Shown here: positions 1 through 51,793 of the stretch, in pieces
Numbering within the stretch: the stretch's first letter is position 1
Layout of the letters: the number at the start of each line of letters is the position of its first letter
DNA from: Candidatus Schekmanbacteria bacterium RIFCSPLOWO2_02_FULL_38_14
GTDB lineage: Bacteria > Schekmanbacteria > GWA2-38-11
Direction of reading: 5' to 3'
Assembly: GCA_001790855.1 (NCBI GenBank)
Contig: MGDH01000009.1
Span: 1-51,793, forward strand
DNA: 51,793 bases
The notes under the pieces: model-generated
The model's input: only the letters and a program-made list of their open reading frames with translations
The model's database searches: none
What the model was told of the DNA's origin: nothing
Program-made: the position numbers and the translations under genes

Positions 1-51
1 GGCTGTTACACTGACATTTTCATGTGGCTACCACATACAGAAAAATCATTC

Positions 52-80
52 TTGACATTTACTTTTATTCCATTTATATC
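52..80 (+). promoter_or_regulatory. Candidate sigma-70 promoter for zapB-like/zapA
   Basis: TTGACA (52-57), a 17-base spacer and TATATC (75-80) precede the first gene by about 70 bases. The -35 matches consensus fully and the -10 only partly. Nothing else coding is visible in the first 150 bases. Confidence 0.45.
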
Positions 81-151
81 TTGCCAAAAAACATTATGCA
101 TAACATAATGAATTTATTAGTTTATTTAGGAAAGGAGAACACTTTAATTAT

Positions 152-418
152 ATGGAGCAAATGGAATTACTTGAGGATAAAATTGTTAAAATGATAGAAC
201 TCATGAGAAAATACAAAAAAGAAAATTCAAACCTTAATTCAGAGGTCAATGAGTTAAGAACTAAACTTGAGGAAAAACAATCTGTGAACAAAGAAAAGGA
301 AAAGTTAAAGGATAAAGTCGAACTTTTGCTCAGCGAAAAAGAAAATCTTGTTAAAGAACGGGAGACCGTTAAGGTTGCAATCGAGAAGATTTTAAAGCAT
401 GTTGAAAATATCTTGTAA
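152..418 (+). CDS. zapB: ZapB-like coiled-coil cell-division protein
   Basis: This small protein of 88 residues is almost entirely heptad-rich and highly charged, predicted to form one continuous coiled coil, with no membrane segment or enzymatic motif. In ZapB-type proteins such a coiled coil links the Z-ring with its partners at midcell. The ATG lies 14 bases after a good Shine-Dalgarno (AAAGGAG, 131-137). The neighbouring zapA begins 5 bases downstream, so the two are presumably co-transcribed, and this pairing is the main reason for the assignment. Coiled coils are compositionally alike, so another short septal or structural coiled-coil protein cannot be excluded. Confidence 0.6.
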   Translation: MEQMELLEDKIVKMIELMRKYKKENSNLNSEVNELRTKLEEKQSVNKEKEKLKDKVELLLSEKENLVKERETVKVAIEKILKHVENIL

Positions 419-423
419 AACTT

Positions 424-762
424 ATGGACGAGAAACCAGAAATAGCAGGAAGTAAAGCACGGCAGATAAAAGTAGATATCTTAGGAAAAACATATACTCT
501 GAAGGGAGACTCAGATTCTGAGTATATGGAAAAGGTAGCCGACTATGTAAATCAAAAGATGAAAGCATTATCTGTAAATTCTGAAATAGTAGATTCTTCG
601 AAAATTGCTATACTGACAGCCCTGAATATTGCTGACGAACTGTTTAAGGCTAAAGATAAACTTGTGAATATAATCAAGACCAACGAAGAAAAGACATCAG
701 ATATACTCAACCGTTTAGATCAGGAATTTAGAAGTTCTAAAGATTTTCTTGAAAACCCTTAA
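424..762 (+). CDS. zapA: Cell division protein ZapA
   Basis: ZapA binds FtsZ and bundles its protofilaments at the septum. The 112-residue length fits the family. The N-terminal globular segment (about residues 14-55) contains the family pattern VDILGKTYTLKG followed by an acidic stretch and YMEKVADYVNQKM. The rest (about 60-105), including ALNIADELF, forms the C-terminal helix and coiled coil used for dimerisation. It lies 5 bases after the zapB-like gene and shares its transcript. Downstream come a probable 6S RNA and 5-formyltetrahydrofolate cyclo-ligase, the same order zapA-ssrS-ygfA known from many proteobacteria. Confidence 0.88.
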   Translation: MDEKPEIAGSKARQIKVDILGKTYTLKGDSDSEYMEKVADYVNQKMKALSVNSEIVDSSKIAILTALNIADELFKAKDKLVNIIKTNEEKTSDILNRLDQEFRSSKDFLENP

Positions 763-864
763 TAAAAAATATATAATTTAATTGAATTAATTTTATTTGT
801 AATTTTTTGGTAAAATCATCGGGTAAGGTAAAAAGGAAGCATAAAAGTTTTTGAAAGATTTGAA

Positions 865-1049
865 AGAGATGAATAAAAAAAGTCCATGGAGAACTATTGT
901 TAACTCAGTCGGAAGATTTTTTATAGAAAATAAACTGTTAAAAACTTCTTCTCTTCTATATTTTAAGATAAAAAATCTGCTACAAGATTCCCGTATAAGT
1001 AGCAGAAAAAGATTTTTCTGTATAGTTTCTGCTCCATGGATTAATCTCT
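865..1049 (+). ncRNA. ssrS: Probable 6S RNA (ssrS)
   Basis: 6S RNA mimics an open promoter and sequesters housekeeping RNA polymerase. The 456-base gap between zapA and the folate cyclo-ligase gene can fold as one long hairpin of about 185 nt. Outer pairings are 865-870 with 1044-1049, 883-891 with 1032-1040 (TCCATGGAG/CTCCATGGA) and 892-897 with 1022-1027. The apical arm pairs 977-983 with 999-1005 (CTGCTAC/GTAGCAG). Between them is an AU-rich region that could be the central bubble. Size, shape and the conserved zapA-ssrS-ygfA position all fit. No covariance search was possible. A short reading frame (851-1081) runs through the same bases but resembles nothing. Confidence 0.55.
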
Positions 1050-1054
1050 CTCTA

Positions 1055-1082
1055 TTGACTTGCTCATTATCTCTGCAATAAT
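1055..1082 (+). promoter_or_regulatory. Candidate promoter for the folate cyclo-ligase gene
   Basis: TTGACT (1055-1060), a 16-base spacer and AATAAT (1077-1082) lie immediately after the probable 6S RNA. They would give a leader of roughly 130 bases before the TTG start at 1219. It is a moderate match only. Confidence 0.35.
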
Positions 1083-1218
1083 CTTTTATTTCTTCTGAAC
1101 TTTTTCAGAAAAGTTCATCCTTATCCTGATTAATTTTGAAACTCCCTGCAGTAAGCTGTTGGGATTGTGCTGACTATGCATTTTAAGAGTATCTTTAATA
1201 TTTAAGAGGGATATTTAT

Positions 1219-1788
1219 TTGTCAAAAAATAAAATCCGGAAAGAAATGCTTTTTCGAAGGGAAAGGTTATCTGAAAAAACATCAAGTTTTTTTTCCAAAG
1301 CCATTGTGGAAAAAATTAATAATTTAAGAGAGTTTAAAGATGCAAAGACAATCTTCTGCTATATATCAAAGGGAAAGGAAGTCTGCACAGAAGATATAAT
1401 AAAAAAAAGTATTTATATGAATAAAAAAATAATAGCACCAAGAGTAGATGTACATAAGGATAAAATTGTCCTCCATGAAATAAAAAGCCTGAAAAATGAT
1501 CTCTCTGCAGGCTTCAAAGGAATTTTAGAGCCAAAATTGCATCTGCCTACTCTGAATAACATCAGGAACATTAACTTTGCTATAATTCCAGGAATAGCAT
1601 TTGACAGAAACGGAAGAAGAATAGGTTTTGGAAAAGGGTTTTTTGATAAGTTACTTTCAAAAAAAAACCTGTATCCAGTCCTTTGCGGTATAGCTTTTGA
1701 TTTTCAGATTATAGATGATATTCCATATTTTTCTCATGATATTTGTATGGACATCATTGTGAGTGAGAAAAGAATAATCAGGTGTTAA
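1219..1788 (+). CDS. ygfA: 5-formyltetrahydrofolate cyclo-ligase
   Basis: Converts 5-formyl-THF to 5,10-methenyl-THF with ATP, in the cytoplasm. The 189-residue length is typical. The C-terminal half has the family signature: IIPGIAFDRNGRRIGFGKGFFDKLL (residues about 118-142) holds the glycine-rich nucleotide/substrate loop, here GFGKGFFDK where most members have G.G.GYYDR. The N-terminal R-K-E-M-L-F-R-R segment is the basic start seen in the family. The start is TTG, supported by AAGAGGGA at 1203-1210. It is followed 31 bases later by rny. Its position after zapA and the 6S RNA is a conserved arrangement. Confidence 0.88.
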   Translation: MSKNKIRKEMLFRRERLSEKTSSFFSKAIVEKINNLREFKDAKTIFCYISKGKEVCTEDIIKKSIYMNKKIIAPRVDVHKDKIVLHEIKSLKNDLSAGFKGILEPKLHLPTLNNIRNINFAIIPGIAFDRNGRRIGFGKGFFDKLLSKKNLYPVLCGIAFDFQIIDDIPYFSHDICMDIIVSEKRIIRC

Positions 1789-1819
1789 TTTAAATTTTAA
1801 AAATTAAGGAGGATATAAA

Positions 1820-3394
1820 TTGCCAGAAATTACTTATCTAATAATATGTTTTATTGCGGGGCTTCTAACAGGAGGTTTGTCTTTTGGTGTTTTATACTTT
1901 GTCCGCTCAAAATCCAGTGAAACGAAAATAGTCCAGGCTAAAGAAGCAGCGACAAAAATTCTTTCAGAAGCAGAAAAAGAAGCTAAAGGAATAAGAAAAG
2001 AAGCTGCCATTGAAGCAAAGGAAACTGTTTTAAAATCAAAAGCAGAATTTGAAAAAGAATACAGGGAAAAAAGAAAAGAACTTCAGATTCTGGAAAAAAG
2101 GCTCATGCAAAAAGAGGAAAACATTGACAGAAAGATAGATTTCCTCTCAAAAAAAGAATTTAACCTTCAATCGAGGGAAAATGAGCTGAAAAAGAAAGAG
2201 GAAAAGATTAAAAAGGATGAAGAAAACCTTAACAGCCTGACAATGGAATGCAAAAAAAAGCTTGAGAGAATTGCAGGAATGTCAGTTGTTGAAGCAAAGA
2301 ATATGCTATTGGAAAGCATTAAGGAAGAAGCAAGGCACGAGTCAATCAAACATATTAAAAAAATAGAAGATGAAGCACGTGCACAGGCAGCTAAGAAGTC
2401 TAAGGAAATAATTGTGACAGCTATCCAGAGGACTTCATCAGATATTGTGCCAGAAACTACAGTCTCTGTCGTAGACCTTCCGTCTGATGAAATGAAAGGA
2501 AGAATTATTGGAAGGGAAGGAAGAAATATCAGATCTTTTGAAATAGCTACGGGTATAAACCTGATAATAGATGATACCCCTGAAGCAGTAATTCTTTCAG
2601 GGTATGATCCTATAAAAAGGGAAATAGCTAAAAGAACTCTGGAGCGATTGATTGCCGACGGAAGAATTCATCCTGGGAAAATAGAGGAAATTCTTTCTAA
2701 AGTAAGAGAAGAAATTGCTGTTGCAATACGTGAATACGGAGAACAGGCTGCCTTTGATTTAGGTATTCACGAGATACATCCTGAAATAATTAAGCTTCTT
2801 GGTAAATTAAAATTCAGAACAAGCTATGCGCAGAACGTTCTTGAACATTCAAAAGAAGTGGCAAGATTGTGCGGAATAATGGCTGCCGAGCTTGGAATTA
2901 ATACAACTCTTGCAAAAAGAGCCGGGTTTCTCCATGATATAGGAAAAGCTATTGACCATGAAACCGAAGGCTCTCATGCGCTAATAGGGGCAGAGATGGC
3001 AAAAAAATACGGGGAATCAAGCCTCGTAGTAAATGCAATTGAATCTCATCATGAAGAGGCTGCTCCACAGTCTCTTGAAGCAGTCCTGATTCAGGCAGGC
3101 GATGCTTTATCAGCTGCACGACCTGGAGCAAGGAGAGAGATACTTGAAAGCTATATCAAGCGCCTTGAGAAATTAGAAGAACTGGCTTCTTCTTTTAAAG
3201 GGGTGGAAAAATCCTATGCCATCCAGGCAGGAAGAGAAATAAGAATCATTGTTAATAACAGCGAACTTTCTGATGAAGCAACTTATTCCCTTGCCCGTGA
3301 CATTGCGCAGAAAATAGAAAAAGAGCTCTCTTATCCCGGACAGATTAAAGTCACTGCAATACGGGAAACAAGAGTTGTAGAATTCGCGAAATAA
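1820..3394 (+). CDS. rny: Ribonuclease Y
   Basis: Membrane-anchored endoribonuclease that initiates mRNA decay. Of 524 residues, about 5-27 form the N-terminal membrane helix. A long charged coiled coil follows to about residue 200. A KH RNA-binding domain comes next, with the GXXG loop [13 protein letters not shown] near 230-245. The HD phosphohydrolase domain carries the metal-binding pair [10 protein letters not shown] near 375 and an upstream LEHSKEV histidine. Length and order match the family. The start is TTG, chosen because AAGGAGG sits at 1806-1812. RNase Y is usual in Firmicutes and several deep phyla but absent from most Gammaproteobacteria, which helps place the organism. A 16-bp inverted repeat follows the stop. 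Confidence 0.95.
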
Positions 3395-3438
3395 AATTAG
3401 AGGTTGTTTTTAAAAATTTGAAAACAATATCAGGGAAA

Positions 3439-3482
3439 CAAAAGTTGTCAGATTATTTAAGCCTTAAATCTGACAACTTTTG
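3439..3482. terminator. Bidirectional terminator between rny and mglA
   Basis: A perfect 16-bp inverted repeat (3439-3454 with 3467-3482, arms beginning CAAAAGTTGTCAGATT) with a 12-base loop lies between convergent genes. Its A-rich and T-rich outer ends give a terminator-like shape in both directions. The right arm and part of the loop encode the last residues and stop codon of mglA. Confidence 0.7.
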
Positions 3483-4196
3483 CTCAAACTGAGTCAGTTC
3501 ACTCAGCAATTCATTGACAACATCCTTTGATTTTGCAATTTTTTCTTTAAGGATTGCAATCCTTTCATTTAAATCCTCATTTTCTGCTGACGTTGTTTTC
3601 TGGCGATTTGTTTCATTTTTTTTGTTTAAAACCTCAATTACAAGCCTTGAAATATGCTTTAAAGTCTCAAAAACCCCTGTTCCGTCTATTGAGCATGATT
3701 TAATTACCTCGAGATTTCTGTCATTGATTACTGAATTCAGTTCCTCATCGCTGACCCTGTCCTGAATATCCTGTTTGTTAAACTGAAGCGCCATCGGAAT
3801 TGAATAATAATCTATCCCCAGTTCCTCTAAATTTGCTTTCAAATTATTCATGCTTTCAATATTTGCTCCAATAAGGTCTCTGTTTGAATCAGCGACAAAA
3901 ACTATTGCATCAACTCCCTTAAGAACCAGTTTACGGGTACTGTTATATTTTACCTGTCCCGGAACAGTGTAAAGCTGGAGTTTAATATTAAATCCCTTTA
4001 CTTCACCTAAATCCATAGGAAGGAGGTCAAAAAAAAGTGTTCTGTCAGTTTCTGTTGCCAGAGAAATCAGCTTACCTCTGGTCTGAGGATTGGTTTTTTT
4101 ACAGATATATTCCAGATTACTGGTTTTTCCACTAAGAGCTGGACCATAATACACAATTTTAATCACTACCTCTTTTGATGTGTAATTAAATAGCAA
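3453..4196 (-). CDS. mglA: MglA-type small Ras-like GTPase with C-terminal coiled coil
   Basis: MglA GTPases control cell polarity and motility in myxobacteria and relatives. The P-loop GPALSGKTSN (near residues 19-28) follows KIVYYG. TVPGQ replaces the Ras DxxG switch-II motif as in MglA, and the base-specificity motif is NKQD. The usual length is about 195; this one has about 50 extra charged heptad-like residues at the C-terminus, so the coiled coil is an addition. I place the start at TTG 4196 (247 residues). A perfect AAGGAGG lies at 4204-4210 with 7-base spacing, and the protein then begins LFNYTSKEV, like known MglA. A longer frame to 4223 would put the ribosome site inside the gene. 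No mglB is nearby. Confidence 0.85.
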   Translation of the reverse strand: MLFNYTSKEVVIKIVYYGPALSGKTSNLEYICKKTNPQTRGKLISLATETDRTLFFDLLPMDLGEVKGFNIKLQLYTVPGQVKYNSTRKLVLKGVDAIVFVADSNRDLIGANIESMNNLKANLEELGIDYYSIPMALQFNKQDIQDRVSDEELNSVINDRNLEVIKSCSIDGTGVFETLKHISRLVIEVLNKKNETNRQKTTSAENEDLNERIAILKEKIAKSKDVVNELLSELTQFEQKLSDLRLK

Positions 4197-4299
4197 GCCA
4201 AAACCTCCTTGAGAATGACTCAACCAGATCAGAGAGTTTTACAGATAATTTCTTGAGTAATTTCTATTATTTTTCATTAGTCAGAGCAAGATTAACCGG

Positions 4300-4328
4300 T
4301 TGCATAACTTCTTAATACATATTATATT
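4300..4328 (+). promoter_or_regulatory. Candidate promoter for birA
   Basis: TTGCAT (4300-4305), 17-base spacer, TATATT (4323-4328) lie in the AT-rich divergent region between mglA and birA, giving a leader of about 60-85 bases. Confidence 0.4.
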
Positions 4329-4396
4329 AGTTATTTAATTTAACTAAAAGTCAAGGCATTTTAAATTCATATTAAAAAAATTTTCAGTAATCTTGT

Positions 4397-5218
4397 TTGA
4401 TTGATGGAATAATTTTGAAAATGATTAATGAATACGAAAAATTAACTTTGGATAAGATTTTATCTTTCTGCTCTTCATGGCTTTTCTCTGCTGACAACAT
4501 AATATACTTCGAAGAAACCTCGTCTACAAATGATATAGCAAAAAAAATAGCAGGTGAAGGAGCACCGGAAGGAACCATTGTCGTTGCTGAATCCCAGACC
4601 CTTGGCAGAGGGAGAGGCGGGAAACAATGGGAATCACCCAAATATCTTGGAATTTATTTTTCATTTATCCTCAGGCCAAAGATAGATAAGGCGCTAATCC
4701 CTTATATCTCCATGATGGCAAGCATTGCAGCAGCAGAGGCGATAAAAGAAGAAACAGTCCTTGATACAAAGATAAAATGGCCAAATGATTTATTGATAAA
4801 CGGTAAAAAAGTATGTGGAATGCTGGTTGAGGGAAGTACTGTAAAAGACAAGCTTGAATTTCTTGTTGTTGGCATTGGTATAAATGTAAACAATGAATTT
4901 TTCCCGGGAAGCTATTTATACCCTCCTACTTCTCTGAAAATAGAAAAGGGAATCCCTCTTTCAAGAAAAAAGATTCTTAAGCGTTTACTTGAAAAAACAG
5001 AACAATGGTACTCTGTTTTAGTCTGGCAAAAAGAAAGCCATCTAATATTAAAAAGATGCAAGGAATTATCGCATACAATTGGAAAAATTATATCAGTTAG
5101 AACAGGCAACGAAATATTCAAAGGCTATGCCTTGGATATTGATAAAACAGGATATCTCATATTAGAAAAGGAAAACGGAGAAATCAAAAAAATTCCTTCA
5201 GGAGAAATTATAATTTAG
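4397..5218 (+). CDS. birA: Biotin--[acetyl-CoA-carboxylase] ligase, without repressor domain
   Basis: Activates biotin with ATP and transfers it to biotin carboxyl carrier proteins. Seen are the switch YFEETSSTNDIAKK, the biotinyl-AMP loop GRGRGGKQWESP, the catalytic-core KIKWPNDLLINGKKVCGMLVE, and GIGINVN, followed by a small C-terminal SH3-like domain (about 215-273) with GYALDIDKTGYL. The N-terminus is too short for a winged-helix DNA-binding domain, so this is a class I enzyme that probably does not repress biotin genes. The start is uncertain. TTG at 4397 has weak ribosome-site support, and ATG at 4421 gives a protein beginning MINEYEKL. It diverges from mglA. Confidence 0.92.
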   Translation: MIDGIILKMINEYEKLTLDKILSFCSSWLFSADNIIYFEETSSTNDIAKKIAGEGAPEGTIVVAESQTLGRGRGGKQWESPKYLGIYFSFILRPKIDKALIPYISMMASIAAAEAIKEETVLDTKIKWPNDLLINGKKVCGMLVEGSTVKDKLEFLVVGIGINVNNEFFPGSYLYPPTSLKIEKGIPLSRKKILKRLLEKTEQWYSVLVWQKESHLILKRCKELSHTIGKIISVRTGNEIFKGYALDIDKTGYLILEKENGEIKKIPSGEIII

Positions 5219-5286
5219 TAAAATAAAATTAAATATTTCAATGCAATTTTATCAGTTTTCTGCTAAAATCTTACCATTGAAAAGCC

Positions 5287-5315
5287 TTGACATTAAGCTG
5301 TGGAAATAGTATTTT
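5287..5315 (+). promoter_or_regulatory. Promoter for the kdsD-lpt-rpoN run
   Basis: TTGACA (5287-5292), a 17-base spacer and TATTTT (5310-5315) lie about 60 bases before kdsD. It is the only good promoter match in the birA-kdsD gap. The genes after it are closely packed to at least hprK, so it may serve a long transcript. Confidence 0.55.
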
Positions 5316-5375
5316 TCACCAACATCTTTATAAGATTTAATTTAACTGATTTATTTAACCAAATTGTTTTTATAT

Positions 5376-6335
5376 ATGATACTCAAGACTGCAAAAAATG
5401 TTTTAAAAATTGAAGCTGATGCCATCAAAAAACTGATAACAAGGCTTGATGACTCATTTATCAATGCCGTTGATATCCTCTACTCCTGTAAGGGCAGAGT
5501 AATTGTAACCGGCATTGGGAAATCCGGATGGATTGGGAATAAAATCGCGGCAACTTTTGCAAGCACAGGAACACCTTCTTTTTTCCTTCATCCTGCAGAA
5601 GGGAGCCACGGAGACCTCGGCATGGTGGTAAAAGATGATGTTGTGCTGGCTATATCAAATAGCGGAGAGACTAAAGAAATCAATGAAATTCTTCCAATCA
5701 TAAAAAGGCTTGGGGTTAAATTAATATCTTTTACCGGAAATTTAAATTCTCTCCTTGCAAAAGAAAGCGATGTAACCCTTGATGTCCGTGTAGACAAGGA
5801 AGCCTGTCCCCTGGGACTTGCTCCAACAGCAAGCACAACTGCAGCATTGGCAATGGGAGATGCACTCGCAATTTCTCTCTTAAAAAAAAGAGGTTTTAAA
5901 AAAGAAAACTTTGCCCTTTTTCATCCGGGAGGACAACTGGGGAAAAAACTGCTTCTCAAGGTAGAAAACCTCATGCATAAAGGCAATGAAATACCAATAG
6001 TCAGTGAAGATGCTTCAATGAAAAAAGCGATAATTGAGATTACTTCCAAAAAACTCGGAGTTACTATAGTTGTTGGTAAAAAAGAAAAATTGATTGGAAT
6101 AATAACAGATGGCGACCTCAGGAGAGCTATTGAAAAGTACTCTGATATTATGGAAAGAAAAATGAGGGAAATTATGACACAAAACCCCAAAACAATAAAA
6201 GCTTCTTCTCTCGCAGTGGAGGCTTTAAGGATTATGGAAAAATATTCTATTACTTCAATAGTGGTTCAGGATAAAAACAAGAAACCCGAGGGAATAATTC
6301 ATCTCCACAATATTCTTAAATCAGGAATAGTTTAG
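5376..6335 (+). CDS. kdsD: D-arabinose-5-phosphate isomerase (KdsD/KpsF)
   Basis: Interconverts ribulose-5-phosphate and arabinose-5-phosphate, the first step of Kdo synthesis for lipopolysaccharide. An N-terminal SIS domain (about 30-175) has the sugar-phosphate loop VTGIGKSGWIGNKIAATFAS, the HPAEGSHGDLG segment and SNSGET. Two CBS domains follow (about 205-260 and 270-319), as in KdsD. Length is family-typical. I prefer ATG 5376; an in-frame TTG at 5364 would add four residues without a clear ribosome site. kdsC, lptC, lptA and lptB follow, the standard E. coli-like order, so function in LPS rather than capsule synthesis is likely. Confidence 0.93.
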   Translation: MILKTAKNVLKIEADAIKKLITRLDDSFINAVDILYSCKGRVIVTGIGKSGWIGNKIAATFASTGTPSFFLHPAEGSHGDLGMVVKDDVVLAISNSGETKEINEILPIIKRLGVKLISFTGNLNSLLAKESDVTLDVRVDKEACPLGLAPTASTTAALAMGDALAISLLKKRGFKKENFALFHPGGQLGKKLLLKVENLMHKGNEIPIVSEDASMKKAIIEITSKKLGVTIVVGKKEKLIGIITDGDLRRAIEKYSDIMERKMREIMTQNPKTIKASSLAVEALRIMEKYSITSIVVQDKNKKPEGIIHLHNILKSGIV

Positions 6336-6360
6336 AATTTAACAGAAAGGTTTAAATCAG

Positions 6361-6912
6361 TTGAAAAATTCCTTTGACGTTGACACAAGGGCAAAAAATA
6401 TAAAATTTATTATTTTAGACGTTGATGGCGTTCTAACTGATGGCAGAATTACATTTAACAGCAAAAATGAAGAGTTTAAATCATTTGATGTTAAGGACGG
6501 GCATGGAATTAAACTGGCACAGAGATGTGGAATCAAATTTGCAATCATAACAGGACGGTGGTCCCCAATAGTTGAAAAAAGATGTAAAGAGCTTAATATT
6601 GATGAAGTTCATCAGAACGCAGATGACAAGGCTAAAATATTTAATGAGATTTTAAACAAATATAAGATTAAAGAGGAGGAAGTAGCTTACATGGGTGACG
6701 ACCTTGCAGATGTTCCTGTCTTTAAACGGGCAGGGCTTGCTGCAACAGTGTCTGATGCCTTTGACTATATAAAAAAAGAAGTTCACTATATAACAAAGCT
6801 AAAAGGCGGAAGAGGTGCTGTAAGGGAATTGATAGACTTTATTCTACAGAAACAAAGTCAATGGAATAGTATAATAAAAAAAGAGTTTTTTGACAGGGCA
6901 GGAGCAGAATGA
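6361..6912 (+). CDS. kdsC: 3-deoxy-D-manno-octulosonate 8-phosphate phosphatase (KdsC)
   Basis: HAD-superfamily phosphatase releasing Kdo from Kdo-8-phosphate. The nucleophile motif LDVDGVLTDG (Asp20, Asp22) is followed by DGHGIKLA, the motif-II region ITGR, and the metal-binding MGDDLADVPV. The protein has no separate cap domain, fitting the tetrameric KdsC type; its 183 residues are typical. The TTG start at 6361 follows AGAAAGG and 25 bases of gap after kdsD. Its last four bases overlap the start of lptC (ATGA), implying translational coupling. kdsA, kdsB and waaA are not in the window. Confidence 0.92.
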   Translation: MKNSFDVDTRAKNIKFIILDVDGVLTDGRITFNSKNEEFKSFDVKDGHGIKLAQRCGIKFAIITGRWSPIVEKRCKELNIDEVHQNADDKAKIFNEILNKYKIKEEEVAYMGDDLADVPVFKRAGLAATVSDAFDYIKKEVHYITKLKGGRGAVRELIDFILQKQSQWNSIIKKEFFDRAGAE

Positions 6913-7580
6913 CAGGGTTATCATTAATAAAGAAGAACAAGTCAGCCATATATATCACAATGATTTTATTTTTATTAGTGCTGGTAGCCATATCAGGCTA
7001 TTTCATGAACACTTCAAAAAACCTTGGCAATAAGAAAACCGAACTTACAAAAAACAAGGCTACCATAAGTATTCAACCGCTGGTTTTTTCTCAGGAAGTT
7101 GAAAATAAAAATAAATTTATCCTTTCAGCAGACAGTGCTAAATTTTTTCAGGAACAAGGCAAGGGAATTTTAAAAAATTTCAGCATTACTTATATCTATA
7201 ACGGAGGGAAAAAGCTTACTATTTCAGGAGCAAACGCAGAAGTTAACATAAATGCCAACAGAGATTTTTCACAGGATATAAGCATTGCAAATATTTATTC
7301 AGGAGGAAAGATTACTGCTGTTTCCAGCGAAGGTTACAGGTTTGAAACAAAAGACCTCGTGTGGAACGGCGACAGGAAAGTAATTTCCACCAAAGAACCA
7401 ATTACCTTCTATGGAAAGAATTTCAAGTTAACAGGGGAAGGATTGAATGCTGATATTAATAATGAAGAAATAGAAATAACAAGCAAAGTAGATGTCACTG
7501 CAGCACCGGAATCCTTAGACAAACTTAAGCCCGAAAACACTAATATTAAAAACCCTCTCGGGAGAAAGATCTATCAATGA
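6909..7580 (+). CDS. lptC: LPS export protein LptC
   Basis: Bitopic inner-membrane protein that passes lipopolysaccharide from the LptB2FG transporter to LptA. Residues about 13-32 are a single hydrophobic anchor. The remaining 190 residues are periplasmic and rich in alternating beta-strands, with the paired pattern GxGILKNFSITY... and ...VSSEGYRFETKDLVWN seen in LptC/OstA folds. It starts at ATG overlapping the kdsC stop by 4 bases and ends overlapping lptA by 4 bases. LptC sequences are poorly conserved, so the assignment leans on topology and the kdsC-lptC-lptA-lptB order. Confidence 0.85.
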   Translation: MTGLSLIKKNKSAIYITMILFLLVLVAISGYFMNTSKNLGNKKTELTKNKATISIQPLVFSQEVENKNKFILSADSAKFFQEQGKGILKNFSITYIYNGGKKLTISGANAEVNINANRDFSQDISIANIYSGGKITAVSSEGYRFETKDLVWNGDRKVISTKEPITFYGKNFKLTGEGLNADINNEEIEITSKVDVTAAPESLDKLKPENTNIKNPLGRKIYQ

Positions 7581-8122
7581 GAAAAACAGGAATAAATATT
7601 TTCACAGGATTCTTATCTGCCGTATTCCTCTTGTTAATCTCCCTAAATATGGTGCTCGGAGAAACCTCTGTTCTGGACACATTTAGCAAAGGCTCGAACC
7701 AGAATGTTTCAATCCATATAACTGCTGACAGAATGGAAGGTTACAACAAAAAAAATCTTATTATTTTTTATGGAAATGTAAAAGCCATAAGAGGAGATAC
7801 AACGCTTTGGGCTGACCGAATGGACATTTTTTTTGACAGGGAAGAAAAAAAAGTAGAAAGAATTGTAGCATTGGGCAGTGTAAGGGTTAATCAGGAAGAC
7901 AGAAATGCCGTTGCATCAAAAGCAACCTATTTTGAAAATGGAATGAAAATTATTCTTGAAGGGAATCCAAAATTATGGCAGAAAAATGACCTCTTAAAAG
8001 GAAATAGAATTACTCTTTTTCTCAATGAAGACAGAATAGTAGTTGAAACCGCAGATGTTCAAATTCATCCTAAAAATGCAAATATTACTGGTAAAAAAAC
8101 TGCAAAGGATGAAAAAAAATGA
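7577..8122 (+). CDS. lptA: LPS transport periplasmic protein LptA
   Basis: Periplasmic OstA-fold protein that bridges inner and outer membrane for LPS transport. Residues about 1-28 form a signal peptide (MRKTG, hydrophobic core, then VLGE). The mature part opens with the OstA pattern [20 protein letters not shown], followed by [28 protein letters not shown], which strongly matches the family repeat. It has 181 residues, overlaps lptC by 4 bases at the start and lptB by 4 at the end. LptD, LptF and LptG are not in the window. Confidence 0.92.
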
Positions 8123-8847
8123 AGTCTTTGAATGTGTCAAACTTGGCAAAAACATACGGGGAAAGAAAAGTTGTTGATGACGTATCACTCAAAGTTTCAA
8201 GCGGTGAAGTCGTCGGGCTTTTAGGCCCAAATGGTGCCGGGAAGACCACAATTTTTTATATGACAGTAGGACTTGTCAATCCTGATGAAGGTAAAATATA
8301 TTTAAACGGAGAAACCATTGAAAATCTCCCAATGTATCAAAGAGCAAGAAAAGGCATAGGATATCTTCCGCAGGAATCTTCCATATTCAGAAAACTCACA
8401 GTTGAAGAAAATTTTCTTGCAATCCTTGAAATGTATCCGCTTACTGATAAGGAAAGGAGAAAAGTCCTGGATGAACTCCTCAATGAGCTTCACATTGCTC
8501 ATCTGGCAAAAAATAAGGCATTCACTCTTTCAGGAGGTGAAAGGCGAAGAGTTGAAATAACAAGGACACTCATTTCCAAACCGCAATTCATACTTCTGGA
8601 CGAACCATTTGCGGGTATTGACCCTAAATCTATTGATGACCTGCAGCAGATAATCAACCATTTAAAGAATAAAGGCATAGGTGTTTTGATTACTGATCAT
8701 AATGTTAGAGAAACTCTCCAAATCACTGACAGAGCCTATATAATAAACGAAGGAAAGATTCTTGAAGAAGGAATCCCTGATAAGATAGCAGAAAGTTCTA
8801 AAGTAAGACAAATATTTCTTGGTGATAAATTTCAACTTATTTCTTGA
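8119..8847 (+). CDS. lptB: LPS export ABC transporter ATP-binding protein LptB
   Basis: Cytoplasmic ATPase powering LPS extraction from the inner membrane. Visible in order: Walker A GPNGAGKT (residues 36-43), Q-loop YLPQESS, the signature [11 protein letters not shown] (about 136-146), Walker [14 protein letters not shown], and the switch histidine ITDHNVRE. The length of 242 is typical. The start overlaps lptA by 4 bases. rpoN follows after 8 bases, an arrangement also known from proteobacteria. Confidence 0.96.
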
Positions 8848-8855
8848 GATAAGAT

Positions 8856-10316
8856 ATGGCACTTGAAATTAAACTACAGTTAAAGCAGATGCAAAAGCTC
8901 GTAATGACTACCGAGCTTCGCAATGCAATAAAACTGCTCACCCTTTCAAGATTGGAATTACAGCAGCTTGTTCAGCAGAAACTGCTGGAAAACCCGTTTC
9001 TTGAAGAAGTCAATGATGAAACAGAAGATGAACTCGATGAACAGGACACATCATTGGCAGGTGAAAATCAAAAGGAAGATCCCGTTTCTGTCTCTAAAAA
9101 AGAAGAAGAAATAGACTTCAGAAAAAAAGCAGAAGAAATAAACTGGGAAGATTTTACACAGGCATATCAGGACAATTACGAAACCAACCTGAGCTCAGAC
9201 TATCAGGACAAATCTCCTCAGTATGAAAACATTCTGGCATCCAAAGTCACTCTCTCAGAATACCTCACAAATCAACTCAGGCTTGTCTGGAGTTCAAAAG
9301 AAGAGTTTGAGGCAGGTTGTTTTCTTATAGGAAATCTTGATGAAAACGGATATTTGGCAACTCCTTTAAGCGAGTTGATTGAACAGCACCATTTAGATTC
9401 TTCAGTAGTTTATAAAGCCCACGAACTGTTGAAGAACCTGGAACCAGAGGGCATCGGCTCGCAGAATCTGCAGGAATGTCTTCTTGCACAGGTCAAGCAT
9501 CAAGGCATTACAGATCCGCTTATTACAAAAATCATTTCAAACCATCTTCCAGAATTAGAGTTGTCTAATTTTAAAGCAGTTGCTGATAAATGTAATGTTG
9601 CAGAAAAAGAAGTTTTAGAAGCACTTAAGTTCATAAAAACCCTTGACCCAAAACCTGCAAGAAATTTTGGCGGTGATGAAATAAAGTATATTATTCCTGA
9701 TATCTTTGTGGTTAAAGTTGATGATAAATATGTGGTTTATCTGAACGATGATGGTTTTAACAACTTCAGAATCAATCCTTTTTACAGAGAATTTCTCCAT
9801 AAAAAGAACAGCGACAATAATGCCACAAAGACATATCTTGAGCAGAAATTCCGGTCTGCTTTATGGCTTTTAAAAACTATGAGACATCGTCAGCAGACAA
9901 TCTATAAAGTGTCTGTGAGCATTGTTAACAGGCAGAAAGAATTTTTTGACCATGGCATATCCCACCTAAAACCAATGGTATTAAGAGAAATAGCAAAAGA
10001 CATATCTCTCCACGAATGTACTGTAAGCAGGGTAACAAGCAATAAATATATGCACACTCCACAGGGACTGTTTGAGTTGAAATTTTTCTTTACTAGCGGC
10101 TTAACCGGAACAGAAGGAAGCCGCTATTCCTGCATAACGGTTAAAAATATGATTAAAGAGATTATTACGAAGGAAAATAAAGAGAAGCCATTCAGCGATA
10201 AAAGAATTGTGCAGATTCTGGAAGGACAGAATCTAAAGCTCGCACGCAGAACTATTGCTAAGTACAGGGAAGATTTGGGAATTCTTCCTTCAGCCAGGAG
10301 AAAGGAGCTGGTTTAA
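8856..10316 (+). CDS. rpoN: RNA polymerase sigma-54 factor
   Basis: Sigma-54 directs RNA polymerase to -24/-12 promoters that need AAA+ activators. Region I is glutamine- and leucine-rich (LKQMQKLVMTTELRNAIKLL..ELQQLVQQKLLENPFLEE, residues about 8-50). An acidic region II covers about 52-105, and a core-binding domain and HTH follow to about 420. The RpoN box ARRTIAKYR is at residues 463-471, directly followed by LGILPSARRKEL. With 486 residues it is full length. No enhancer-binding activator is in the window, although the hybrid kinase near 43 kb shows that elaborate signalling exists. Confidence 0.96.
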   Translation: MALEIKLQLKQMQKLVMTTELRNAIKLLTLSRLELQQLVQQKLLENPFLEEVNDETEDELDEQDTSLAGENQKEDPVSVSKKEEEIDFRKKAEEINWEDFTQAYQDNYETNLSSDYQDKSPQYENILASKVTLSEYLTNQLRLVWSSKEEFEAGCFLIGNLDENGYLATPLSELIEQHHLDSSVVYKAHELLKNLEPEGIGSQNLQECLLAQVKHQGITDPLITKIISNHLPELELSNFKAVADKCNVAEKEVLEALKFIKTLDPKPARNFGGDEIKYIIPDIFVVKVDDKYVVYLNDDGFNNFRINPFYREFLHKKNSDNNATKTYLEQKFRSALWLLKTMRHRQQTIYKVSVSIVNRQKEFFDHGISHLKPMVLREIAKDISLHECTVSRVTSNKYMHTPQGLFELKFFFTSGLTGTEGSRYSCITVKNMIKEIITKENKEKPFSDKRIVQILEGQNLKLARRTIAKYREDLGILPSARRKELV

Positions 10317-10352
10317 CAAAGGATTTTATTAATCAAGAAAAGGAGGAACTTA

Positions 10353-10919
10353 GTGCAGATAACAGTAACTGGCAGACATATGGAATTAACCCCCACCTTA
10401 AAGGACCATGTTCAGTCAAAGGTAAGCAAGCTTAATAAGTACCTTGAAAATATCCTCGAAGCCCATGTGGTTTTATCTGTGGAAAAATACAGACACATAG
10501 CAGAGATAACCATCCACATGGATGGTGTTAATATTACAGGCAAGGGTGAAACAGATGATATGTATGCCTCAATAGACCAGGTTCTGGAAAAAATTGAGCA
10601 TCAGATAACGAAAAGAAAATCCAAGCATCGTACACCGTCAAACAGAAAAGAGAACATTGAACAAAAATTAAGCAATAATTTAACCGCCTTGGAAGAAAGG
10701 AACAGTCTTGAAACAGAAACATTTGCAGGTCAACTGGTCAAATCATCAAGATTTGAACCGAAACCAATGTCCCCTGCAGAAGCCGTTATGCAGTTAAAAG
10801 TTTCATATGATCAATTTTTAGTATTTGCTAATTCGACAACGAATGTTATAAATGTGGTTTACAAGAAAAAGGATGGTAATTTTGGACTTATAGAGCCTGA
10901 CATAACTCACAATCATTAA
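10353..10919 (+). CDS. hpf: Ribosome hibernation promoting factor, long form
   Basis: Binds the 30S decoding region and dimerises ribosomes in stationary phase. The N-terminal domain (about 1-98) begins MQITVTGRHMELTPTLKDHV with the basic KRKSKH end. A linker follows, and the C-terminal dimerisation domain (about 130-183) contains MSPAEAVMQLKVSYDQFLVFANS and NVVYKKKDGNFGLIEP. At 188 residues it is the long form, which pairs ribosomes without a separate RMF. The start is GTG, set by AGGAGGA at 10341-10347. Location between rpoN and ptsN is classical. Confidence 0.94.
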   Translation: MQITVTGRHMELTPTLKDHVQSKVSKLNKYLENILEAHVVLSVEKYRHIAEITIHMDGVNITGKGETDDMYASIDQVLEKIEHQITKRKSKHRTPSNRKENIEQKLSNNLTALEERNSLETETFAGQLVKSSRFEPKPMSPAEAVMQLKVSYDQFLVFANSTTNVINVVYKKKDGNFGLIEPDITHNH

Positions 10920-10977
10920 TATTGTGTTTATATGAAAGGCGAAAACTCTATCTTTATGTACAAAATTGGATTTGAGA

Positions 10978-11442
10978 ATGAAAATATCAGATATTATGAA
11001 AGAAAGAGGTATATTACCAAACCTTGCTTCACGTGATAAATTAGGAGCATTAAGGGATCTCGCTAATCTTCTGGTAACTACTTTTAAACTAAAAGAAGAT
11101 GCAGAAAAATTAGTAAAAATCCTGGAAGACAGAGAAAAACTCGGAAGTACAGGAATCGGAGACGGTATAGCCATACCTCATGGTAAGCTATCATCCCTCA
11201 AGGAAGAGTTGCTGGTGCTTGGAAGGTCAAAGGAAGGAATCGATTTCAATTCCATGGACGGAAAACCAACTTATCTGTTTTTTCTCCTGATGGGTCCCGA
11301 AGAAGCTGCTGGAATCCATTTGAAAGCCCTGGCAAGGCTTTCAAGGTTGCTTAAAAATGCTTTATTTAGAGATTCTTTGATGAAAGCCGGTAATTCCGTT
11401 GAAATGATGGAAATGATTAAACTTGAAGATTCCAAATACTGA
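10978..11442 (+). CDS. ptsN: PTS IIA-like nitrogen-regulatory protein PtsN
   Basis: EIIA-Ntr phosphocarrier of the regulatory PTS. The phospho-acceptor histidine is in GIGDGIAIPHGK (His68 with this start). The residues before it (DREKLGSTGIG) and after it match the family, as does the roughly 154-residue length. I prefer ATG 10978, giving MKISDIMKERGI; an in-frame TTG at 10966 would add four residues and neither has a strong ribosome site. It lies between hpf and hprK, and the phosphorylation chain probably ends in regulation rather than sugar import. No EI-Ntr (ptsP) is present. Confidence 0.9.
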   Translation: MKISDIMKERGILPNLASRDKLGALRDLANLLVTTFKLKEDAEKLVKILEDREKLGSTGIGDGIAIPHGKLSSLKEELLVLGRSKEGIDFNSMDGKPTYLFFLLMGPEEAAGIHLKALARLSRLLKNALFRDSLMKAGNSVEMMEMIKLEDSKY

Positions 11443-11444
11443 AC

Positions 11445-12431
11445 ATGATGAAAAAATTCATCCAGGTCAAGGATTTGATTAATGAAAAGGGGAAAGAGTT
11501 TCAACTCTCCGCTCTGACAAATAAAACAGGCTTTGAAAATATAATCAGTTCTACGCGGGCTCAAAAAGCCGGATTGGTGTTAGTTGGATTTTTAGAGCAT
11601 CTCATCCCTTCCGGTATCCAGATTTTTGGAAATTCTGAAATTTATTTTTTAAAAACTCTCCCATGTAAAAAACAAAAGGAAGTCATAGATAATTTTTTTG
11701 CATCTAAAATCCCTTGTTTGGTAATATCAAAAACGCCATCTATCCCTGAAGTAATTTATGAATCAGCAAAAAAGAGAAAAGTATCTGTGATTAAATCCAA
11801 CCTTTACAGTTCCAATCTTATATCAAATATCACTTCATATCTGGAAAATCGCCTGGCTCACACAATAACAATTCATGGAGTTATGGTGGAAGTATTTGGA
11901 GTCGGAGTTCTTCTCCTCGGGAAAAGCGGAGTAGGTAAAAGTGAAATAGTTTTAGACCTCATTGTAAAAGGACACCGGCTTGTTGCAGATGATGTGGTTG
12001 AAATAAAAAGAACTTCATTAAATACAATTGAAGGACAAAGCCCTATAGCCATACGCCACCATATGGAGATACGCGGGTTAGGCATAATCAACATAAAAGA
12101 CCTTTTCGGGGTCACTTCAATCCGCATTTCTAAAAAGGTTCATCTTGTTGTTGAACTGGAAGAATGGAAAACCTCCTATGAATATGACAGACTCGGGCTT
12201 GATGAGAAGACACATGAAATTCTTGGCATAAAAATACCAAAGATTGTAATGCCCGTTGCGCCTGGCAGAAACATGTCAATGATTATAGAAATTGCGGCAA
12301 GAAATTACTTGCTTAAAAAAATGGGCTATCATTCAGCTGAAAAACTGAACCAGAAGCTGATTTCAAAAATAAATGAAGAAGCCCGTGCAGTCAGAAATGA
12401 GAGAAAAGCAAAAAAACAATTATTATTTTAG
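11445..12431 (+). CDS. hprK: HPr kinase/phosphorylase
   Basis: Phosphorylates and dephosphorylates the regulatory serine of HPr. It has a divergent N-terminal domain (about 1-130) and the C-terminal kinase domain with IHGVMVEV around His144, the P-loop GKSGVGKS (159-166), RLVADDVVEI (178-187), the HPrK signature EIRGLGIINIKDLFG, and a later APGRNMSMIIEIAARN segment. Length (328) is slightly above average. Start is ATG 11445 or the adjacent ATG 11448, 2-5 bases after ptsN. Its probable substrate, an HPr with the matching serine, is encoded 5.6 kb downstream in the same run. Confidence 0.93.
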   Translation: MMKKFIQVKDLINEKGKEFQLSALTNKTGFENIISSTRAQKAGLVLVGFLEHLIPSGIQIFGNSEIYFLKTLPCKKQKEVIDNFFASKIPCLVISKTPSIPEVIYESAKKRKVSVIKSNLYSSNLISNITSYLENRLAHTITIHGVMVEVFGVGVLLLGKSGVGKSEIVLDLIVKGHRLVADDVVEIKRTSLNTIEGQSPIAIRHHMEIRGLGIINIKDLFGVTSIRISKKVHLVVELEEWKTSYEYDRLGLDEKTHEILGIKIPKIVMPVAPGRNMSMIIEIAARNYLLKKMGYHSAEKLNQKLISKINEEARAVRNERKAKKQLLF

Positions 12432-12440
12432 GATTTAACT

Positions 12441-12854
12441 ATGGTAGGTGCCGTCATAGTAACACATGGAAATCTCGGTGATGAGATTGTCAAATCTGCT
12501 GAGACGATTATAGGCGTTCAGAAAAAATTAAAGAGTGTGGTAATAAAGCATGAAGATAGCGAAGCAACTGTAAGAGAAAATATCTCAAAAGCCATCAGTG
12601 AAGTTGATGACGGAGATGGAATTCTTATATTCACAGATATGTTTGGCGGAACTCCTTCGAACTTGAGTCTGTGCTTTCTTGAAGAAAACCGTGTCGAGGT
12701 TGTAACAGGAATAAATCTCCCTATGCTGATTAAATTCTCATCAGAAAGAAAAAAAGCACCCCTGCCGGAGCTTGCAGCAATCATCAAGGAATATGGCCAG
12801 AAACATATTCTGGTTGCAAGCCAAATCCTTCAAAAAAACAAAAGCGGTTTATAG
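12441..12854 (+). CDS. PTS mannose-family EIIA component
   Basis: Accepts phosphate from HPr and passes it to EIIB. The family N-terminus VGAVIVTHGNLGDEIVKSAE contains the phospho-acceptor His9. The second conserved stretch FTDMFGGTPSNLSLCF is intact. The 137 residues form a free-standing IIA-Man domain. It starts 9 bases after hprK and is followed 11 bases later by EIIB, so the sugar PTS genes are part of the same transcript as the regulatory ones. The transported sugar cannot be read from the sequence. Confidence 0.92.
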   Translation: MVGAVIVTHGNLGDEIVKSAETIIGVQKKLKSVVIKHEDSEATVRENISKAISEVDDGDGILIFTDMFGGTPSNLSLCFLEENRVEVVTGINLPMLIKFSSERKKAPLPELAAIIKEYGQKHILVASQILQKNKSGL

Positions 12855-12865
12855 GAGATTTTTCA

Positions 12866-13351
12866 TTGAATTGCATATTTTTTCATGTAGATGACAGATT
12901 AATTCACGGTCAGGTGGTAGAAGGGTGGATTAAGTTCCTGCATGCAACCAAAATCGTCGTAATTGATGACAGAGTTGCCAGCGATCCCTTTCAAAAATCT
13001 ATAATGGAAATTGCCGTTCCGTCAGATATCAAAGTCTGCATATCAACAGTTGCAGATTCAGTAAATAAAATTAAAATCTGTTCAGAAGGAAAGGAGAACA
13101 CTGTGGTTTTGTTTTCAAATCTGGAAGATGTCTTCAAGGCTGTCACGCTTGGTATCAAACTGGATAAGCTTAACCTCGGAGGATTAAGGTTTGAAAAAGG
13201 TAAAAAACTAATCTCGAAGACGATTTTTCTGAACGAACAGAACGCTGAAATTCTTAAAAAACTAATGAACTTTGGGGTTGAAATAAATATACAGTCAATA
13301 CCTTCTGAAACCCCAAAAAATATACAACAGGTATTAGGAAAAATTTTTTAA
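12866..13351 (+). CDS. PTS mannose/fructose/sorbose EIIB component
   Basis: Cytoplasmic phosphotransfer protein that phosphorylates the incoming sugar on the EIIC/EIID channel. The family motif VDDRLIHGQVVEGW carries the phospho-acceptor His14. GGLRFEKGKK and the C-terminal part with VEINIQSIPSE also match EIIB-Man. Length (161) is typical. The start is TTG at 12866, 6-7 bases after GGAG. The matching membrane components IIC and IID are separated from it by a 2.1-kb glucanotransferase gene. Confidence 0.9.
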   Translation: MNCIFFHVDDRLIHGQVVEGWIKFLHATKIVVIDDRVASDPFQKSIMEIAVPSDIKVCISTVADSVNKIKICSEGKENTVVLFSNLEDVFKAVTLGIKLDKLNLGGLRFEKGKKLISKTIFLNEQNAEILKKLMNFGVEINIQSIPSETPKNIQQVLGKIF

Positions 13352-13356
13352 ATTTA

Positions 13357-15495
13357 ATGGGAAAGATTCATTTTTCACTCGCAATACACAACCATCAGCC
13401 CCTTGGTAATTTTAACGAAATCTTTGAAATTTCTTTTAATAAATCTTATCTACCATTCCTTGAAATTGTGAAGTCCTTTCCCTATATCAAACTTGCTTTA
13501 CACTACTCAGGAATACTTCTTGACTGGATAATAAAGAACCATCCGGATTTTGCAGAATCATTAAAATTGCTTATCTCTAACGGCCAGATAGAGCTGCTCT
13601 CCGGAGCTTTTTACGAGCCAATTCTTACCAGCCTGAATAAAGCTGACAGACTTGACCAGATTAAAAAGATGAACGATTTTATTTTCGAAAATTTTAAATA
13701 TACTCCAAAAGGACTCTGGCTCGCGGAACGGGTATGGGATTCAAACATAATTGAGTCCATTGCTGATGCAGGGCTGGAATACGCTATTGTAGACGACTTC
13801 CATCTTATCTCAGCAGGTTTGAGAAGGCAGGATACATACGGATATTTCACAACAGAAGAAGAAGGCAGAAACATTGCATTATTTCCCTCTAACCAGACTC
13901 TCAGATACCTCATTCCGTTCCACCCTCCTGAACAGACTATCAATTTTCTCCATAATGAAAGCAATGAACAAAAGGACCCTCTTTTTTTTATGGGAGATGA
14001 TGGGGAAAAATTCGGAATTTGGCCAGGAACCTACCATACTGTTTATGAGATGAGATGGCTGGAGAGGTTTTTTAATTCCCTTATAGAAAACTATAACAAA
14101 ATTGCAATAATAACTCCTGGAGAATACTTAAAATCCCATCCTCCTGTCAGCCAGATATACCTTCCTACCTGTTCATACCAGGAAATGATGGTATGGGCTC
14201 TTCCAACTCCTGCTCAGAAAAAATTCAGGAAAATAGCAAAAGAACTTCAAGGCAGAGAGGATTTGAATGAATATCTTGGTTTTATAAAAGGAGGAGTCTG
14301 GAAAAACTTTTTTGTAAAGTATGCTGAATCAAACCTTATATACAGGAAAATGCTTCATCTTTCAAACAGGATAAGAGGCTTTAATTTCAAGTCCGAAAAA
14401 AGAAAAAATGAAGCATTGGATTTTCTTTTTCAGAGCCAGTGCAATGATGCATACTGGCATGGAATATTTGGAGGACTATATCTTCCTCACCTCCGTTCAG
14501 CAATATACTCATCGCTGATTAAGGCAGAAAAGATTCTTGAGGAAGAAATTTTTGGCGGGAAAAATTTTCTGAATATTGAATCTGTTGATTTGGATAATGA
14601 CTCAAAGGAAGAGCTTATATTGAAAAACAAATTTCTAACTCTCATCATAAAACCCGACAAGGGCGGAAGCTTGATTGAATTTGACTATAAACCAAGAAAC
14701 TTTAACCTTGTGAATTCTCTTATCAGAAGAGAAGAAGCATATCATGACGATCTTTTAAACCTTGAAAAACACCATGGAGAAAATTCTGGTTCTGAAACAA
14801 AAACAATTCATGAAACTGCTTCCCAGAAAGAATCAGGACTTTGCGAGCACCTGAGCTATGACTGGTATCAGAGAAACTGCTTGATAGACCATTTTTTTGA
14901 TACCTCTCTAACACTTGATAATCTGAAAAAAAATCTTTTCAGGGAGCAGGGTGATTTCATACTTAATCCATATAAGTATCATTTTTCAAAAAGGGTTATT
15001 GATATGGATTTAACGCTTGAAAGAGAGGGAACCGTAAACAAAAATTTCAGAGTAAAGGTAATAAAAAATATCAACATTTCCATCAATACGAAAAGAATTA
15101 CTTTTACATACAAAGTTATCAATAATTCAGATTCAGTTCTTGACACTGTTTTCGGGACAGAATTCAATTTTGGCTTGTTGGGAGGAAATTCTCCTCTTCA
15201 TTTTTTTGAAATAGATACAGAAGGAACTCCTGTAAGGTTTAACCTCGCGAGCAGCGGGGAAATCGATAAGATTAATTCATTCAGAATAATCAATCAGTGG
15301 GATAAATTCTTTCTGGCTTTTCAGTTCACTAATTCTCCGAAGTTCTGGAGATTCCCGATAGAAACAGTCAGTAATTCAGAATCCGGATTTGAAAGGATAT
15401 ACCAGAGTTCAGTATTGATTTTCTCTTGGCAAATCAGTTTAAATAAGGGAAAAGCATGGGAAACAGCTTTTTCGCTGAATCTTTCTGAAATCTGA
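13357..15495 (+). CDS. GH57 family 4-alpha-glucanotransferase / alpha-amylase-like
   Basis: Acts on alpha-1,4-glucans, probably storage glycogen or maltodextrin. No signal peptide is seen, so it is cytoplasmic. GH57 motifs are in order: HNHQP (11-15), GAFYEPIL (83-90), WLAERVW with the expected nucleophile Glu124, FMGDDGEKFG with the expected acid/base Asp214, and a fifth region near YLPTCSYQEMM (about 268). C-terminal domains from about residue 300 correspond to those of Thermococcus-type 4-alpha-glucanotransferase (DUF1925/DUF1926-like), and the 712-residue length fits that group. It sits between PTS EIIB and EIIC genes with 5- and 15-base gaps. Alpha-amylase or branching activity is an alternative. 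Confidence 0.85.
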   Translation: MGKIHFSLAIHNHQPLGNFNEIFEISFNKSYLPFLEIVKSFPYIKLALHYSGILLDWIIKNHPDFAESLKLLISNGQIELLSGAFYEPILTSLNKADRLDQIKKMNDFIFENFKYTPKGLWLAERVWDSNIIESIADAGLEYAIVDDFHLISAGLRRQDTYGYFTTEEEGRNIALFPSNQTLRYLIPFHPPEQTINFLHNESNEQKDPLFFMGDDGEKFGIWPGTYHTVYEMRWLERFFNSLIENYNKIAIITPGEYLKSHPPVSQIYLPTCSYQEMMVWALPTPAQKKFRKIAKELQGREDLNEYLGFIKGGVWKNFFVKYAESNLIYRKMLHLSNRIRGFNFKSEKRKNEALDFLFQSQCNDAYWHGIFGGLYLPHLRSAIYSSLIKAEKILEEEIFGGKNFLNIESVDLDNDSKEELILKNKFLTLIIKPDKGGSLIEFDYKPRNFNLVNSLIRREEAYHDDLLNLEKHHGENSGSETKTIHETASQKESGLCEHLSYDWYQRNCLIDHFFDTSLTLDNLKKNLFREQGDFILNPYKYHFSKRVIDMDLTLEREGTVNKNFRVKVIKNINISINTKRITFTYKVINNSDSVLDTVFGTEFNFGLLGGNSPLHFFEIDTEGTPVRFNLASSGEIDKINSFRIINQWDKFFLAFQFTNSPKFWRFPIETVSNSESGFERIYQSSVLIFSWQISLNKGKAWETAFSLNLSEI

Positions 15496-15510
15496 AGGGT
15501 AGCACTTCAA

Positions 15511-16218
15511 TTGATAAAAAACATTTTTATTGCTTCATTAATAGGAAGTCTGATTGGTCTTGACAGGACTGCGGTTTTTCAAACAATGGTTTCCCAGCCA
15601 ATTGTCACAGCCCCTGTTATTGGTTTTCTTTTTGGAAATTATACAGCAGGAATTGCAATCGGCATCGCTTTACAGTTAATCTGGCTTTTTTCACTCCAGA
15701 TTGGTGCAGCCATAGTTCTAAACTCAACACTGGCGTCAGTGATAGTTACATCCTCAACCATAGAAATGATGAATACAATAAGCGGAGAGAACAAAATGTT
15801 CACGGCAATTGCTGTTTTTTCTTTTTTGCTGTGTTTGCCATTTCTTTTCATTGAGCAGAAAATGGACATGCTGGTAAGAAAGGTTAATGTCTTCTGGTCA
15901 AAAAAAGCAGAAGAGCTTATAAATGAAGAAAAATTTTCTGCTATAGGTTATGCAAATCTTTCAGGGATTTTCTTTTTCTTCTTGAAAAATTTTCTTTTTC
16001 TTCTGGTCTCTACTATTATTATAACCGGAATAATCACTATGAGTTATCCTGTTCTGCCATCAAGTTTTTTTGAAGGGCTAAACCTTTTTTTCATACTGAT
16101 GCCTCTCTTGGGCATTGCAGTTGTTCTTGAAAGTATCCTGATGAAAAAAAACTATATCTATTTTTTCATAGGACTTTTTATTGCAATTCTTTTAAAAATT
16201 GTACTGGAGAATATGTGA
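15511..16218 (+). CDS. PTS mannose-family EIIC component
   Basis: Integral-membrane sugar channel subunit. The 235 residues comprise mostly hydrophobic helices, with the conserved EIIC segments AFLIGLDRTAVFQTMVSQPIV-like (here ASLIGSLIGLDRTAVFQTMV), APVIGFLFGNYTAGIAIGIALQLIW and GAAIVLNSTLASVIV. It is a little shorter than typical (about 260). Start is TTG at 15511; support is only moderate. EIID follows 31 bases later. Confidence 0.87.
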   Translation: MIKNIFIASLIGSLIGLDRTAVFQTMVSQPIVTAPVIGFLFGNYTAGIAIGIALQLIWLFSLQIGAAIVLNSTLASVIVTSSTIEMMNTISGENKMFTAIAVFSFLLCLPFLFIEQKMDMLVRKVNVFWSKKAEELINEEKFSAIGYANLSGIFFFFLKNFLFLLVSTIIITGIITMSYPVLPSSFFEGLNLFFILMPLLGIAVVLESILMKKNYIYFFIGLFIAILLKIVLENM

Positions 16219-16249
16219 TAAAAAGGCAACCCTGTAAATCTGCGGATAA

Positions 16250-17014
16250 ATGACAATGAAAAAAAAATTATCAAAATTCACATTACTAAGAGCTGCTTTC
16301 AATTCCTTTTATATCCAGGCTTCATGGAATTTTGAAAGGATGCAGGCGCTGGGTTTTGTCCATTGTCTGTCAAGGGCTGTAAGGACACTCTATGATGACC
16401 CGTCAATGGTTAAAAAATCACTGCTTCATCACCTTGAGTTTTTCAACACAAATCCATATCTTGCGTCAACAATTGTCGGGGTGGTCCTGAATCTTGAAGA
16501 AAAACACTTAGAAAACAAGAATACAGACATTGATTCCGGCGCCATAAAGGCAAGATTAATGGGACCCTTTGGAGCTATTGGTGATTCGCTTTTCTGGGCT
16601 ACCTTCAGGCCGTTGGCAGCAATAATCGGAACCTTCCTTGCTTTTAACGGGATAAAAGCAGCTCCCGTCTATTTTCTGATTATTTATAATATACCGACTC
16701 AGGCAATAAGGTTTGTCGGGCTTTTTAAAGGATATCAGTTCGGGCTAGAGGTTGTTGACAAAATAAAAAAGCTCAATCTAAACCTTTATATGTCAAAGAT
16801 GAAGGGATTTTCCTGCTTTTTGCTGGGCCTTTTCCTTGGAACATATATCTTGTCCTCTTCATTTCATCTTAAAAATATGTGGGCTCCAGCAAATGTAGTT
16901 TTGGGTATAATTTTAGTTAATGCCTTTATGCTGGCTTTGAGGAAAAAAGTCCCGCTGGTTGCATTAATATATATTCTGACAATCATCTGCATTGGCATAG
17001 GATATATGAATTAA
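16250..17014 (+). CDS. PTS mannose-family EIID component
   Basis: Second membrane subunit of the mannose-type permease. The family signature is plain: FYIQASWNFERMQALGFVH near the N-terminus, FFNTNPYLASTIVGVVLNLEE, and IKARLMGPFGAIGDSLFWATFRPL in the middle. Hydrophobic helices occupy the C-terminal third, ending in a short tail. At 254 residues it is slightly short of the usual 270-300. HPr follows after three bases, so IIA, IIB, IIC, IID and HPr form one set. Confidence 0.9.
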   Translation: MTMKKKLSKFTLLRAAFNSFYIQASWNFERMQALGFVHCLSRAVRTLYDDPSMVKKSLLHHLEFFNTNPYLASTIVGVVLNLEEKHLENKNTDIDSGAIKARLMGPFGAIGDSLFWATFRPLAAIIGTFLAFNGIKAAPVYFLIIYNIPTQAIRFVGLFKGYQFGLEVVDKIKKLNLNLYMSKMKGFSCFLLGLFLGTYILSSSFHLKNMWAPANVVLGIILVNAFMLALRKKVPLVALIYILTIICIGIGYMN

Positions 17015-17017
17015 AAT

Positions 17018-17296
17018 ATGGAAAAAAATAAAAATACTATAAAGATGACAATAAAAAACAAGCTCGGACTGCATGCAAGGGCTGCGGCAACACTTGTCAA
17101 ACTGACAAACAAATTCAACTCTGAAATCTCTATTGAGAAAAGTGGTCAGGTTGTTAACGGAAAGAGTATTATGGGAGTGATGATGCTTGCAGCAGCTAAA
17201 GGACACGAAATATGGGTCACTGCCGAAGGCGAAGACTCAAATGAAGCCCTTGAAAGCATAAAACAGCTTGTATATGATAAGTTTGGTGAAGAATAA
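17018..17296 (+). CDS. ptsH: Phosphocarrier protein HPr
   Basis: Carries phosphate from Enzyme I to EIIA. The active-site NKLGLHARAAATLVKL has His19, and the regulatory site GKSIMGVMMLAA has Ser50. The latter matches targets of the HPr kinase encoded upstream, so both the catalytic and the regulatory phosphorylation are expected. It has 92 residues, with a few extra at the N-terminus. Enzyme I usually follows HPr, but here the next gene is rpmI. Confidence 0.94.
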   Translation: MEKNKNTIKMTIKNKLGLHARAAATLVKLTNKFNSEISIEKSGQVVNGKSIMGVMMLAAAKGHEIWVTAEGEDSNEALESIKQLVYDKFGEE

Positions 17297-17374
17297 AATT
17301 AAAAAATAACGCATTTTATACTTGACTTTTTTCCTCAGTTTAAATAATTATACCAAAATTTTTCAGGACATACT

Positions 17375-17572
17375 ATGCCTAAACTTAAGACAAATAAAAG
17401 TGCAGCAAAAAGGTTTAAAAGAACACGTAGTGGAAAACTGAAGCGTCATACTGCCTATGCAAGCCATATTCTGACTAAAAAGACCAAGAAAAGAAAGAGA
17501 AAGCTTAGAAAAAACCGTATGGTTTCAAAGACAGATATGAAGAGATTGAACAAACTGCTGCCCAATTCATAG
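17375..17572 (+). CDS. rpmI: Large ribosomal subunit protein bL35
   Basis: The 65-residue, strongly basic protein opens with [17 protein letters not shown] and has [17 protein letters not shown], both diagnostic of bL35. It precedes rplT by 12 bases, the conserved pair; infC, normally just upstream, is absent from this position. A poor candidate promoter (TTGACT, 17322-17327) lies in the 78-base gap after ptsH. The rpmI-rplT-pheS-pheT order is widely conserved. Confidence 0.96.
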
Positions 17573-17584
17573 AAGGGTCGAATA

Positions 17585-17941
17585 ATGCCACGAGCAAAAC
17601 GAGGGTTCAAAGCCAGGAGAAGAAGAAAAAAGATACTGAAAATGGCAAAGGGCTACTGGGGTGCCAAAAGCAGGAGCTATGCTATTGCGGCTCAAGCCAT
17701 TCTTAAAAGCCTGACTTACTCATATATTGGCCGCAAGCAGAAAAAGAGAAATTTCAGAAAACTCTGGATTACAAGGATCAATGCTGCGGCAAGAATTAAT
17801 GGTATCTCATACAGCAAATTAATTTCAGGTTTAAACAAAGCTAACATTAAAATTAACAGGAAAAGCTTATCCGAGCTCGCAATAAAAGACCCGGGTGATT
17901 TTTCTGAAATAGTTACAATTGCCAAAAGTAATCTATCTTAA
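17585..17941 (+). CDS. rplT: Large ribosomal subunit protein bL20
   Basis: The 118-residue basic protein begins MPRAKRGFKARRRRKKILK, followed by AKGYWGAKSRSYAIA and RKQKKRNFRKLWITRINAAAR, which identify bL20. bL20 is needed early in 50S assembly and in some bacteria represses its own operon through a leader RNA. No such leader can be judged here. It is followed by pheS after 105 bases. Confidence 0.97.
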   Translation: MPRAKRGFKARRRRKKILKMAKGYWGAKSRSYAIAAQAILKSLTYSYIGRKQKKRNFRKLWITRINAAARINGISYSKLISGLNKANIKINRKSLSELAIKDPGDFSEIVTIAKSNLS

Positions 17942-18046
17942 TAATTTGCAGGTATGATTTTTCAGGCTTTCCTTTTACTCTTCTGAAGGATTAAACCTTT
18001 TAATCCCTTTAGACTTATCAAACTGCTTTCTAATAATAAGACTGTT

Positions 18047-19063
18047 ATGGAAAAAAAATTATCATTAATAGCATCAAAGGCGCTGGAAGAAATCCAGCTC
18101 TCAAAAACAAGCTCAGAGCTGTCCAGTCTCAGGGTCAAATATGTTGGAAGAAAGGGAAGCCTTACAAATATATTGAAGGAGCTTAAAAATCTTCCTGTTG
18201 AAAAAAGGGCTGAAGTTGGAAAATTCGCAAATGAAATTAAGAACTCGATTGAAAAAGCCCTTGAGGGAAAAAACAGACACCTGAAGAATTTAGAGACAGA
18301 AGAAAAATCCAGCAAAGATACCATAGACATAACTCTCCCCGGAAAAGAATTTCAAATTGGCAGAAAGCACTTAATAACCCAGATTCTTGATGAAATAGTT
18401 TCCATATTCCTCCGTCTTGGATTCAGCATTGAAGAAGGACCGGAAACAGAACTTGACTACTACAACTTCGAAGCCCTGAATATCCCCAAAGACCACCCTG
18501 CAAGAGACATGCAGGATACTTTTTATATTTCTGATGAGGTTCTTCTCAGAACACATACATCACCTGTGCAGATAAGGGCTTATCTTAAAAGTAAGCCTCC
18601 GATTCAGATTATCGCGCAGGGAAAGGTTTATCGCCGCGATGCAGATATATCGCATCTTCCGATGTTTCATCAGATTGAGGGGTTTCACGTTGATGAAGGC
18701 ATCACCTTTTCTGACCTCAAGGGAACACTTGAAACATTTATCCACAGCATGTTCGGAAATGACGTTGGCTTGAGATTCCGCCCAAGCTTTTTCCCGTTTA
18801 CTGAACCAAGCGCAGAAGTAGATATTGCCTGTGTCATATGCAAGGGAAAAGGATGCAGGGTCTGCAAAAGCAGCGGATGGGTTGAAATTCTCGGATGCGG
18901 AATGGTTGACCCGGATGTTTTTAAGAGAGTTGGCTACGATGATGAAAAGTACACCGGATACGCATTCGGAATGGGAATTGAAAGAATTGCTATGCTCAAA
19001 TACCAGATAGATGATATAAGATTATTTTTTGAGAATGATTTGAGGTTTCTCAATCAGTTTTGA
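18047..19063 (+). CDS. pheS: Phenylalanyl-tRNA synthetase alpha subunit
   Basis: Catalytic subunit of the heterotetrameric PheRS. The N-terminal coiled coil (about 1-85) binds tRNA. The class II core then shows motif 2 around [15 protein letters not shown] and [44 protein letters not shown], and motif 3 [16 protein letters not shown] short insertion with four cysteines ([17 protein letters not shown]) follows [11 protein letters not shown], as in many bacterial PheS. Length 338 is typical. pheT follows after a 147-base gap filled with palindromic repeats. Confidence 0.97.
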
Positions 19064-19080
19064 AAAATACATAAATTTTA

Positions 19081-19194
19081 GCAGGACAAGAATGTCCTGC
19101 CTATCGACCTGCCTACCGCAGGCAGGTAGGCGGGGTTTTCTTACCCCGCCAAAGAAATTTTTTACAGGATAGCGGCAGGTCTCCTGACCTGCCT
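19081..19194. repeat. Cluster of small palindromes between pheS and pheT
   Basis: At least four hairpins abut: 19081-19100 (GCAGGACAAGAATGTCCTGC), 19107-19130 built of CCTGCCTACCGCAGGCAGG, 19129-19150 (GGCGGGGTTTTCTTACCCCG with its closing bases), and 19174-19193 (GGCAGGTCTCCTGACCTGCC). The first and third share a design, stem-AGAA-stem, with GCCTATCGA after the first, that recurs at 26706-26732. It could modulate pheT expression relative to pheS, but it looks like a dispersed repeat family. Confidence 0.75.
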
Positions 19195-19210
19195 TTGAGG
19201 AAATTTTCAG

Positions 19211-21619
19211 ATGAAAGCAACCATAAAATGGCTTAAAGAATATGTTGATTTTGATTTTTCACCTGAAAAAACAGCCAGTATATTTACAATGGCAGGCATT
19301 GAGGTGGAGAAAATTTTATATTTTGCCAAAGGCATTGAAAACGTAATAGCAGGGAATATTCTCTCTTTTGAAAAAATCAATAGCGAAAAGAAATTGTTTC
19401 TGTGCAGTGTTGACATAGGAACAGAAGCCTTAAATATTGTTACCGCAGCCTCGAACATAAAAAAAGGAATGTTAGTGGCGGTTGCCCCTGCCGGAACTTT
19501 GCTCCCTTCAGGTTTAAAAACTGAATCTCAGAGTTTCAGAGGAATTGATTCTGGCGGCATTTTATGCTCTGAGCAGGATTTAGGCATCGCTGACCACTCA
19601 GACAAAATCATTGAGCTTCCTGAAAATTCAGCAATTGGAAAACCAATACCTGAACTTATTGATTCAGAGGACACGGTGTTAGAACTGAGTCCAACTCCAA
19701 ACCGCCCTGATTGCCTGAATATCCTCGGGCTTGCAAGAGAAATATCAGCAATCACAGGAAATCCGCTGAAACTTCCAAGGATAAAAATCAATGAATCAGA
19801 GTATGATAATTCAAAGTTAGTATCAATAAAGATAGAGGAGCCAGAGCTCTGCCCTAGATATACTGCAAGAATCATACAAAAAATAAAAGTATCAGAATCA
19901 CCTCCCTTCATCAGGCGCAGGCTTAAATCTGTCGGCATAAGGTCAATAAATAATGTTGTGGACATAACCAACTATGTGCTCATTGAATTAGGGCATCCCC
20001 TGCACGCATTTGATTACAACCTTATTGAAGGGAAAAAAATTGTTGTCAGAAGAGCAAGAAGTGGTGAAAAATTTAAAACCCTTGACGGGGTGGAAAGAAA
20101 CCTAAATGATGAGACACTGCTTATTGCTGACAGCAACAGGGGAATTGCCTTGGCTGGAATAATGGGTGGGCAGAACTCTGAAGTTTCTGAAAACACCACA
20201 GACATTCTTCTTGAGAGCGCATATTTTAATCCTGTAAATATAAGACGGAGTTCAAAATATTTAGGGCTTTCAACTGAAGCATCTTACAGGTTTGAGCGCA
20301 GTGCAGACCCTGAAATACTGAAATTTGCATCAGACAGGGCTGCAGACCTGATACAGGAAATCTGCGGAGGGAAAATCGCTGCAGGAATAATTGACGAGTA
20401 TCCAAAAAAAATCCAGAGAGAGCCGTTTTTATTCCGCCACCAGAAAGCAGAAAAGATTCTCGGAATAAAAATTCCGGAAAACCGTGTTTCTGATATAATT
20501 GAAAAGTTGGGAATGGAGATTCAGGAGAAGACTGATTCAGCAATAAAAGTCGTTCCTCCATCATACCGTCCTGACCTGACAAGGGAAATAGATATTATAG
20601 AAGAGGTGGCAAGGATATTCGGGTATCCGAATATTCCAACCACCTACCCTTCTCCAAGCCTCTATCATAAAAGAAAGATTGAAAAAACTCCCCTTGTTTC
20701 AGAAATCAGGAATATGATGACCGGGTGGGGGTTTTCAGAAGTAATCAACTACAGTTTCATTGACGAAAGGGTTCTCGAAAAGCTCGGCATTACAGATAAA
20801 AGCCCTCTTTGCAATTTTGTAAGATTAAAAAATCCTCTTAGCGAGGAACAGAATATACTGAGGACAACACTAATTCCCGGTCTTTTAGCCAATCTGGAAT
20901 TAAATACAAAAAGATTTCTTTCTGACATTAAGATATTTGAAACAGGAAAAGTATTTTTCAGCAAAGGTTCTGCAGAGCAACCAGAAGAAAAAACCTGCTT
21001 CTCGGGTCTGCTTTCAGGAGAATATGAATCAAAATCATGGATGAATATAAAACGCAGAATGGACTTTTTCGATGCAAAAGGAATTATAGAAGCAGTCTCG
21101 AAGCATTTCTCAGTCACACTCTCTTTCCGTAAACACAAAGACAGGTATAAATTTCTTGATTCAGGAAAATCAGCAGAGATATTTTTAAATTCAAAACCCT
21201 TGGGATTCTTAGGAGAGCTTCATCCGGAAATAGCTGAAAGATTCGAGATTCTCCAGTCAGTTGCGGTATTTGAAATCTGTCTTGATGAGTTACTGCTAAA
21301 TACAGGAACTAACCCTGTATACAAACCTATTCCAAAAAATCCACCAACTTACAGGGATATTTCTATAATTTTACCTGAAGCATCAGGCTTCAATGAAATA
21401 ATGGATATAATCAGAAAAATAGGCGGAGAGGTTCTCGAAGATGTAAAAATCTTTGACCTTTTTAAAGGAAAGCAGGTCCCGGCAGGAAAAAAAAGCATGA
21501 CTTTTTCGCTTGTATTCAGAAATCCCCAACGAACACTCACAGACAAGGAAGTTGATGATATCAGGCTCAATATCATAAACGAGCTTAACAAAAAATTAGG
21601 CGCAGAATTGAGGACTTGA
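19211..21619 (+). CDS. pheT: Phenylalanyl-tRNA synthetase beta subunit
   Basis: Beta subunit of PheRS, needed for tRNA binding and editing. It begins MKATIKWLKEYVDFD and has the EMAP-like tRNA-binding domain (about 40-150, VTAASNIKKGMLVAVAPAG), B3/B4 editing region with SPTPNRPDCLN and NNVVDITNYV, B5 domain near 405-475, the catalytic-like B6/B7 core, and the C-terminal ferredoxin-fold anticodon-binding domain starting at NPPTYRDISIILPE. The 802 residues are full length. Ribosome-site support (TGAGGA, 19196-19201) lies inside the repeat-derived gap. Confidence 0.97.
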   Translation: MKATIKWLKEYVDFDFSPEKTASIFTMAGIEVEKILYFAKGIENVIAGNILSFEKINSEKKLFLCSVDIGTEALNIVTAASNIKKGMLVAVAPAGTLLPSGLKTESQSFRGIDSGGILCSEQDLGIADHSDKIIELPENSAIGKPIPELIDSEDTVLELSPTPNRPDCLNILGLAREISAITGNPLKLPRIKINESEYDNSKLVSIKIEEPELCPRYTARIIQKIKVSESPPFIRRRLKSVGIRSINNVVDITNYVLIELGHPLHAFDYNLIEGKKIVVRRARSGEKFKTLDGVERNLNDETLLIADSNRGIALAGIMGGQNSEVSENTTDILLESAYFNPVNIRRSSKYLGLSTEASYRFERSADPEILKFASDRAADLIQEICGGKIAAGIIDEYPKKIQREPFLFRHQKAEKILGIKIPENRVSDIIEKLGMEIQEKTDSAIKVVPPSYRPDLTREIDIIEEVARIFGYPNIPTTYPSPSLYHKRKIEKTPLVSEIRNMMTGWGFSEVINYSFIDERVLEKLGITDKSPLCNFVRLKNPLSEEQNILRTTLIPGLLANLELNTKRFLSDIKIFETGKVFFSKGSAEQPEEKTCFSGLLSGEYESKSWMNIKRRMDFFDAKGIIEAVSKHFSVTLSFRKHKDRYKFLDSGKSAEIFLNSKPLGFLGELHPEIAERFEILQSVAVFEICLDELLLNTGTNPVYKPIPKNPPTYRDISIILPEASGFNEIMDIIRKIGGEVLEDVKIFDLFKGKQVPAGKKSMTFSLVFRNPQRTLTDKEVDDIRLNIINELNKKLGAELRT

Positions 21620-21761
21620 AAAGCAAGGGTTCTTTTGTGATAAATTCAAAATACTAAATCCCAAACAATTTCAAATGACCAAAATCTAAAACTCAAAACA
21701 GTTCAGAACATTAGAATTTAGGATTTGATTTCAGCATAAATATAACATGAGATGATATCCT

Positions 21762-23687
21762 ATGAAATCTTCAGGAGCAATTTTAAGAGTAAATCTCTCA
21801 TTAGGGAAAATTTCAAAAGAACCTCTTCAGGAAAGAATGAAACGGGATTTTATTGGAGGCAGAGGGATAAATTCAAGAATCCTTTTCAGCGAAACATCTG
21901 TATCCACAAAACCCCTCTCACCCGAAAACAAACTGATTTTTGGCGCAAGCCCGCTTTCAGGCACACAGGCACCAGCAGCAGCCCGTTTCACTGTTACATC
22001 AAAATCGCCTCTCACAGGAATTCTCGGAGATGCAAATGCAGGTGGTTTTTTTGGCCCTGAACTAAGGCTTGCCGGATATGACCACGTAATCGTTGAAGGA
22101 GAATCAGATGGGCATGTATATCTCTGGATTAACAATGACAGGGTTGAGATAAGAAAAGCCCGGCATCTATGGGGCAAAAACACTTGGGAGACAGAAGAAG
22201 GAATAAGAGGGGAACTAGGAGACTCAAAAATCCGCATAGCTTCAATCGGACAGGCAGGTGAAAACAAAGTCCTTATTGCCTCAGTAATGCACGAGGAAAG
22301 GGCTGCTGCGCGCTGCGGCATCGGCGCAGTAATGGGAGCAAAAAAATTAAAGGCTGTTGCTGTAAGGGGAACGGGGAAGAGAGAAGTGGCTAAACCTGAA
22401 GAATTTAAAAACCTGATAAAAGAGCTTCACAAAAAAGCAGCAGAATCAAACCTCGCAAAGTCAATATCAAAATTCGGGGGAACTTCAGGAACAATAGCCA
22501 CAAACAGAATGGGGATTCTTGCTTTGAAAAATTATAATCAGACAGCAGGATATGCTGAGGCTGAAAAATTTGACCCTGAAAAAATTGCGGCAGAATTCTT
22601 CACCTCTTCAAAATCCTGCTTCTGCTGCCCTATTCATTGCGGGAAAAGGTTTGAGGTAAAGGAAGGTCCGTTTGCCGGAGAAAAAGGAAACAAAATTGAG
22701 GAAGGCTGCCTTACACCCTTTGGACCCACAATACATAATTCCTATCTTCCGTCAATCTTCAAAATCAACAACATGGTAAATCAGTATGGCATTGACTCCC
22801 TTGACTGCGGAACAATAATCGCTGTTGCAATGGACTGGTATGAGCAGGGAATCATTAATTCAAAAGATACAGATGGCATTAACCTCACATGGGGAAACTA
22901 TGATGCGGTAATTTCCCTCATACACAAAATTGCGTCACGGGAGGGGTTTGGAGATATTCTGGCAGATGGGATTGTAAAGGCTGCAGACAGAATTGGCAAA
23001 GGTGCTGACAAGTTTATAAGCCATTCAAAAGGAATGGTCTTTGGCGGAATTGATATAAGGATTCCAAAGGGAATGGCACTCTGCCTTGCGACCTCAACAA
23101 GGGGATGCGACCATTTAAGGGGAAGCGTGCCAACCGAGTTTGGAACAAAAAAAGTAAGCGAAGAAGAAGTAATAAAAAAATACGGAACAACTGAGGTAAT
23201 GAAGCTCAACTCCTACTCAAAAGCCCCTGTTGCAATCCACTACCAGCACCTTGCTGCAATAACCGACGCTCTTGAAATCTGCAGGTTTGCAAGCGAGTCT
23301 AACGGAGGCGGACTAAAACTGGAGGATATGGCAAAACTGCTTTCCCTTGCTACAGGAACGGAATTTACCCCGGAACATCTGCTTCTTGCAGGAGAGAGAA
23401 TATTCAATCTCGAAAGAGCCTATATTGTGAGGGAGGGGATTACAAGGAAAGACGACCATCTCATTGGCAAGTGGATTGAGGGCAAAGTCCTGTCAGGACC
23501 GCATAAGGGCGAGTTCATAGACCCTCAGAAATGGGAAGAGATGCTTGATGACTATTACGCAAGACGCGGATGGGATAAGAACGGAATCCCAACACAAAAG
23601 AAATTGTCAGAGCTTGGTCTGAAAGAACCAGCAAATGAGCTAAAAAACTTAAATAAATCTCCACGGACTAAAGTCCGTGGTTTCTAA
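21762..23687 (+). CDS. Tungsten-containing aldehyde ferredoxin oxidoreductase family protein
   Basis: AOR enzymes oxidise aldehydes to acids with a tungsto-bispterin and one 4Fe-4S cluster, donating to ferredoxin. The N-terminal AOR domain has IGGRGINSRILF and the pterin-binding ANAGGFFGPELRLAGYD. Cluster cysteines are C286-x2-C289-x3-C293 plus Cys507. The later motif STRGCDHLRGSVP also fits. No signal peptide, so cytoplasmic. The last nine residues (SPRTKVRGF) and the stop codon come from a palindromic repeat (23661-23680), so the original C-terminus probably ended earlier or was replaced. It lies 142 bases after pheT and borders the accessory region. The aldehyde substrate cannot be inferred. 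Confidence 0.92.
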   Translation: MKSSGAILRVNLSLGKISKEPLQERMKRDFIGGRGINSRILFSETSVSTKPLSPENKLIFGASPLSGTQAPAAARFTVTSKSPLTGILGDANAGGFFGPELRLAGYDHVIVEGESDGHVYLWINNDRVEIRKARHLWGKNTWETEEGIRGELGDSKIRIASIGQAGENKVLIASVMHEERAAARCGIGAVMGAKKLKAVAVRGTGKREVAKPEEFKNLIKELHKKAAESNLAKSISKFGGTSGTIATNRMGILALKNYNQTAGYAEAEKFDPEKIAAEFFTSSKSCFCCPIHCGKRFEVKEGPFAGEKGNKIEEGCLTPFGPTIHNSYLPSIFKINNMVNQYGIDSLDCGTIIAVAMDWYEQGIINSKDTDGINLTWGNYDAVISLIHKIASREGFGDILADGIVKAADRIGKGADKFISHSKGMVFGGIDIRIPKGMALCLATSTRGCDHLRGSVPTEFGTKKVSEEEVIKKYGTTEVMKLNSYSKAPVAIHYQHLAAITDALEICRFASESNGGGLKLEDMAKLLSLATGTEFTPEHLLLAGERIFNLERAYIVREGITRKDDHLIGKWIEGKVLSGPHKGEFIDPQKWEEMLDDYYARRGWDKNGIPTQKKLSELGLKEPANELKNLNKSPRTKVRGF

Positions 23688-23761
23688 GCGGAGATGACCG
23701 TCTCGCCGGAATGCCTTCGCTTCGCTACCGACGGCCAATGATCCCCAGTCTTGAAAGACTG
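23661..23761. repeat. Two adjacent AAAG-centred palindromes at the 3' end of the AOR gene
   Basis: CCACGGACTAAAGTCCGTGG (23661-23680) followed by TTTCT, and CAGTCTTGAAAGACTG (23746-23761) followed by AGGTTTCC, share a layout: GC-rich stem, AAAG centre, GGTTTC tail. A third related palindrome, CGCAGACTAAAGTCTGCG, lies at 42137-42154. The first copy supplies the C-terminal codons of the AOR gene. Confidence 0.7.
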
Positions 23762-23779
23762 AGGTTTCCTGACCGTTTT

Positions 23780-23902
23780 GATAAAGATTTTATAAATATA
23801 AACTCCATAGATGGAGCCTCAGGCTTCATTGAAAAGCCTTTTAATATTTTTGATATCAAAAAGGTACTTGCCTGCGCGCAGGGAAAAAGCCTTTCCAGAT
23901 AA
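23780..23902 (+). pseudogene. Remnant of a response-regulator receiver domain (C-terminal 40 codons)
   Basis: The frame ending at TAA 23900-23902 encodes INSIDGASGFIEKPFNIFD plus flanks. It aligns residue for residue with the end of the receiver domain of the hybrid kinase at 42380-45382 (INIDSIEEASGFIEKPFNIS and on). The KP pair is the conserved receiver lysine-proline after beta-5. Everything upstream (phospho-aspartate, kinase) is missing, replaced by palindromic repeat at 23746. DNA identity to the intact gene is moderate, so this is a diverged paralogue, not a recent copy. The apparent start at 23711 lies in the repeat and is not credible. Confidence 0.7.
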
Positions 23903-24037
23903 TATCCCGCCTGTTTTGTGTAAACGCCAAGAAAAAATATTCTCCCCTGCCCTGATATAATCCTGCGCTGCTGACTGCTATTTGTGTCAACCACAAATAG
24001 AAATGTCCTCTTTTAAAAAAATTAGGAATTTTTTTGA
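23903..24037. other. Non-coding gap with one hairpin
   Basis: No gene is visible. The only structure is a 9-bp perfect hairpin CTATTTGTG/CACAAATAG (23978-24000, 5-base loop) without a T-tract on the + strand. Together with the pseudogene and repeats it separates the AOR gene from the small membrane protein gene. Confidence 0.5.
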
Positions 24038-24038
24038 A

Positions 24039-24076
24039 AAAGTTTTACTTGATTCTAAAGTAAAACTTTATACAAT
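24039..24076 (+). promoter_or_regulatory. Promoter with strong palindromic operator for the 55-aa membrane protein
   Basis: A perfect 12-bp inverted repeat, AAAGTTTTACTT (24039-24050) and AAGTAAAACTTT (24058-24069), with 7-base spacer, overlaps TTGATT (24049-24054) and reaches the edge of TACAAT (24071-24076), spaced 16 bases. A dimeric regulator bound here would cover the -35 and spacer. No T-run follows, arguing against a terminator. I do not recognise the regulator family. Confidence 0.6.
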
Positions 24077-24137
24077 GAAGTTTAGTGTTAATTATGTTGA
24101 ATCATGAAAAGAACCTTATTGAAGGAGGTAAAAGAGG

Positions 24138-24305
24138 ATGGAAAATTTCTTAAAGATTCTCACAATGCCAGATAACATACCAATAGCCTTTATGTTCTTG
24201 ATTTCAATCTTTTTAGGCTTGTTAGCCTTCAGGAAAGCACTGAAGAACGATAAGCTTATCAGTGAAGGCAGGAAAGATGAGATAATTGAGGAGATGGAGA
24301 AGTAG
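24138..24305 (+). CDS. Small single-pass membrane protein, 55 aa
   Basis: A short but well-supported gene: AAGGAGG at 24122-24128, 9-base spacing, ATG at 24138, TAG at 24303-24305. The protein starts MENFLKILTMPDNIP, has one hydrophobic helix (about residues 15-33, IPIAFMFLISIFLGLLAF) and ends in a charged tail with KDEIIEEMEK. Many small proteins with an N-terminal PDNIPI-like stretch before a membrane helix occur beside cytochrome or quinol-oxidoreductase genes in uncultured lineages; this is my recollection, not a search. It may be an accessory subunit of the respiratory chain encoded on the opposite strand downstream. Its stop codon lies in a dispersed palindrome. Confidence 0.7.
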   Translation: MENFLKILTMPDNIPIAFMFLISIFLGLLAFRKALKNDKLISEGRKDEIIEEMEK

Positions 24306-24354
24306 AAACAGACCTTCAGGTCTGTTGTTAACAGGTCTAAAGACCTGTTTCTAC
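24302..24354. repeat. 53-bp GTAGAAACAGACC palindromic repeat, copy 1
   Basis: Imperfect long palindrome starting GTAGAAACAGACC and ending with the reverse complement (…GTTTCTAC), made of two inner hairpins around a TTAAC centre. It supplies the TAG stop of the upstream + gene and the TAG stop of the convergent - gene. Full copies: 26649-26701 and 29311-29363; half copy 51643-51672. Confidence 0.9.
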
Positions 24355-24857
24355 ATTAAATCATTCTCTCTTAACAACCTCACAAGTCTTTCTCCATTTA
24401 TCAGTTCAAGTTGAACTCCGGCAGCAGCGTTTAAAGCCTCTACTGTAAAGAAATGAGGCGTTATTAGAATCCCCTTCAAGGCTGATTCTCCTTTAACATT
24501 GTCAAGAAGATTTATAATATCTGTTGAATTAACAAGTTTATCTTCCTGAAAACAAAGGCAGTGGACAATAAACTTCCCTCCCTTTATTGGCTGTGGGTCA
24601 TAAACAGAGAAGTCCACACAATTTGAATTTGTAGCGATAATTTCATTTATTCCAAATCCAAGCCTTATCAGCAATTTTTTTATTAAATCTATAAAGTCTT
24701 CTCTCGGCATGATTAAGAGGGGATTAATCTGCTGGTTGTTGATATTAGAGTAGTAATGAGCTTCAGGAGTTTCAGGAGTGGTCTTCCTGTTTATCAAAAG
24801 GAAGATCAGGATAAATCCTATTATTACAGCGCCTAAACTGATTATTATAACTGACAT
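24351..24857 (-). CDS. Membrane-anchored restriction-endonuclease-fold (Mrr-like) protein
   Basis: Residues about 2-24 (from ATG 24857) form one membrane helix, VIIISLGAVIIGFILIFLLI. A linker with PETPEAHYYSN follows. The rest resembles the Mrr/PD-(D/E)xK nuclease-like fold: MPREDFIDLIKKLLIRLGF, then CVDFSVYDPQPIKGGKFIVHCLCF, and ALKGILITPHFFTVEALNAA. The catalytic pattern is weak (VDF.. and GGKFIVHC rather than D..VE.K), so nuclease activity may be lost. A start at 24884 is also open, but it adds a polar leader. The gene is convergent with the 55-aa protein and lacks a clear ribosome site. Function unknown. Confidence 0.55.
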   Translation of the reverse strand: MSVIIISLGAVIIGFILIFLLINRKTTPETPEAHYYSNINNQQINPLLIMPREDFIDLIKKLLIRLGFGINEIIATNSNCVDFSVYDPQPIKGGKFIVHCLCFQEDKLVNSTDIINLLDNVKGESALKGILITPHFFTVEALNAAAGVQLELINGERLVRLLRENDLM

Positions 24858-24898
24858 AATTTTTCGTTCAGCGTTCAGCGGCAAAAAACCTGATTGCC

Positions 24899-24993
24899 GT
24901 CATTCCCGTGAAAACGGGAATCCATGGTTCGACAGGCTCACCATGCATCCTGAGCTCGTCGAAGGACTGGATTCCCGCTTTCGTGGGAATGAC
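24899..24993. repeat. GTCATTCCCG palindromic repeat element
   Basis: A 95-bp element bounded by GTCATTCCC and GGGAATGAC, with hairpins CCCGTGAAAACGGG and CCCGCTTTCGTGGG at the ends and a GTTCGAC…GTCGAA inverted core (24928-24962). It belongs to the widely dispersed CATTCCCG-type bacterial repeats. Short reading frames through it are not genes. Confidence 0.8.
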
Positions 24994-25009
24994 ACAAGAT
25001 AACCCTGTG

Positions 25010-25135
25010 ATAAACGGCAAAAGCTGCTTTCATCTCCCCAGCAAGCTGGGGAGTATTCAGCAGTATTTTTTTATAAACGGCAAAAGCTGCTTTCATCTCC
25101 CCAGCAAGCTGGGGAGTATTCAGCAGTATTTTTTT
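25010..25135. repeat. Tandem duplication of a 63-bp unit with terminator-like hairpin
   Basis: Two essentially identical 63-bp units (25010-25072 and 25073-25135). Each contains the hairpin CTCCCCAGCAAGCTGGGGAG and ends in a run of T, resembling a Rho-independent terminator on the + strand. It lies in the roughly 370-base gap between the Mrr-like gene and the DUF2283 gene, otherwise empty. Confidence 0.9.
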
Positions 25136-25224
25136 ATAAAAGTGATAAGGATAGGAATGAGTATAAGTATAATGGCAGCTACTATCTTATGTAAGAGAGA
25201 TAAGGAAAATTTTTTCATATCTTC

Positions 25225-25443
25225 CTACTTTACTGCCTCTACTGGAAGATTCTCTATGTTGACATTAACAATATCTGAGAGCTTAAACCTTTGACTCACA
25301 TCAAGGACTTCTATTCCTATTAGTTGACCTTTCTCATCAAAATCTACTACTACTCCATCTTCTATTTCTTTACTCTTTGCAACATATTCCTCTTTGAAAT
25401 ACACATAAATGGCATCTGCCTCTTTGCTATATTCTATTTTCAT
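25225..25443 (-). CDS. DUF2283 family protein
   Basis: A 72-residue protein starting MKIEYSKEADAIYVYFKEE with DGVVVDFDEKGQLIGIEVLD, the hallmark of DUF2283. Such proteins are often paired with small toxin-like proteins, but no biochemical role is established. ATG 25443 is preferred: AAAGGAGG lies just upstream, and the ATG shares one base with the TGA of the upstream DUF4258 gene. The two are certainly co-translated. Confidence 0.85.
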   Translation of the reverse strand: MKIEYSKEADAIYVYFKEEYVAKSKEIEDGVVVDFDEKGQLIGIEVLDVSQRFKLSDIVNVNIENLPVEAVK

Positions 25444-25673
25444 CAAACACCTCCTTTATCTACCACACTTATAATTAAAATTTCCTTTGAAAACTCCTTA
25501 TAGGTTACTTTCAGGTATCTTTGCCCAATTCCCTTGTAAAGATTAATTCTTCCTTTTATTGATGTTTCACTCTTATCTGGCTCATTTATAACCGAAAAAA
25601 CTTCTTCCTCTGAAATCTTTCTCCATTTCATTCTTCTCTTTGCGTGTCTATCAAATCTTATTGGTTTGTCCAT
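25443..25673 (-). CDS. DUF4258 family protein
   Basis: A 76-residue basic protein, with FDRHAKRRMKWRKISEEEVFSVINEPDK and the later strand pattern YLKVTYKEFSKEILIISVVDK, matching the DUF4258 family, which has a fold like RelE/BrnT-type toxins. It lies upstream of and overlaps a DUF2283 gene by one base. Such DUF4258-DUF2283 pairs recur in genomes and are suspected toxin-antitoxin-like modules; here that is inference. No good ribosome site precedes ATG 25673. Confidence 0.8.
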   Translation of the reverse strand: MDKPIRFDRHAKRRMKWRKISEEEVFSVINEPDKSETSIKGRINLYKGIGQRYLKVTYKEFSKEILIISVVDKGGV

Positions 25674-25876
25674 TCAGGTTTTCTAATCTTCGATATACTC
25701 AATGTATCTACTCGTGATATAAGTATTATATAATAATATAAGTCAAATGAGTTTTGAGACAAAGTTGAGCAGGCTCAACTTTTATAAATAATATAATACA
25801 AAATAATCTATGACACAATGAAAAACTCAATAAATTTTTGTATCTTTTCCGCAATCCACAATCCTAAATTGGATGA

Positions 25877-26602
25877 TTACTTCTTCAGCTTATCAAATAC
25901 GACCTTTGCAGTCCCTTTTTCTGTTACAGTTACTTCAGCAATCTGTGTGCCGAGTTTCTCATGCCAAGCCTTTAGCTGGTATTTTCCTGCAGGAATATCC
26001 TTAATTTCAAATATCCCGTTGTCATTTGTTACTGCATAGTAAGGATTTTCAGTTACAACTATATATGCGCTCATCCATGTATGCCCGGCATCGCACTTTA
26101 TATTCATAATTCCAGGCTTTTTCACTTTTTTCTTTATCTTCTGGTCTTTCATTGGAAGCGCAAGGTTAAATGCTGTTTCAGTCTGGTTTAAGTACCCGTG
26201 GGTATTGTGAAGAATCGGGTCGCTGTTAATTATGTTTATTGAACTTCCTGCTACCATTGCCTGAACATGCGGGATATACTGGCAGCTCTGATTATTAATT
26301 GATGCATCCTCTTTTGAAATCTTTTTCCCTTTTTCAATTTTTTCAATTAATACAACTGCATTCTTCACACCGCCGCTTTTTGAAACAATCAGTTCCTCAG
26401 ATGGCTTCTGGCTTCCGCACACATTGTTGTCCTTTGTTACAGGAAGTGAAGCAGTATCGCCTTTGCCTGCAAACTTAACCTCGCCTGCAATTGTTCCGCC
26501 GTCTTTTACATCAGTTTCCTGGTAGGAATAGGAAACTGAAATTCCTAAAAATAATAGAGTTGTTACTATGCTAATGATGCTAAAAATTTTTACTTTGTTC
26601 AT
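25877..26602 (-). CDS. Exported cupredoxin-like protein with carboxypeptidase-regulatory-like end
   Basis: Residues 1-26 are a signal peptide (hydrophobic core, cleavage near SYSYQ). A beta-rich region follows with INSDPILHNTHGYL and NIKCDAGHTWMSAYIVV, presenting His, Cys, His and Met in the order of a type I copper site (C-x3-H-x2-M at the second part). The final 60 residues, NDNGIFEIKDIPAGKYQLKAWHEKLG, form a small beta-sandwich like the carboxypeptidase regulatory domain. It is probably a periplasmic electron carrier, last in the respiratory operon, with AAGGAGGAG before ATG. Similar proteins occur beside cytochrome genes. Copper binding is not proven. Confidence 0.75.
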   Translation of the reverse strand: MNKVKIFSIISIVTTLLFLGISVSYSYQETDVKDGGTIAGEVKFAGKGDTASLPVTKDNNVCGSQKPSEELIVSKSGGVKNAVVLIEKIEKGKKISKEDASINNQSCQYIPHVQAMVAGSSINIINSDPILHNTHGYLNQTETAFNLALPMKDQKIKKKVKKPGIMNIKCDAGHTWMSAYIVVTENPYYAVTNDNGIFEIKDIPAGKYQLKAWHEKLGTQIAEVTVTEKGTAKVVFDKLKK

Positions 26603-26648
26603 AATTTTTTTCTCCTCCTTAAAATTTTAATTGTATCCAACAGAATTT

Positions 26649-26732
26649 GTAGAAACAGACCTTTAGGTCTGTTATTAACGGGTCTAAAGACCCGTTTCTA
26701 CATCTGCGGGGTTAGAAAACCCCGCCTATCGA
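26649..26732. repeat. GTAGAAAC palindrome copy 2 plus a GCGGGG-AGAA-CCCCGCCTATCGA element
   Basis: 26649-26701 is a full 53-bp copy of the GTAGAAACAGACC palindrome. Immediately after it, 26706-26725 is a GCGGGG…CCCCGC hairpin with AGAA in the loop followed by CTATCGA, the same design as at 19081-19107. Both lie in the gap between the cupredoxin and gamma-subunit genes. Confidence 0.88.
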
Positions 26733-26794
26733 TATAAATTTTTATTTCTCTTGAACTCTTGAACCCTCAAATCCTTGAACCATTTACTATATTA

Positions 26795-28384
26795 CTACTC
26801 AATCTTCAAAGTGTACCACGGCGTAACAGCCTTCTGTCCGTTTCTGTCTCCCTGCGCTCCGTTCCACACAGCAAATCCAACAGGAACTTCCTTCCCGGCT
26901 TTAAATTTTGCATCATATTTATATTTTGAATCAAGGCTTCTAACAATAACCACCTTCCATTTTCCATTGTCCCATACACCCCTGCCGTCAACATTCTGTT
27001 CGTCAACGCTCCTTGGAGTGAGTGTGCTGAATCCCTCTGAGTTGAGGTTTTCAACCGGTGATTTTCTCTCTGGAAGTGATGCAAAATTACCTGCTCCCCA
27101 TCCTGTGATATATGTTGGATCTTGCTCTACTACCGCGCTAATAGTCCTAACCGCAGGCTTATTTTTATCTTTTGGATGAAGGGCTTTTGAAAGCTGGTAG
27201 TCATCTGCAACCATCCCTGCGTATGTATCATCAATGTCATTGAATTTTTTCTTGTCTATGTCAAGCTGTCTGTCTGCTCTCCAGAACCAGATATTTACAG
27301 TATTTTCTTCCTTTTCTGTATCAAGCGCGCCCATTGTAAAAAGAGGTTTTCTCTTTGGGTCAACAGGAAACTGAATAGCAGCGCCGTCAGTAAAATCCTG
27401 ATGCCTTGTAAACCTTGCTTCAGGTGTTAAGTCTTCCCACTCAAGCAGGAATGCCATCTTTCTCCCGTTATGAACTGCTTTAACTGACACGCTGTCAACA
27501 CTCTCCTGTCTCTGCCACAGGAGCATAAAAGGCACCTTTTCTGCCCTGACATTTTTCCATACCTTGTCAAAAGGGTCAATACTGATTTTGCCTGCAACTT
27601 TTTTAGCCGTTACACTGCCGCCTCCGGGCTGAACTGCTACCTTTGAACCTGCCAAAGACCTCACATACTGGACAAGCGCCCATCGCTCTTCTTCATTTGC
27701 TGAATCCTCATACGAAGGCATCGGAGTTCCGTCAAGTCCTGAGATAAATCTTAAGTAAATATCAGAATTATTTCCACCACCCTTATAGATTCCTCTTGTA
27801 AAATCATTTGGCGGAGCTGGATAGCCAAGCTCATCCTTTGTTGTCAGGGATGAGGGTCCGTCGCCCTTGCCTTGCTCGCCATGACATTCAAAGCATTTTA
27901 GCTTTGCATATACTTCTTTGCCCTTTGCGACCAAATCTTTGGATGGAGCAGGTTCTTTGGAAACCTTGATTATGCTCTCCGGAGCCTCTGTAATGTTTGC
28001 AATCTTTTTTATGTAATACACAAGCCCCCATCTCTCATTTTCAGTCAGAGCCTTGAAGCTTGGCATTGCTGAACCGGGAAGCCCATTTGTTAAAGTCTTG
28101 AAAATATTTTCATCTGTTGGTGGCTCTCCTGTTGAAGTTGAGCGAATCTTGAATATCCCTTTTACAAGATTGCGCGGTTTGGGAAAAAGAAGATATGCTG
28201 CTGTGCCGTCGCCCTCACCCTTTTCGCCGTGACACACAACACACTCCCTTTTAAATGTATCCTCCCCCTTGCTCACAATCTCTGGTGTCTGTTTGGGCTG
28301 AGCTGCCTGCGCAGTCCAGCTCAACGCCGCAATAAAAACTGTTAAACCGACTACGGCACTGAGTAAAAACTTTTTAATTCTCAT
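26795..28384 (-). CDS. NXR/DMSO reductase type II gamma-like heme b subunit fused to two cytochrome c domains
   Basis: A signal peptide (1-28, ending AQA) exports it. Two monoheme class I cytochrome c domains follow: CVVCH (48-52) with distal Met in GSAMPSF (about 107), and CFECH (164-168) with GTPMPSY. From about residue 260 to the end comes a domain like the heme b gamma subunit of ethylbenzene dehydrogenase, NXR and selenate/chlorate reductases (FMLLWQRQESVDSVSVKAVHNGRKMAFLLEWED...). Known gamma subunits are about 215-320 residues; here one polypeptide of 529 holds the gamma domain and two hemes. It probably relays electrons between NxrB and periplasmic carriers. AAGGAGG precedes ATG. It follows the chaperone gene on the same strand. 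Confidence 0.85.
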   Translation of the reverse strand: MRIKKFLLSAVVGLTVFIAALSWTAQAAQPKQTPEIVSKGEDTFKRECVVCHGEKGEGDGTAAYLLFPKPRNLVKGIFKIRSTSTGEPPTDENIFKTLTNGLPGSAMPSFKALTENERWGLVYYIKKIANITEAPESIIKVSKEPAPSKDLVAKGKEVYAKLKCFECHGEQGKGDGPSSLTTKDELGYPAPPNDFTRGIYKGGGNNSDIYLRFISGLDGTPMPSYEDSANEEERWALVQYVRSLAGSKVAVQPGGGSVTAKKVAGKISIDPFDKVWKNVRAEKVPFMLLWQRQESVDSVSVKAVHNGRKMAFLLEWEDLTPEARFTRHQDFTDGAAIQFPVDPKRKPLFTMGALDTEKEENTVNIWFWRADRQLDIDKKKFNDIDDTYAGMVADDYQLSKALHPKDKNKPAVRTISAVVEQDPTYITGWGAGNFASLPERKSPVENLNSEGFSTLTPRSVDEQNVDGRGVWDNGKWKVVIVRSLDSKYKYDAKFKAGKEVPVGFAVWNGAQGDRNGQKAVTPWYTLKIE

Positions 28385-28503
28385 TTCTACCTCCTTAAAA
28401 AATCTTTAAACAATCTTTTAAAAGGGTTCAATAGATTGAACCCCTGCATTAATTTATCTCTGGCTTCAGAACTAAATATTCAATCTGCAATCCGCAATCA
28501 AAT

Positions 28504-29265
28504 CTAAGCTTCTACCTCTCCTATGTCCCCTCCGCCGCAAAGAGCGCAGGCATCATCATCAAAATCCTTGAAAGAACCCAATTTCTTAATCTCCTCTGGT
28601 TCAATTTTAAAGAAATCAATCTCAGAGCGCATAAAATTACCAGTCAACTCAGCAAGTAATTTGTAAAACCCTTTTCCTGCCTTTTCTCCTAAAAGTTTTG
28701 TAAACAGAGGAACCCATATGCCTAAATGGTCTTTCAAAAATTTTTTCTGCGCATCTTTGCAGATATCGCTTTCCTCTGCTCTGCTGTTCTCCCTCGCATA
28801 GTTTTCCTTAAAAATAAGAAAGTACATAAACTCTAACTCAATGCTTATATGGTCATGTCTTTCCTTTGCCTTGTCAGAAGCTTCAAGTCCAAATGCCTTA
28901 TAAAACCCTGCTATATCACCAAGCCCCTGACTTTTCTGGAACACATGGGACTTGCCGTATTCTGTTTCATAGGGCGGGCATTCATTTGAAACCGAATGGC
29001 CAAATATCCTTGAAAACTCTGACTGCATATTTTCAAGAGAAATGTTTCTAACAGAACAAGCCAAAGAATTTATAAGGTCTGAAACCTCTCTCTCATGAAT
29101 ATTGGCAAGAGAAGCAAAGCAGGAATTTAATTCCTCTGCAAAGCCCTCTTCTCTCAGAGATGAATACAAATCCTCCTCAGGATATATAAATGCTCGGGAA
29201 AGAAACTGGTATGCATTCATCCTGGCAGGATTTACTTCTTTTTCTTTTAAGTCTGTTTGTTCCAT
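28504..29265 (-). CDS. TorD/NarJ-type molybdoenzyme maturation chaperone
   Basis: All-helical cytoplasmic chaperone for Tat-exported molybdoenzymes. Recognised by NAYQFLSRAFIYPEEDLY near the N-terminus, the family motif CPPYETEYG (near residue 113), and DHISIELEFMYFLIFKE followed by KKFLKDHLGIWVPLFTKLL. Its 253 residues are typical. It lies between nxrB and the gamma-subunit gene, the same place as NarJ/NxrD-like genes. It probably holds the NxrA-like precursor until cofactor insertion. AAGAGG precedes the ATG. Confidence 0.88.
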   Translation of the reverse strand: MEQTDLKEKEVNPARMNAYQFLSRAFIYPEEDLYSSLREEGFAEELNSCFASLANIHEREVSDLINSLACSVRNISLENMQSEFSRIFGHSVSNECPPYETEYGKSHVFQKSQGLGDIAGFYKAFGLEASDKAKERHDHISIELEFMYFLIFKENYARENSRAEESDICKDAQKKFLKDHLGIWVPLFTKLLGEKAGKGFYKLLAELTGNFMRSEIDFFKIEPEEIKKLGSFKDFDDDACALCGGGDIGEVEA

Positions 29266-29310
29266 CTATCTTACCTCTTAATAGGTATAAGTTATTTCCT
29301 TTAAGATTCT

Positions 29311-29363
29311 GTAGAAACAGACCTTTAGGTCTGTTATTAACTGGTCTAAAGACCAGTTTCTAC
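29311..29363. repeat. 53-bp GTAGAAACAGACC palindromic repeat, copy 3
   Basis: Third full copy, between nxrB and the chaperone gene, differing at the second arm (GGTCTAAAGACC retained, flanks compensatory, so pairing is preserved). It may act as an intercistronic hairpin in the operon. Confidence 0.9.
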
Positions 29364-29385
29364 AATAACCAATAGTCTATTTACC

Positions 29386-30657
29386 TCAGATTGAGTTCGC
29401 ATGTTTATCAGGCCTTTCATAGAAAGGTTCCTCAACAGTTGTTCTTATAACTTCCTCTCCGTTCTTTCCAAACCCGATTACTGTATCATTGAACATTTCC
29501 CACTTCTTACCGTTGATGGTTGTCTCATAGACCTTTTTGCCTTCTTCAATCTTGTAGCTATAAATAATCTTCTGTGTTGTCCTAAAAAGTTGAAGTACTG
29601 CAAGAAGCTCTCTTGATGGTGCTGAATATTTTTCAATTGCCTCATCAACACCAGGACCAAACATCTGCCTTAAATAGTCTCTTGGCACCCATCTTGGCGG
29701 AATATAATATCCGTTTGGCTGTGTTCCAAATGTAGGACAAAGAGGAAGCGCAACCTTTTCAACCTTAATAAGGTAATATAAAGGATGGTTTTTGTCTTCT
29801 TTCCAACTTCCATCCGGGTTGAGCTTTACAAGTCCCTGCATCCTTATCTTGCCGACACATGCTGCCATGCACCTTGTTTCTGTAGGAACATTTCCTGTTA
29901 ACGGGTCTTTGCCTTCAATCCTTGGATAGCAGGCAATGCACTTTTCAGAAACCCTTGATGAAGCTCTGAACATTGGTTTCTTGTAAGGACACCCCTCAAC
30001 GCATTTCCTGTATCCTCTGCATCTTGACTGGTCAATGAGAACTATCCCGTCCTCAGGACGCTTGTAAATTGCCTTTCTCGGACACGCAGCAACACATGCA
30101 GGATGCGAACAGTGGTTGCACAGCCTCTGAAGGTAGAAAAACCATGTTCCATGCTCAGGAAGTTTTACTCCTTCACTGTGCATTTTATTAGGCTCGCCCT
30201 TTATCCCCTTTGCAGTATCTTCATAAATGTTTGGAGCACTCCATTCCTCGTCATTTGGAATATAACCAACTGCCCTCTGTCCCCCTTCAGGACCATATTT
30301 CTTAAGCGCTGCCTCAAACACAGTCATTCCGCCAAATTCGCCGTAAGGTTTGCCTGCTCCGTCTTTTTTGGATGAATCCCAAACCTGTCCTCCGGGATTT
30401 ATCTGCTCAATAATCTGCATCAATTTCATGTCCCAGAATTGCGGGTATCCGCCGTATGGCTTTGACTCAACATTGTTCCACCACATAAATTCCTGTCCCT
30501 TTGAAAATGTCCATGTTGACTTACATGCCATTGTGCAGGTCTGGCAGGCAATGCAGCGATTAATGTTAAACACAAAGGCAAACTGCTCTGCGGGATATCC
30601 GGCTTCATAAGGATATTCCATATCCCTTCCTAATTGCCAGTTATATACTTGCGCCAT
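29386..30657 (-). CDS. nxrB: NxrB/NarH-type iron-sulfur subunit
   Basis: Electron-transfer subunit with four clusters. Cysteine groups: C35-x2-C38-x2-C41-x3-C45; C180-x2-C183-x4-C188-x3-C192; C213-x5-C219-x3-C223; and C240, C243, C263, C267. In NarH the third group includes Trp in CRGWRMC, making a 3Fe-4S cluster; here it is CRGYRKC. The N-terminal stretch FVFNINRCIACQTCTMACK and WWNNVESKPYGGYP resemble NxrB of Nitrospira and anammox bacteria more than NarH. No signal peptide, so it is probably carried through Tat with the alpha subunit. Length 423 is typical. AAGGAG before ATG. The 75-base gap to nxrA holds a palindrome. Confidence 0.93.
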   Translation of the reverse strand: MAQVYNWQLGRDMEYPYEAGYPAEQFAFVFNINRCIACQTCTMACKSTWTFSKGQEFMWWNNVESKPYGGYPQFWDMKLMQIIEQINPGGQVWDSSKKDGAGKPYGEFGGMTVFEAALKKYGPEGGQRAVGYIPNDEEWSAPNIYEDTAKGIKGEPNKMHSEGVKLPEHGTWFFYLQRLCNHCSHPACVAACPRKAIYKRPEDGIVLIDQSRCRGYRKCVEGCPYKKPMFRASSRVSEKCIACYPRIEGKDPLTGNVPTETRCMAACVGKIRMQGLVKLNPDGSWKEDKNHPLYYLIKVEKVALPLCPTFGTQPNGYYIPPRWVPRDYLRQMFGPGVDEAIEKYSAPSRELLAVLQLFRTTQKIIYSYKIEEGKKVYETTINGKKWEMFNDTVIGFGKNGEEVIRTTVEEPFYERPDKHANSI

Positions 30658-30681
30658 TTATTTTCTCCTTAATGTTTTATC

Positions 30682-30726
30682 AAATCCCCCTTAACCCCCC
30701 TTTTCTAAAGGGGGGATGGGGGGATT
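30682..30726. repeat. AAATCCCCC…GGGGGATT palindromic repeat, copy 1
   Basis: A 45-bp GC-rich palindrome: AAATCCCCCTTAACCCCCCT pairing with AGGGGGGATGGGGGGATT. It lies in the nxrA-nxrB gap. A second copy is at 49977-50021. It is a dispersed repeat that could act as an RNA hairpin. Confidence 0.88.
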
Positions 30727-30732
30727 ATGGGA

Positions 30733-33700
30733 TTAAGATTTTTTTACCTTAACGATTTCACCATTTAGATAGCTTTTCATATACTCGCTTTCATTACCTG
30801 GTGTATATCCTGTTGTTGCAGGTCTCCAGATTCCCTTGCCGCCAAGACCGCCATCTTCAGCCTTGCTTATCTTGACAAGAGTCTCTTTTGGCACTGTGTT
30901 GACTGCGTGGTTATCTGCCTCGCCGCCAAACACAAAACCCATAAAGGTTTTTGTCTTATGGAATAGAGAATCTGTCTGGTGCATTGGCATATGCCAGTTT
31001 CTTGTAAGCGCCTGATGCGAGCCGTAGCGGAAAGTTGACTGATAGCCGGTATCTGCTGAAAGCGCTCTTCCATCTTCCCTTGTCTCGTGCGCTTTGACAG
31101 TTTTCTCGGTTGCTATAAAAGCTGAATGTTTCATCATTATCACATTGTATGGGTAAGCAGGATTGTACTTAACCCTTATCATAAGCCTTGAAACCTTGTA
31201 GAACGGGTCATCCGGCTTCCAGTCTCTGTAAGGCCTGTCCATTGGATTAGCATCAATATATGCATAGTCTCCGTCATTTAAGCCAAGGTCTCTTGCCGCT
31301 TCTGGATTAATATGCATCTGACGCTCGCCAACTCCGGGTGTCCTTTTATCCATTCTGTAGGGGTCGCCAAAGTTTGAATCCCAGATTAAGTTCCAGTCAG
31401 TAACAGCCCATGAAGAGTGAACTGTATGACGTGTCTTTGGAGTCATGCAGTAAAACTTGTAGCCTTTTTCCCAGAGTGGGTTCTTTGATTTTTTTACCTC
31501 ACTCCAAGGCATTTTAATATTTCTTACAGTTCTCTCATCCCAGTGCATTGCATCAGGGGAAAGTCCATAGTCATCAGGCCTGATATATGGGTTTGAACTG
31601 ACAATTACATTTGGAAGATATGGAGTCCCTTCTGGTCCTTCGCGGTGAACTACAAAATTCTCACCGTATTCAATTGCCTCTGGTATATCACAGTAGGCAT
31701 GCAACCTTCCAGTATCAGTATAGAATGGAATGCTGTCAGTTACCTGTTCATAGAACGGATTGCGGGGATATGTGCGGAAAAGCATCAGGGCTACGCCCGG
31801 CTCTCCGTATTTTCCTGACATGATGTCTTCAAGCTTGTAGCCTGCTGTTGTTGTTGAAGAGTCAAGCAGGCGCTGGATATAGACATCGCGGTTTCCTTCA
31901 AGAACAAACTTCCAGTAATCTGCAAAACGTTTATCATTAAGAATCTCTCCAAGCCTCTTGGCTATCGTTGCAAGTATGTCTACATCATCTTTGGTATCAT
32001 AAAGGGGTTTAATACCACCCTTCCATATCTGCAGGAACGGGTTTGAGCATGAAGCTGTTATTTCATTCCCCTCAAATTCCATCCATGAGTTTGCAGGCAG
32101 AGCAAAGTCTGCATATTCAATTGATGCTGTCATCTCAATATCCTGCGAAATTATCAACTCAACTTTTGGGTCAACATTTTTAAGCATGTCATACACATGC
32201 TTTGCGTTGTTGATAAGGTTGACGTTTGTAAAATACATCACCTTTGTAGGAGTTGGCATGTGAGTTTGCCCGGTAAAAACCTTTCTGCCGTATTTTGGTG
32301 TATTAACAATCAGCGGCTTATCGCCGTGGTTCCAGTATGCAGGCTCCTCGTCCTTTGTATATGCATGTGCGTGTATATCTTTTCCCTTTGCATTCGGGTC
32401 TAAGTTAACTTCAAACGGGTCTTCTGCAACCCATCCCTTGAAACCCGGTCCACTCCATGCAGAACCCTGAAACAATGCTGATTTATAATTACCAGCCCAT
32501 GTATGCGAACCTGAGCCCTTTACTCCAATGTTGCCTGTTAGCATTAATGGAAGGTATGTTGCGCGGTTGTGGAGTGTTGCATGGAACCAGTGGTTGATTC
32601 CCTCACCATAATGGATTGCAACAGGTTTGATTGTTGCAATGTCTTTTGCAAGCTGTTCAATAAGATTTTTTGGAGCGCGTGTGATTTCGGCAACTGTGTC
32701 AATATCATAATCTTTGAGATGTATTTTGTACATTTCCCAAAGTGTCATAACCTCAACCTTTTCGCCGTTGGCAAGCTTTATAGTGCCTTTGTATCCCAAG
32801 TCAGGGTCAATCCCCTTTGCAGTCATTTTATCACCAATCTCATCACGTGTAATTGCCTTGAGCTTCTTGGTTTTTGCATCAAAGACAACAAAGTCGCCAA
32901 GCTTTTCATACTGTTCTTTTTTAAGTCCCTGAATTTTGAAGCTTGCGCCATTTGGGTCAATCACTGATTTATAACCCTTGAATACTTCGTGAGCTCTTAA
33001 TCTCTTGAGGTTATCAGTTCTCACAAGAAGAGGAAAATCAGTAAACTTCTTAACAAACGGTTCATCATAGAGGTTGTTGTCCATCAAATACTTGCTTATT
33101 CCAAGAAAGATTGATGTATCAGAAATGCCAGGACGCACTGGTATCCAGTAATCTGCTTTTGTTGCAGGCGGATTATACTCAGGAGCTATAACTACTATTT
33201 TTGCACCTCTTTCCATAGTCTCAATAAACCAGTGGGACTCAGGCATCTTGTTTTCAACCATATTTTTTCCCACCTGAATATGGAGTTTAGAGAAACGGAG
33301 ATCATTGAGGTCTATTTCTGAAGCCTGAAGGCCATGAACATAAGGATGCCCGGGCGCCTGATCACCGTGCCATGTATAGTTTGACCATGCTCTTCCCCCA
33401 AGTGCGTGTTCGTGGTCAACCTTTCTTAAGTTTGCGTCAAGAAGCGCAAGGGTGTTTGAAAGGCGGTACATGCCGTATTTGCCGATTACGCCTAAAAGCC
33501 CCATTCCGCCGCGCAGTTTAAATGTCCTTGTCCCAGCACCCCTCATTTCCTGAACCATCTCAGGCTCATAGCCCTGAGCCAAAAGTTTTTTTGCTCCTTC
33601 CTCGCCGTTGTAACGTTCTGCAATATTGATAAACCCACGCGCAATATAATCTACAGCCTTGTCCCATGAAAGTCTTACAAATTCATCAGTCCCGCGTGAG

Positions 33701-34185
33701 TCAAATTTATACTTCTTTTTGTTCTCCTCTGTAAGTTCAGGAAAACCCTCATCAGCCCATTGCTTCCATCCCTTTCTCACAATAGGATATTTCAATCTGT
33801 AAGGACCATAGACCCTTCTGTGGAAAGTGAACCCCTTCAAACACCCTCTTGGACCCCAGTTAGGGGTTGCCTTGTTGCCATAGAGATCTGCATAATCTTT
33901 TACATCATAGTTCTGCTCAGACCTCATCACCACGCCGTTTCTCACAAAAGCCTTCAGACGACAGGCATGCGTGTCGTTTGGCGAGCATACATATGTGAAA
34001 GTGCTGTCATAACGATACTGGTCCCTGTAGATTTTTTCCCAGTCCCTTGGCGGATAGGACTGGAGAGGATTGTCAATCGCCACAACAGGCTGCAGCATTT
34101 CAAGCGCAAGACCATCCTTGGCAAATACTGCAACAGTTCCTGCCGCCGCTGTGGTTTTTAAAAACCTTCTCCTGCTAAATCCCAT
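30733..34185 (-). CDS. nxrA: Periplasmic NxrA-type molybdoenzyme alpha subunit (nitrite oxidoreductase/nitrate reductase-like)
   Basis: Type II DMSO reductase family catalytic subunit with Mo-bis-MGD, oxidising nitrite or reducing nitrate. A Tat signal, SRRRFLK (4-10), sends it to the periplasm, as in Nitrospira and anammox NXR and unlike cytoplasmic NarG. The N-terminal cluster site reads C67-x3-D71-x3-C75 with Cys115 later, an Asp where NarG has Cys. The presumed Mo ligand is Asp275 in YTWHGDQAPGHP. The 1150 residues equal NXR length; selenate, chlorate and perchlorate reductases are about 910-930. WEKIYRDQYRYDSTFTYVC strongly resembles NxrA. AAGGAGG precedes ATG. Whether it runs as nitrate reductase or nitrite oxidase cannot be told. 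Confidence 0.92.
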   Translation of the reverse strand: MGFSRRRFLKTTAAAGTVAVFAKDGLALEMLQPVVAIDNPLQSYPPRDWEKIYRDQYRYDSTFTYVCSPNDTHACRLKAFVRNGVVMRSEQNYDVKDYADLYGNKATPNWGPRGCLKGFTFHRRVYGPYRLKYPIVRKGWKQWADEGFPELTEENKKKYKFDSRGTDEFVRLSWDKAVDYIARGFINIAERYNGEEGAKKLLAQGYEPEMVQEMRGAGTRTFKLRGGMGLLGVIGKYGMYRLSNTLALLDANLRKVDHEHALGGRAWSNYTWHGDQAPGHPYVHGLQASEIDLNDLRFSKLHIQVGKNMVENKMPESHWFIETMERGAKIVVIAPEYNPPATKADYWIPVRPGISDTSIFLGISKYLMDNNLYDEPFVKKFTDFPLLVRTDNLKRLRAHEVFKGYKSVIDPNGASFKIQGLKKEQYEKLGDFVVFDAKTKKLKAITRDEIGDKMTAKGIDPDLGYKGTIKLANGEKVEVMTLWEMYKIHLKDYDIDTVAEITRAPKNLIEQLAKDIATIKPVAIHYGEGINHWFHATLHNRATYLPLMLTGNIGVKGSGSHTWAGNYKSALFQGSAWSGPGFKGWVAEDPFEVNLDPNAKGKDIHAHAYTKDEEPAYWNHGDKPLIVNTPKYGRKVFTGQTHMPTPTKVMYFTNVNLINNAKHVYDMLKNVDPKVELIISQDIEMTASIEYADFALPANSWMEFEGNEITASCSNPFLQIWKGGIKPLYDTKDDVDILATIAKRLGEILNDKRFADYWKFVLEGNRDVYIQRLLDSSTTTAGYKLEDIMSGKYGEPGVALMLFRTYPRNPFYEQVTDSIPFYTDTGRLHAYCDIPEAIEYGENFVVHREGPEGTPYLPNVIVSSNPYIRPDDYGLSPDAMHWDERTVRNIKMPWSEVKKSKNPLWEKGYKFYCMTPKTRHTVHSSWAVTDWNLIWDSNFGDPYRMDKRTPGVGERQMHINPEAARDLGLNDGDYAYIDANPMDRPYRDWKPDDPFYKVSRLMIRVKYNPAYPYNVIMMKHSAFIATEKTVKAHETREDGRALSADTGYQSTFRYGSHQALTRNWHMPMHQTDSLFHKTKTFMGFVFGGEADNHAVNTVPKETLVKISKAEDGGLGGKGIWRPATTGYTPGNESEYMKSYLNGEIVKVKKS

Positions 34186-34206
34186 AAATTCTACCTCCTT
34201 TTCTAT

Positions 34207-34728
34207 CTATAATTCCTTTAATAAAGAAACTCTTTTGGGGAAAACCTTTATAAAAGCTTTTCCGTTTAACATAAAACAAACATTCTCGCAAATTCCACAG
34301 CCAACACACTTCTCATGGACAACAACAGGCTTGAAATCGTCAAGAACTATAGCCTCATCCATGAAAGGGCACTTAATATAGCACATTCTGCAATCCATTC
34401 CTGACCATGCAGAACATCTTTCCTTATCTATTTCTGCCATACCTATTTTGTTTTTTTCATCTGTCTTCACGAGGTTCAAAGCACCGTTTTCGCAAGCACT
34501 TCTGCATGGAAATTCTTTGCATAAATAGCATGGAGTGTTTTCAGGCATAATGCAGGGGTATTTATTTACAAGCTTTATGCTTTGATGAGGACAGGCTTGC
34601 ACGCATTTACCGCACCCCTTGCATATTTTCTGAAAAACCCCCTCTTCGACTGCGCCCGGAGGCCTGATACAGTTTTCATCTTTTGTTACTGTCCTCGTTG
34701 CCAATCTAAAAAATTCTCTTCTATTCAT
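34207..34728 (-). CDS. 4Fe-4S ferredoxin-type protein (NapF/NapG-like), four clusters
   Basis: Sixteen or more cysteines in ferredoxin patterns: CKGCGKCVQACP, CYLCKEFPCRSAC, CSAWSGMDCRMCYIKCP and CVGCGICENVC. The middle two are irregular, as in NapF/NapG/MauM. It opens MNRREFFRLATR, a degenerate twin-arginine-like start (NRREFFR), so export is possible but uncertain. 173 residues, 22 bases upstream of nxrA, with good ribosome site (AAAAGGGG). It could take part in electron transfer to, or in maturation of, the molybdoenzyme, as NapF does in the nitrate reductase system. Confidence 0.82.
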   Translation of the reverse strand: MNRREFFRLATRTVTKDENCIRPPGAVEEGVFQKICKGCGKCVQACPHQSIKLVNKYPCIMPENTPCYLCKEFPCRSACENGALNLVKTDEKNKIGMAEIDKERCSAWSGMDCRMCYIKCPFMDEAIVLDDFKPVVVHEKCVGCGICENVCFMLNGKAFIKVFPKRVSLLKEL

Positions 34729-34774
34729 AACCCCTTTTAAATTTTAAGTTTTGATTTTTTATTTTTGAACTTCC

Positions 34775-35722
34775 CTATGACACCCCCAGCCATTCTCTTC
34801 TCAGCTTATAGACCTCTAAACATCTCCCGCATAAACCCTTTTCAGGACTCCACCACGGATAATCCTTTTTTATTGCTGTTAAAACTAACTCTTTTTCTTC
34901 AAACAGGTTTTTGCTCCAGTCAAATGTAGGAAATTTACAAATAGGACATGGAGAACCCGGAAGCGCTATCATATCCTCGCTTAATTCTTTCTCATCAATT
35001 GAAGAATATTTTTTAATTAACACCTTAAAATCCCTTGCCATAGCAAGAATCTCTTCATGGGTCAATTTCTCAGCATTCCATAGGGCTTCAAAAATTTCAT
35101 CAAGATGAGAAGATGGTATTGACCTGTAAAGTTCTCTGAACTCTGCAAATGTTTCTTCCCTCAAGACAACTGTTTCTTTCCTGCTTCTTGCAATTCTTCC
35201 GTCTATAAATATGTCCCATATAATTTTATAGCGGCTTCTGATTGCATTCTCTTGCGCAGGCGAAACAGCTCCTGTCTTATTATATTTTCTGTATTTGAAA
35301 TTGCCATCAAGCATATCTGAAATATGTTTTAATTCATGCCTTATGAATGCTTCAAGTTTTGGCTGGATAAAAAACTGCTCAGGATGGATTCTCAACCCTA
35401 TTTTTCCTGAATCATTGCTGATTGATGCCTCTTCCTGAGAAACTATAAGGGCTTTAAAAACAGCTATAATTTTTATTTTATTGTCAAACTCTTTAAATTC
35501 AGAGAGGACATCAAGAATTGGCTTGCCAAATCCAAACTTCAGAAAAAATTCTTCATGGAATTTTTCAAAAAGTTTTTCCCTTGAATCCTCACGCCTTTCA
35601 TAGATTTTCCTGTGCCTATCATAATAATCCTTAACATCACTATCTTTCCCAATAGCCTCTCTCCTCTTTATTTCCCTGAATACTACATCCTCAACCAACG
35701 TTGTATCGTATAGAACTTCCAT
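34775..35722 (-). CDS. Unrecognised HExxH protein with C-terminal CxxC-CxxC zinc ribbon
   Basis: I cannot name this 315-residue protein. It carries HELKH (129-133), matching the HExxH zinc-metalloprotease signature, followed by a helix with WDIFIDGRIARS (about 169-180) that may provide a third ligand. At the C-terminus are C259-x2-C262 and C298-x2-C301, fit for a zinc ribbon or Fe-S site. No signal peptide or membrane segment is seen, so it is cytoplasmic. The gene lies between two ferredoxin genes in the respiratory operon, 6 bases after one and 46 before the next. It may process or metallate a subunit, or degrade one. Function is open. Confidence 0.75.
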   Translation of the reverse strand: MEVLYDTTLVEDVVFREIKRREAIGKDSDVKDYYDRHRKIYERREDSREKLFEKFHEEFFLKFGFGKPILDVLSEFKEFDNKIKIIAVFKALIVSQEEASISNDSGKIGLRIHPEQFFIQPKLEAFIRHELKHISDMLDGNFKYRKYNKTGAVSPAQENAIRSRYKIIWDIFIDGRIARSRKETVVLREETFAEFRELYRSIPSSHLDEIFEALWNAEKLTHEEILAMARDFKVLIKKYSSIDEKELSEDMIALPGSPCPICKFPTFDWSKNLFEEKELVLTAIKKDYPWWSPEKGLCGRCLEVYKLRREWLGVS

Positions 35723-35728
35723 AATCGC

Positions 35729-36145
35729 CTACACTCTCTTTCCCATTGAAATTGCTTCCTTTATGCAGATTGACTCGCACAGCCTGCATGCAACGCACTT
35801 CTTTGCTGTAACTGTTGCAATGCCAAAGACATCCCCGGCATTTTCACGTTTGAGCAATTCAACAGATTCAAAAGGACACATATCAGCGCAGAACCCGCAT
35901 CCGGAGCAAAGGGTTGTATCAACCGTTGCAACCGGTATTTCATTTGGTTTAAGCCTTTTCCTTGGCAGCCCATTGCCGTTTGTTATTGCCTCGCTCGGAC
36001 ATACCATGCCGCAGGCACCACATTCAATGCAGAGTCTCTCATCTATTATATGTTTTATCTTCCTCTCGCCAGAAATTGCGCTTACAGGACATCTCCTTGT
36101 GCAGACAGTGCAACCTATACATTTCTCTGTTATTCTAAAAGCCAT
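35729..36145 (-). CDS. Polyferredoxin with four 4Fe-4S motifs
   Basis: Four regular CxxCxxCxxxC motifs: CIGCTVCTRRCP, CIECGACGMVCP, CSGCGFCADMCP, and CVACRLCESIC. No signal peptide, so cytoplasmic. I start it at ATG 36145 (MAFRITEKCIGC); the longer frame to 36190 begins in the CATTGCGAG repeat and adds residues not expected in ferredoxins. No clear ribosome site precedes either start, so expression may rely on read-through. It lies 6 bases before the HExxH gene, so the two are coupled. It could link a cytoplasmic donor to the maturation or respiratory modules. Confidence 0.82.
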   Translation of the reverse strand: MAFRITEKCIGCTVCTRRCPVSAISGERKIKHIIDERLCIECGACGMVCPSEAITNGNGLPRKRLKPNEIPVATVDTTLCSGCGFCADMCPFESVELLKRENAGDVFGIATVTAKKCVACRLCESICIKEAISMGKRV

Positions 36146-36184
36146 AATATATAGAGGTATTTCTGAAAATATTTCTTTTCTTCC

Positions 36185-36300
36185 TGTCATTGCGAGCTAT
36201 GAGCTTGCCGAATGGCGAAGCAATCTCATTAAAAGCTGACAGCTGATAGCTTACAGCTAAAATTGAGATTGCTTCGTCGCTAACGCTCCTCGCAATGACA
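36185..36300. repeat. Long TGTCATTGCGAG inverted repeat element
   Basis: A 116-bp element: outer arms TGTCATTGCGAG / CTCGCAATGACA, inner arms GCGAAGCAATCTCA / TGAGATTGCTTCG, and a centre with AGCTGACAGCTGATAGC palindromes. It fills the gap between the octaheme and polyferredoxin genes. A partial related copy is at 42247-42276. Confidence 0.9.
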
Positions 36301-36329
36301 AATAGGGTTTTATTCAGTAATTTCATGAT

Positions 36330-39017
36330 TTATTGCTTCAAACTGAACAGATAATTTCTCAAAAGCTCCATCTTCTTTTCAGGTTCCGGCAGAAGTTCTG
36401 ACTTCTCGCCATCCTCATCAATATCATAGAAAAAATTTGGCATCCTTGTCCCAGGCATGAGCGGCTGAGGATTGGTAAGCCAGTCTATAATCCATTTGGG
36501 TTTTAATCTTCCGTTCGCCAGAGAGAGGTCAGGAGCTAATTCTGCAGCAGAAATCCCTGCTCCGCCTTTTCCAAACTGATGGCATTTAAGGCATTGCAGT
36601 GTATCGATAAGAGATTTCATTTCAGCCTTTTCCTGCGCAGTAAATTCTTTTTCCTCAAGATAGTGATAGAATACTTCTTCTCTGGACATGGACTGGAAAT
36701 ATCTTACAATGCTGTTTGCCTGTGCCTCTCTAAAATTGAATGTTGGCATTCTTACAGAAAGCCAAGGCCTTATTGGAACAGGTTCATGAATAAACCTGAA
36801 TAGCCACTCAGATTGCACTTTTGTCCCTTCTCCGACAATCCTCGGAGGCGAATAGCTTTTTACGTTTATCTCATCATTACTATATTTTTCTCTCAGAGCA
36901 ACCTGAATATTTGCACCATCCCACTTTTCCTCAACCTCGTGGCAACCAATACAGTTATACTTTTTTACAATCTTCCTTCCTTTCTGAATGTCTGTATAAT
37001 TTGCAGAAACCTCTCTTGTGAACTCTTTTGGGATCTTTTCATCCCTGAAGCCCTTAAGAAGAACTGCAAGAGCGTGAGCTTCTTCATCATTCAGTTTAAA
37101 ATCAGGCATTCTCTGCACAACAACTTCAGTTTCAAATATCCTTGGGGTCTTTATTTTTGTAAGGGCATAGCCAAGCCAGCTTCTTTCAACCTGTTTTGCA
37201 TAACCAAAAGCAAGCTCATACAGCTCTTTGTTGCCAAAATTGCTCAACTCAGCGCCCACCCTTCCAAGCTTTTCTGTACCGGGTATCTCATGGCATCCAT
37301 AACAGCCATAATCTGATATTATTTTTAATCCTTTTTCTGCTTCTGTTTTGTTGGCTATTTTCTGTTCTATGTCTTCTATCTTTTTGAAATTTGAATCCCT
37401 CAGGCTGTAAAGGTAGGCAACTATTGCCTCTGCCTCATTCGCAGTAAGCCTCAGATTTGGCATAAGGGTTTTTGAATTGTACCGCTTTGGATTCAAAATC
37501 CAGTTTAATATAAATTCAGGTGTTGTTTTGTTTCCAATATTAGTAAGGATTGGAGCTATATCTCTTGAGTTATTCTGGTAAATTTCTGTGATGCCAACTG
37601 AATGGCAACCATTACATCCTATATCCCTTACCAGCTCTTTGCCCTTAGCTATCAGGGCGCTGTTTCCAAGAACACCATCTCTTAATTTGTAAACCCTCCA
37701 TGTTTCGTCTTTTGGAAGATTCAAAAGATATGCAGCAACTGATGCGGTTTCCTGGTCAGATAAAAGGAAATTGGGCATTCTTGTCTTTGCATGATACCAT
37801 TTGGGATTTTTTACCCACTGGAAAATCCAAGAAGGATTAACTTTTGAAGCAATGTTCTTTAAGGATGGACCAATTTTATTAACATCTTCATATCCTTTTA
37901 CAAGATGACAGTTGACGCATCCTATTTTTTCTCTGAAAAGATTTATGCCCTCTGACAGAACAGGCGCCCCTTGAATATCCTCTTCAAGGGCATGGCATCT
38001 TCGGCATGAGGATTGTATAAAATCTCCTGCAAGCATAGGTTTTTCCCAGTGAGAAATCGGATGCCAATCATATTTTTTCTTCCATTCTGTTTCCTGTTTT
38101 TTATCTTTAGGTGCATGCCCTGCATCATAAAAAGCAAGACCGCTTTCCTGTCCGTCATGACAGGAAGTGCAGCCGAATTTTTCAACAGGATGTTTTTCAA
38201 TAAAAATTTCATAATTAACATGAGTCCTGTAAGGCTCTTTAAAACCTTCAAAACCTTTTCTGTCGGTTCCTAAGTGACAGGAGAGACACCTGTCAGCTTT
38301 AAGAATTGGTTCATCAAAATTATTTCTTGAAAAATCCTGAATTACAATTTGATTAATTTCAGGAATTTTTTTGGAGAGAATATCAAGCTTTTTTTCAATC
38401 TTGGCAATATTCTCTTTATATTTTTCTAACTTTTCCTCAAACTCAGGAATTTCCCCTTTGAAGCTGTCAACTTTTTTCCTGATTTCATCTCTTTCAGCAG
38501 TTGCTTTTTTTACTACTGGTCCCCATTTCTCTGTCTCAGCAAAAAGTTTTTCCCATTTTGCCTTCTTTGCCTGATAATTGCCCCCTTTATCAAAAGCCTG
38601 CTGATACAGGAAGTAAGCCTCTTCTGTTAAACTTTTTGCAAACTGAAGTCCCTGAGAAATCTCAAGAAGTTTTATTTCTTTTTTATCAAGTTCCTTTATT
38701 GCATTTTTGTATTCATTGCTTTTTTCCTTCTTATTAAACTCCTCTCTTAGCTTCCTGAGTTTTCCATCAATCTCTTTGAATTCATCTGCAGGGATTGCAT
38801 TCTTAGCCTCTTCAAGCTCCTTCTCAAGCTTTGCAGTCTCAAGCCTGAAAAACTCTTTCTGATAATCCTTCCATGGTCTTCTTGTAACTGTCTCATTATA
38901 AACTGACCAGATAAGCGAAATACTTGTTATAAGAGCCAGAGTAAAAAAATGTATTTTGTAAGATTTTTTCTCTTCAGATGGGCTGCCACCATTTAAACCG
39001 GGTTCACTTGCTTTCAT
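36330..39017 (-). CDS. Membrane-anchored octaheme cytochrome c with long periplasmic coiled coil
   Basis: Eight CxxCH sites, starting at residues 244, 283, 338, 367, 468, 572, 689 and 809. Residues about 23-40 are a membrane helix and about 50-225 are charged coiled coil. The first three hemes form a close cluster. The last five lie in tandem class I-like cytochrome c domains, each with a later RMPNF-type methionine motif (about 414, 519, 636, 757, and 861), so they arose by internal duplication. Length is 895. It replaces the usual cytochrome c1/f in a Rieske-cytochrome b operon and probably takes electrons from the Rieske centre. AAAAGGAG precedes ATG, 42 bases from the cytochrome b gene. 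Confidence 0.9.
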   Translation of the reverse strand: MKASEPGLNGGSPSEEKKSYKIHFFTLALITSISLIWSVYNETVTRRPWKDYQKEFFRLETAKLEKELEEAKNAIPADEFKEIDGKLRKLREEFNKKEKSNEYKNAIKELDKKEIKLLEISQGLQFAKSLTEEAYFLYQQAFDKGGNYQAKKAKWEKLFAETEKWGPVVKKATAERDEIRKKVDSFKGEIPEFEEKLEKYKENIAKIEKKLDILSKKIPEINQIVIQDFSRNNFDEPILKADRCLSCHLGTDRKGFEGFKEPYRTHVNYEIFIEKHPVEKFGCTSCHDGQESGLAFYDAGHAPKDKKQETEWKKKYDWHPISHWEKPMLAGDFIQSSCRRCHALEEDIQGAPVLSEGINLFREKIGCVNCHLVKGYEDVNKIGPSLKNIASKVNPSWIFQWVKNPKWYHAKTRMPNFLLSDQETASVAAYLLNLPKDETWRVYKLRDGVLGNSALIAKGKELVRDIGCNGCHSVGITEIYQNNSRDIAPILTNIGNKTTPEFILNWILNPKRYNSKTLMPNLRLTANEAEAIVAYLYSLRDSNFKKIEDIEQKIANKTEAEKGLKIISDYGCYGCHEIPGTEKLGRVGAELSNFGNKELYELAFGYAKQVERSWLGYALTKIKTPRIFETEVVVQRMPDFKLNDEEAHALAVLLKGFRDEKIPKEFTREVSANYTDIQKGRKIVKKYNCIGCHEVEEKWDGANIQVALREKYSNDEINVKSYSPPRIVGEGTKVQSEWLFRFIHEPVPIRPWLSVRMPTFNFREAQANSIVRYFQSMSREEVFYHYLEEKEFTAQEKAEMKSLIDTLQCLKCHQFGKGGAGISAAELAPDLSLANGRLKPKWIIDWLTNPQPLMPGTRMPNFFYDIDEDGEKSELLPEPEKKMELLRNYLFSLKQ

Positions 39018-39059
39018 CAGTCTCCTTTTATTAGAATTAATTTCTAAATTCTTTAGTAA

Positions 39060-40622
39060 CTATATATAGAACCAAGGAGTTACCCACACATATTTAATAT
39101 TAAACGCTAATCTCAAAAACATCTTTATAATAAGTCCTATCATTGTTAGGAAAAGGAATGAAACAATTGCATACCTTGTTACCCCAAGTTTCCTGATAAT
39201 TTCATTCTTACGCTTCCAGAAATAGTAAAAAACCCCAAGCGCATAATATCCGCCAACAACAAGCGCACCAAATATTGATGCAGGAACATAGTGGCGTATC
39301 CCAAAAGCATAAGAAAGGTTGATATTAGTAAGAGCTACAGTTTTGTGTGGGTCCCATTCCTGCCAAGGCCAGAAGAAATACCATCCAGGACCTCTGAGGA
39401 AAACTCCCATGATAATGAGTCCTATCCAGAGGACAAAAAAGCCAAAGCAGAAATTTAATACAGCAAATTTTCTCTCCCTGAATGTATAGTAACCATTCCC
39501 CCTTGGATTGATATCAATATAAGGAATAACCATTAACCCTACAATTATCAGCACTGGTATGACAACACCTGCAATCCACGGGTCAAAATAAACAAGCATC
39601 TCCTGAAGCCCGAGGAAATACCACGGGGCTTTTGATGGATTTGGTGTTTTTGTCGGGTTTGCTGCCTCTTCAAGGGGAGCATCAATCGTAATTGACCAGA
39701 CAACCAGTATCAATGTTATTATCAAAGCTACAATAAATTCCATCCTCATAAGATAAGGCCATACATGAAGCTTTGTAATTTTTTTTATTTCCTTCTTCTT
39801 AACTTCTTCACCATCAACAATCTTCTGCGCATTCTGCGCAATCTCAAGCTGAGGTGTTGAAATTCCTCCATCCTTTCTTATTCGCCAGAAATGGAGAATC
39901 ATAAGAATTGAAGCTACTATTGGTATAAATATGCAGTGAAGGACATAGAATCTTAAAAGTGCAGCAGGTCCAACAACGCTTCCCCCAAGCAGGAATGCCC
40001 TTGCATCATAACGGGCTGTTACACCAACCTCACCGCCAAAGGGACCTTCATGTCCAAAGAACGGAGTAGCTCTTGCCATATTTGTGCCTACTGTAACTGC
40101 CCACATTGAAAGCTGGTCCCACGGAAGCAAATAACCTGTGAAGCTTAAAAGAAGGGTTAAAACAAGAAGAACAACACCTATGACCCAGTTAAATTCTCTT
40201 GGAGACTTATATGAACCTGTCATAAAGACCCTGAACATATGAAACCAGACGCAGATTACCATTCCATGCCCTGCCCATCTGTGCATATTCCTCATAAGAG
40301 GACCAAAGGGAACATCAAACATCAGGTATTTCATATCAGCATAGGCATATTCCCCAGTAGGCCTGTAATAGAACATTAACACTACACCAGTTACAACAGT
40401 AACAAGAAACATAAGAAAAGTTATCCCTCCCATTCCCCATGTATAGCTTAGCCTTGTTCCGTGTTTTGCAACCTTTGGTGGATGAAGGTGGAGAAAAACA
40501 TTGCTTGTTACCTGAAGAACCCTGTTCCTTGGAGTATCAGAATAATCGTGGCGGAAAATTGATTTCCAGATATAGGAATTAAAAATGGTTTCTTTTAATT
40601 TTTCTATTGATAACTTTTTCAT
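39060..40622 (-). CDS. Cytochrome b of a bc/b6-type quinol oxidoreductase
   Basis: Quinol-oxidising core subunit of the bc complex, with the b6 and subunit-IV halves in one chain. His pairs: H114-x13-H128 ([15 protein letters not shown]) and a second pair spaced x14 ([16 protein letters not shown]), the latter diagnostic of b6 type rather than mitochondrial-type cytochrome b. The Qo motif reads [15 protein letters not shown], with APWY in place of PEWY, as in Firmicutes and Deltaproteobacteria. About 10 hydrophobic segments. Length 520 is longer than fused cytochrome b of about 420-440 because of extra C-terminal helices. It starts 9 bases after the Rieske gene. Confidence 0.93.
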
Positions 40623-40631
40623 TTTACACCC

Positions 40632-41168
40632 TTAAATTTTTAAAAGTGCGTCAGATTTTTCCCATTCACCTTTTTCAAAAAGAAATTTGACACTTTTATC
40701 TATTACAAGTTCTCCCTCATCAGAAAGAGAAATCTTTAATCTTTCAAGCGCCCTTGGCGCAGGACCCTCAAAATTCACGCCATCTCTGAAAAAACCACTT
40801 CCATGGCAGGGACATTTAAATTTATTTTCAGCCTCAAGCCAACGTGGAGTGCAACCAAGGTGAGTACAACGGGCAAGCAGCGTATATAACCCTTCCTCTG
40901 TTCTTATTATCCATACCGCCTGTGACTCTTTATATTTTTCACTAACTGTTCCAACTGGATACTCATCTGGAAATCCTGCCTTAAAAGTTGTCTTTGGCTC
41001 AAACAGTACCCTTGGAAACATAAATCTTGTAAAGGCTATTGTTGAGCCAAGTAACATAGAAATAATCATTGACCACCCTGCCAAAGAAAAAAAATCTCTC
41101 CTTGACCATAAATGGTCTATTTCACCCTGTTTTACTATTACTGCTTCTCCAGTTTTTTGCTCTGTCAC
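40632..41168 (-). CDS. Rieske iron-sulfur protein
   Basis: Carries the 2Fe-2S cluster that accepts an electron from quinol. Ligand boxes are CTHLGC (C101, H103, C106) and CPCHGS (C119, C121, H122); the two remaining Cys form the usual disulphide. The N-terminus shows SRRDFF (22-27), a twin-arginine signal, and a membrane helix GWSMIISMLLGSTIAFTRF. Length 178. Start GTG at 41168 shares one base with the TAG of the upstream rrf2 gene, and AAGGAG lies 7-8 bases upstream, so translation is coupled to the regulator gene. It is the first structural gene of the operon. Confidence 0.95.
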   Translation of the reverse strand: MTEQKTGEAVIVKQGEIDHLWSRRDFFSLAGWSMIISMLLGSTIAFTRFMFPRVLFEPKTTFKAGFPDEYPVGTVSEKYKESQAVWIIRTEEGLYTLLARCTHLGCTPRWLEAENKFKCPCHGSGFFRDGVNFEGPAPRALERLKISLSDEGELVIDKSVKFLFEKGEWEKSDALLKI

Positions 41169-41611
41169 TATAAGTTCTCCTTAAAATTATCAGTGTTTGA
41201 GCTGTTTTCAAGATTGTCTCTTAATTGTTCCAATGTTGTTGACTCCAGAATCATGTTCATTGCCTTTACTGCCTCACGCCATTTAGCACTTACAGTGCAT
41301 TTTCCGTTCCTTGGACAGTCTCCCCTTCCAAGGAGGCATTCATCAGCAAAAAACTTTCCTTCAAAGCTTTCAATAAGCTCTTTTAAGGTAATTTTTTCAG
41401 GAGGTTTTGCAAGAGCAAAACCCTTGTGCGCACCACGATATGATTTAAGAATTCCAATCTTTGTATATGTCTGAAATATTTTTGAAAGGTAGCTTTTGGA
41501 GATATTTTGCGCCTCTGCAACCTCATCAAGAAGAGTTATTTTTCCCTTAGGCTGCATAGCTAAATATAGGACACCATGAATTCCGTATTCACTTGCTTTC
41601 ATTAAACGCAT
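41168..41611 (-). CDS. Rrf2-family Fe-S transcriptional regulator
   Basis: Rrf2/IscR/NsrR-type winged-helix repressor. It opens MRLMKASEYGIHGVLYLA, with the HTH at about 25-55 (ITLLDEVAEAQNISKSYLSKIFQTYTKIGILKSYRG), and has three cysteines CLLGRGDCPRNGKC spaced as in the 2Fe-2S IscR group, so it may sense Fe-S status, NO or oxygen. I start at ATG 41611, which gives the canonical Rrf2 N-terminus; an in-frame TTG at 41632 adds seven residues. Ends overlapping the Rieske start. As first gene, it probably autoregulates the operon. Confidence 0.9.
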   Translation of the reverse strand: MRLMKASEYGIHGVLYLAMQPKGKITLLDEVAEAQNISKSYLSKIFQTYTKIGILKSYRGAHKGFALAKPPEKITLKELIESFEGKFFADECLLGRGDCPRNGKCTVSAKWREAVKAMNMILESTTLEQLRDNLENSSNTDNFKENL

Positions 41612-41659
41612 ATAGCTTCCATTTGGAGTCAAAAGGTCTAATGGAGTTAATTTATTTTC

Positions 41660-41688
41660 TAAATACCTAATGACTAAAAAATTGTCAA
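41660..41688 (-). promoter_or_regulatory. Promoter with candidate Rrf2 operator for the respiratory operon
   Basis: On the minus strand: TTGACA (41688-41683), 17-base spacer, TATTTA (41665-41660). The inverted repeat TGAC-N9-GTCA (41671-41687) overlaps the -35 and spacer, the placement expected for an Rrf2-type repressor. A partial copy of this region lies at 45396-45437. Confidence 0.6.
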
Positions 41689-41698
41689 GAAAATTATT

Positions 41699-42126
41699 TC
41701 AAACCATGAACTTTAAAAACACTTCATTTGAGAAAAGAATTCCCTTGTGGGTAAGCCTGAGTTTTCCATTTTTTAATTCCAGAAGTTTATCTTTTTTTAA
41801 CTCCTTTATCTCTTCACCGTATTTGTCTTCTATTGCTACTCCGTGAATACTATAAAACTTTCTTGTATCTATTCCCTCAATCATCCTTAACCCAAGCATC
41901 ATGGCTTCTGCAACAAGTTTCTCTTTGTCTAATAATTCCTCTCCCTCAACTATATTTTGAATTTTTTCAGTCGCTCGTTGTTCTGTATTCCGTCCTTCGT
42001 TTCTTTTGCCCCTTCTTGCCCCTCTCTCTGACCTCTCAACTCTAAACTCTCAACTCTTTCACAATACCTTTCAACATCCTTAACATTCCACCACCTCTTT
42101 CCTATTTCCCTCTCCTTATCATTATA
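41699..42126 (-). pseudogene. hemW: Decayed hemW (oxygen-independent coproporphyrinogen oxidase-like)
   Basis: The end of a HemW-like protein is clear: VEGEELLDKEKLVAEAMMLGLRMIEGID (41950 down), then LLELKNGKLRLTHKGILFSNEVFLKF. In another frame, upstream, GKRWWNVKDVERYCERVE (about 42126-42049) matches the RWWNVRDLDAYI region preceding it. About 98 bases of low-complexity A/G-rich sequence (42048-41951) separate the pieces and shift the frame. The N-terminal radical-SAM part is absent, replaced by repeats. No functional protein can result. It sits between the Rrf2 promoter and the hybrid kinase. Confidence 0.75.
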
Positions 42127-42136
42127 TTTTTTTTTA

Positions 42137-42276
42137 CGCAGACTAAAGTCTGCGGCTACGGGTTCCCCCTCACCCTTCCCTCTCCCACCAAGGGAGAGGA
42201 AGTCTTCGAGAACCCCTCTTCCAAAAGGAAGTTGGATTGAAATGTTATTGCGAGGAGCAAAGCGATGAAGCAATCC
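42137..42276. repeat. Repeat-derived sequence upstream of the hybrid kinase
   Basis: CGCAGACTAAAGTCTGCG (42137-42154), a CCCTCTCCCACCAAGGGAGA-type palindrome (42177-42198), and a partial CATTGCGAG element (42247-42276) follow each other. The remaining bases to 42379 hold no gene or convincing promoter. Confidence 0.65.
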
Positions 42277-42379
42277 CCCCATATTTCTATGTCCTCATCT
42301 TTCTTTCATATTGACATTAAAGCCATTGCTCATATAGATTATCTTTTGTAAACATTTCGATGTTAAATAGGGGAAAGGT

Positions 42380-45300
42380 GTGGTTTTTTTTCTTTTTTCT
42401 CTCTCTCTAATAATTCCGCTTATTCTTGCAATCTATGTCATAATCATCAACCTCAAGGAACTTGAGAGCAAGCTATTCATAGGTTATATGGCGGTAATAG
42501 TAGTTGGTAGCCTTCTAACTCTCTTACCTCCCATAGCCCACAGCATTGATTTTGCACGCTGGGGAAATGCTGTAAGGCTTATCTTTGTTTTCTATCTCAA
42601 TGGCATATTCCTTTTCTTTTTAACAGCCGCTATTCTTTTCAAGGAATTTTTCAGGAAAAAGGCTTTAGTCAAATTTCTGATTAGTGCCCCAGTCATATTT
42701 TCAACAGTAATTCTCTCAGATTATTTTTTCTCAACAGGAATCCTTTATTCAGGTGTAAAATTTTCACAAGGGGTCTATTTCACAGAATTTGGCAGATTTA
42801 GGTTTTTAAATGACATATACATCCTTTCCTTTGCCCTGCTGACATTTTATATCCTAATCAGGGCATATCCTGTATCAGACCCCATTAAAAAAAAGGCGAT
42901 TATAATTCTTACTTCGCTGATACTGCTAAGTTCCATTCTTTCTTCTCTAAGGCCCTTTCTCAAGCAATATCCCCTTATAACCTTAATGCTTTCAACCTTT
43001 GGTCCCCTTCCGGTCCCTGTTGCCTTTGCCTATCTGATTAGCAAGTACAAACTCTTTTCTCCTATTGAAAGCGCTCTTAATTTAGCCATAGAAACTTTGA
43101 TGGATGGAATCATTGTGCTCAACCAGAACAGGGAAATTATAAAAATGAATCCAATGGCTGAAAAGATACTCGATATAAAGTTTGCCGATATAAAAGAAAG
43201 CTCTTCATCAAACTTTCAGACTATTCTGGAAGAAAAATTCGCAGGTGAAGAGCTATGCGATATATTCAAATACATTTTCCAAAATGAAAAAATAGAAATC
43301 CGCGATCGTGAAACCGAGCTTAAAAAAAGCAGAGAAGCCTTCCTTGAAATCAATGTGTCTCAGATTAAAGAAAAAGGAACAAAGCTCTTGGGTACTCTTG
43401 TAAAAATCAGGGACATAACTGAAAAGAAAAAATCAGAAATTGCGCTGAATTACGAGAAAGAAATGTCTGCAAATATTCTGGAAAATGTCGGACTGCTAGT
43501 GCTTGCAACAAGCAGAGAGGCTGAAATAATCTTTTGCAATAAAAAACTGGAGGAAATCACAGGTTATACAAAAGAAGAAATTCAGAAATATTCTTTTGCA
43601 ATGCTTGTTTTTACAGAACCAAAATACAGAAGAAAAGCCGTTGAAACCCTGTACAAGCCATATATGGGAGAAATAACAAAGGATGAAGAGTTTATTATAA
43701 CAAGAAAAAATGGTGAAAAGAGAACTATTTCCTTTACCTCAACGCCCATAAATGACTTGAATGGAAATTTCCTTGGAGTCTTAATCAGCGGGAATGACAT
43801 AACTGAAAAAAGAAGGGCTGAGGAATCATTAAAACTGCTCGCCAACCTCACCTACCTTTCTGTTGATGGAATAATAAGCACTGATGAAAACGGTATTATT
43901 ATCTCATGGAATAGGGGGGCTGAAAAAATCTACGGCTACACCTATGATGAAATTTTTGGCAAATCGATCCGCGTCCTTGACACAGAAGATGTAAGGGATA
44001 CGGGAAGGAATGAAGAGTTTTTAAAAAACCTGAGGGAAAAAGGCTTTGTAACAAACATAGAAAGAATTCAGGTTGCAAAAGACGCAAGATTTATCAGTGT
44101 TCAGATTACTGCATTCGTAGTAAGGGATGAAATCGAGGAAAAAAATTACTATGCGTCAATCGTAAGGGATGTTACCCAGACAAGAATGATGGAAGAGGAG
44201 CTCAACCAGTCATCAAAGCTTGCTGCAATAGGAACCCTTGCAGCAGGCGTTGCCCACGAATTCAATAACCTTCTTGCAGGAATCCTTGGGTATGCACAAC
44301 TCGGAAAGTCCTCCACCGAACCAGAACAGATGAAAAAGGCTCTGGAGATAATTTTTAAAACCTCTGAAAAGGCAAAGAACATTTCCCAAAACCTCCTGAG
44401 TTTTGCCAGAAAGCAGGAACAAAAGAAAAAACTTAATGACATAAAACATATCATTGAAAATACCTTGGGTTTTATGGAAAGAGAGTTTGATAAAGCAGGA
44501 ATCAAGGTTGTGCGCGACTATATCCATATCCCGCTAACAGTATGCGATTTCGGACAGATTTCTCAGGTTTTTTTAAATTTGATGACTAATGCAAAAGATG
44601 CTATGACTCCATGTGGTGGGACACTCACGATTAAAACTAGACAGGTTGCTAATGATATAGAAATAAGCTTTTCTGACACAGGCTGTGGCATTCCAAAAGA
44701 ATTAATTGACAAGATATTTGAACCTTTTATGACAACAAAGGGCCCAAGAAGCGGCAGCAAGACTCCCGGAATAGGACTTGGACTTTCTGTTTCCTATGGG
44801 ATTATAAAAAGCCACAACGGAACAATAAAAGTTGAGAGCAAGGTTTGTGAAGGTTCAACTTTCATAATAAAACTTCCAGTTGTTTCTATGACTAATGAAA
44901 CATTTCCAACTAAGTTTCAAAAAACTGATTTAATTGAATCAACAGACCTTCCTGTTGTGCTTAATACATTGGTTGTAGACGATGAAGAAGTTGTTAGGTT
45001 CCTTCTCAGGGATCTACTCGAACAAGAAGGACATAAAGTAGTTATATGCTCTGATGGCAAAACAGCCCTTGATATGTTTAAAAATGAAAAGTTCAACATA
45101 GTCATTACCGACATCACAATGCCCGGAATGAATGGAATAGAACTCTTAAAAGAGATAAAAAAGATTGACCGGAATATTCCGGTTGTCCTTATTACAGGAA
45201 AAATAATGGGGGATAAAAAAGATATGATAAATATTGACTCAATTGAAGAAGCTTCAGGCTTTATAGAAAAACCCTTCAATATCTCAGATATAAAAAAGGT

Positions 45301-45382
45301 CCTTATTGACGCACAGAGAAAAAATCTTAAAGCATCAGAGAAATTTTTGCATAAAAAGAATCAGGAGCCACCAGTTCAATAA
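42380..45382 (+). CDS. Hybrid sensor histidine kinase: membrane sensor, PAS domains, kinase, receiver
   Basis: Residues about 1-230 hold seven or so membrane helices. Three PAS regions follow (about 235-350, 360-475, 485-600). The dimerisation domain has VAHEFNNLLAGILGYAQLG with His626, and the ATPase domain has NLMTNAKDAM, DTGCGIPKE and GIGLGLSVSYGI. The C-terminal receiver has VVDDEE, phospho-acceptor Asp911 in ITDITMPGMNG, and the EKPF lysine. It resembles NtrB-like kinases with attached receiver. The start is doubtful: GTG 42380 lies only two bases after the ribosome-like GGGGAAAGG, within a run of eight T. Its location beside the respiratory operon suggests a role in its regulation. A paralogue remnant is at 23780. 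Confidence 0.9.
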   Translation: MVFFLFSLSLIIPLILAIYVIIINLKELESKLFIGYMAVIVVGSLLTLLPPIAHSIDFARWGNAVRLIFVFYLNGIFLFFLTAAILFKEFFRKKALVKFLISAPVIFSTVILSDYFFSTGILYSGVKFSQGVYFTEFGRFRFLNDIYILSFALLTFYILIRAYPVSDPIKKKAIIILTSLILLSSILSSLRPFLKQYPLITLMLSTFGPLPVPVAFAYLISKYKLFSPIESALNLAIETLMDGIIVLNQNREIIKMNPMAEKILDIKFADIKESSSSNFQTILEEKFAGEELCDIFKYIFQNEKIEIRDRETELKKSREAFLEINVSQIKEKGTKLLGTLVKIRDITEKKKSEIALNYEKEMSANILENVGLLVLATSREAEIIFCNKKLEEITGYTKEEIQKYSFAMLVFTEPKYRRKAVETLYKPYMGEITKDEEFIITRKNGEKRTISFTSTPINDLNGNFLGVLISGNDITEKRRAEESLKLLANLTYLSVDGIISTDENGIIISWNRGAEKIYGYTYDEIFGKSIRVLDTEDVRDTGRNEEFLKNLREKGFVTNIERIQVAKDARFISVQITAFVVRDEIEEKNYYASIVRDVTQTRMMEEELNQSSKLAAIGTLAAGVAHEFNNLLAGILGYAQLGKSSTEPEQMKKALEIIFKTSEKAKNISQNLLSFARKQEQKKKLNDIKHIIENTLGFMEREFDKAGIKVVRDYIHIPLTVCDFGQISQVFLNLMTNAKDAMTPCGGTLTIKTRQVANDIEISFSDTGCGIPKELIDKIFEPFMTTKGPRSGSKTPGIGLGLSVSYGIIKSHNGTIKVESKVCEGSTFIIKLPVVSMTNETFPTKFQKTDLIESTDLPVVLNTLVVDDEEVVRFLLRDLLEQEGHKVVICSDGKTALDMFKNEKFNIVITDITMPGMNGIELLKEIKKIDRNIPVVLITGKIMGDKKDMINIDSIEEASGFIEKPFNISDIKKVLIDAQRKNLKASEKFLHKKNQEPPVQ

Positions 45383-45534
45383 CGAAGTGCAACACTTGGG
45401 GTTAAAAGGTCTAAAGGAGTTTCTAAAAAATTGTCAGAAAAAAAGATTTAGCAAACTTCATTCATTCTTTAAATATTTTTTTTAAAGAAACAAAGCAGTT
45501 AACTATTTCAGCTTGACAGCAAAGTCTTTTGACC
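45383..45534. other. Intergenic region with partial copy of the rrf2 promoter
   Basis: In the 313-base gap before galU, 45396-45421 matches 41623-41648 at 23 of 26 bases, and 45423-45437 matches 41674-41688 at 14 of 15. The 25 bases between the blocks (41649-41673) are largely missing here, including the -10 region. The remainder is AT-rich with no gene. Confidence 0.7.
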
Positions 45535-45563
45535 TTGACATTTATTTTTCAAGCAATTAATAT
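45535..45563 (+). promoter_or_regulatory. Near-consensus promoter for galU
   Basis: TTGACA (45535-45540), 17-base spacer, TAATAT (45558-45563), giving a leader of about 125 bases before galU. A second TTGACA at 45513 has no fitting -10. Confidence 0.65.
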
Positions 45564-45695
45564 TCACAAATTCTATACAATAAGATAGAGTCACTTTGCG
45601 CGGTAAGATATACTATTGATTATCAACAGATTAGCAGGGTTAGCCTGCAAAATTTTAAACAGTTTTTAAGTTTTATTTTTCAGAAACACAGAGAT

Positions 45696-46559
45696 ATGAA
45701 AATCAGAAAAGCCGTCTTTCCTGTTGCAGGCTTGGGGACAAGGTTTCTTCCTGCAACCAAGGCTTCTCCAAAAGAGATGCTTCCACTTGTTGATAAACCG
45801 CTGATTCAGTATGCTGTTGAGGAGGCAAAGGCAAGCGGGATTGAAGAGATTACAATTGTTACAGGAAGGGGTAAAAGGGCAATTGAAGACCATTTTGATT
45901 ATTCAGTAGAGCTTGAGAACGAGCTTTTTGAACAAAAAAAGTTTGAGCTGCTTGAGCAAATTAAAAATATTTCAAACCTTGTAACCTTTGCCTATGTAAG
46001 GCAGAAAAAGGCTCTTGGCTTGGGACACGCAATTCTCTGCGCAGAATCTATTGTTGGTGATGAACCCTTTGCGGTTTTTCTTGCTGATGACGTAATTGAC
46101 TCAGACACTCCCTGTATGAAACAGCTGATTGATGTCTACGAGGAATACCACAGCTCGGTTATTGCAATTCAGGAGGTAGAGAAAAAAGATACAAAAAGCT
46201 ATGGAATAATAAAGCCTAAAAAAGTTAAAGACAGGATTTATAAGGTAAATGACCTTATAGAAAAACCTGACCCTGCAAAGGCTCCATCCAATCTGGCTGT
46301 AATAGGCAGATATATCTTAACTCCGGGAATTTTTAAAGCCCTTAAGAAAACCTCTCCGGGAAAACTTGGGGAAATACAGCTTACAGATGCTTTGAAAATG
46401 CTTTTGCAGAAAGAGGATATTTACGGTTGTGAGTTTACAGGAACAAGGTATGACGCAGGAGATAAACTTGGCTTTTTAAAGGCAACTGTTGAGTTTGGCC
46501 TCAGAAGAAAAGACCTTGGCAAGGAATTCAGGAAATATCTTAAGGAGTTAAAACTTTAA
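45696..46559 (+). CDS. galU: UTP--glucose-1-phosphate uridylyltransferase
   Basis: Makes UDP-glucose for envelope polysaccharides and sugar metabolism. The nucleotide-binding motif VAGLGTRFLPATKASPKEML (8-27), PLIQYAVEEA, then GLGHAILCAE and FAVFLADD, and the late PDPAKAPSNLAVIGRYIL and GTRYDAGDKLGFLKA all fit GalU. Length 287 is typical. It starts at an ATG with GAGAT close upstream and is followed by hsp20 after three bases, so the two may share a transcript. Confidence 0.96.
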   Translation: MKIRKAVFPVAGLGTRFLPATKASPKEMLPLVDKPLIQYAVEEAKASGIEEITIVTGRGKRAIEDHFDYSVELENELFEQKKFELLEQIKNISNLVTFAYVRQKKALGLGHAILCAESIVGDEPFAVFLADDVIDSDTPCMKQLIDVYEEYHSSVIAIQEVEKKDTKSYGIIKPKKVKDRIYKVNDLIEKPDPAKAPSNLAVIGRYILTPGIFKALKKTSPGKLGEIQLTDALKMLLQKEDIYGCEFTGTRYDAGDKLGFLKATVEFGLRRKDLGKEFRKYLKELKL

Positions 46560-46562
46560 CCT

Positions 46563-47018
46563 ATGTCTCATAAAAAATCAGGCTCTGGGGGACCAAAACA
46601 GTTTGGCTTTGAGGATGTTGTTCAGCTTTTCAACAACATCCCAAAAGTCCTTAGCGGAAACATGGAAATTTCAAACGGAACCAAGGGGTTTCCCCCAATA
46701 GATATATATGAAATACAGGACTGTGTTGTTGTTGAAAGCGAACTGCCGGGAATTAATCCAGCAGATGTGTCTGTTTATATTAGAGGCAATGAACTGACAA
46801 TAGAAGGAAACAAATCAGACCCCACAATTCCCAATTCAGAGTCCGTAAGGTTTCTTTGCATGGAGCGTTCTTTTGGCAGTTTCAAGCGAATTATAAAACT
46901 GCCTGTTTCATGTAATCCAAATGATTCAAATGCGAGCTACAAGAAAGGAATTTTAACAATTCGGATTAAGAAAATAGTTGATAAAAGAGGAGAAAAGAAA
47001 GAGATAAAGATAGAATAA
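46563..47018 (+). CDS. Small heat shock protein (Hsp20/alpha-crystallin family)
   Basis: Holdase chaperone preventing aggregation. The alpha-crystallin domain covers about 45-140: FPPIDIYEIQDCVVVESELPGINPADVSVYIRGNELTIEG is the start, and ASYKKGILTIRI is the GxL signature near the end. The N-terminal arm is short (about 45 residues) and the C-terminal end lacks an obvious IxI motif (IKIE at most). It is placed just before lon, so chaperone and protease may be co-expressed after stress; no heat-shock promoter or CIRCE element is visible. Confidence 0.92.
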   Translation: MSHKKSGSGGPKQFGFEDVVQLFNNIPKVLSGNMEISNGTKGFPPIDIYEIQDCVVVESELPGINPADVSVYIRGNELTIEGNKSDPTIPNSESVRFLCMERSFGSFKRIIKLPVSCNPNDSNASYKKGILTIRIKKIVDKRGEKKEIKIE

Positions 47019-47037
47019 ATTTAGAAGGTGAAAAAAA

Positions 47038-49413
47038 ATGATTGATACTTTAAACATAGAAGAAATTCAGATTCCTGATATAGTTCCTCTTCTGCCAATA
47101 AGAGATATTGTAATCTTCCCGTTTATGATTGTTCCTCTCTTTGTTGGCAGGGAAATGTCAGTAAAATCAGTAGATGAGGCCCTTTCATCAAACAGAATGA
47201 TAATGCTTGTTGCCCAGAAAGATGGCGCTGCAGAGAGCCCTTCACTGAATGAAATCTATTCCATTGGAACTGTGGCAATGATTATGCGGATGCTCAAGCT
47301 TCCTGACGGAAGAGTCAAAATTTTAGTGCAGGGTTTGAGCAAGGCAAAAATTTCAGATTATACTCAGACAAAACCTTTTTATAAGGTCAAGGTTGAAGTG
47401 CTCAAAGATGAGCCCTATGGAGAAAAAACCTCAGAGGTCGAAGCCCTGATGAGGAATCTCAGGGAACAGCTCCAGAAAGTCATTTCCCTTGGCCAGCTTA
47501 TTCCTCCTGATATCCTGCTTCTTGCTGATAATCTTGAAGACCCGGGTCGGCTTGCTGATATTGTAGTATCTAATCTGAATCTAAAGGTTGATGACGCGCA
47601 GAAAGTCCTTGAGACACTAAACCCGATAGAAAGAATAAAGGCAGTAAGCGAGTATCTTAACAAAGAACTTGAAGTTCTGACAGTAAAACACAAGATTCAG
47701 ACCGAAGCAAAAGATGAAATGAGCAAGACCCAGAGGGAATATTTCCTGAGAGAGCAACTCAAAGCCATCCAGAAGGAACTTGGCGAGGTTGATGAAAAGA
47801 CAGAAGAGATAAATGAGTTTAGGGATAAAATTAAAAAAGCCAAGATGCCTGAAAAAGTAAAAACTGAAGCTGACAAACAATTAGGCAGGCTTGAGAGAAT
47901 GCATCCTGATGCTGCAGAGGCTTCGCTTGTAAGGACATATCTTGATTCCCTCGCTGAACTTCCGTGGAACAAGTCCACAAAGGATAATCTTGACATAAAA
48001 AAGGCTTCAAAGGTTCTCAATGAAGACCATTATGACCTGGAGAAGGTCAAGGAAAGGATTCTTGAGTATCTCAGCGTATGCAAGCTGAAAAAGGAAATGA
48101 AGGGACCTATACTCTGCTTTGTGGGACCTCCGGGAGTCGGAAAAACCTCTCTTGGAAGATCAATTGCAAGGGCTCTTAGAAGAAAATTTGCAAGGATTTC
48201 TCTTGGCGGAATCAAGGATGAGGCGGAAATAAGAGGACACAGGAGAACATATGTAGGGGCTCTGCCCGGAAAAATCATACAGGGTATAAAGCAGGCAGGC
48301 TCAAACAATCCTGTGTTCATGATGGATGAAATTGACAAGGTCGGAACAGACTTCAGGGGAGACCCTTCTTCCGCTCTTCTTGAAGTGCTTGACCCTGAGC
48401 AGAATGACTCATTTACTGACCATTACCTTGCTCTGCCCTTTGATCTTTCAAAGGTAATGTTCATAACAACAGCCAATTTAACAGACCCGATTCCTTCTGC
48501 TCTGAAAGACAGAATGGAAACTCTCTATCTCTCAGGTTATACTGACGAGGAAAAACTGATGATTGCCAGAAAATACATAATCCCTCGCCAGCTCAAGGAA
48601 CACGGGCTGACAGAAAAACTTCTGTCCATTTCCAATTCAGGGCTTTCAAGGATAATTTCAGACTATACAAGGGAAGCCGGCTTGAGAAACTTGGAAAGGG
48701 AAGTTGCCTCTGTTATAAGAAAAGTTGCAAAGAAAGTTGCAGGCGGTAAAAAGAAGTTAACACGGATAACAGCAAGCAATATCGAAAACTTCCTCGGTGT
48801 GCAAAAGTACCTTAGGGAGGGAGAACAGGAGTTCAGCGAAATCGGGGTTACAACAGGTCTTGCCTGGACTCCTGCAGGCGGAGAAATAATCTATATAGAA
48901 GCCACGACAATGAAAGGAAGAGGAAATCTTACCTTGACAGGCCAATTAGGAGATGTGATGCAGGAATCTGCAAAAGCAGCCCTGAGCTATTCCAGGGCGC
49001 AGGCAACTTCTCTGGGAATAAAAAATGACTTTTTCTCCAAAAATGATATTCATATTCATGTGCCTGCTGGTGCTACACCTAAGGATGGTCCTTCTGCAGG
49101 AATAACTATGGCTACTGCATTAATCTCTGTTCTTACAAGAGTGCCTGTAAGCAAGGATGTTGCAATGACAGGAGAAGTAACCCTGCGGGGAAGGGTTCTT
49201 CCAATCGGAGGAGTAAAGGAAAAAATACTTGCTGCCAAAAGAGCCGGGCTTTTAACTGTAATATTGCCAAAGAAGAATGAAAAGGACCTTATTGAACTTC
49301 CCAAAAATGTCAGAAAAGGAATGGAATTTATCTTTGCAGACACAATGAATGATGTATTAGAGGTTGCGCTCAAAAAGGAGAAAAGAAAGATTAAAAGAAA
49401 AAATCCGCAATAA
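47038..49413 (+). CDS. lon: ATP-dependent protease Lon
   Basis: Cytoplasmic AAA+ serine protease degrading damaged and regulatory proteins. N-terminal substrate domain (about 15-205, LPIRDIVIFPFMIVPLFVGR), coiled linker with QREYFLREQLKAIQKELGE, Walker A GPPGVGKTS (about 361-369), Walker B FMMDEIDKVG, and protease domain with catalytic Ser in PKDGPSAGITM (about 685) and Lys in GGVKEK (about 727). Length 791 is typical. It follows hsp20 by 19 bases with AGAAGGTGA before the ATG. Confidence 0.97.
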   Translation: MIDTLNIEEIQIPDIVPLLPIRDIVIFPFMIVPLFVGREMSVKSVDEALSSNRMIMLVAQKDGAAESPSLNEIYSIGTVAMIMRMLKLPDGRVKILVQGLSKAKISDYTQTKPFYKVKVEVLKDEPYGEKTSEVEALMRNLREQLQKVISLGQLIPPDILLLADNLEDPGRLADIVVSNLNLKVDDAQKVLETLNPIERIKAVSEYLNKELEVLTVKHKIQTEAKDEMSKTQREYFLREQLKAIQKELGEVDEKTEEINEFRDKIKKAKMPEKVKTEADKQLGRLERMHPDAAEASLVRTYLDSLAELPWNKSTKDNLDIKKASKVLNEDHYDLEKVKERILEYLSVCKLKKEMKGPILCFVGPPGVGKTSLGRSIARALRRKFARISLGGIKDEAEIRGHRRTYVGALPGKIIQGIKQAGSNNPVFMMDEIDKVGTDFRGDPSSALLEVLDPEQNDSFTDHYLALPFDLSKVMFITTANLTDPIPSALKDRMETLYLSGYTDEEKLMIARKYIIPRQLKEHGLTEKLLSISNSGLSRIISDYTREAGLRNLEREVASVIRKVAKKVAGGKKKLTRITASNIENFLGVQKYLREGEQEFSEIGVTTGLAWTPAGGEIIYIEATTMKGRGNLTLTGQLGDVMQESAKAALSYSRAQATSLGIKNDFFSKNDIHIHVPAGATPKDGPSAGITMATALISVLTRVPVSKDVAMTGEVTLRGRVLPIGGVKEKILAAKRAGLLTVILPKKNEKDLIELPKNVRKGMEFIFADTMNDVLEVALKKEKRKIKRKNPQ

Positions 49414-49444
49414 AAATATAGTTACAAAATCTGCGGAGATTAAC

Positions 49445-49969
49445 ATGTTAAGATATATTGAAATAAATAATATCCCCTCTGAAGGGTATAGAATTGATAA
49501 ACAGATTAAGGGTTCATCAATAGATATTGGCAATGAATATGAAATCACAAAACCCATCGGCTTTGCTGCCACTGTTGAAAAAGTTAAAACTGATGTAATA
49601 GTTAAAGGTGATATCGAATTCTCAGTAAAACATATTTGCAGCCTCTGTCTTGATGGTTTTGTTTCAAGAATTAAAACTCCGTTTAAAATAGAGTTTAAAC
49701 CTTCATCTTCAGAACCGGATGAAGAAGAAAGGGAACTTGGAAGAGAGGACCTCGATATCAATTATTTGAGGGGCTCAGTAATTGACCTGTTTGATGTTAT
49801 AAGGGATCAGATTTTTCTGGCAATCCCCATTAAACCGGTTTGCAAGCCTGAATGCCTCGGATTATGCCGCCAATGTGGCAGTAATCTGAACATTGAGAAA
49901 TGCAATTGCAAAGATGAAAAAATTGACCCGAGATTTTCAGTGTTAACGGGGTTGAAAGTTAAAAATTAA
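49445..49969 (+). CDS. yceD: YceD/DUF177 family protein
   Basis: YceD-type proteins are encoded before rpmF in most bacteria and take part in rRNA or ribosome metabolism in ways not fully settled. The protein has HICSLCLDGFVSRI in the middle and PVCKPECLGLCRQCGSNLN near the C-terminus, giving two cysteine pairs typical of the family. I start at ATG 49445 (174 residues), preceded by CGGAG, because an upstream extension to 49364 overlaps lon and is lysine/arginine-rich without family resemblance. Followed by rpmF and plsX in the usual order. Confidence 0.9.
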   Translation: MLRYIEINNIPSEGYRIDKQIKGSSIDIGNEYEITKPIGFAATVEKVKTDVIVKGDIEFSVKHICSLCLDGFVSRIKTPFKIEFKPSSSEPDEEERELGREDLDINYLRGSVIDLFDVIRDQIFLAIPIKPVCKPECLGLCRQCGSNLNIEKCNCKDEKIDPRFSVLTGLKVKN

Positions 49970-49976
49970 TTGACCA

Positions 49977-50021
49977 AAATCCCCCCAACCCCCCTTTGGA
50001 AAAGGGGGGCGAGGGGGGATT
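49977..50021. repeat. AAATCCCCC…GGGGGATT palindromic repeat, copy 2
   Basis: A second copy of the 45-bp GC-rich palindrome seen at 30682-30726, here between yceD and rpmF, directly upstream of the rpmF ribosome site. Confidence 0.88.
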
Positions 50022-50045
50022 AGTGTAGAGAAAGGAGATAATAAA

Positions 50046-50234
50046 ATGGCTTTACCAAAACGAAAAGCTTCAAGGTCCAGGCGCAATAAAAGAAGAAGCC
50101 ATGATGCACTTACCGCATCTCAATATTCAAATTGCCCGCAGTGTCAGGAACCAAGACTGCCACACCGTGTGTGCAGACATTGTGGATACTACAACGGCAG
50201 AGAAGTAATTAAAATAGAAGAAGCTGCTAAATAA
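50046..50234 (+). CDS. rpmF: Large ribosomal subunit protein bL32
   Basis: The 62-residue basic protein begins [20 protein letters not shown]. It has a zinc-binding CPQC…CRHC pair (the zinc-containing form, not the cysteine-free paralogue) with [10 protein letters not shown] after it. AGAAAGGAGA lies a short distance before ATG. The yceD-rpmF-plsX neighbourhood is the common one. Confidence 0.97.
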
Positions 50235-50380
50235 GTTGTATGGTGAATGGTTACAAAGCTTGTTTAGTGGTTGGATAATGCTTAGATTTCTATTTTTGCC
50301 ATTAACTTAATCTCTAACTACCAAACCGGCATCTTATAACCTTAACCTAACGACTTAACCCAAAATAAAAAGAGGTGACA

Positions 50381-51466
50381 ATGATTGCCGTTGACGCCAT
50401 GGGAGGAGACTTTGCTCCGGGAGCAATTGTAAAAGGTGCCGTCAGTGCAGCAAAGGAATTCGGAACAAGAGTAGTCCTTGTTGGTGACAAGACCAAAATA
50501 CTCAAATATCTTTCATCAAATGACGACTCCGTTTCATCCATTGAAATCAGGCATGCGTCTCAGGAAATAGAAATGGGTGAAATCCCTTCAGAGGGTTTTC
50601 GCAACAAGCCAGATTCCTCTCTGCAGCTCTCTCTCAGAATGCTTCAGGACAATGAGGTGAAAGCGGTTGTGAGCGCAGGAAATACCGGAGCGCTCATGTA
50701 TTCAGCCGTTAAAATACTCGGAGCCATTCCAAAGATTCACCGTCCTGCAATATCTACTATTCTGCCCGGAATCAACGGTAAAACAATCGTCCTTGATGTC
50801 GGCGCCAATGTTGACTGCAGGCCTGAATGGCTTGTTCAATTTGCCATAATGGGACATATTTATGCAAAAGTTATGTTGAAAAAAGAGAGGCCCAAGATAG
50901 CCCTTTTAAGCAATGGAGCTGAACCTGCAAAAGGAAATAAGCTTACTCATGATGTATATAAGATGCTTGAAAATTCTTCTTTGGATTTCATTGGAAACAT
51001 AGAGGGGAATACTATTTTTTATGGAGACGCTGATGTTGTTGTCTGTGACGGGTTTGTTGGAAATGTATTTTTAAAGCTTACTGAAGGATTTTCAAAAGTA
51101 TACATTGATATGCTGAAAGAAGAAGTTTCAAAAAGAACGCGAAGCGGGATAGGCGCTTATCTGATGAAGCCCGCTTTTGAAAACCTTAACCGAAGGCTTG
51201 ATTTTACTGAATACGGAGGAGCTCCTCTTCTCGGAGTGAATGGAGTATGTATTGTAGCCCACGGGTCTTCAACATCCCACGCCATTAAAAATGCCATTAG
51301 GGTTGCAGAAGATTTTGTTAATAAAAACTTCAATGCTATACTTCCAGAAGAAACAAAGCGGCTTGAAAGCCTTGTCAGGTACAAATCTCCAAGAAGGAGA
51401 TGGTTCTGGAGTTCCAATAAAGATACTTCTGGAAAAGAGCTTGACGAAGACGAGGCAAAAAAGTAA
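50381..51466 (+). CDS. plsX: Phosphate acyltransferase PlsX
   Basis: Converts acyl-ACP to acyl-phosphate for phospholipid synthesis with PlsY. It opens MIAVDAMGGDFAPGAIVKGA, and SAGNTGALMY, RPAISTILPG, VLDVGANVDCRPEWL, ALLSNGAEPAKGN and VVVCDGFVGNV all belong to PlsX. I use ATG 50381, with AGAGGTG just upstream; a GTG at 50375 would add two residues. Length 361 is a little longer than average, with a C-terminal charged tail (about 335-361). fabH would usually follow, but a tRNA gene comes next. Confidence 0.96.
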   Translation: MIAVDAMGGDFAPGAIVKGAVSAAKEFGTRVVLVGDKTKILKYLSSNDDSVSSIEIRHASQEIEMGEIPSEGFRNKPDSSLQLSLRMLQDNEVKAVVSAGNTGALMYSAVKILGAIPKIHRPAISTILPGINGKTIVLDVGANVDCRPEWLVQFAIMGHIYAKVMLKKERPKIALLSNGAEPAKGNKLTHDVYKMLENSSLDFIGNIEGNTIFYGDADVVVCDGFVGNVFLKLTEGFSKVYIDMLKEEVSKRTRSGIGAYLMKPAFENLNRRLDFTEYGGAPLLGVNGVCIVAHGSSTSHAIKNAIRVAEDFVNKNFNAILPEETKRLESLVRYKSPRRRWFWSSNKDTSGKELDEDEAKK

Positions 51467-51485
51467 AAAAGAGCCTAATTTTTCC

Positions 51486-51560
51486 GGCGGTGTAGCTCAG
51501 CTGGTTTAGAGCATACGGCTCATATCCGTAGTGTCCGGGGTTCAAGTCCCTGCACCGCCA
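51486..51560 (+). tRNA. tRNA with anticodon CAU, probably elongator tRNA-Met
   Basis: Cloverleaf: acceptor GGCGGTG / CACCGCC, D-arm with GCTCAGCTGGTTTAGAGC, anticodon stem TACGG / CCGTA around CTCATAT (anticodon 51521-51523), variable region and T-arm GGGGTTCAAGTCCC. The discriminator is A at 51560 and CCA is not encoded. The acceptor begins G1-C72, so it is not initiator (which usually lacks the 1-72 pair). A CAU tRNA-Ile2 cannot be fully excluded. It lies 20 bases after plsX. Confidence 0.93.
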
Positions 51561-51640
51561 ATTGCGAATAAAATTCAAAACAAAAAATATGTAAGCACGT
51601 AAAATTTTGTAGTAGTTACTATTTTTACAGCTTTTAGCCC

Positions 51641-51672
51641 TGTTAACAACAGACCTAAAGGTCTGTTTCTAC
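51641..51672 (-). repeat. Half copy of the GTAGAAACAGACC palindrome
   Basis: TTAACAACAGACCTAAAGGT and onward through TTTCTAC (51643-51672) is the reverse complement of the first half of the 53-bp element at 24302. The second half is lost. Confidence 0.8.
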
Positions 51673-51742
51673 AAAAAGTTGTTATATAGTTTAACATACA
51701 TTTTTGTCTCTTAACATCCTGCTAACCATGTTTCTGCAATTC

Positions 51743-51793
51743 GTAGAAATACACCTTCAGGTGTGTTGTAGGGGCGAGTCGGTGACTCGCCCT
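51743..51793 (+). repeat. Related GTAGAAATACACC repeat, cut by the window end
   Basis: GTAGAAATACACC, TTCA and GGTGTGTTGTAGGGGCGAG followed by a GGCGAGTC/GACTCGCC hairpin. The first half follows the plan of the GTAGAAACAGACC family with compensatory stem changes; the second half belongs to another palindrome. Confidence 0.65.

Follow-up and report, generated by a model that had tools for sequence, protein, structure and literature searches.

In the window (the whole 51,793-nucleotide stretch analysed, from contig MGDH01000009.1 of Candidatus Schekmanbacteria bacterium RIFCSPLOWO2_02_FULL_38_14), genes for a Rieske protein, a cytochrome b and an octaheme c-type cytochrome run directly into nxrAB, and homologues of this octaheme cytochrome co-occur with nitrite oxidoreductase (NXR) across unrelated bacteria; both observations are new here. 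It is this genomic tie to NXR, rated above the architecture of the protein, that makes the octaheme unusual. Its sequence and gene context indicate that the octaheme is very probably the membrane-anchored periplasmic c-type component of a Rieske/cytochrome b complex of b6f-like kind, and the chances that NXR is its direct partner are about even.

The gene cluster and its setting

The octaheme of 895 amino acids is encoded by a minus-strand open reading frame from 39017 to 36330, a frame that holds many stops on the forward strand. It stands in a co-directional minus-strand cluster in the order Rrf2-family regulator, Rieske protein, cytochrome b, octaheme, ferredoxin, a hypothetical protein, a NapG-like ferredoxin, nxrA, nxrB, chaperone, gamma subunit and cupredoxin-like protein (Table 1). 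In another genome of the same family (G001), the order is identical up to nxrA, where the contig stops. The window NxrA matches the Kuenenia NXR (PDB 7b04), its closest solved structure, from end to end at 1917 bits. The hypothetical protein of 315 residues, which reached the cut-off of no family in Pfam or NCBIfam, has a counterpart at the same place in G001 (65% identity).

Table 1. Coordinates of the octaheme gene, the segments of its product and the neighbouring genes in the window
Feature	Position	Strand	Basis
Rrf2-family regulator, head of cluster	41168..41632	-	domain search
Rieske [2Fe-2S] protein (CTHLGC...CPCHGS)	40632..41168	-	Pfam, NCBIfam, alignment
Cytochrome b, b6-like and subunit IV-like parts fused, 520 aa	39060..40622	-	Pfam, NCBIfam, alignment
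Octaheme c-type cytochrome, 895 aa (subject of the earlier note)	36330..39017	-	ORF list, domain search, motif scan
N-terminal membrane helix, residues 20-43	38889..38960	-	hydrophobic stretch; helix in AlphaFold2 model
WKDYQKEF motif, residues 49-56, directly past membrane helix	38850..38873	-	sequence comparison
Stalk, residues 49-215, charged and helical, with five helices predicted	38373..38873	-	AlphaFold2 and composition
Triheme head, residues 240-345, CxxCH at 244, 283, 338	37983..38300	-	motif scan, domain search, alignment
H266, conserved 40/40, putative distal heme ligand	38220..38222	-	alignment of 40 homologues
H276, conserved 39/40, putative distal heme ligand	38190..38192	-	alignment of 40 homologues
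H301, conserved 40/40, putative distal heme ligand	38115..38117	-	alignment of 40 homologues
Class I cytochrome c domain 1 (C367, M414)	37677..37967	-	repeat profiles, Pfam, AlphaFold2 and Foldseek
Class I cytochrome c domain 2 (C468, M519)	37374..37664	-	repeat profiles, Pfam
Class I cytochrome c domain 3 (C572, M637)	37017..37352	-	repeat profiles, Pfam
Class I cytochrome c domain 4 (C689, M757)	36666..37001	-	repeat profiles, Pfam
Class I cytochrome c domain 5 (C809, M859)	36351..36641	-	repeat profiles, Pfam
Ferredoxin, four Fer4 stretches with several [4Fe-4S] motifs, next gene after the octaheme	35729..36190	-	Pfam
315-aa protein, HExxH (RHELKH), zinc-ribbon-like C-terminal cysteines	34775..35722	-	ORF list, domain search
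NapG/MauM-like ferredoxin, RREFF twin-arginine motif	34207..34728	-	NCBIfam
NxrA, nitrite oxidoreductase alpha subunit; Tat signal, molybdopterin	30733..34185	-	full-length match to PDB 7b04
NxrB, iron-sulfur beta subunit	29386..30657	-	NCBIfam
Type II DMSO reductase chaperone	28504..29265	-	Pfam, NCBIfam
Gamma (NxrC-like) subunit: two cytochrome c domains and heme-b EB_dh domain	26795..28384	-	Pfam, NCBIfam
Secreted cupredoxin-like protein (LHNTH...KCDAGHTWM) with carboxypeptidase-regulatory-like C-terminus	25877..26602	-	sequence comparison

The cytochrome b has a 14-residue HxnH spacing, and the Cys for heme c_n is replaced by Gly (TWGMGG), unlike in the second octaheme Rieske/b complex of the same genome, where that Cys is kept. 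It is a single chain in the window and in G001 and is split at nearly all other octaheme loci. The genome holds three Rieske/b loci in all: that of the window, the second octaheme locus (contig C21) and a locus on contig C18 (L046, 4873-13394). The last encodes a FAD/NAD(P) oxidoreductase, a Rieske protein, cytochrome b, a pentaheme protein and a ten-CxxCH protein, a make-up that resembles the anammox complexes. On the two sides of the window cluster lie genes for a 1000-residue PAS/histidine kinase/receiver hybrid (42380-45382, plus strand, divergent from the Rieske-NXR cluster) and for a protein with a Mrr-type restriction endonuclease domain (24351-24884, minus strand).

Association with nitrite oxidoreductase and a proposed route of electrons

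An octaheme match (E≤1e-60) was found in 32 genomes of 21 families among a sample of 386 genomes. Wherever the flanking sequence was long enough, in loci spanning several phyla and about 20 families (the named ones being from Omnitrophota, Sumerlaeota and Neomarinimicrobiota), the gene adjoins or lies near Rieske and b6/subunit IV genes; a few loci (near contig ends, or with the cytochrome b elsewhere in the genome) show no Rieske gene or a partial cytochrome b. This gene context supports the suggestion of the earlier note that the protein may be an arm of a bc complex.

The octaheme was present in 17 of the 22 genomes bearing the NXR clade of the window (defined by 59% identity or more), compared with 1.8 expected (Fisher P value=7e-17; 386 genomes). 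Counted by family, it accompanied this clade in 11 of 16 (P value=2e-10), a test that assumes 259 families in total (the highest family label seen); the Fisher tests allow for kinship among genomes by this family count alone. No excess was seen with cytoplasmic NarG in the same 386 genomes (4 of 25, versus 2.1 expected), and none that was clear with a more distant NXR-like clade of about 43% identity. Two simpler origins of the link were rejected. One was that genomes with NXR merely have Rieske/b complexes; the link persists within the 119 genomes that carry a related cytochrome b (P value=1e-8). The other was that the link reflects a single octaheme clade; genomes with NXR are dispersed across the octaheme tree (12 changes, with 143 of 500 shuffles as low), thus one clade does not explain it. 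About half of the octaheme-bearing genomes sampled are without this NXR clade, thus the octaheme is not an NXR-only part, and in the other NXR-bearing genomes the octaheme and NXR loci are on different contigs or tens of kilobases apart.

What follows the octaheme gene varies among lineages. At one Omnitrophota and one Neomarinimicrobiota locus, the next genes are those for a cupredoxin and COX1; in two further genomes (G042 and G319), the genes that come next encode cupredoxins, a bd-like oxidase and a diheme protein of EB_dh type. Another type II molybdoenzyme has its operon inside or beside an octaheme Rieske/b operon in three genomes of a different family (f26), and in one of the three a nonaheme Rieske/b operon (L049) leads straight into a second NXR-like operon. 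From this variety, the octaheme looks like a common relay with exchangeable acceptors.

In the proposed route, the octaheme would stand in for cytochrome f/c1. Quinol would be oxidized at cytochrome b, and one electron would pass via the Rieske cluster to the triheme head and on to the five class I domains, which would serve as electron relay and as docking surface for periplasmic partners. The partner would vary by lineage, being here most likely the co-encoded NxrABC and elsewhere either a cupredoxin together with a heme-copper oxidase or a different type II molybdoenzyme. With NxrABC, flow in the forward sense would run from quinol to nitrate and, in the other sense, from nitrite to quinone, by reverse flow driven by the proton-motive force. 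What the data show is the anatomy of the sequence, the conservation of the ligands, the class I fold of one repeat, the gene context and the co-occurrence with NXR; contact of the octaheme with the Rieske/b subunits, the order and potentials of its hemes, the NXR partner and any direction of flow are inferred. The genome encodes NrfA and a CydA-like protein; a full heme-copper oxidase was not found in it, the one match of that kind being a fragment-like COX1-like protein of 136 residues. Such a content gives no direction of flow, and Kuenenia NXR catalyses both directions in vitro (PMC8387239); in the window system, electrons may pass from quinol to nitrate or from nitrite to quinone.

Alternatively, the octaheme may feed a shared pool of periplasmic acceptors (cupredoxin, small cytochromes, NrfA, bd-like oxidase), with the adjacency to nxrAB reflecting co-regulation only. 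We hold this to be a serious possibility, if short of a probable one: homologues of the window cupredoxin-like protein are encoded near the octaheme gene at 12 other loci, many octaheme genomes are without NXR, and NrfA and the CydA-like protein are at hand in the window genome, yet the co-occurrence with NXR is strong against the NarG control, and nxrA lies within the same co-directional cluster in both members of the family (the window and G001). A coupled NXR-octaheme-Rieske/cytochrome b system is put forward tentatively. The octaheme would wire periplasmic NXR to the quinone pool; a proton-motive Q cycle would push electrons from nitrite uphill to quinone (or pass those from quinol to nitrate), and the neighbouring multi-cluster ferredoxin could perhaps act as second acceptor. 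For nitrite oxidizers, anammox bacteria and anaerobes with NXR, the literature consulted so far offers genome-based proposals on how NXR and quinones exchange electrons. A single cluster of NXR, b6f-like complex and octaheme, together with co-occurrence in some eleven family-level lineages that is not shared by cytoplasmic NarG, offers a concrete candidate path and a testable prediction.

A third reading is an electron bifurcation like that proposed for the Kuenenia complexes (PMC12954380): of the two quinol electrons, one would reach a high-potential acceptor via the octaheme, and the other would reduce a cytoplasmic iron-sulfur acceptor, in the window the multi-[4Fe-4S] ferredoxin encoded next to the octaheme gene, making low-potential reductant. 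This ferredoxin follows the octaheme in both the window and G001, and relatives of it are encoded close to further octaheme loci; a FAD/NAD(P) oxidoreductase is encoded at the C18 Rieske/b locus as well as at two other octaheme loci (L092 and L102). However, a domain search found no such oxidoreductase around the window octaheme gene, the window cytochrome b is devoid of the heme c_n Cys, and the ferredoxin may serve maturation of NXR instead; bifurcation is considered unlikely.

Triheme head, class I repeats and stalk

The eight CxxCH motifs of the octaheme are in a 3+5 arrangement at residues 244, 283, 338, 367, 468, 572, 689 and 809, exactly where the earlier note had placed them; 20,000 shuffles of the residues yielded a mean of 0.005 motifs and a maximum of one. 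The methionine motif that was claimed to come 45-70 residues past each of the last five was found at 47-68 residues (M414, M519, M637, M757 and M859). The proposal of five class I cytochrome c domains in series after the triheme group was likewise borne out, as the repeats both align with each other and match Cytochrom_C: a profile of each repeat position detected all four other positions in 15 of 15 octahemes tested, and 25 of 30 repeat copies, taken singly, matched Pfam Cytochrom_C. Pairwise identity among the repeats of the window protein is 15-37%. Furthermore, a profile of the 30 copies retrieved class I cytochromes c of solved structure, the mitochondrial one among them, with E down to 2e-13. 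An AlphaFold2 model of repeat 1, built with the 30 copies, reached a pLDDT of 77, and Foldseek matched it to SoxX, SorU and mitochondrial-type cytochromes c (probability 1.00, TM about 0.6, E about 0.002). All five repeats thereby combine CxxCH and a distal Met in what appears to be a cytochrome c fold, the fold being modelled from repeat 1. As a whole, the octaheme gave three significant Cytochrom_C stretches in Pfam, with weak class III/c554-type matches for the triheme head, and in the PDB weak matches to single cytochrome c domains and nothing else; its AlphaFold2 model (six sequences) has a mean pLDDT of 44, with the heme region mostly below 50, too low for heme distances or an unbroken heme path to be read from it.

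Repeats at the same position score a median of 110-136 bits across phyla, versus 12-71 bits for those at different positions, which argues that the five-domain plan is old and predates the spread of the octaheme family. In the wider family, proteins with five, seven, nine and ten hemes also adjoin Rieske/cytochrome b genes, which indicates that the number of class I domains is variable. For example, relatives with nine and ten CxxCH, of apparent 3+6 and 3+7 plan, are encoded beside Rieske/cytochrome b at L049 (8400-11075) and L047 (7687-10269). The second octaheme of the window genome (L045 on contig C21, 9518-12166) is a paralogue of 37% identity, the last repeat of which has no aligned distal Met.

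Across 40 aligned octaheme homologues of several phyla, all eight CxxCH are kept in every one. Outside these motifs, H266 and H301 are conserved in all 40 and H276 in 39; among the methionines, M414, M519, M637 and M757 are conserved in all 40 and M859 in 38. We infer bis-His coordination for the three hemes of the head and His/Met coordination for the five of the repeats. From this conserved set of ligands, heme types can be predicted for a multiheme family in which the search for solved structures gave no close relative.

The earlier note had also described an N-terminal membrane helix and a charged coiled coil. The helix is at residues 20-43, and the stalk behind it (residues 49-215) consists of 46% charged residues and is helical by AlphaFold2 (pLDDT about 70-88 over most of it), but it is modelled as five helices with breaks rather than one straight coiled coil. 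Several octaheme relatives are without the long stalk, their first heme being at residue 76-99, and a WKxYQxEF-like motif past the membrane helix is common to most octahemes and to several penta- to decaheme relatives. Judging by these comparisons, the stalk is thus best regarded as an insertion that is optional in a family with a common anchor.

These features bear on two further readings. Eight hemes in a row, together with a long charged stalk, could suggest a free-standing nanowire-like or extracellular electron conduit. The nanowire-like role raised in the earlier note found no support, and such a conduit is very unlikely: the octaheme has a membrane anchor and is tied to Rieske/cytochrome b genes, not to outer-membrane or extracellular components, the stalk is dispensable in relatives, no porin or filament gene was recognized within the cluster, and a PDB search gave no match at E≤1 to solved multiheme filaments of the OmcS/OmcE type. 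Also very unlikely is a catalytic multiheme reductase, as are the octahemes of hydroxylamine oxidoreductase (HAO) or tetrathionate reductase (OTR), for although the number of hemes would suit, the conserved candidate sixth ligands (three His and five Met) equal the hemes in nearly all homologues, the domains are of class I, and no match to HAO, OTR or an octaheme nitrite reductase was found in Pfam or NCBIfam.

Comparison with known complexes

The window protein carries eight CxxCH on a single chain, and its gene adjoins those for Rieske and b6/subunit IV-like proteins. It appears to be the octaheme c subunit of a known kind of b6f-like Rieske/cytochrome b complex, the Nitrospina, Kuenenia and Methylomirabilis oxyfera proteins being compared by description only. 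The earlier note knew of no octaheme of this architecture; one of the same genomic setting, again compared by description, had been reported (PMC3578206, PMC12954380), so that this claim is unsupported, while the five repeats do align. In Nitrospina gracilis, an 'atypical octaheme cytochrome c' was described in 2013 as the only c-type subunit of a b6f-like operon of Rieske and split cytochrome b, and Kuenenia and Methylomirabilis, likewise bacteria of the nitrogen cycle, have the same operon structure (PMC3578206). As in the window, the Nitrospina octaheme is described as adjoining the Rieske and b6/subunit IV genes, and the organism has NXR. Its cytochrome b is split, whereas that of the window is one chain and the window locus runs into nxrAB.

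Anammox Rieske/b complexes of Kuenenia with hexa- or octaheme subunits were modelled in 2025 (PMC12954380). The two complexes, Kustd1480-1485 and Kuste4569-4574, are b6f-like with a hexa- or octaheme c subunit, like the window complex, and Kustd1485 has long helices wrapping halfway round the complex, to which the stalk of the window octaheme may correspond (PMC12954380). The Kuenenia complexes carry NAD(P) oxidoreductase subunits, and one has a hydroxylamine-oxidoreductase-like octaheme, whereas the window cluster is without such genes; they are also modelled with heme c_n, the Cys for which is missing from the window cytochrome b. Kuenenia NXR (PDB 7b04) is a relative of the presumed partner, the window NxrA, and is not related to the octaheme.

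Resemblances to the Geobacter Ext (selenite/tellurite) cytochromes ExtP, ExtQ and ExtS (NCBIfam NF040969-71) are all below curated cut-offs: the window cytochrome b resembles ExtP (260 bits, cut-off 290) and ExtQ, and one octaheme repeat resembles ExtS; no Ext gene set was recognized in the window cluster. Finally, cytochrome f and cytochrome c1 hold the place that the octaheme presumably takes, accepting electrons from the Rieske protein and passing them to periplasmic carriers, but do so with one heme in an architecture unrelated to that of the octaheme.
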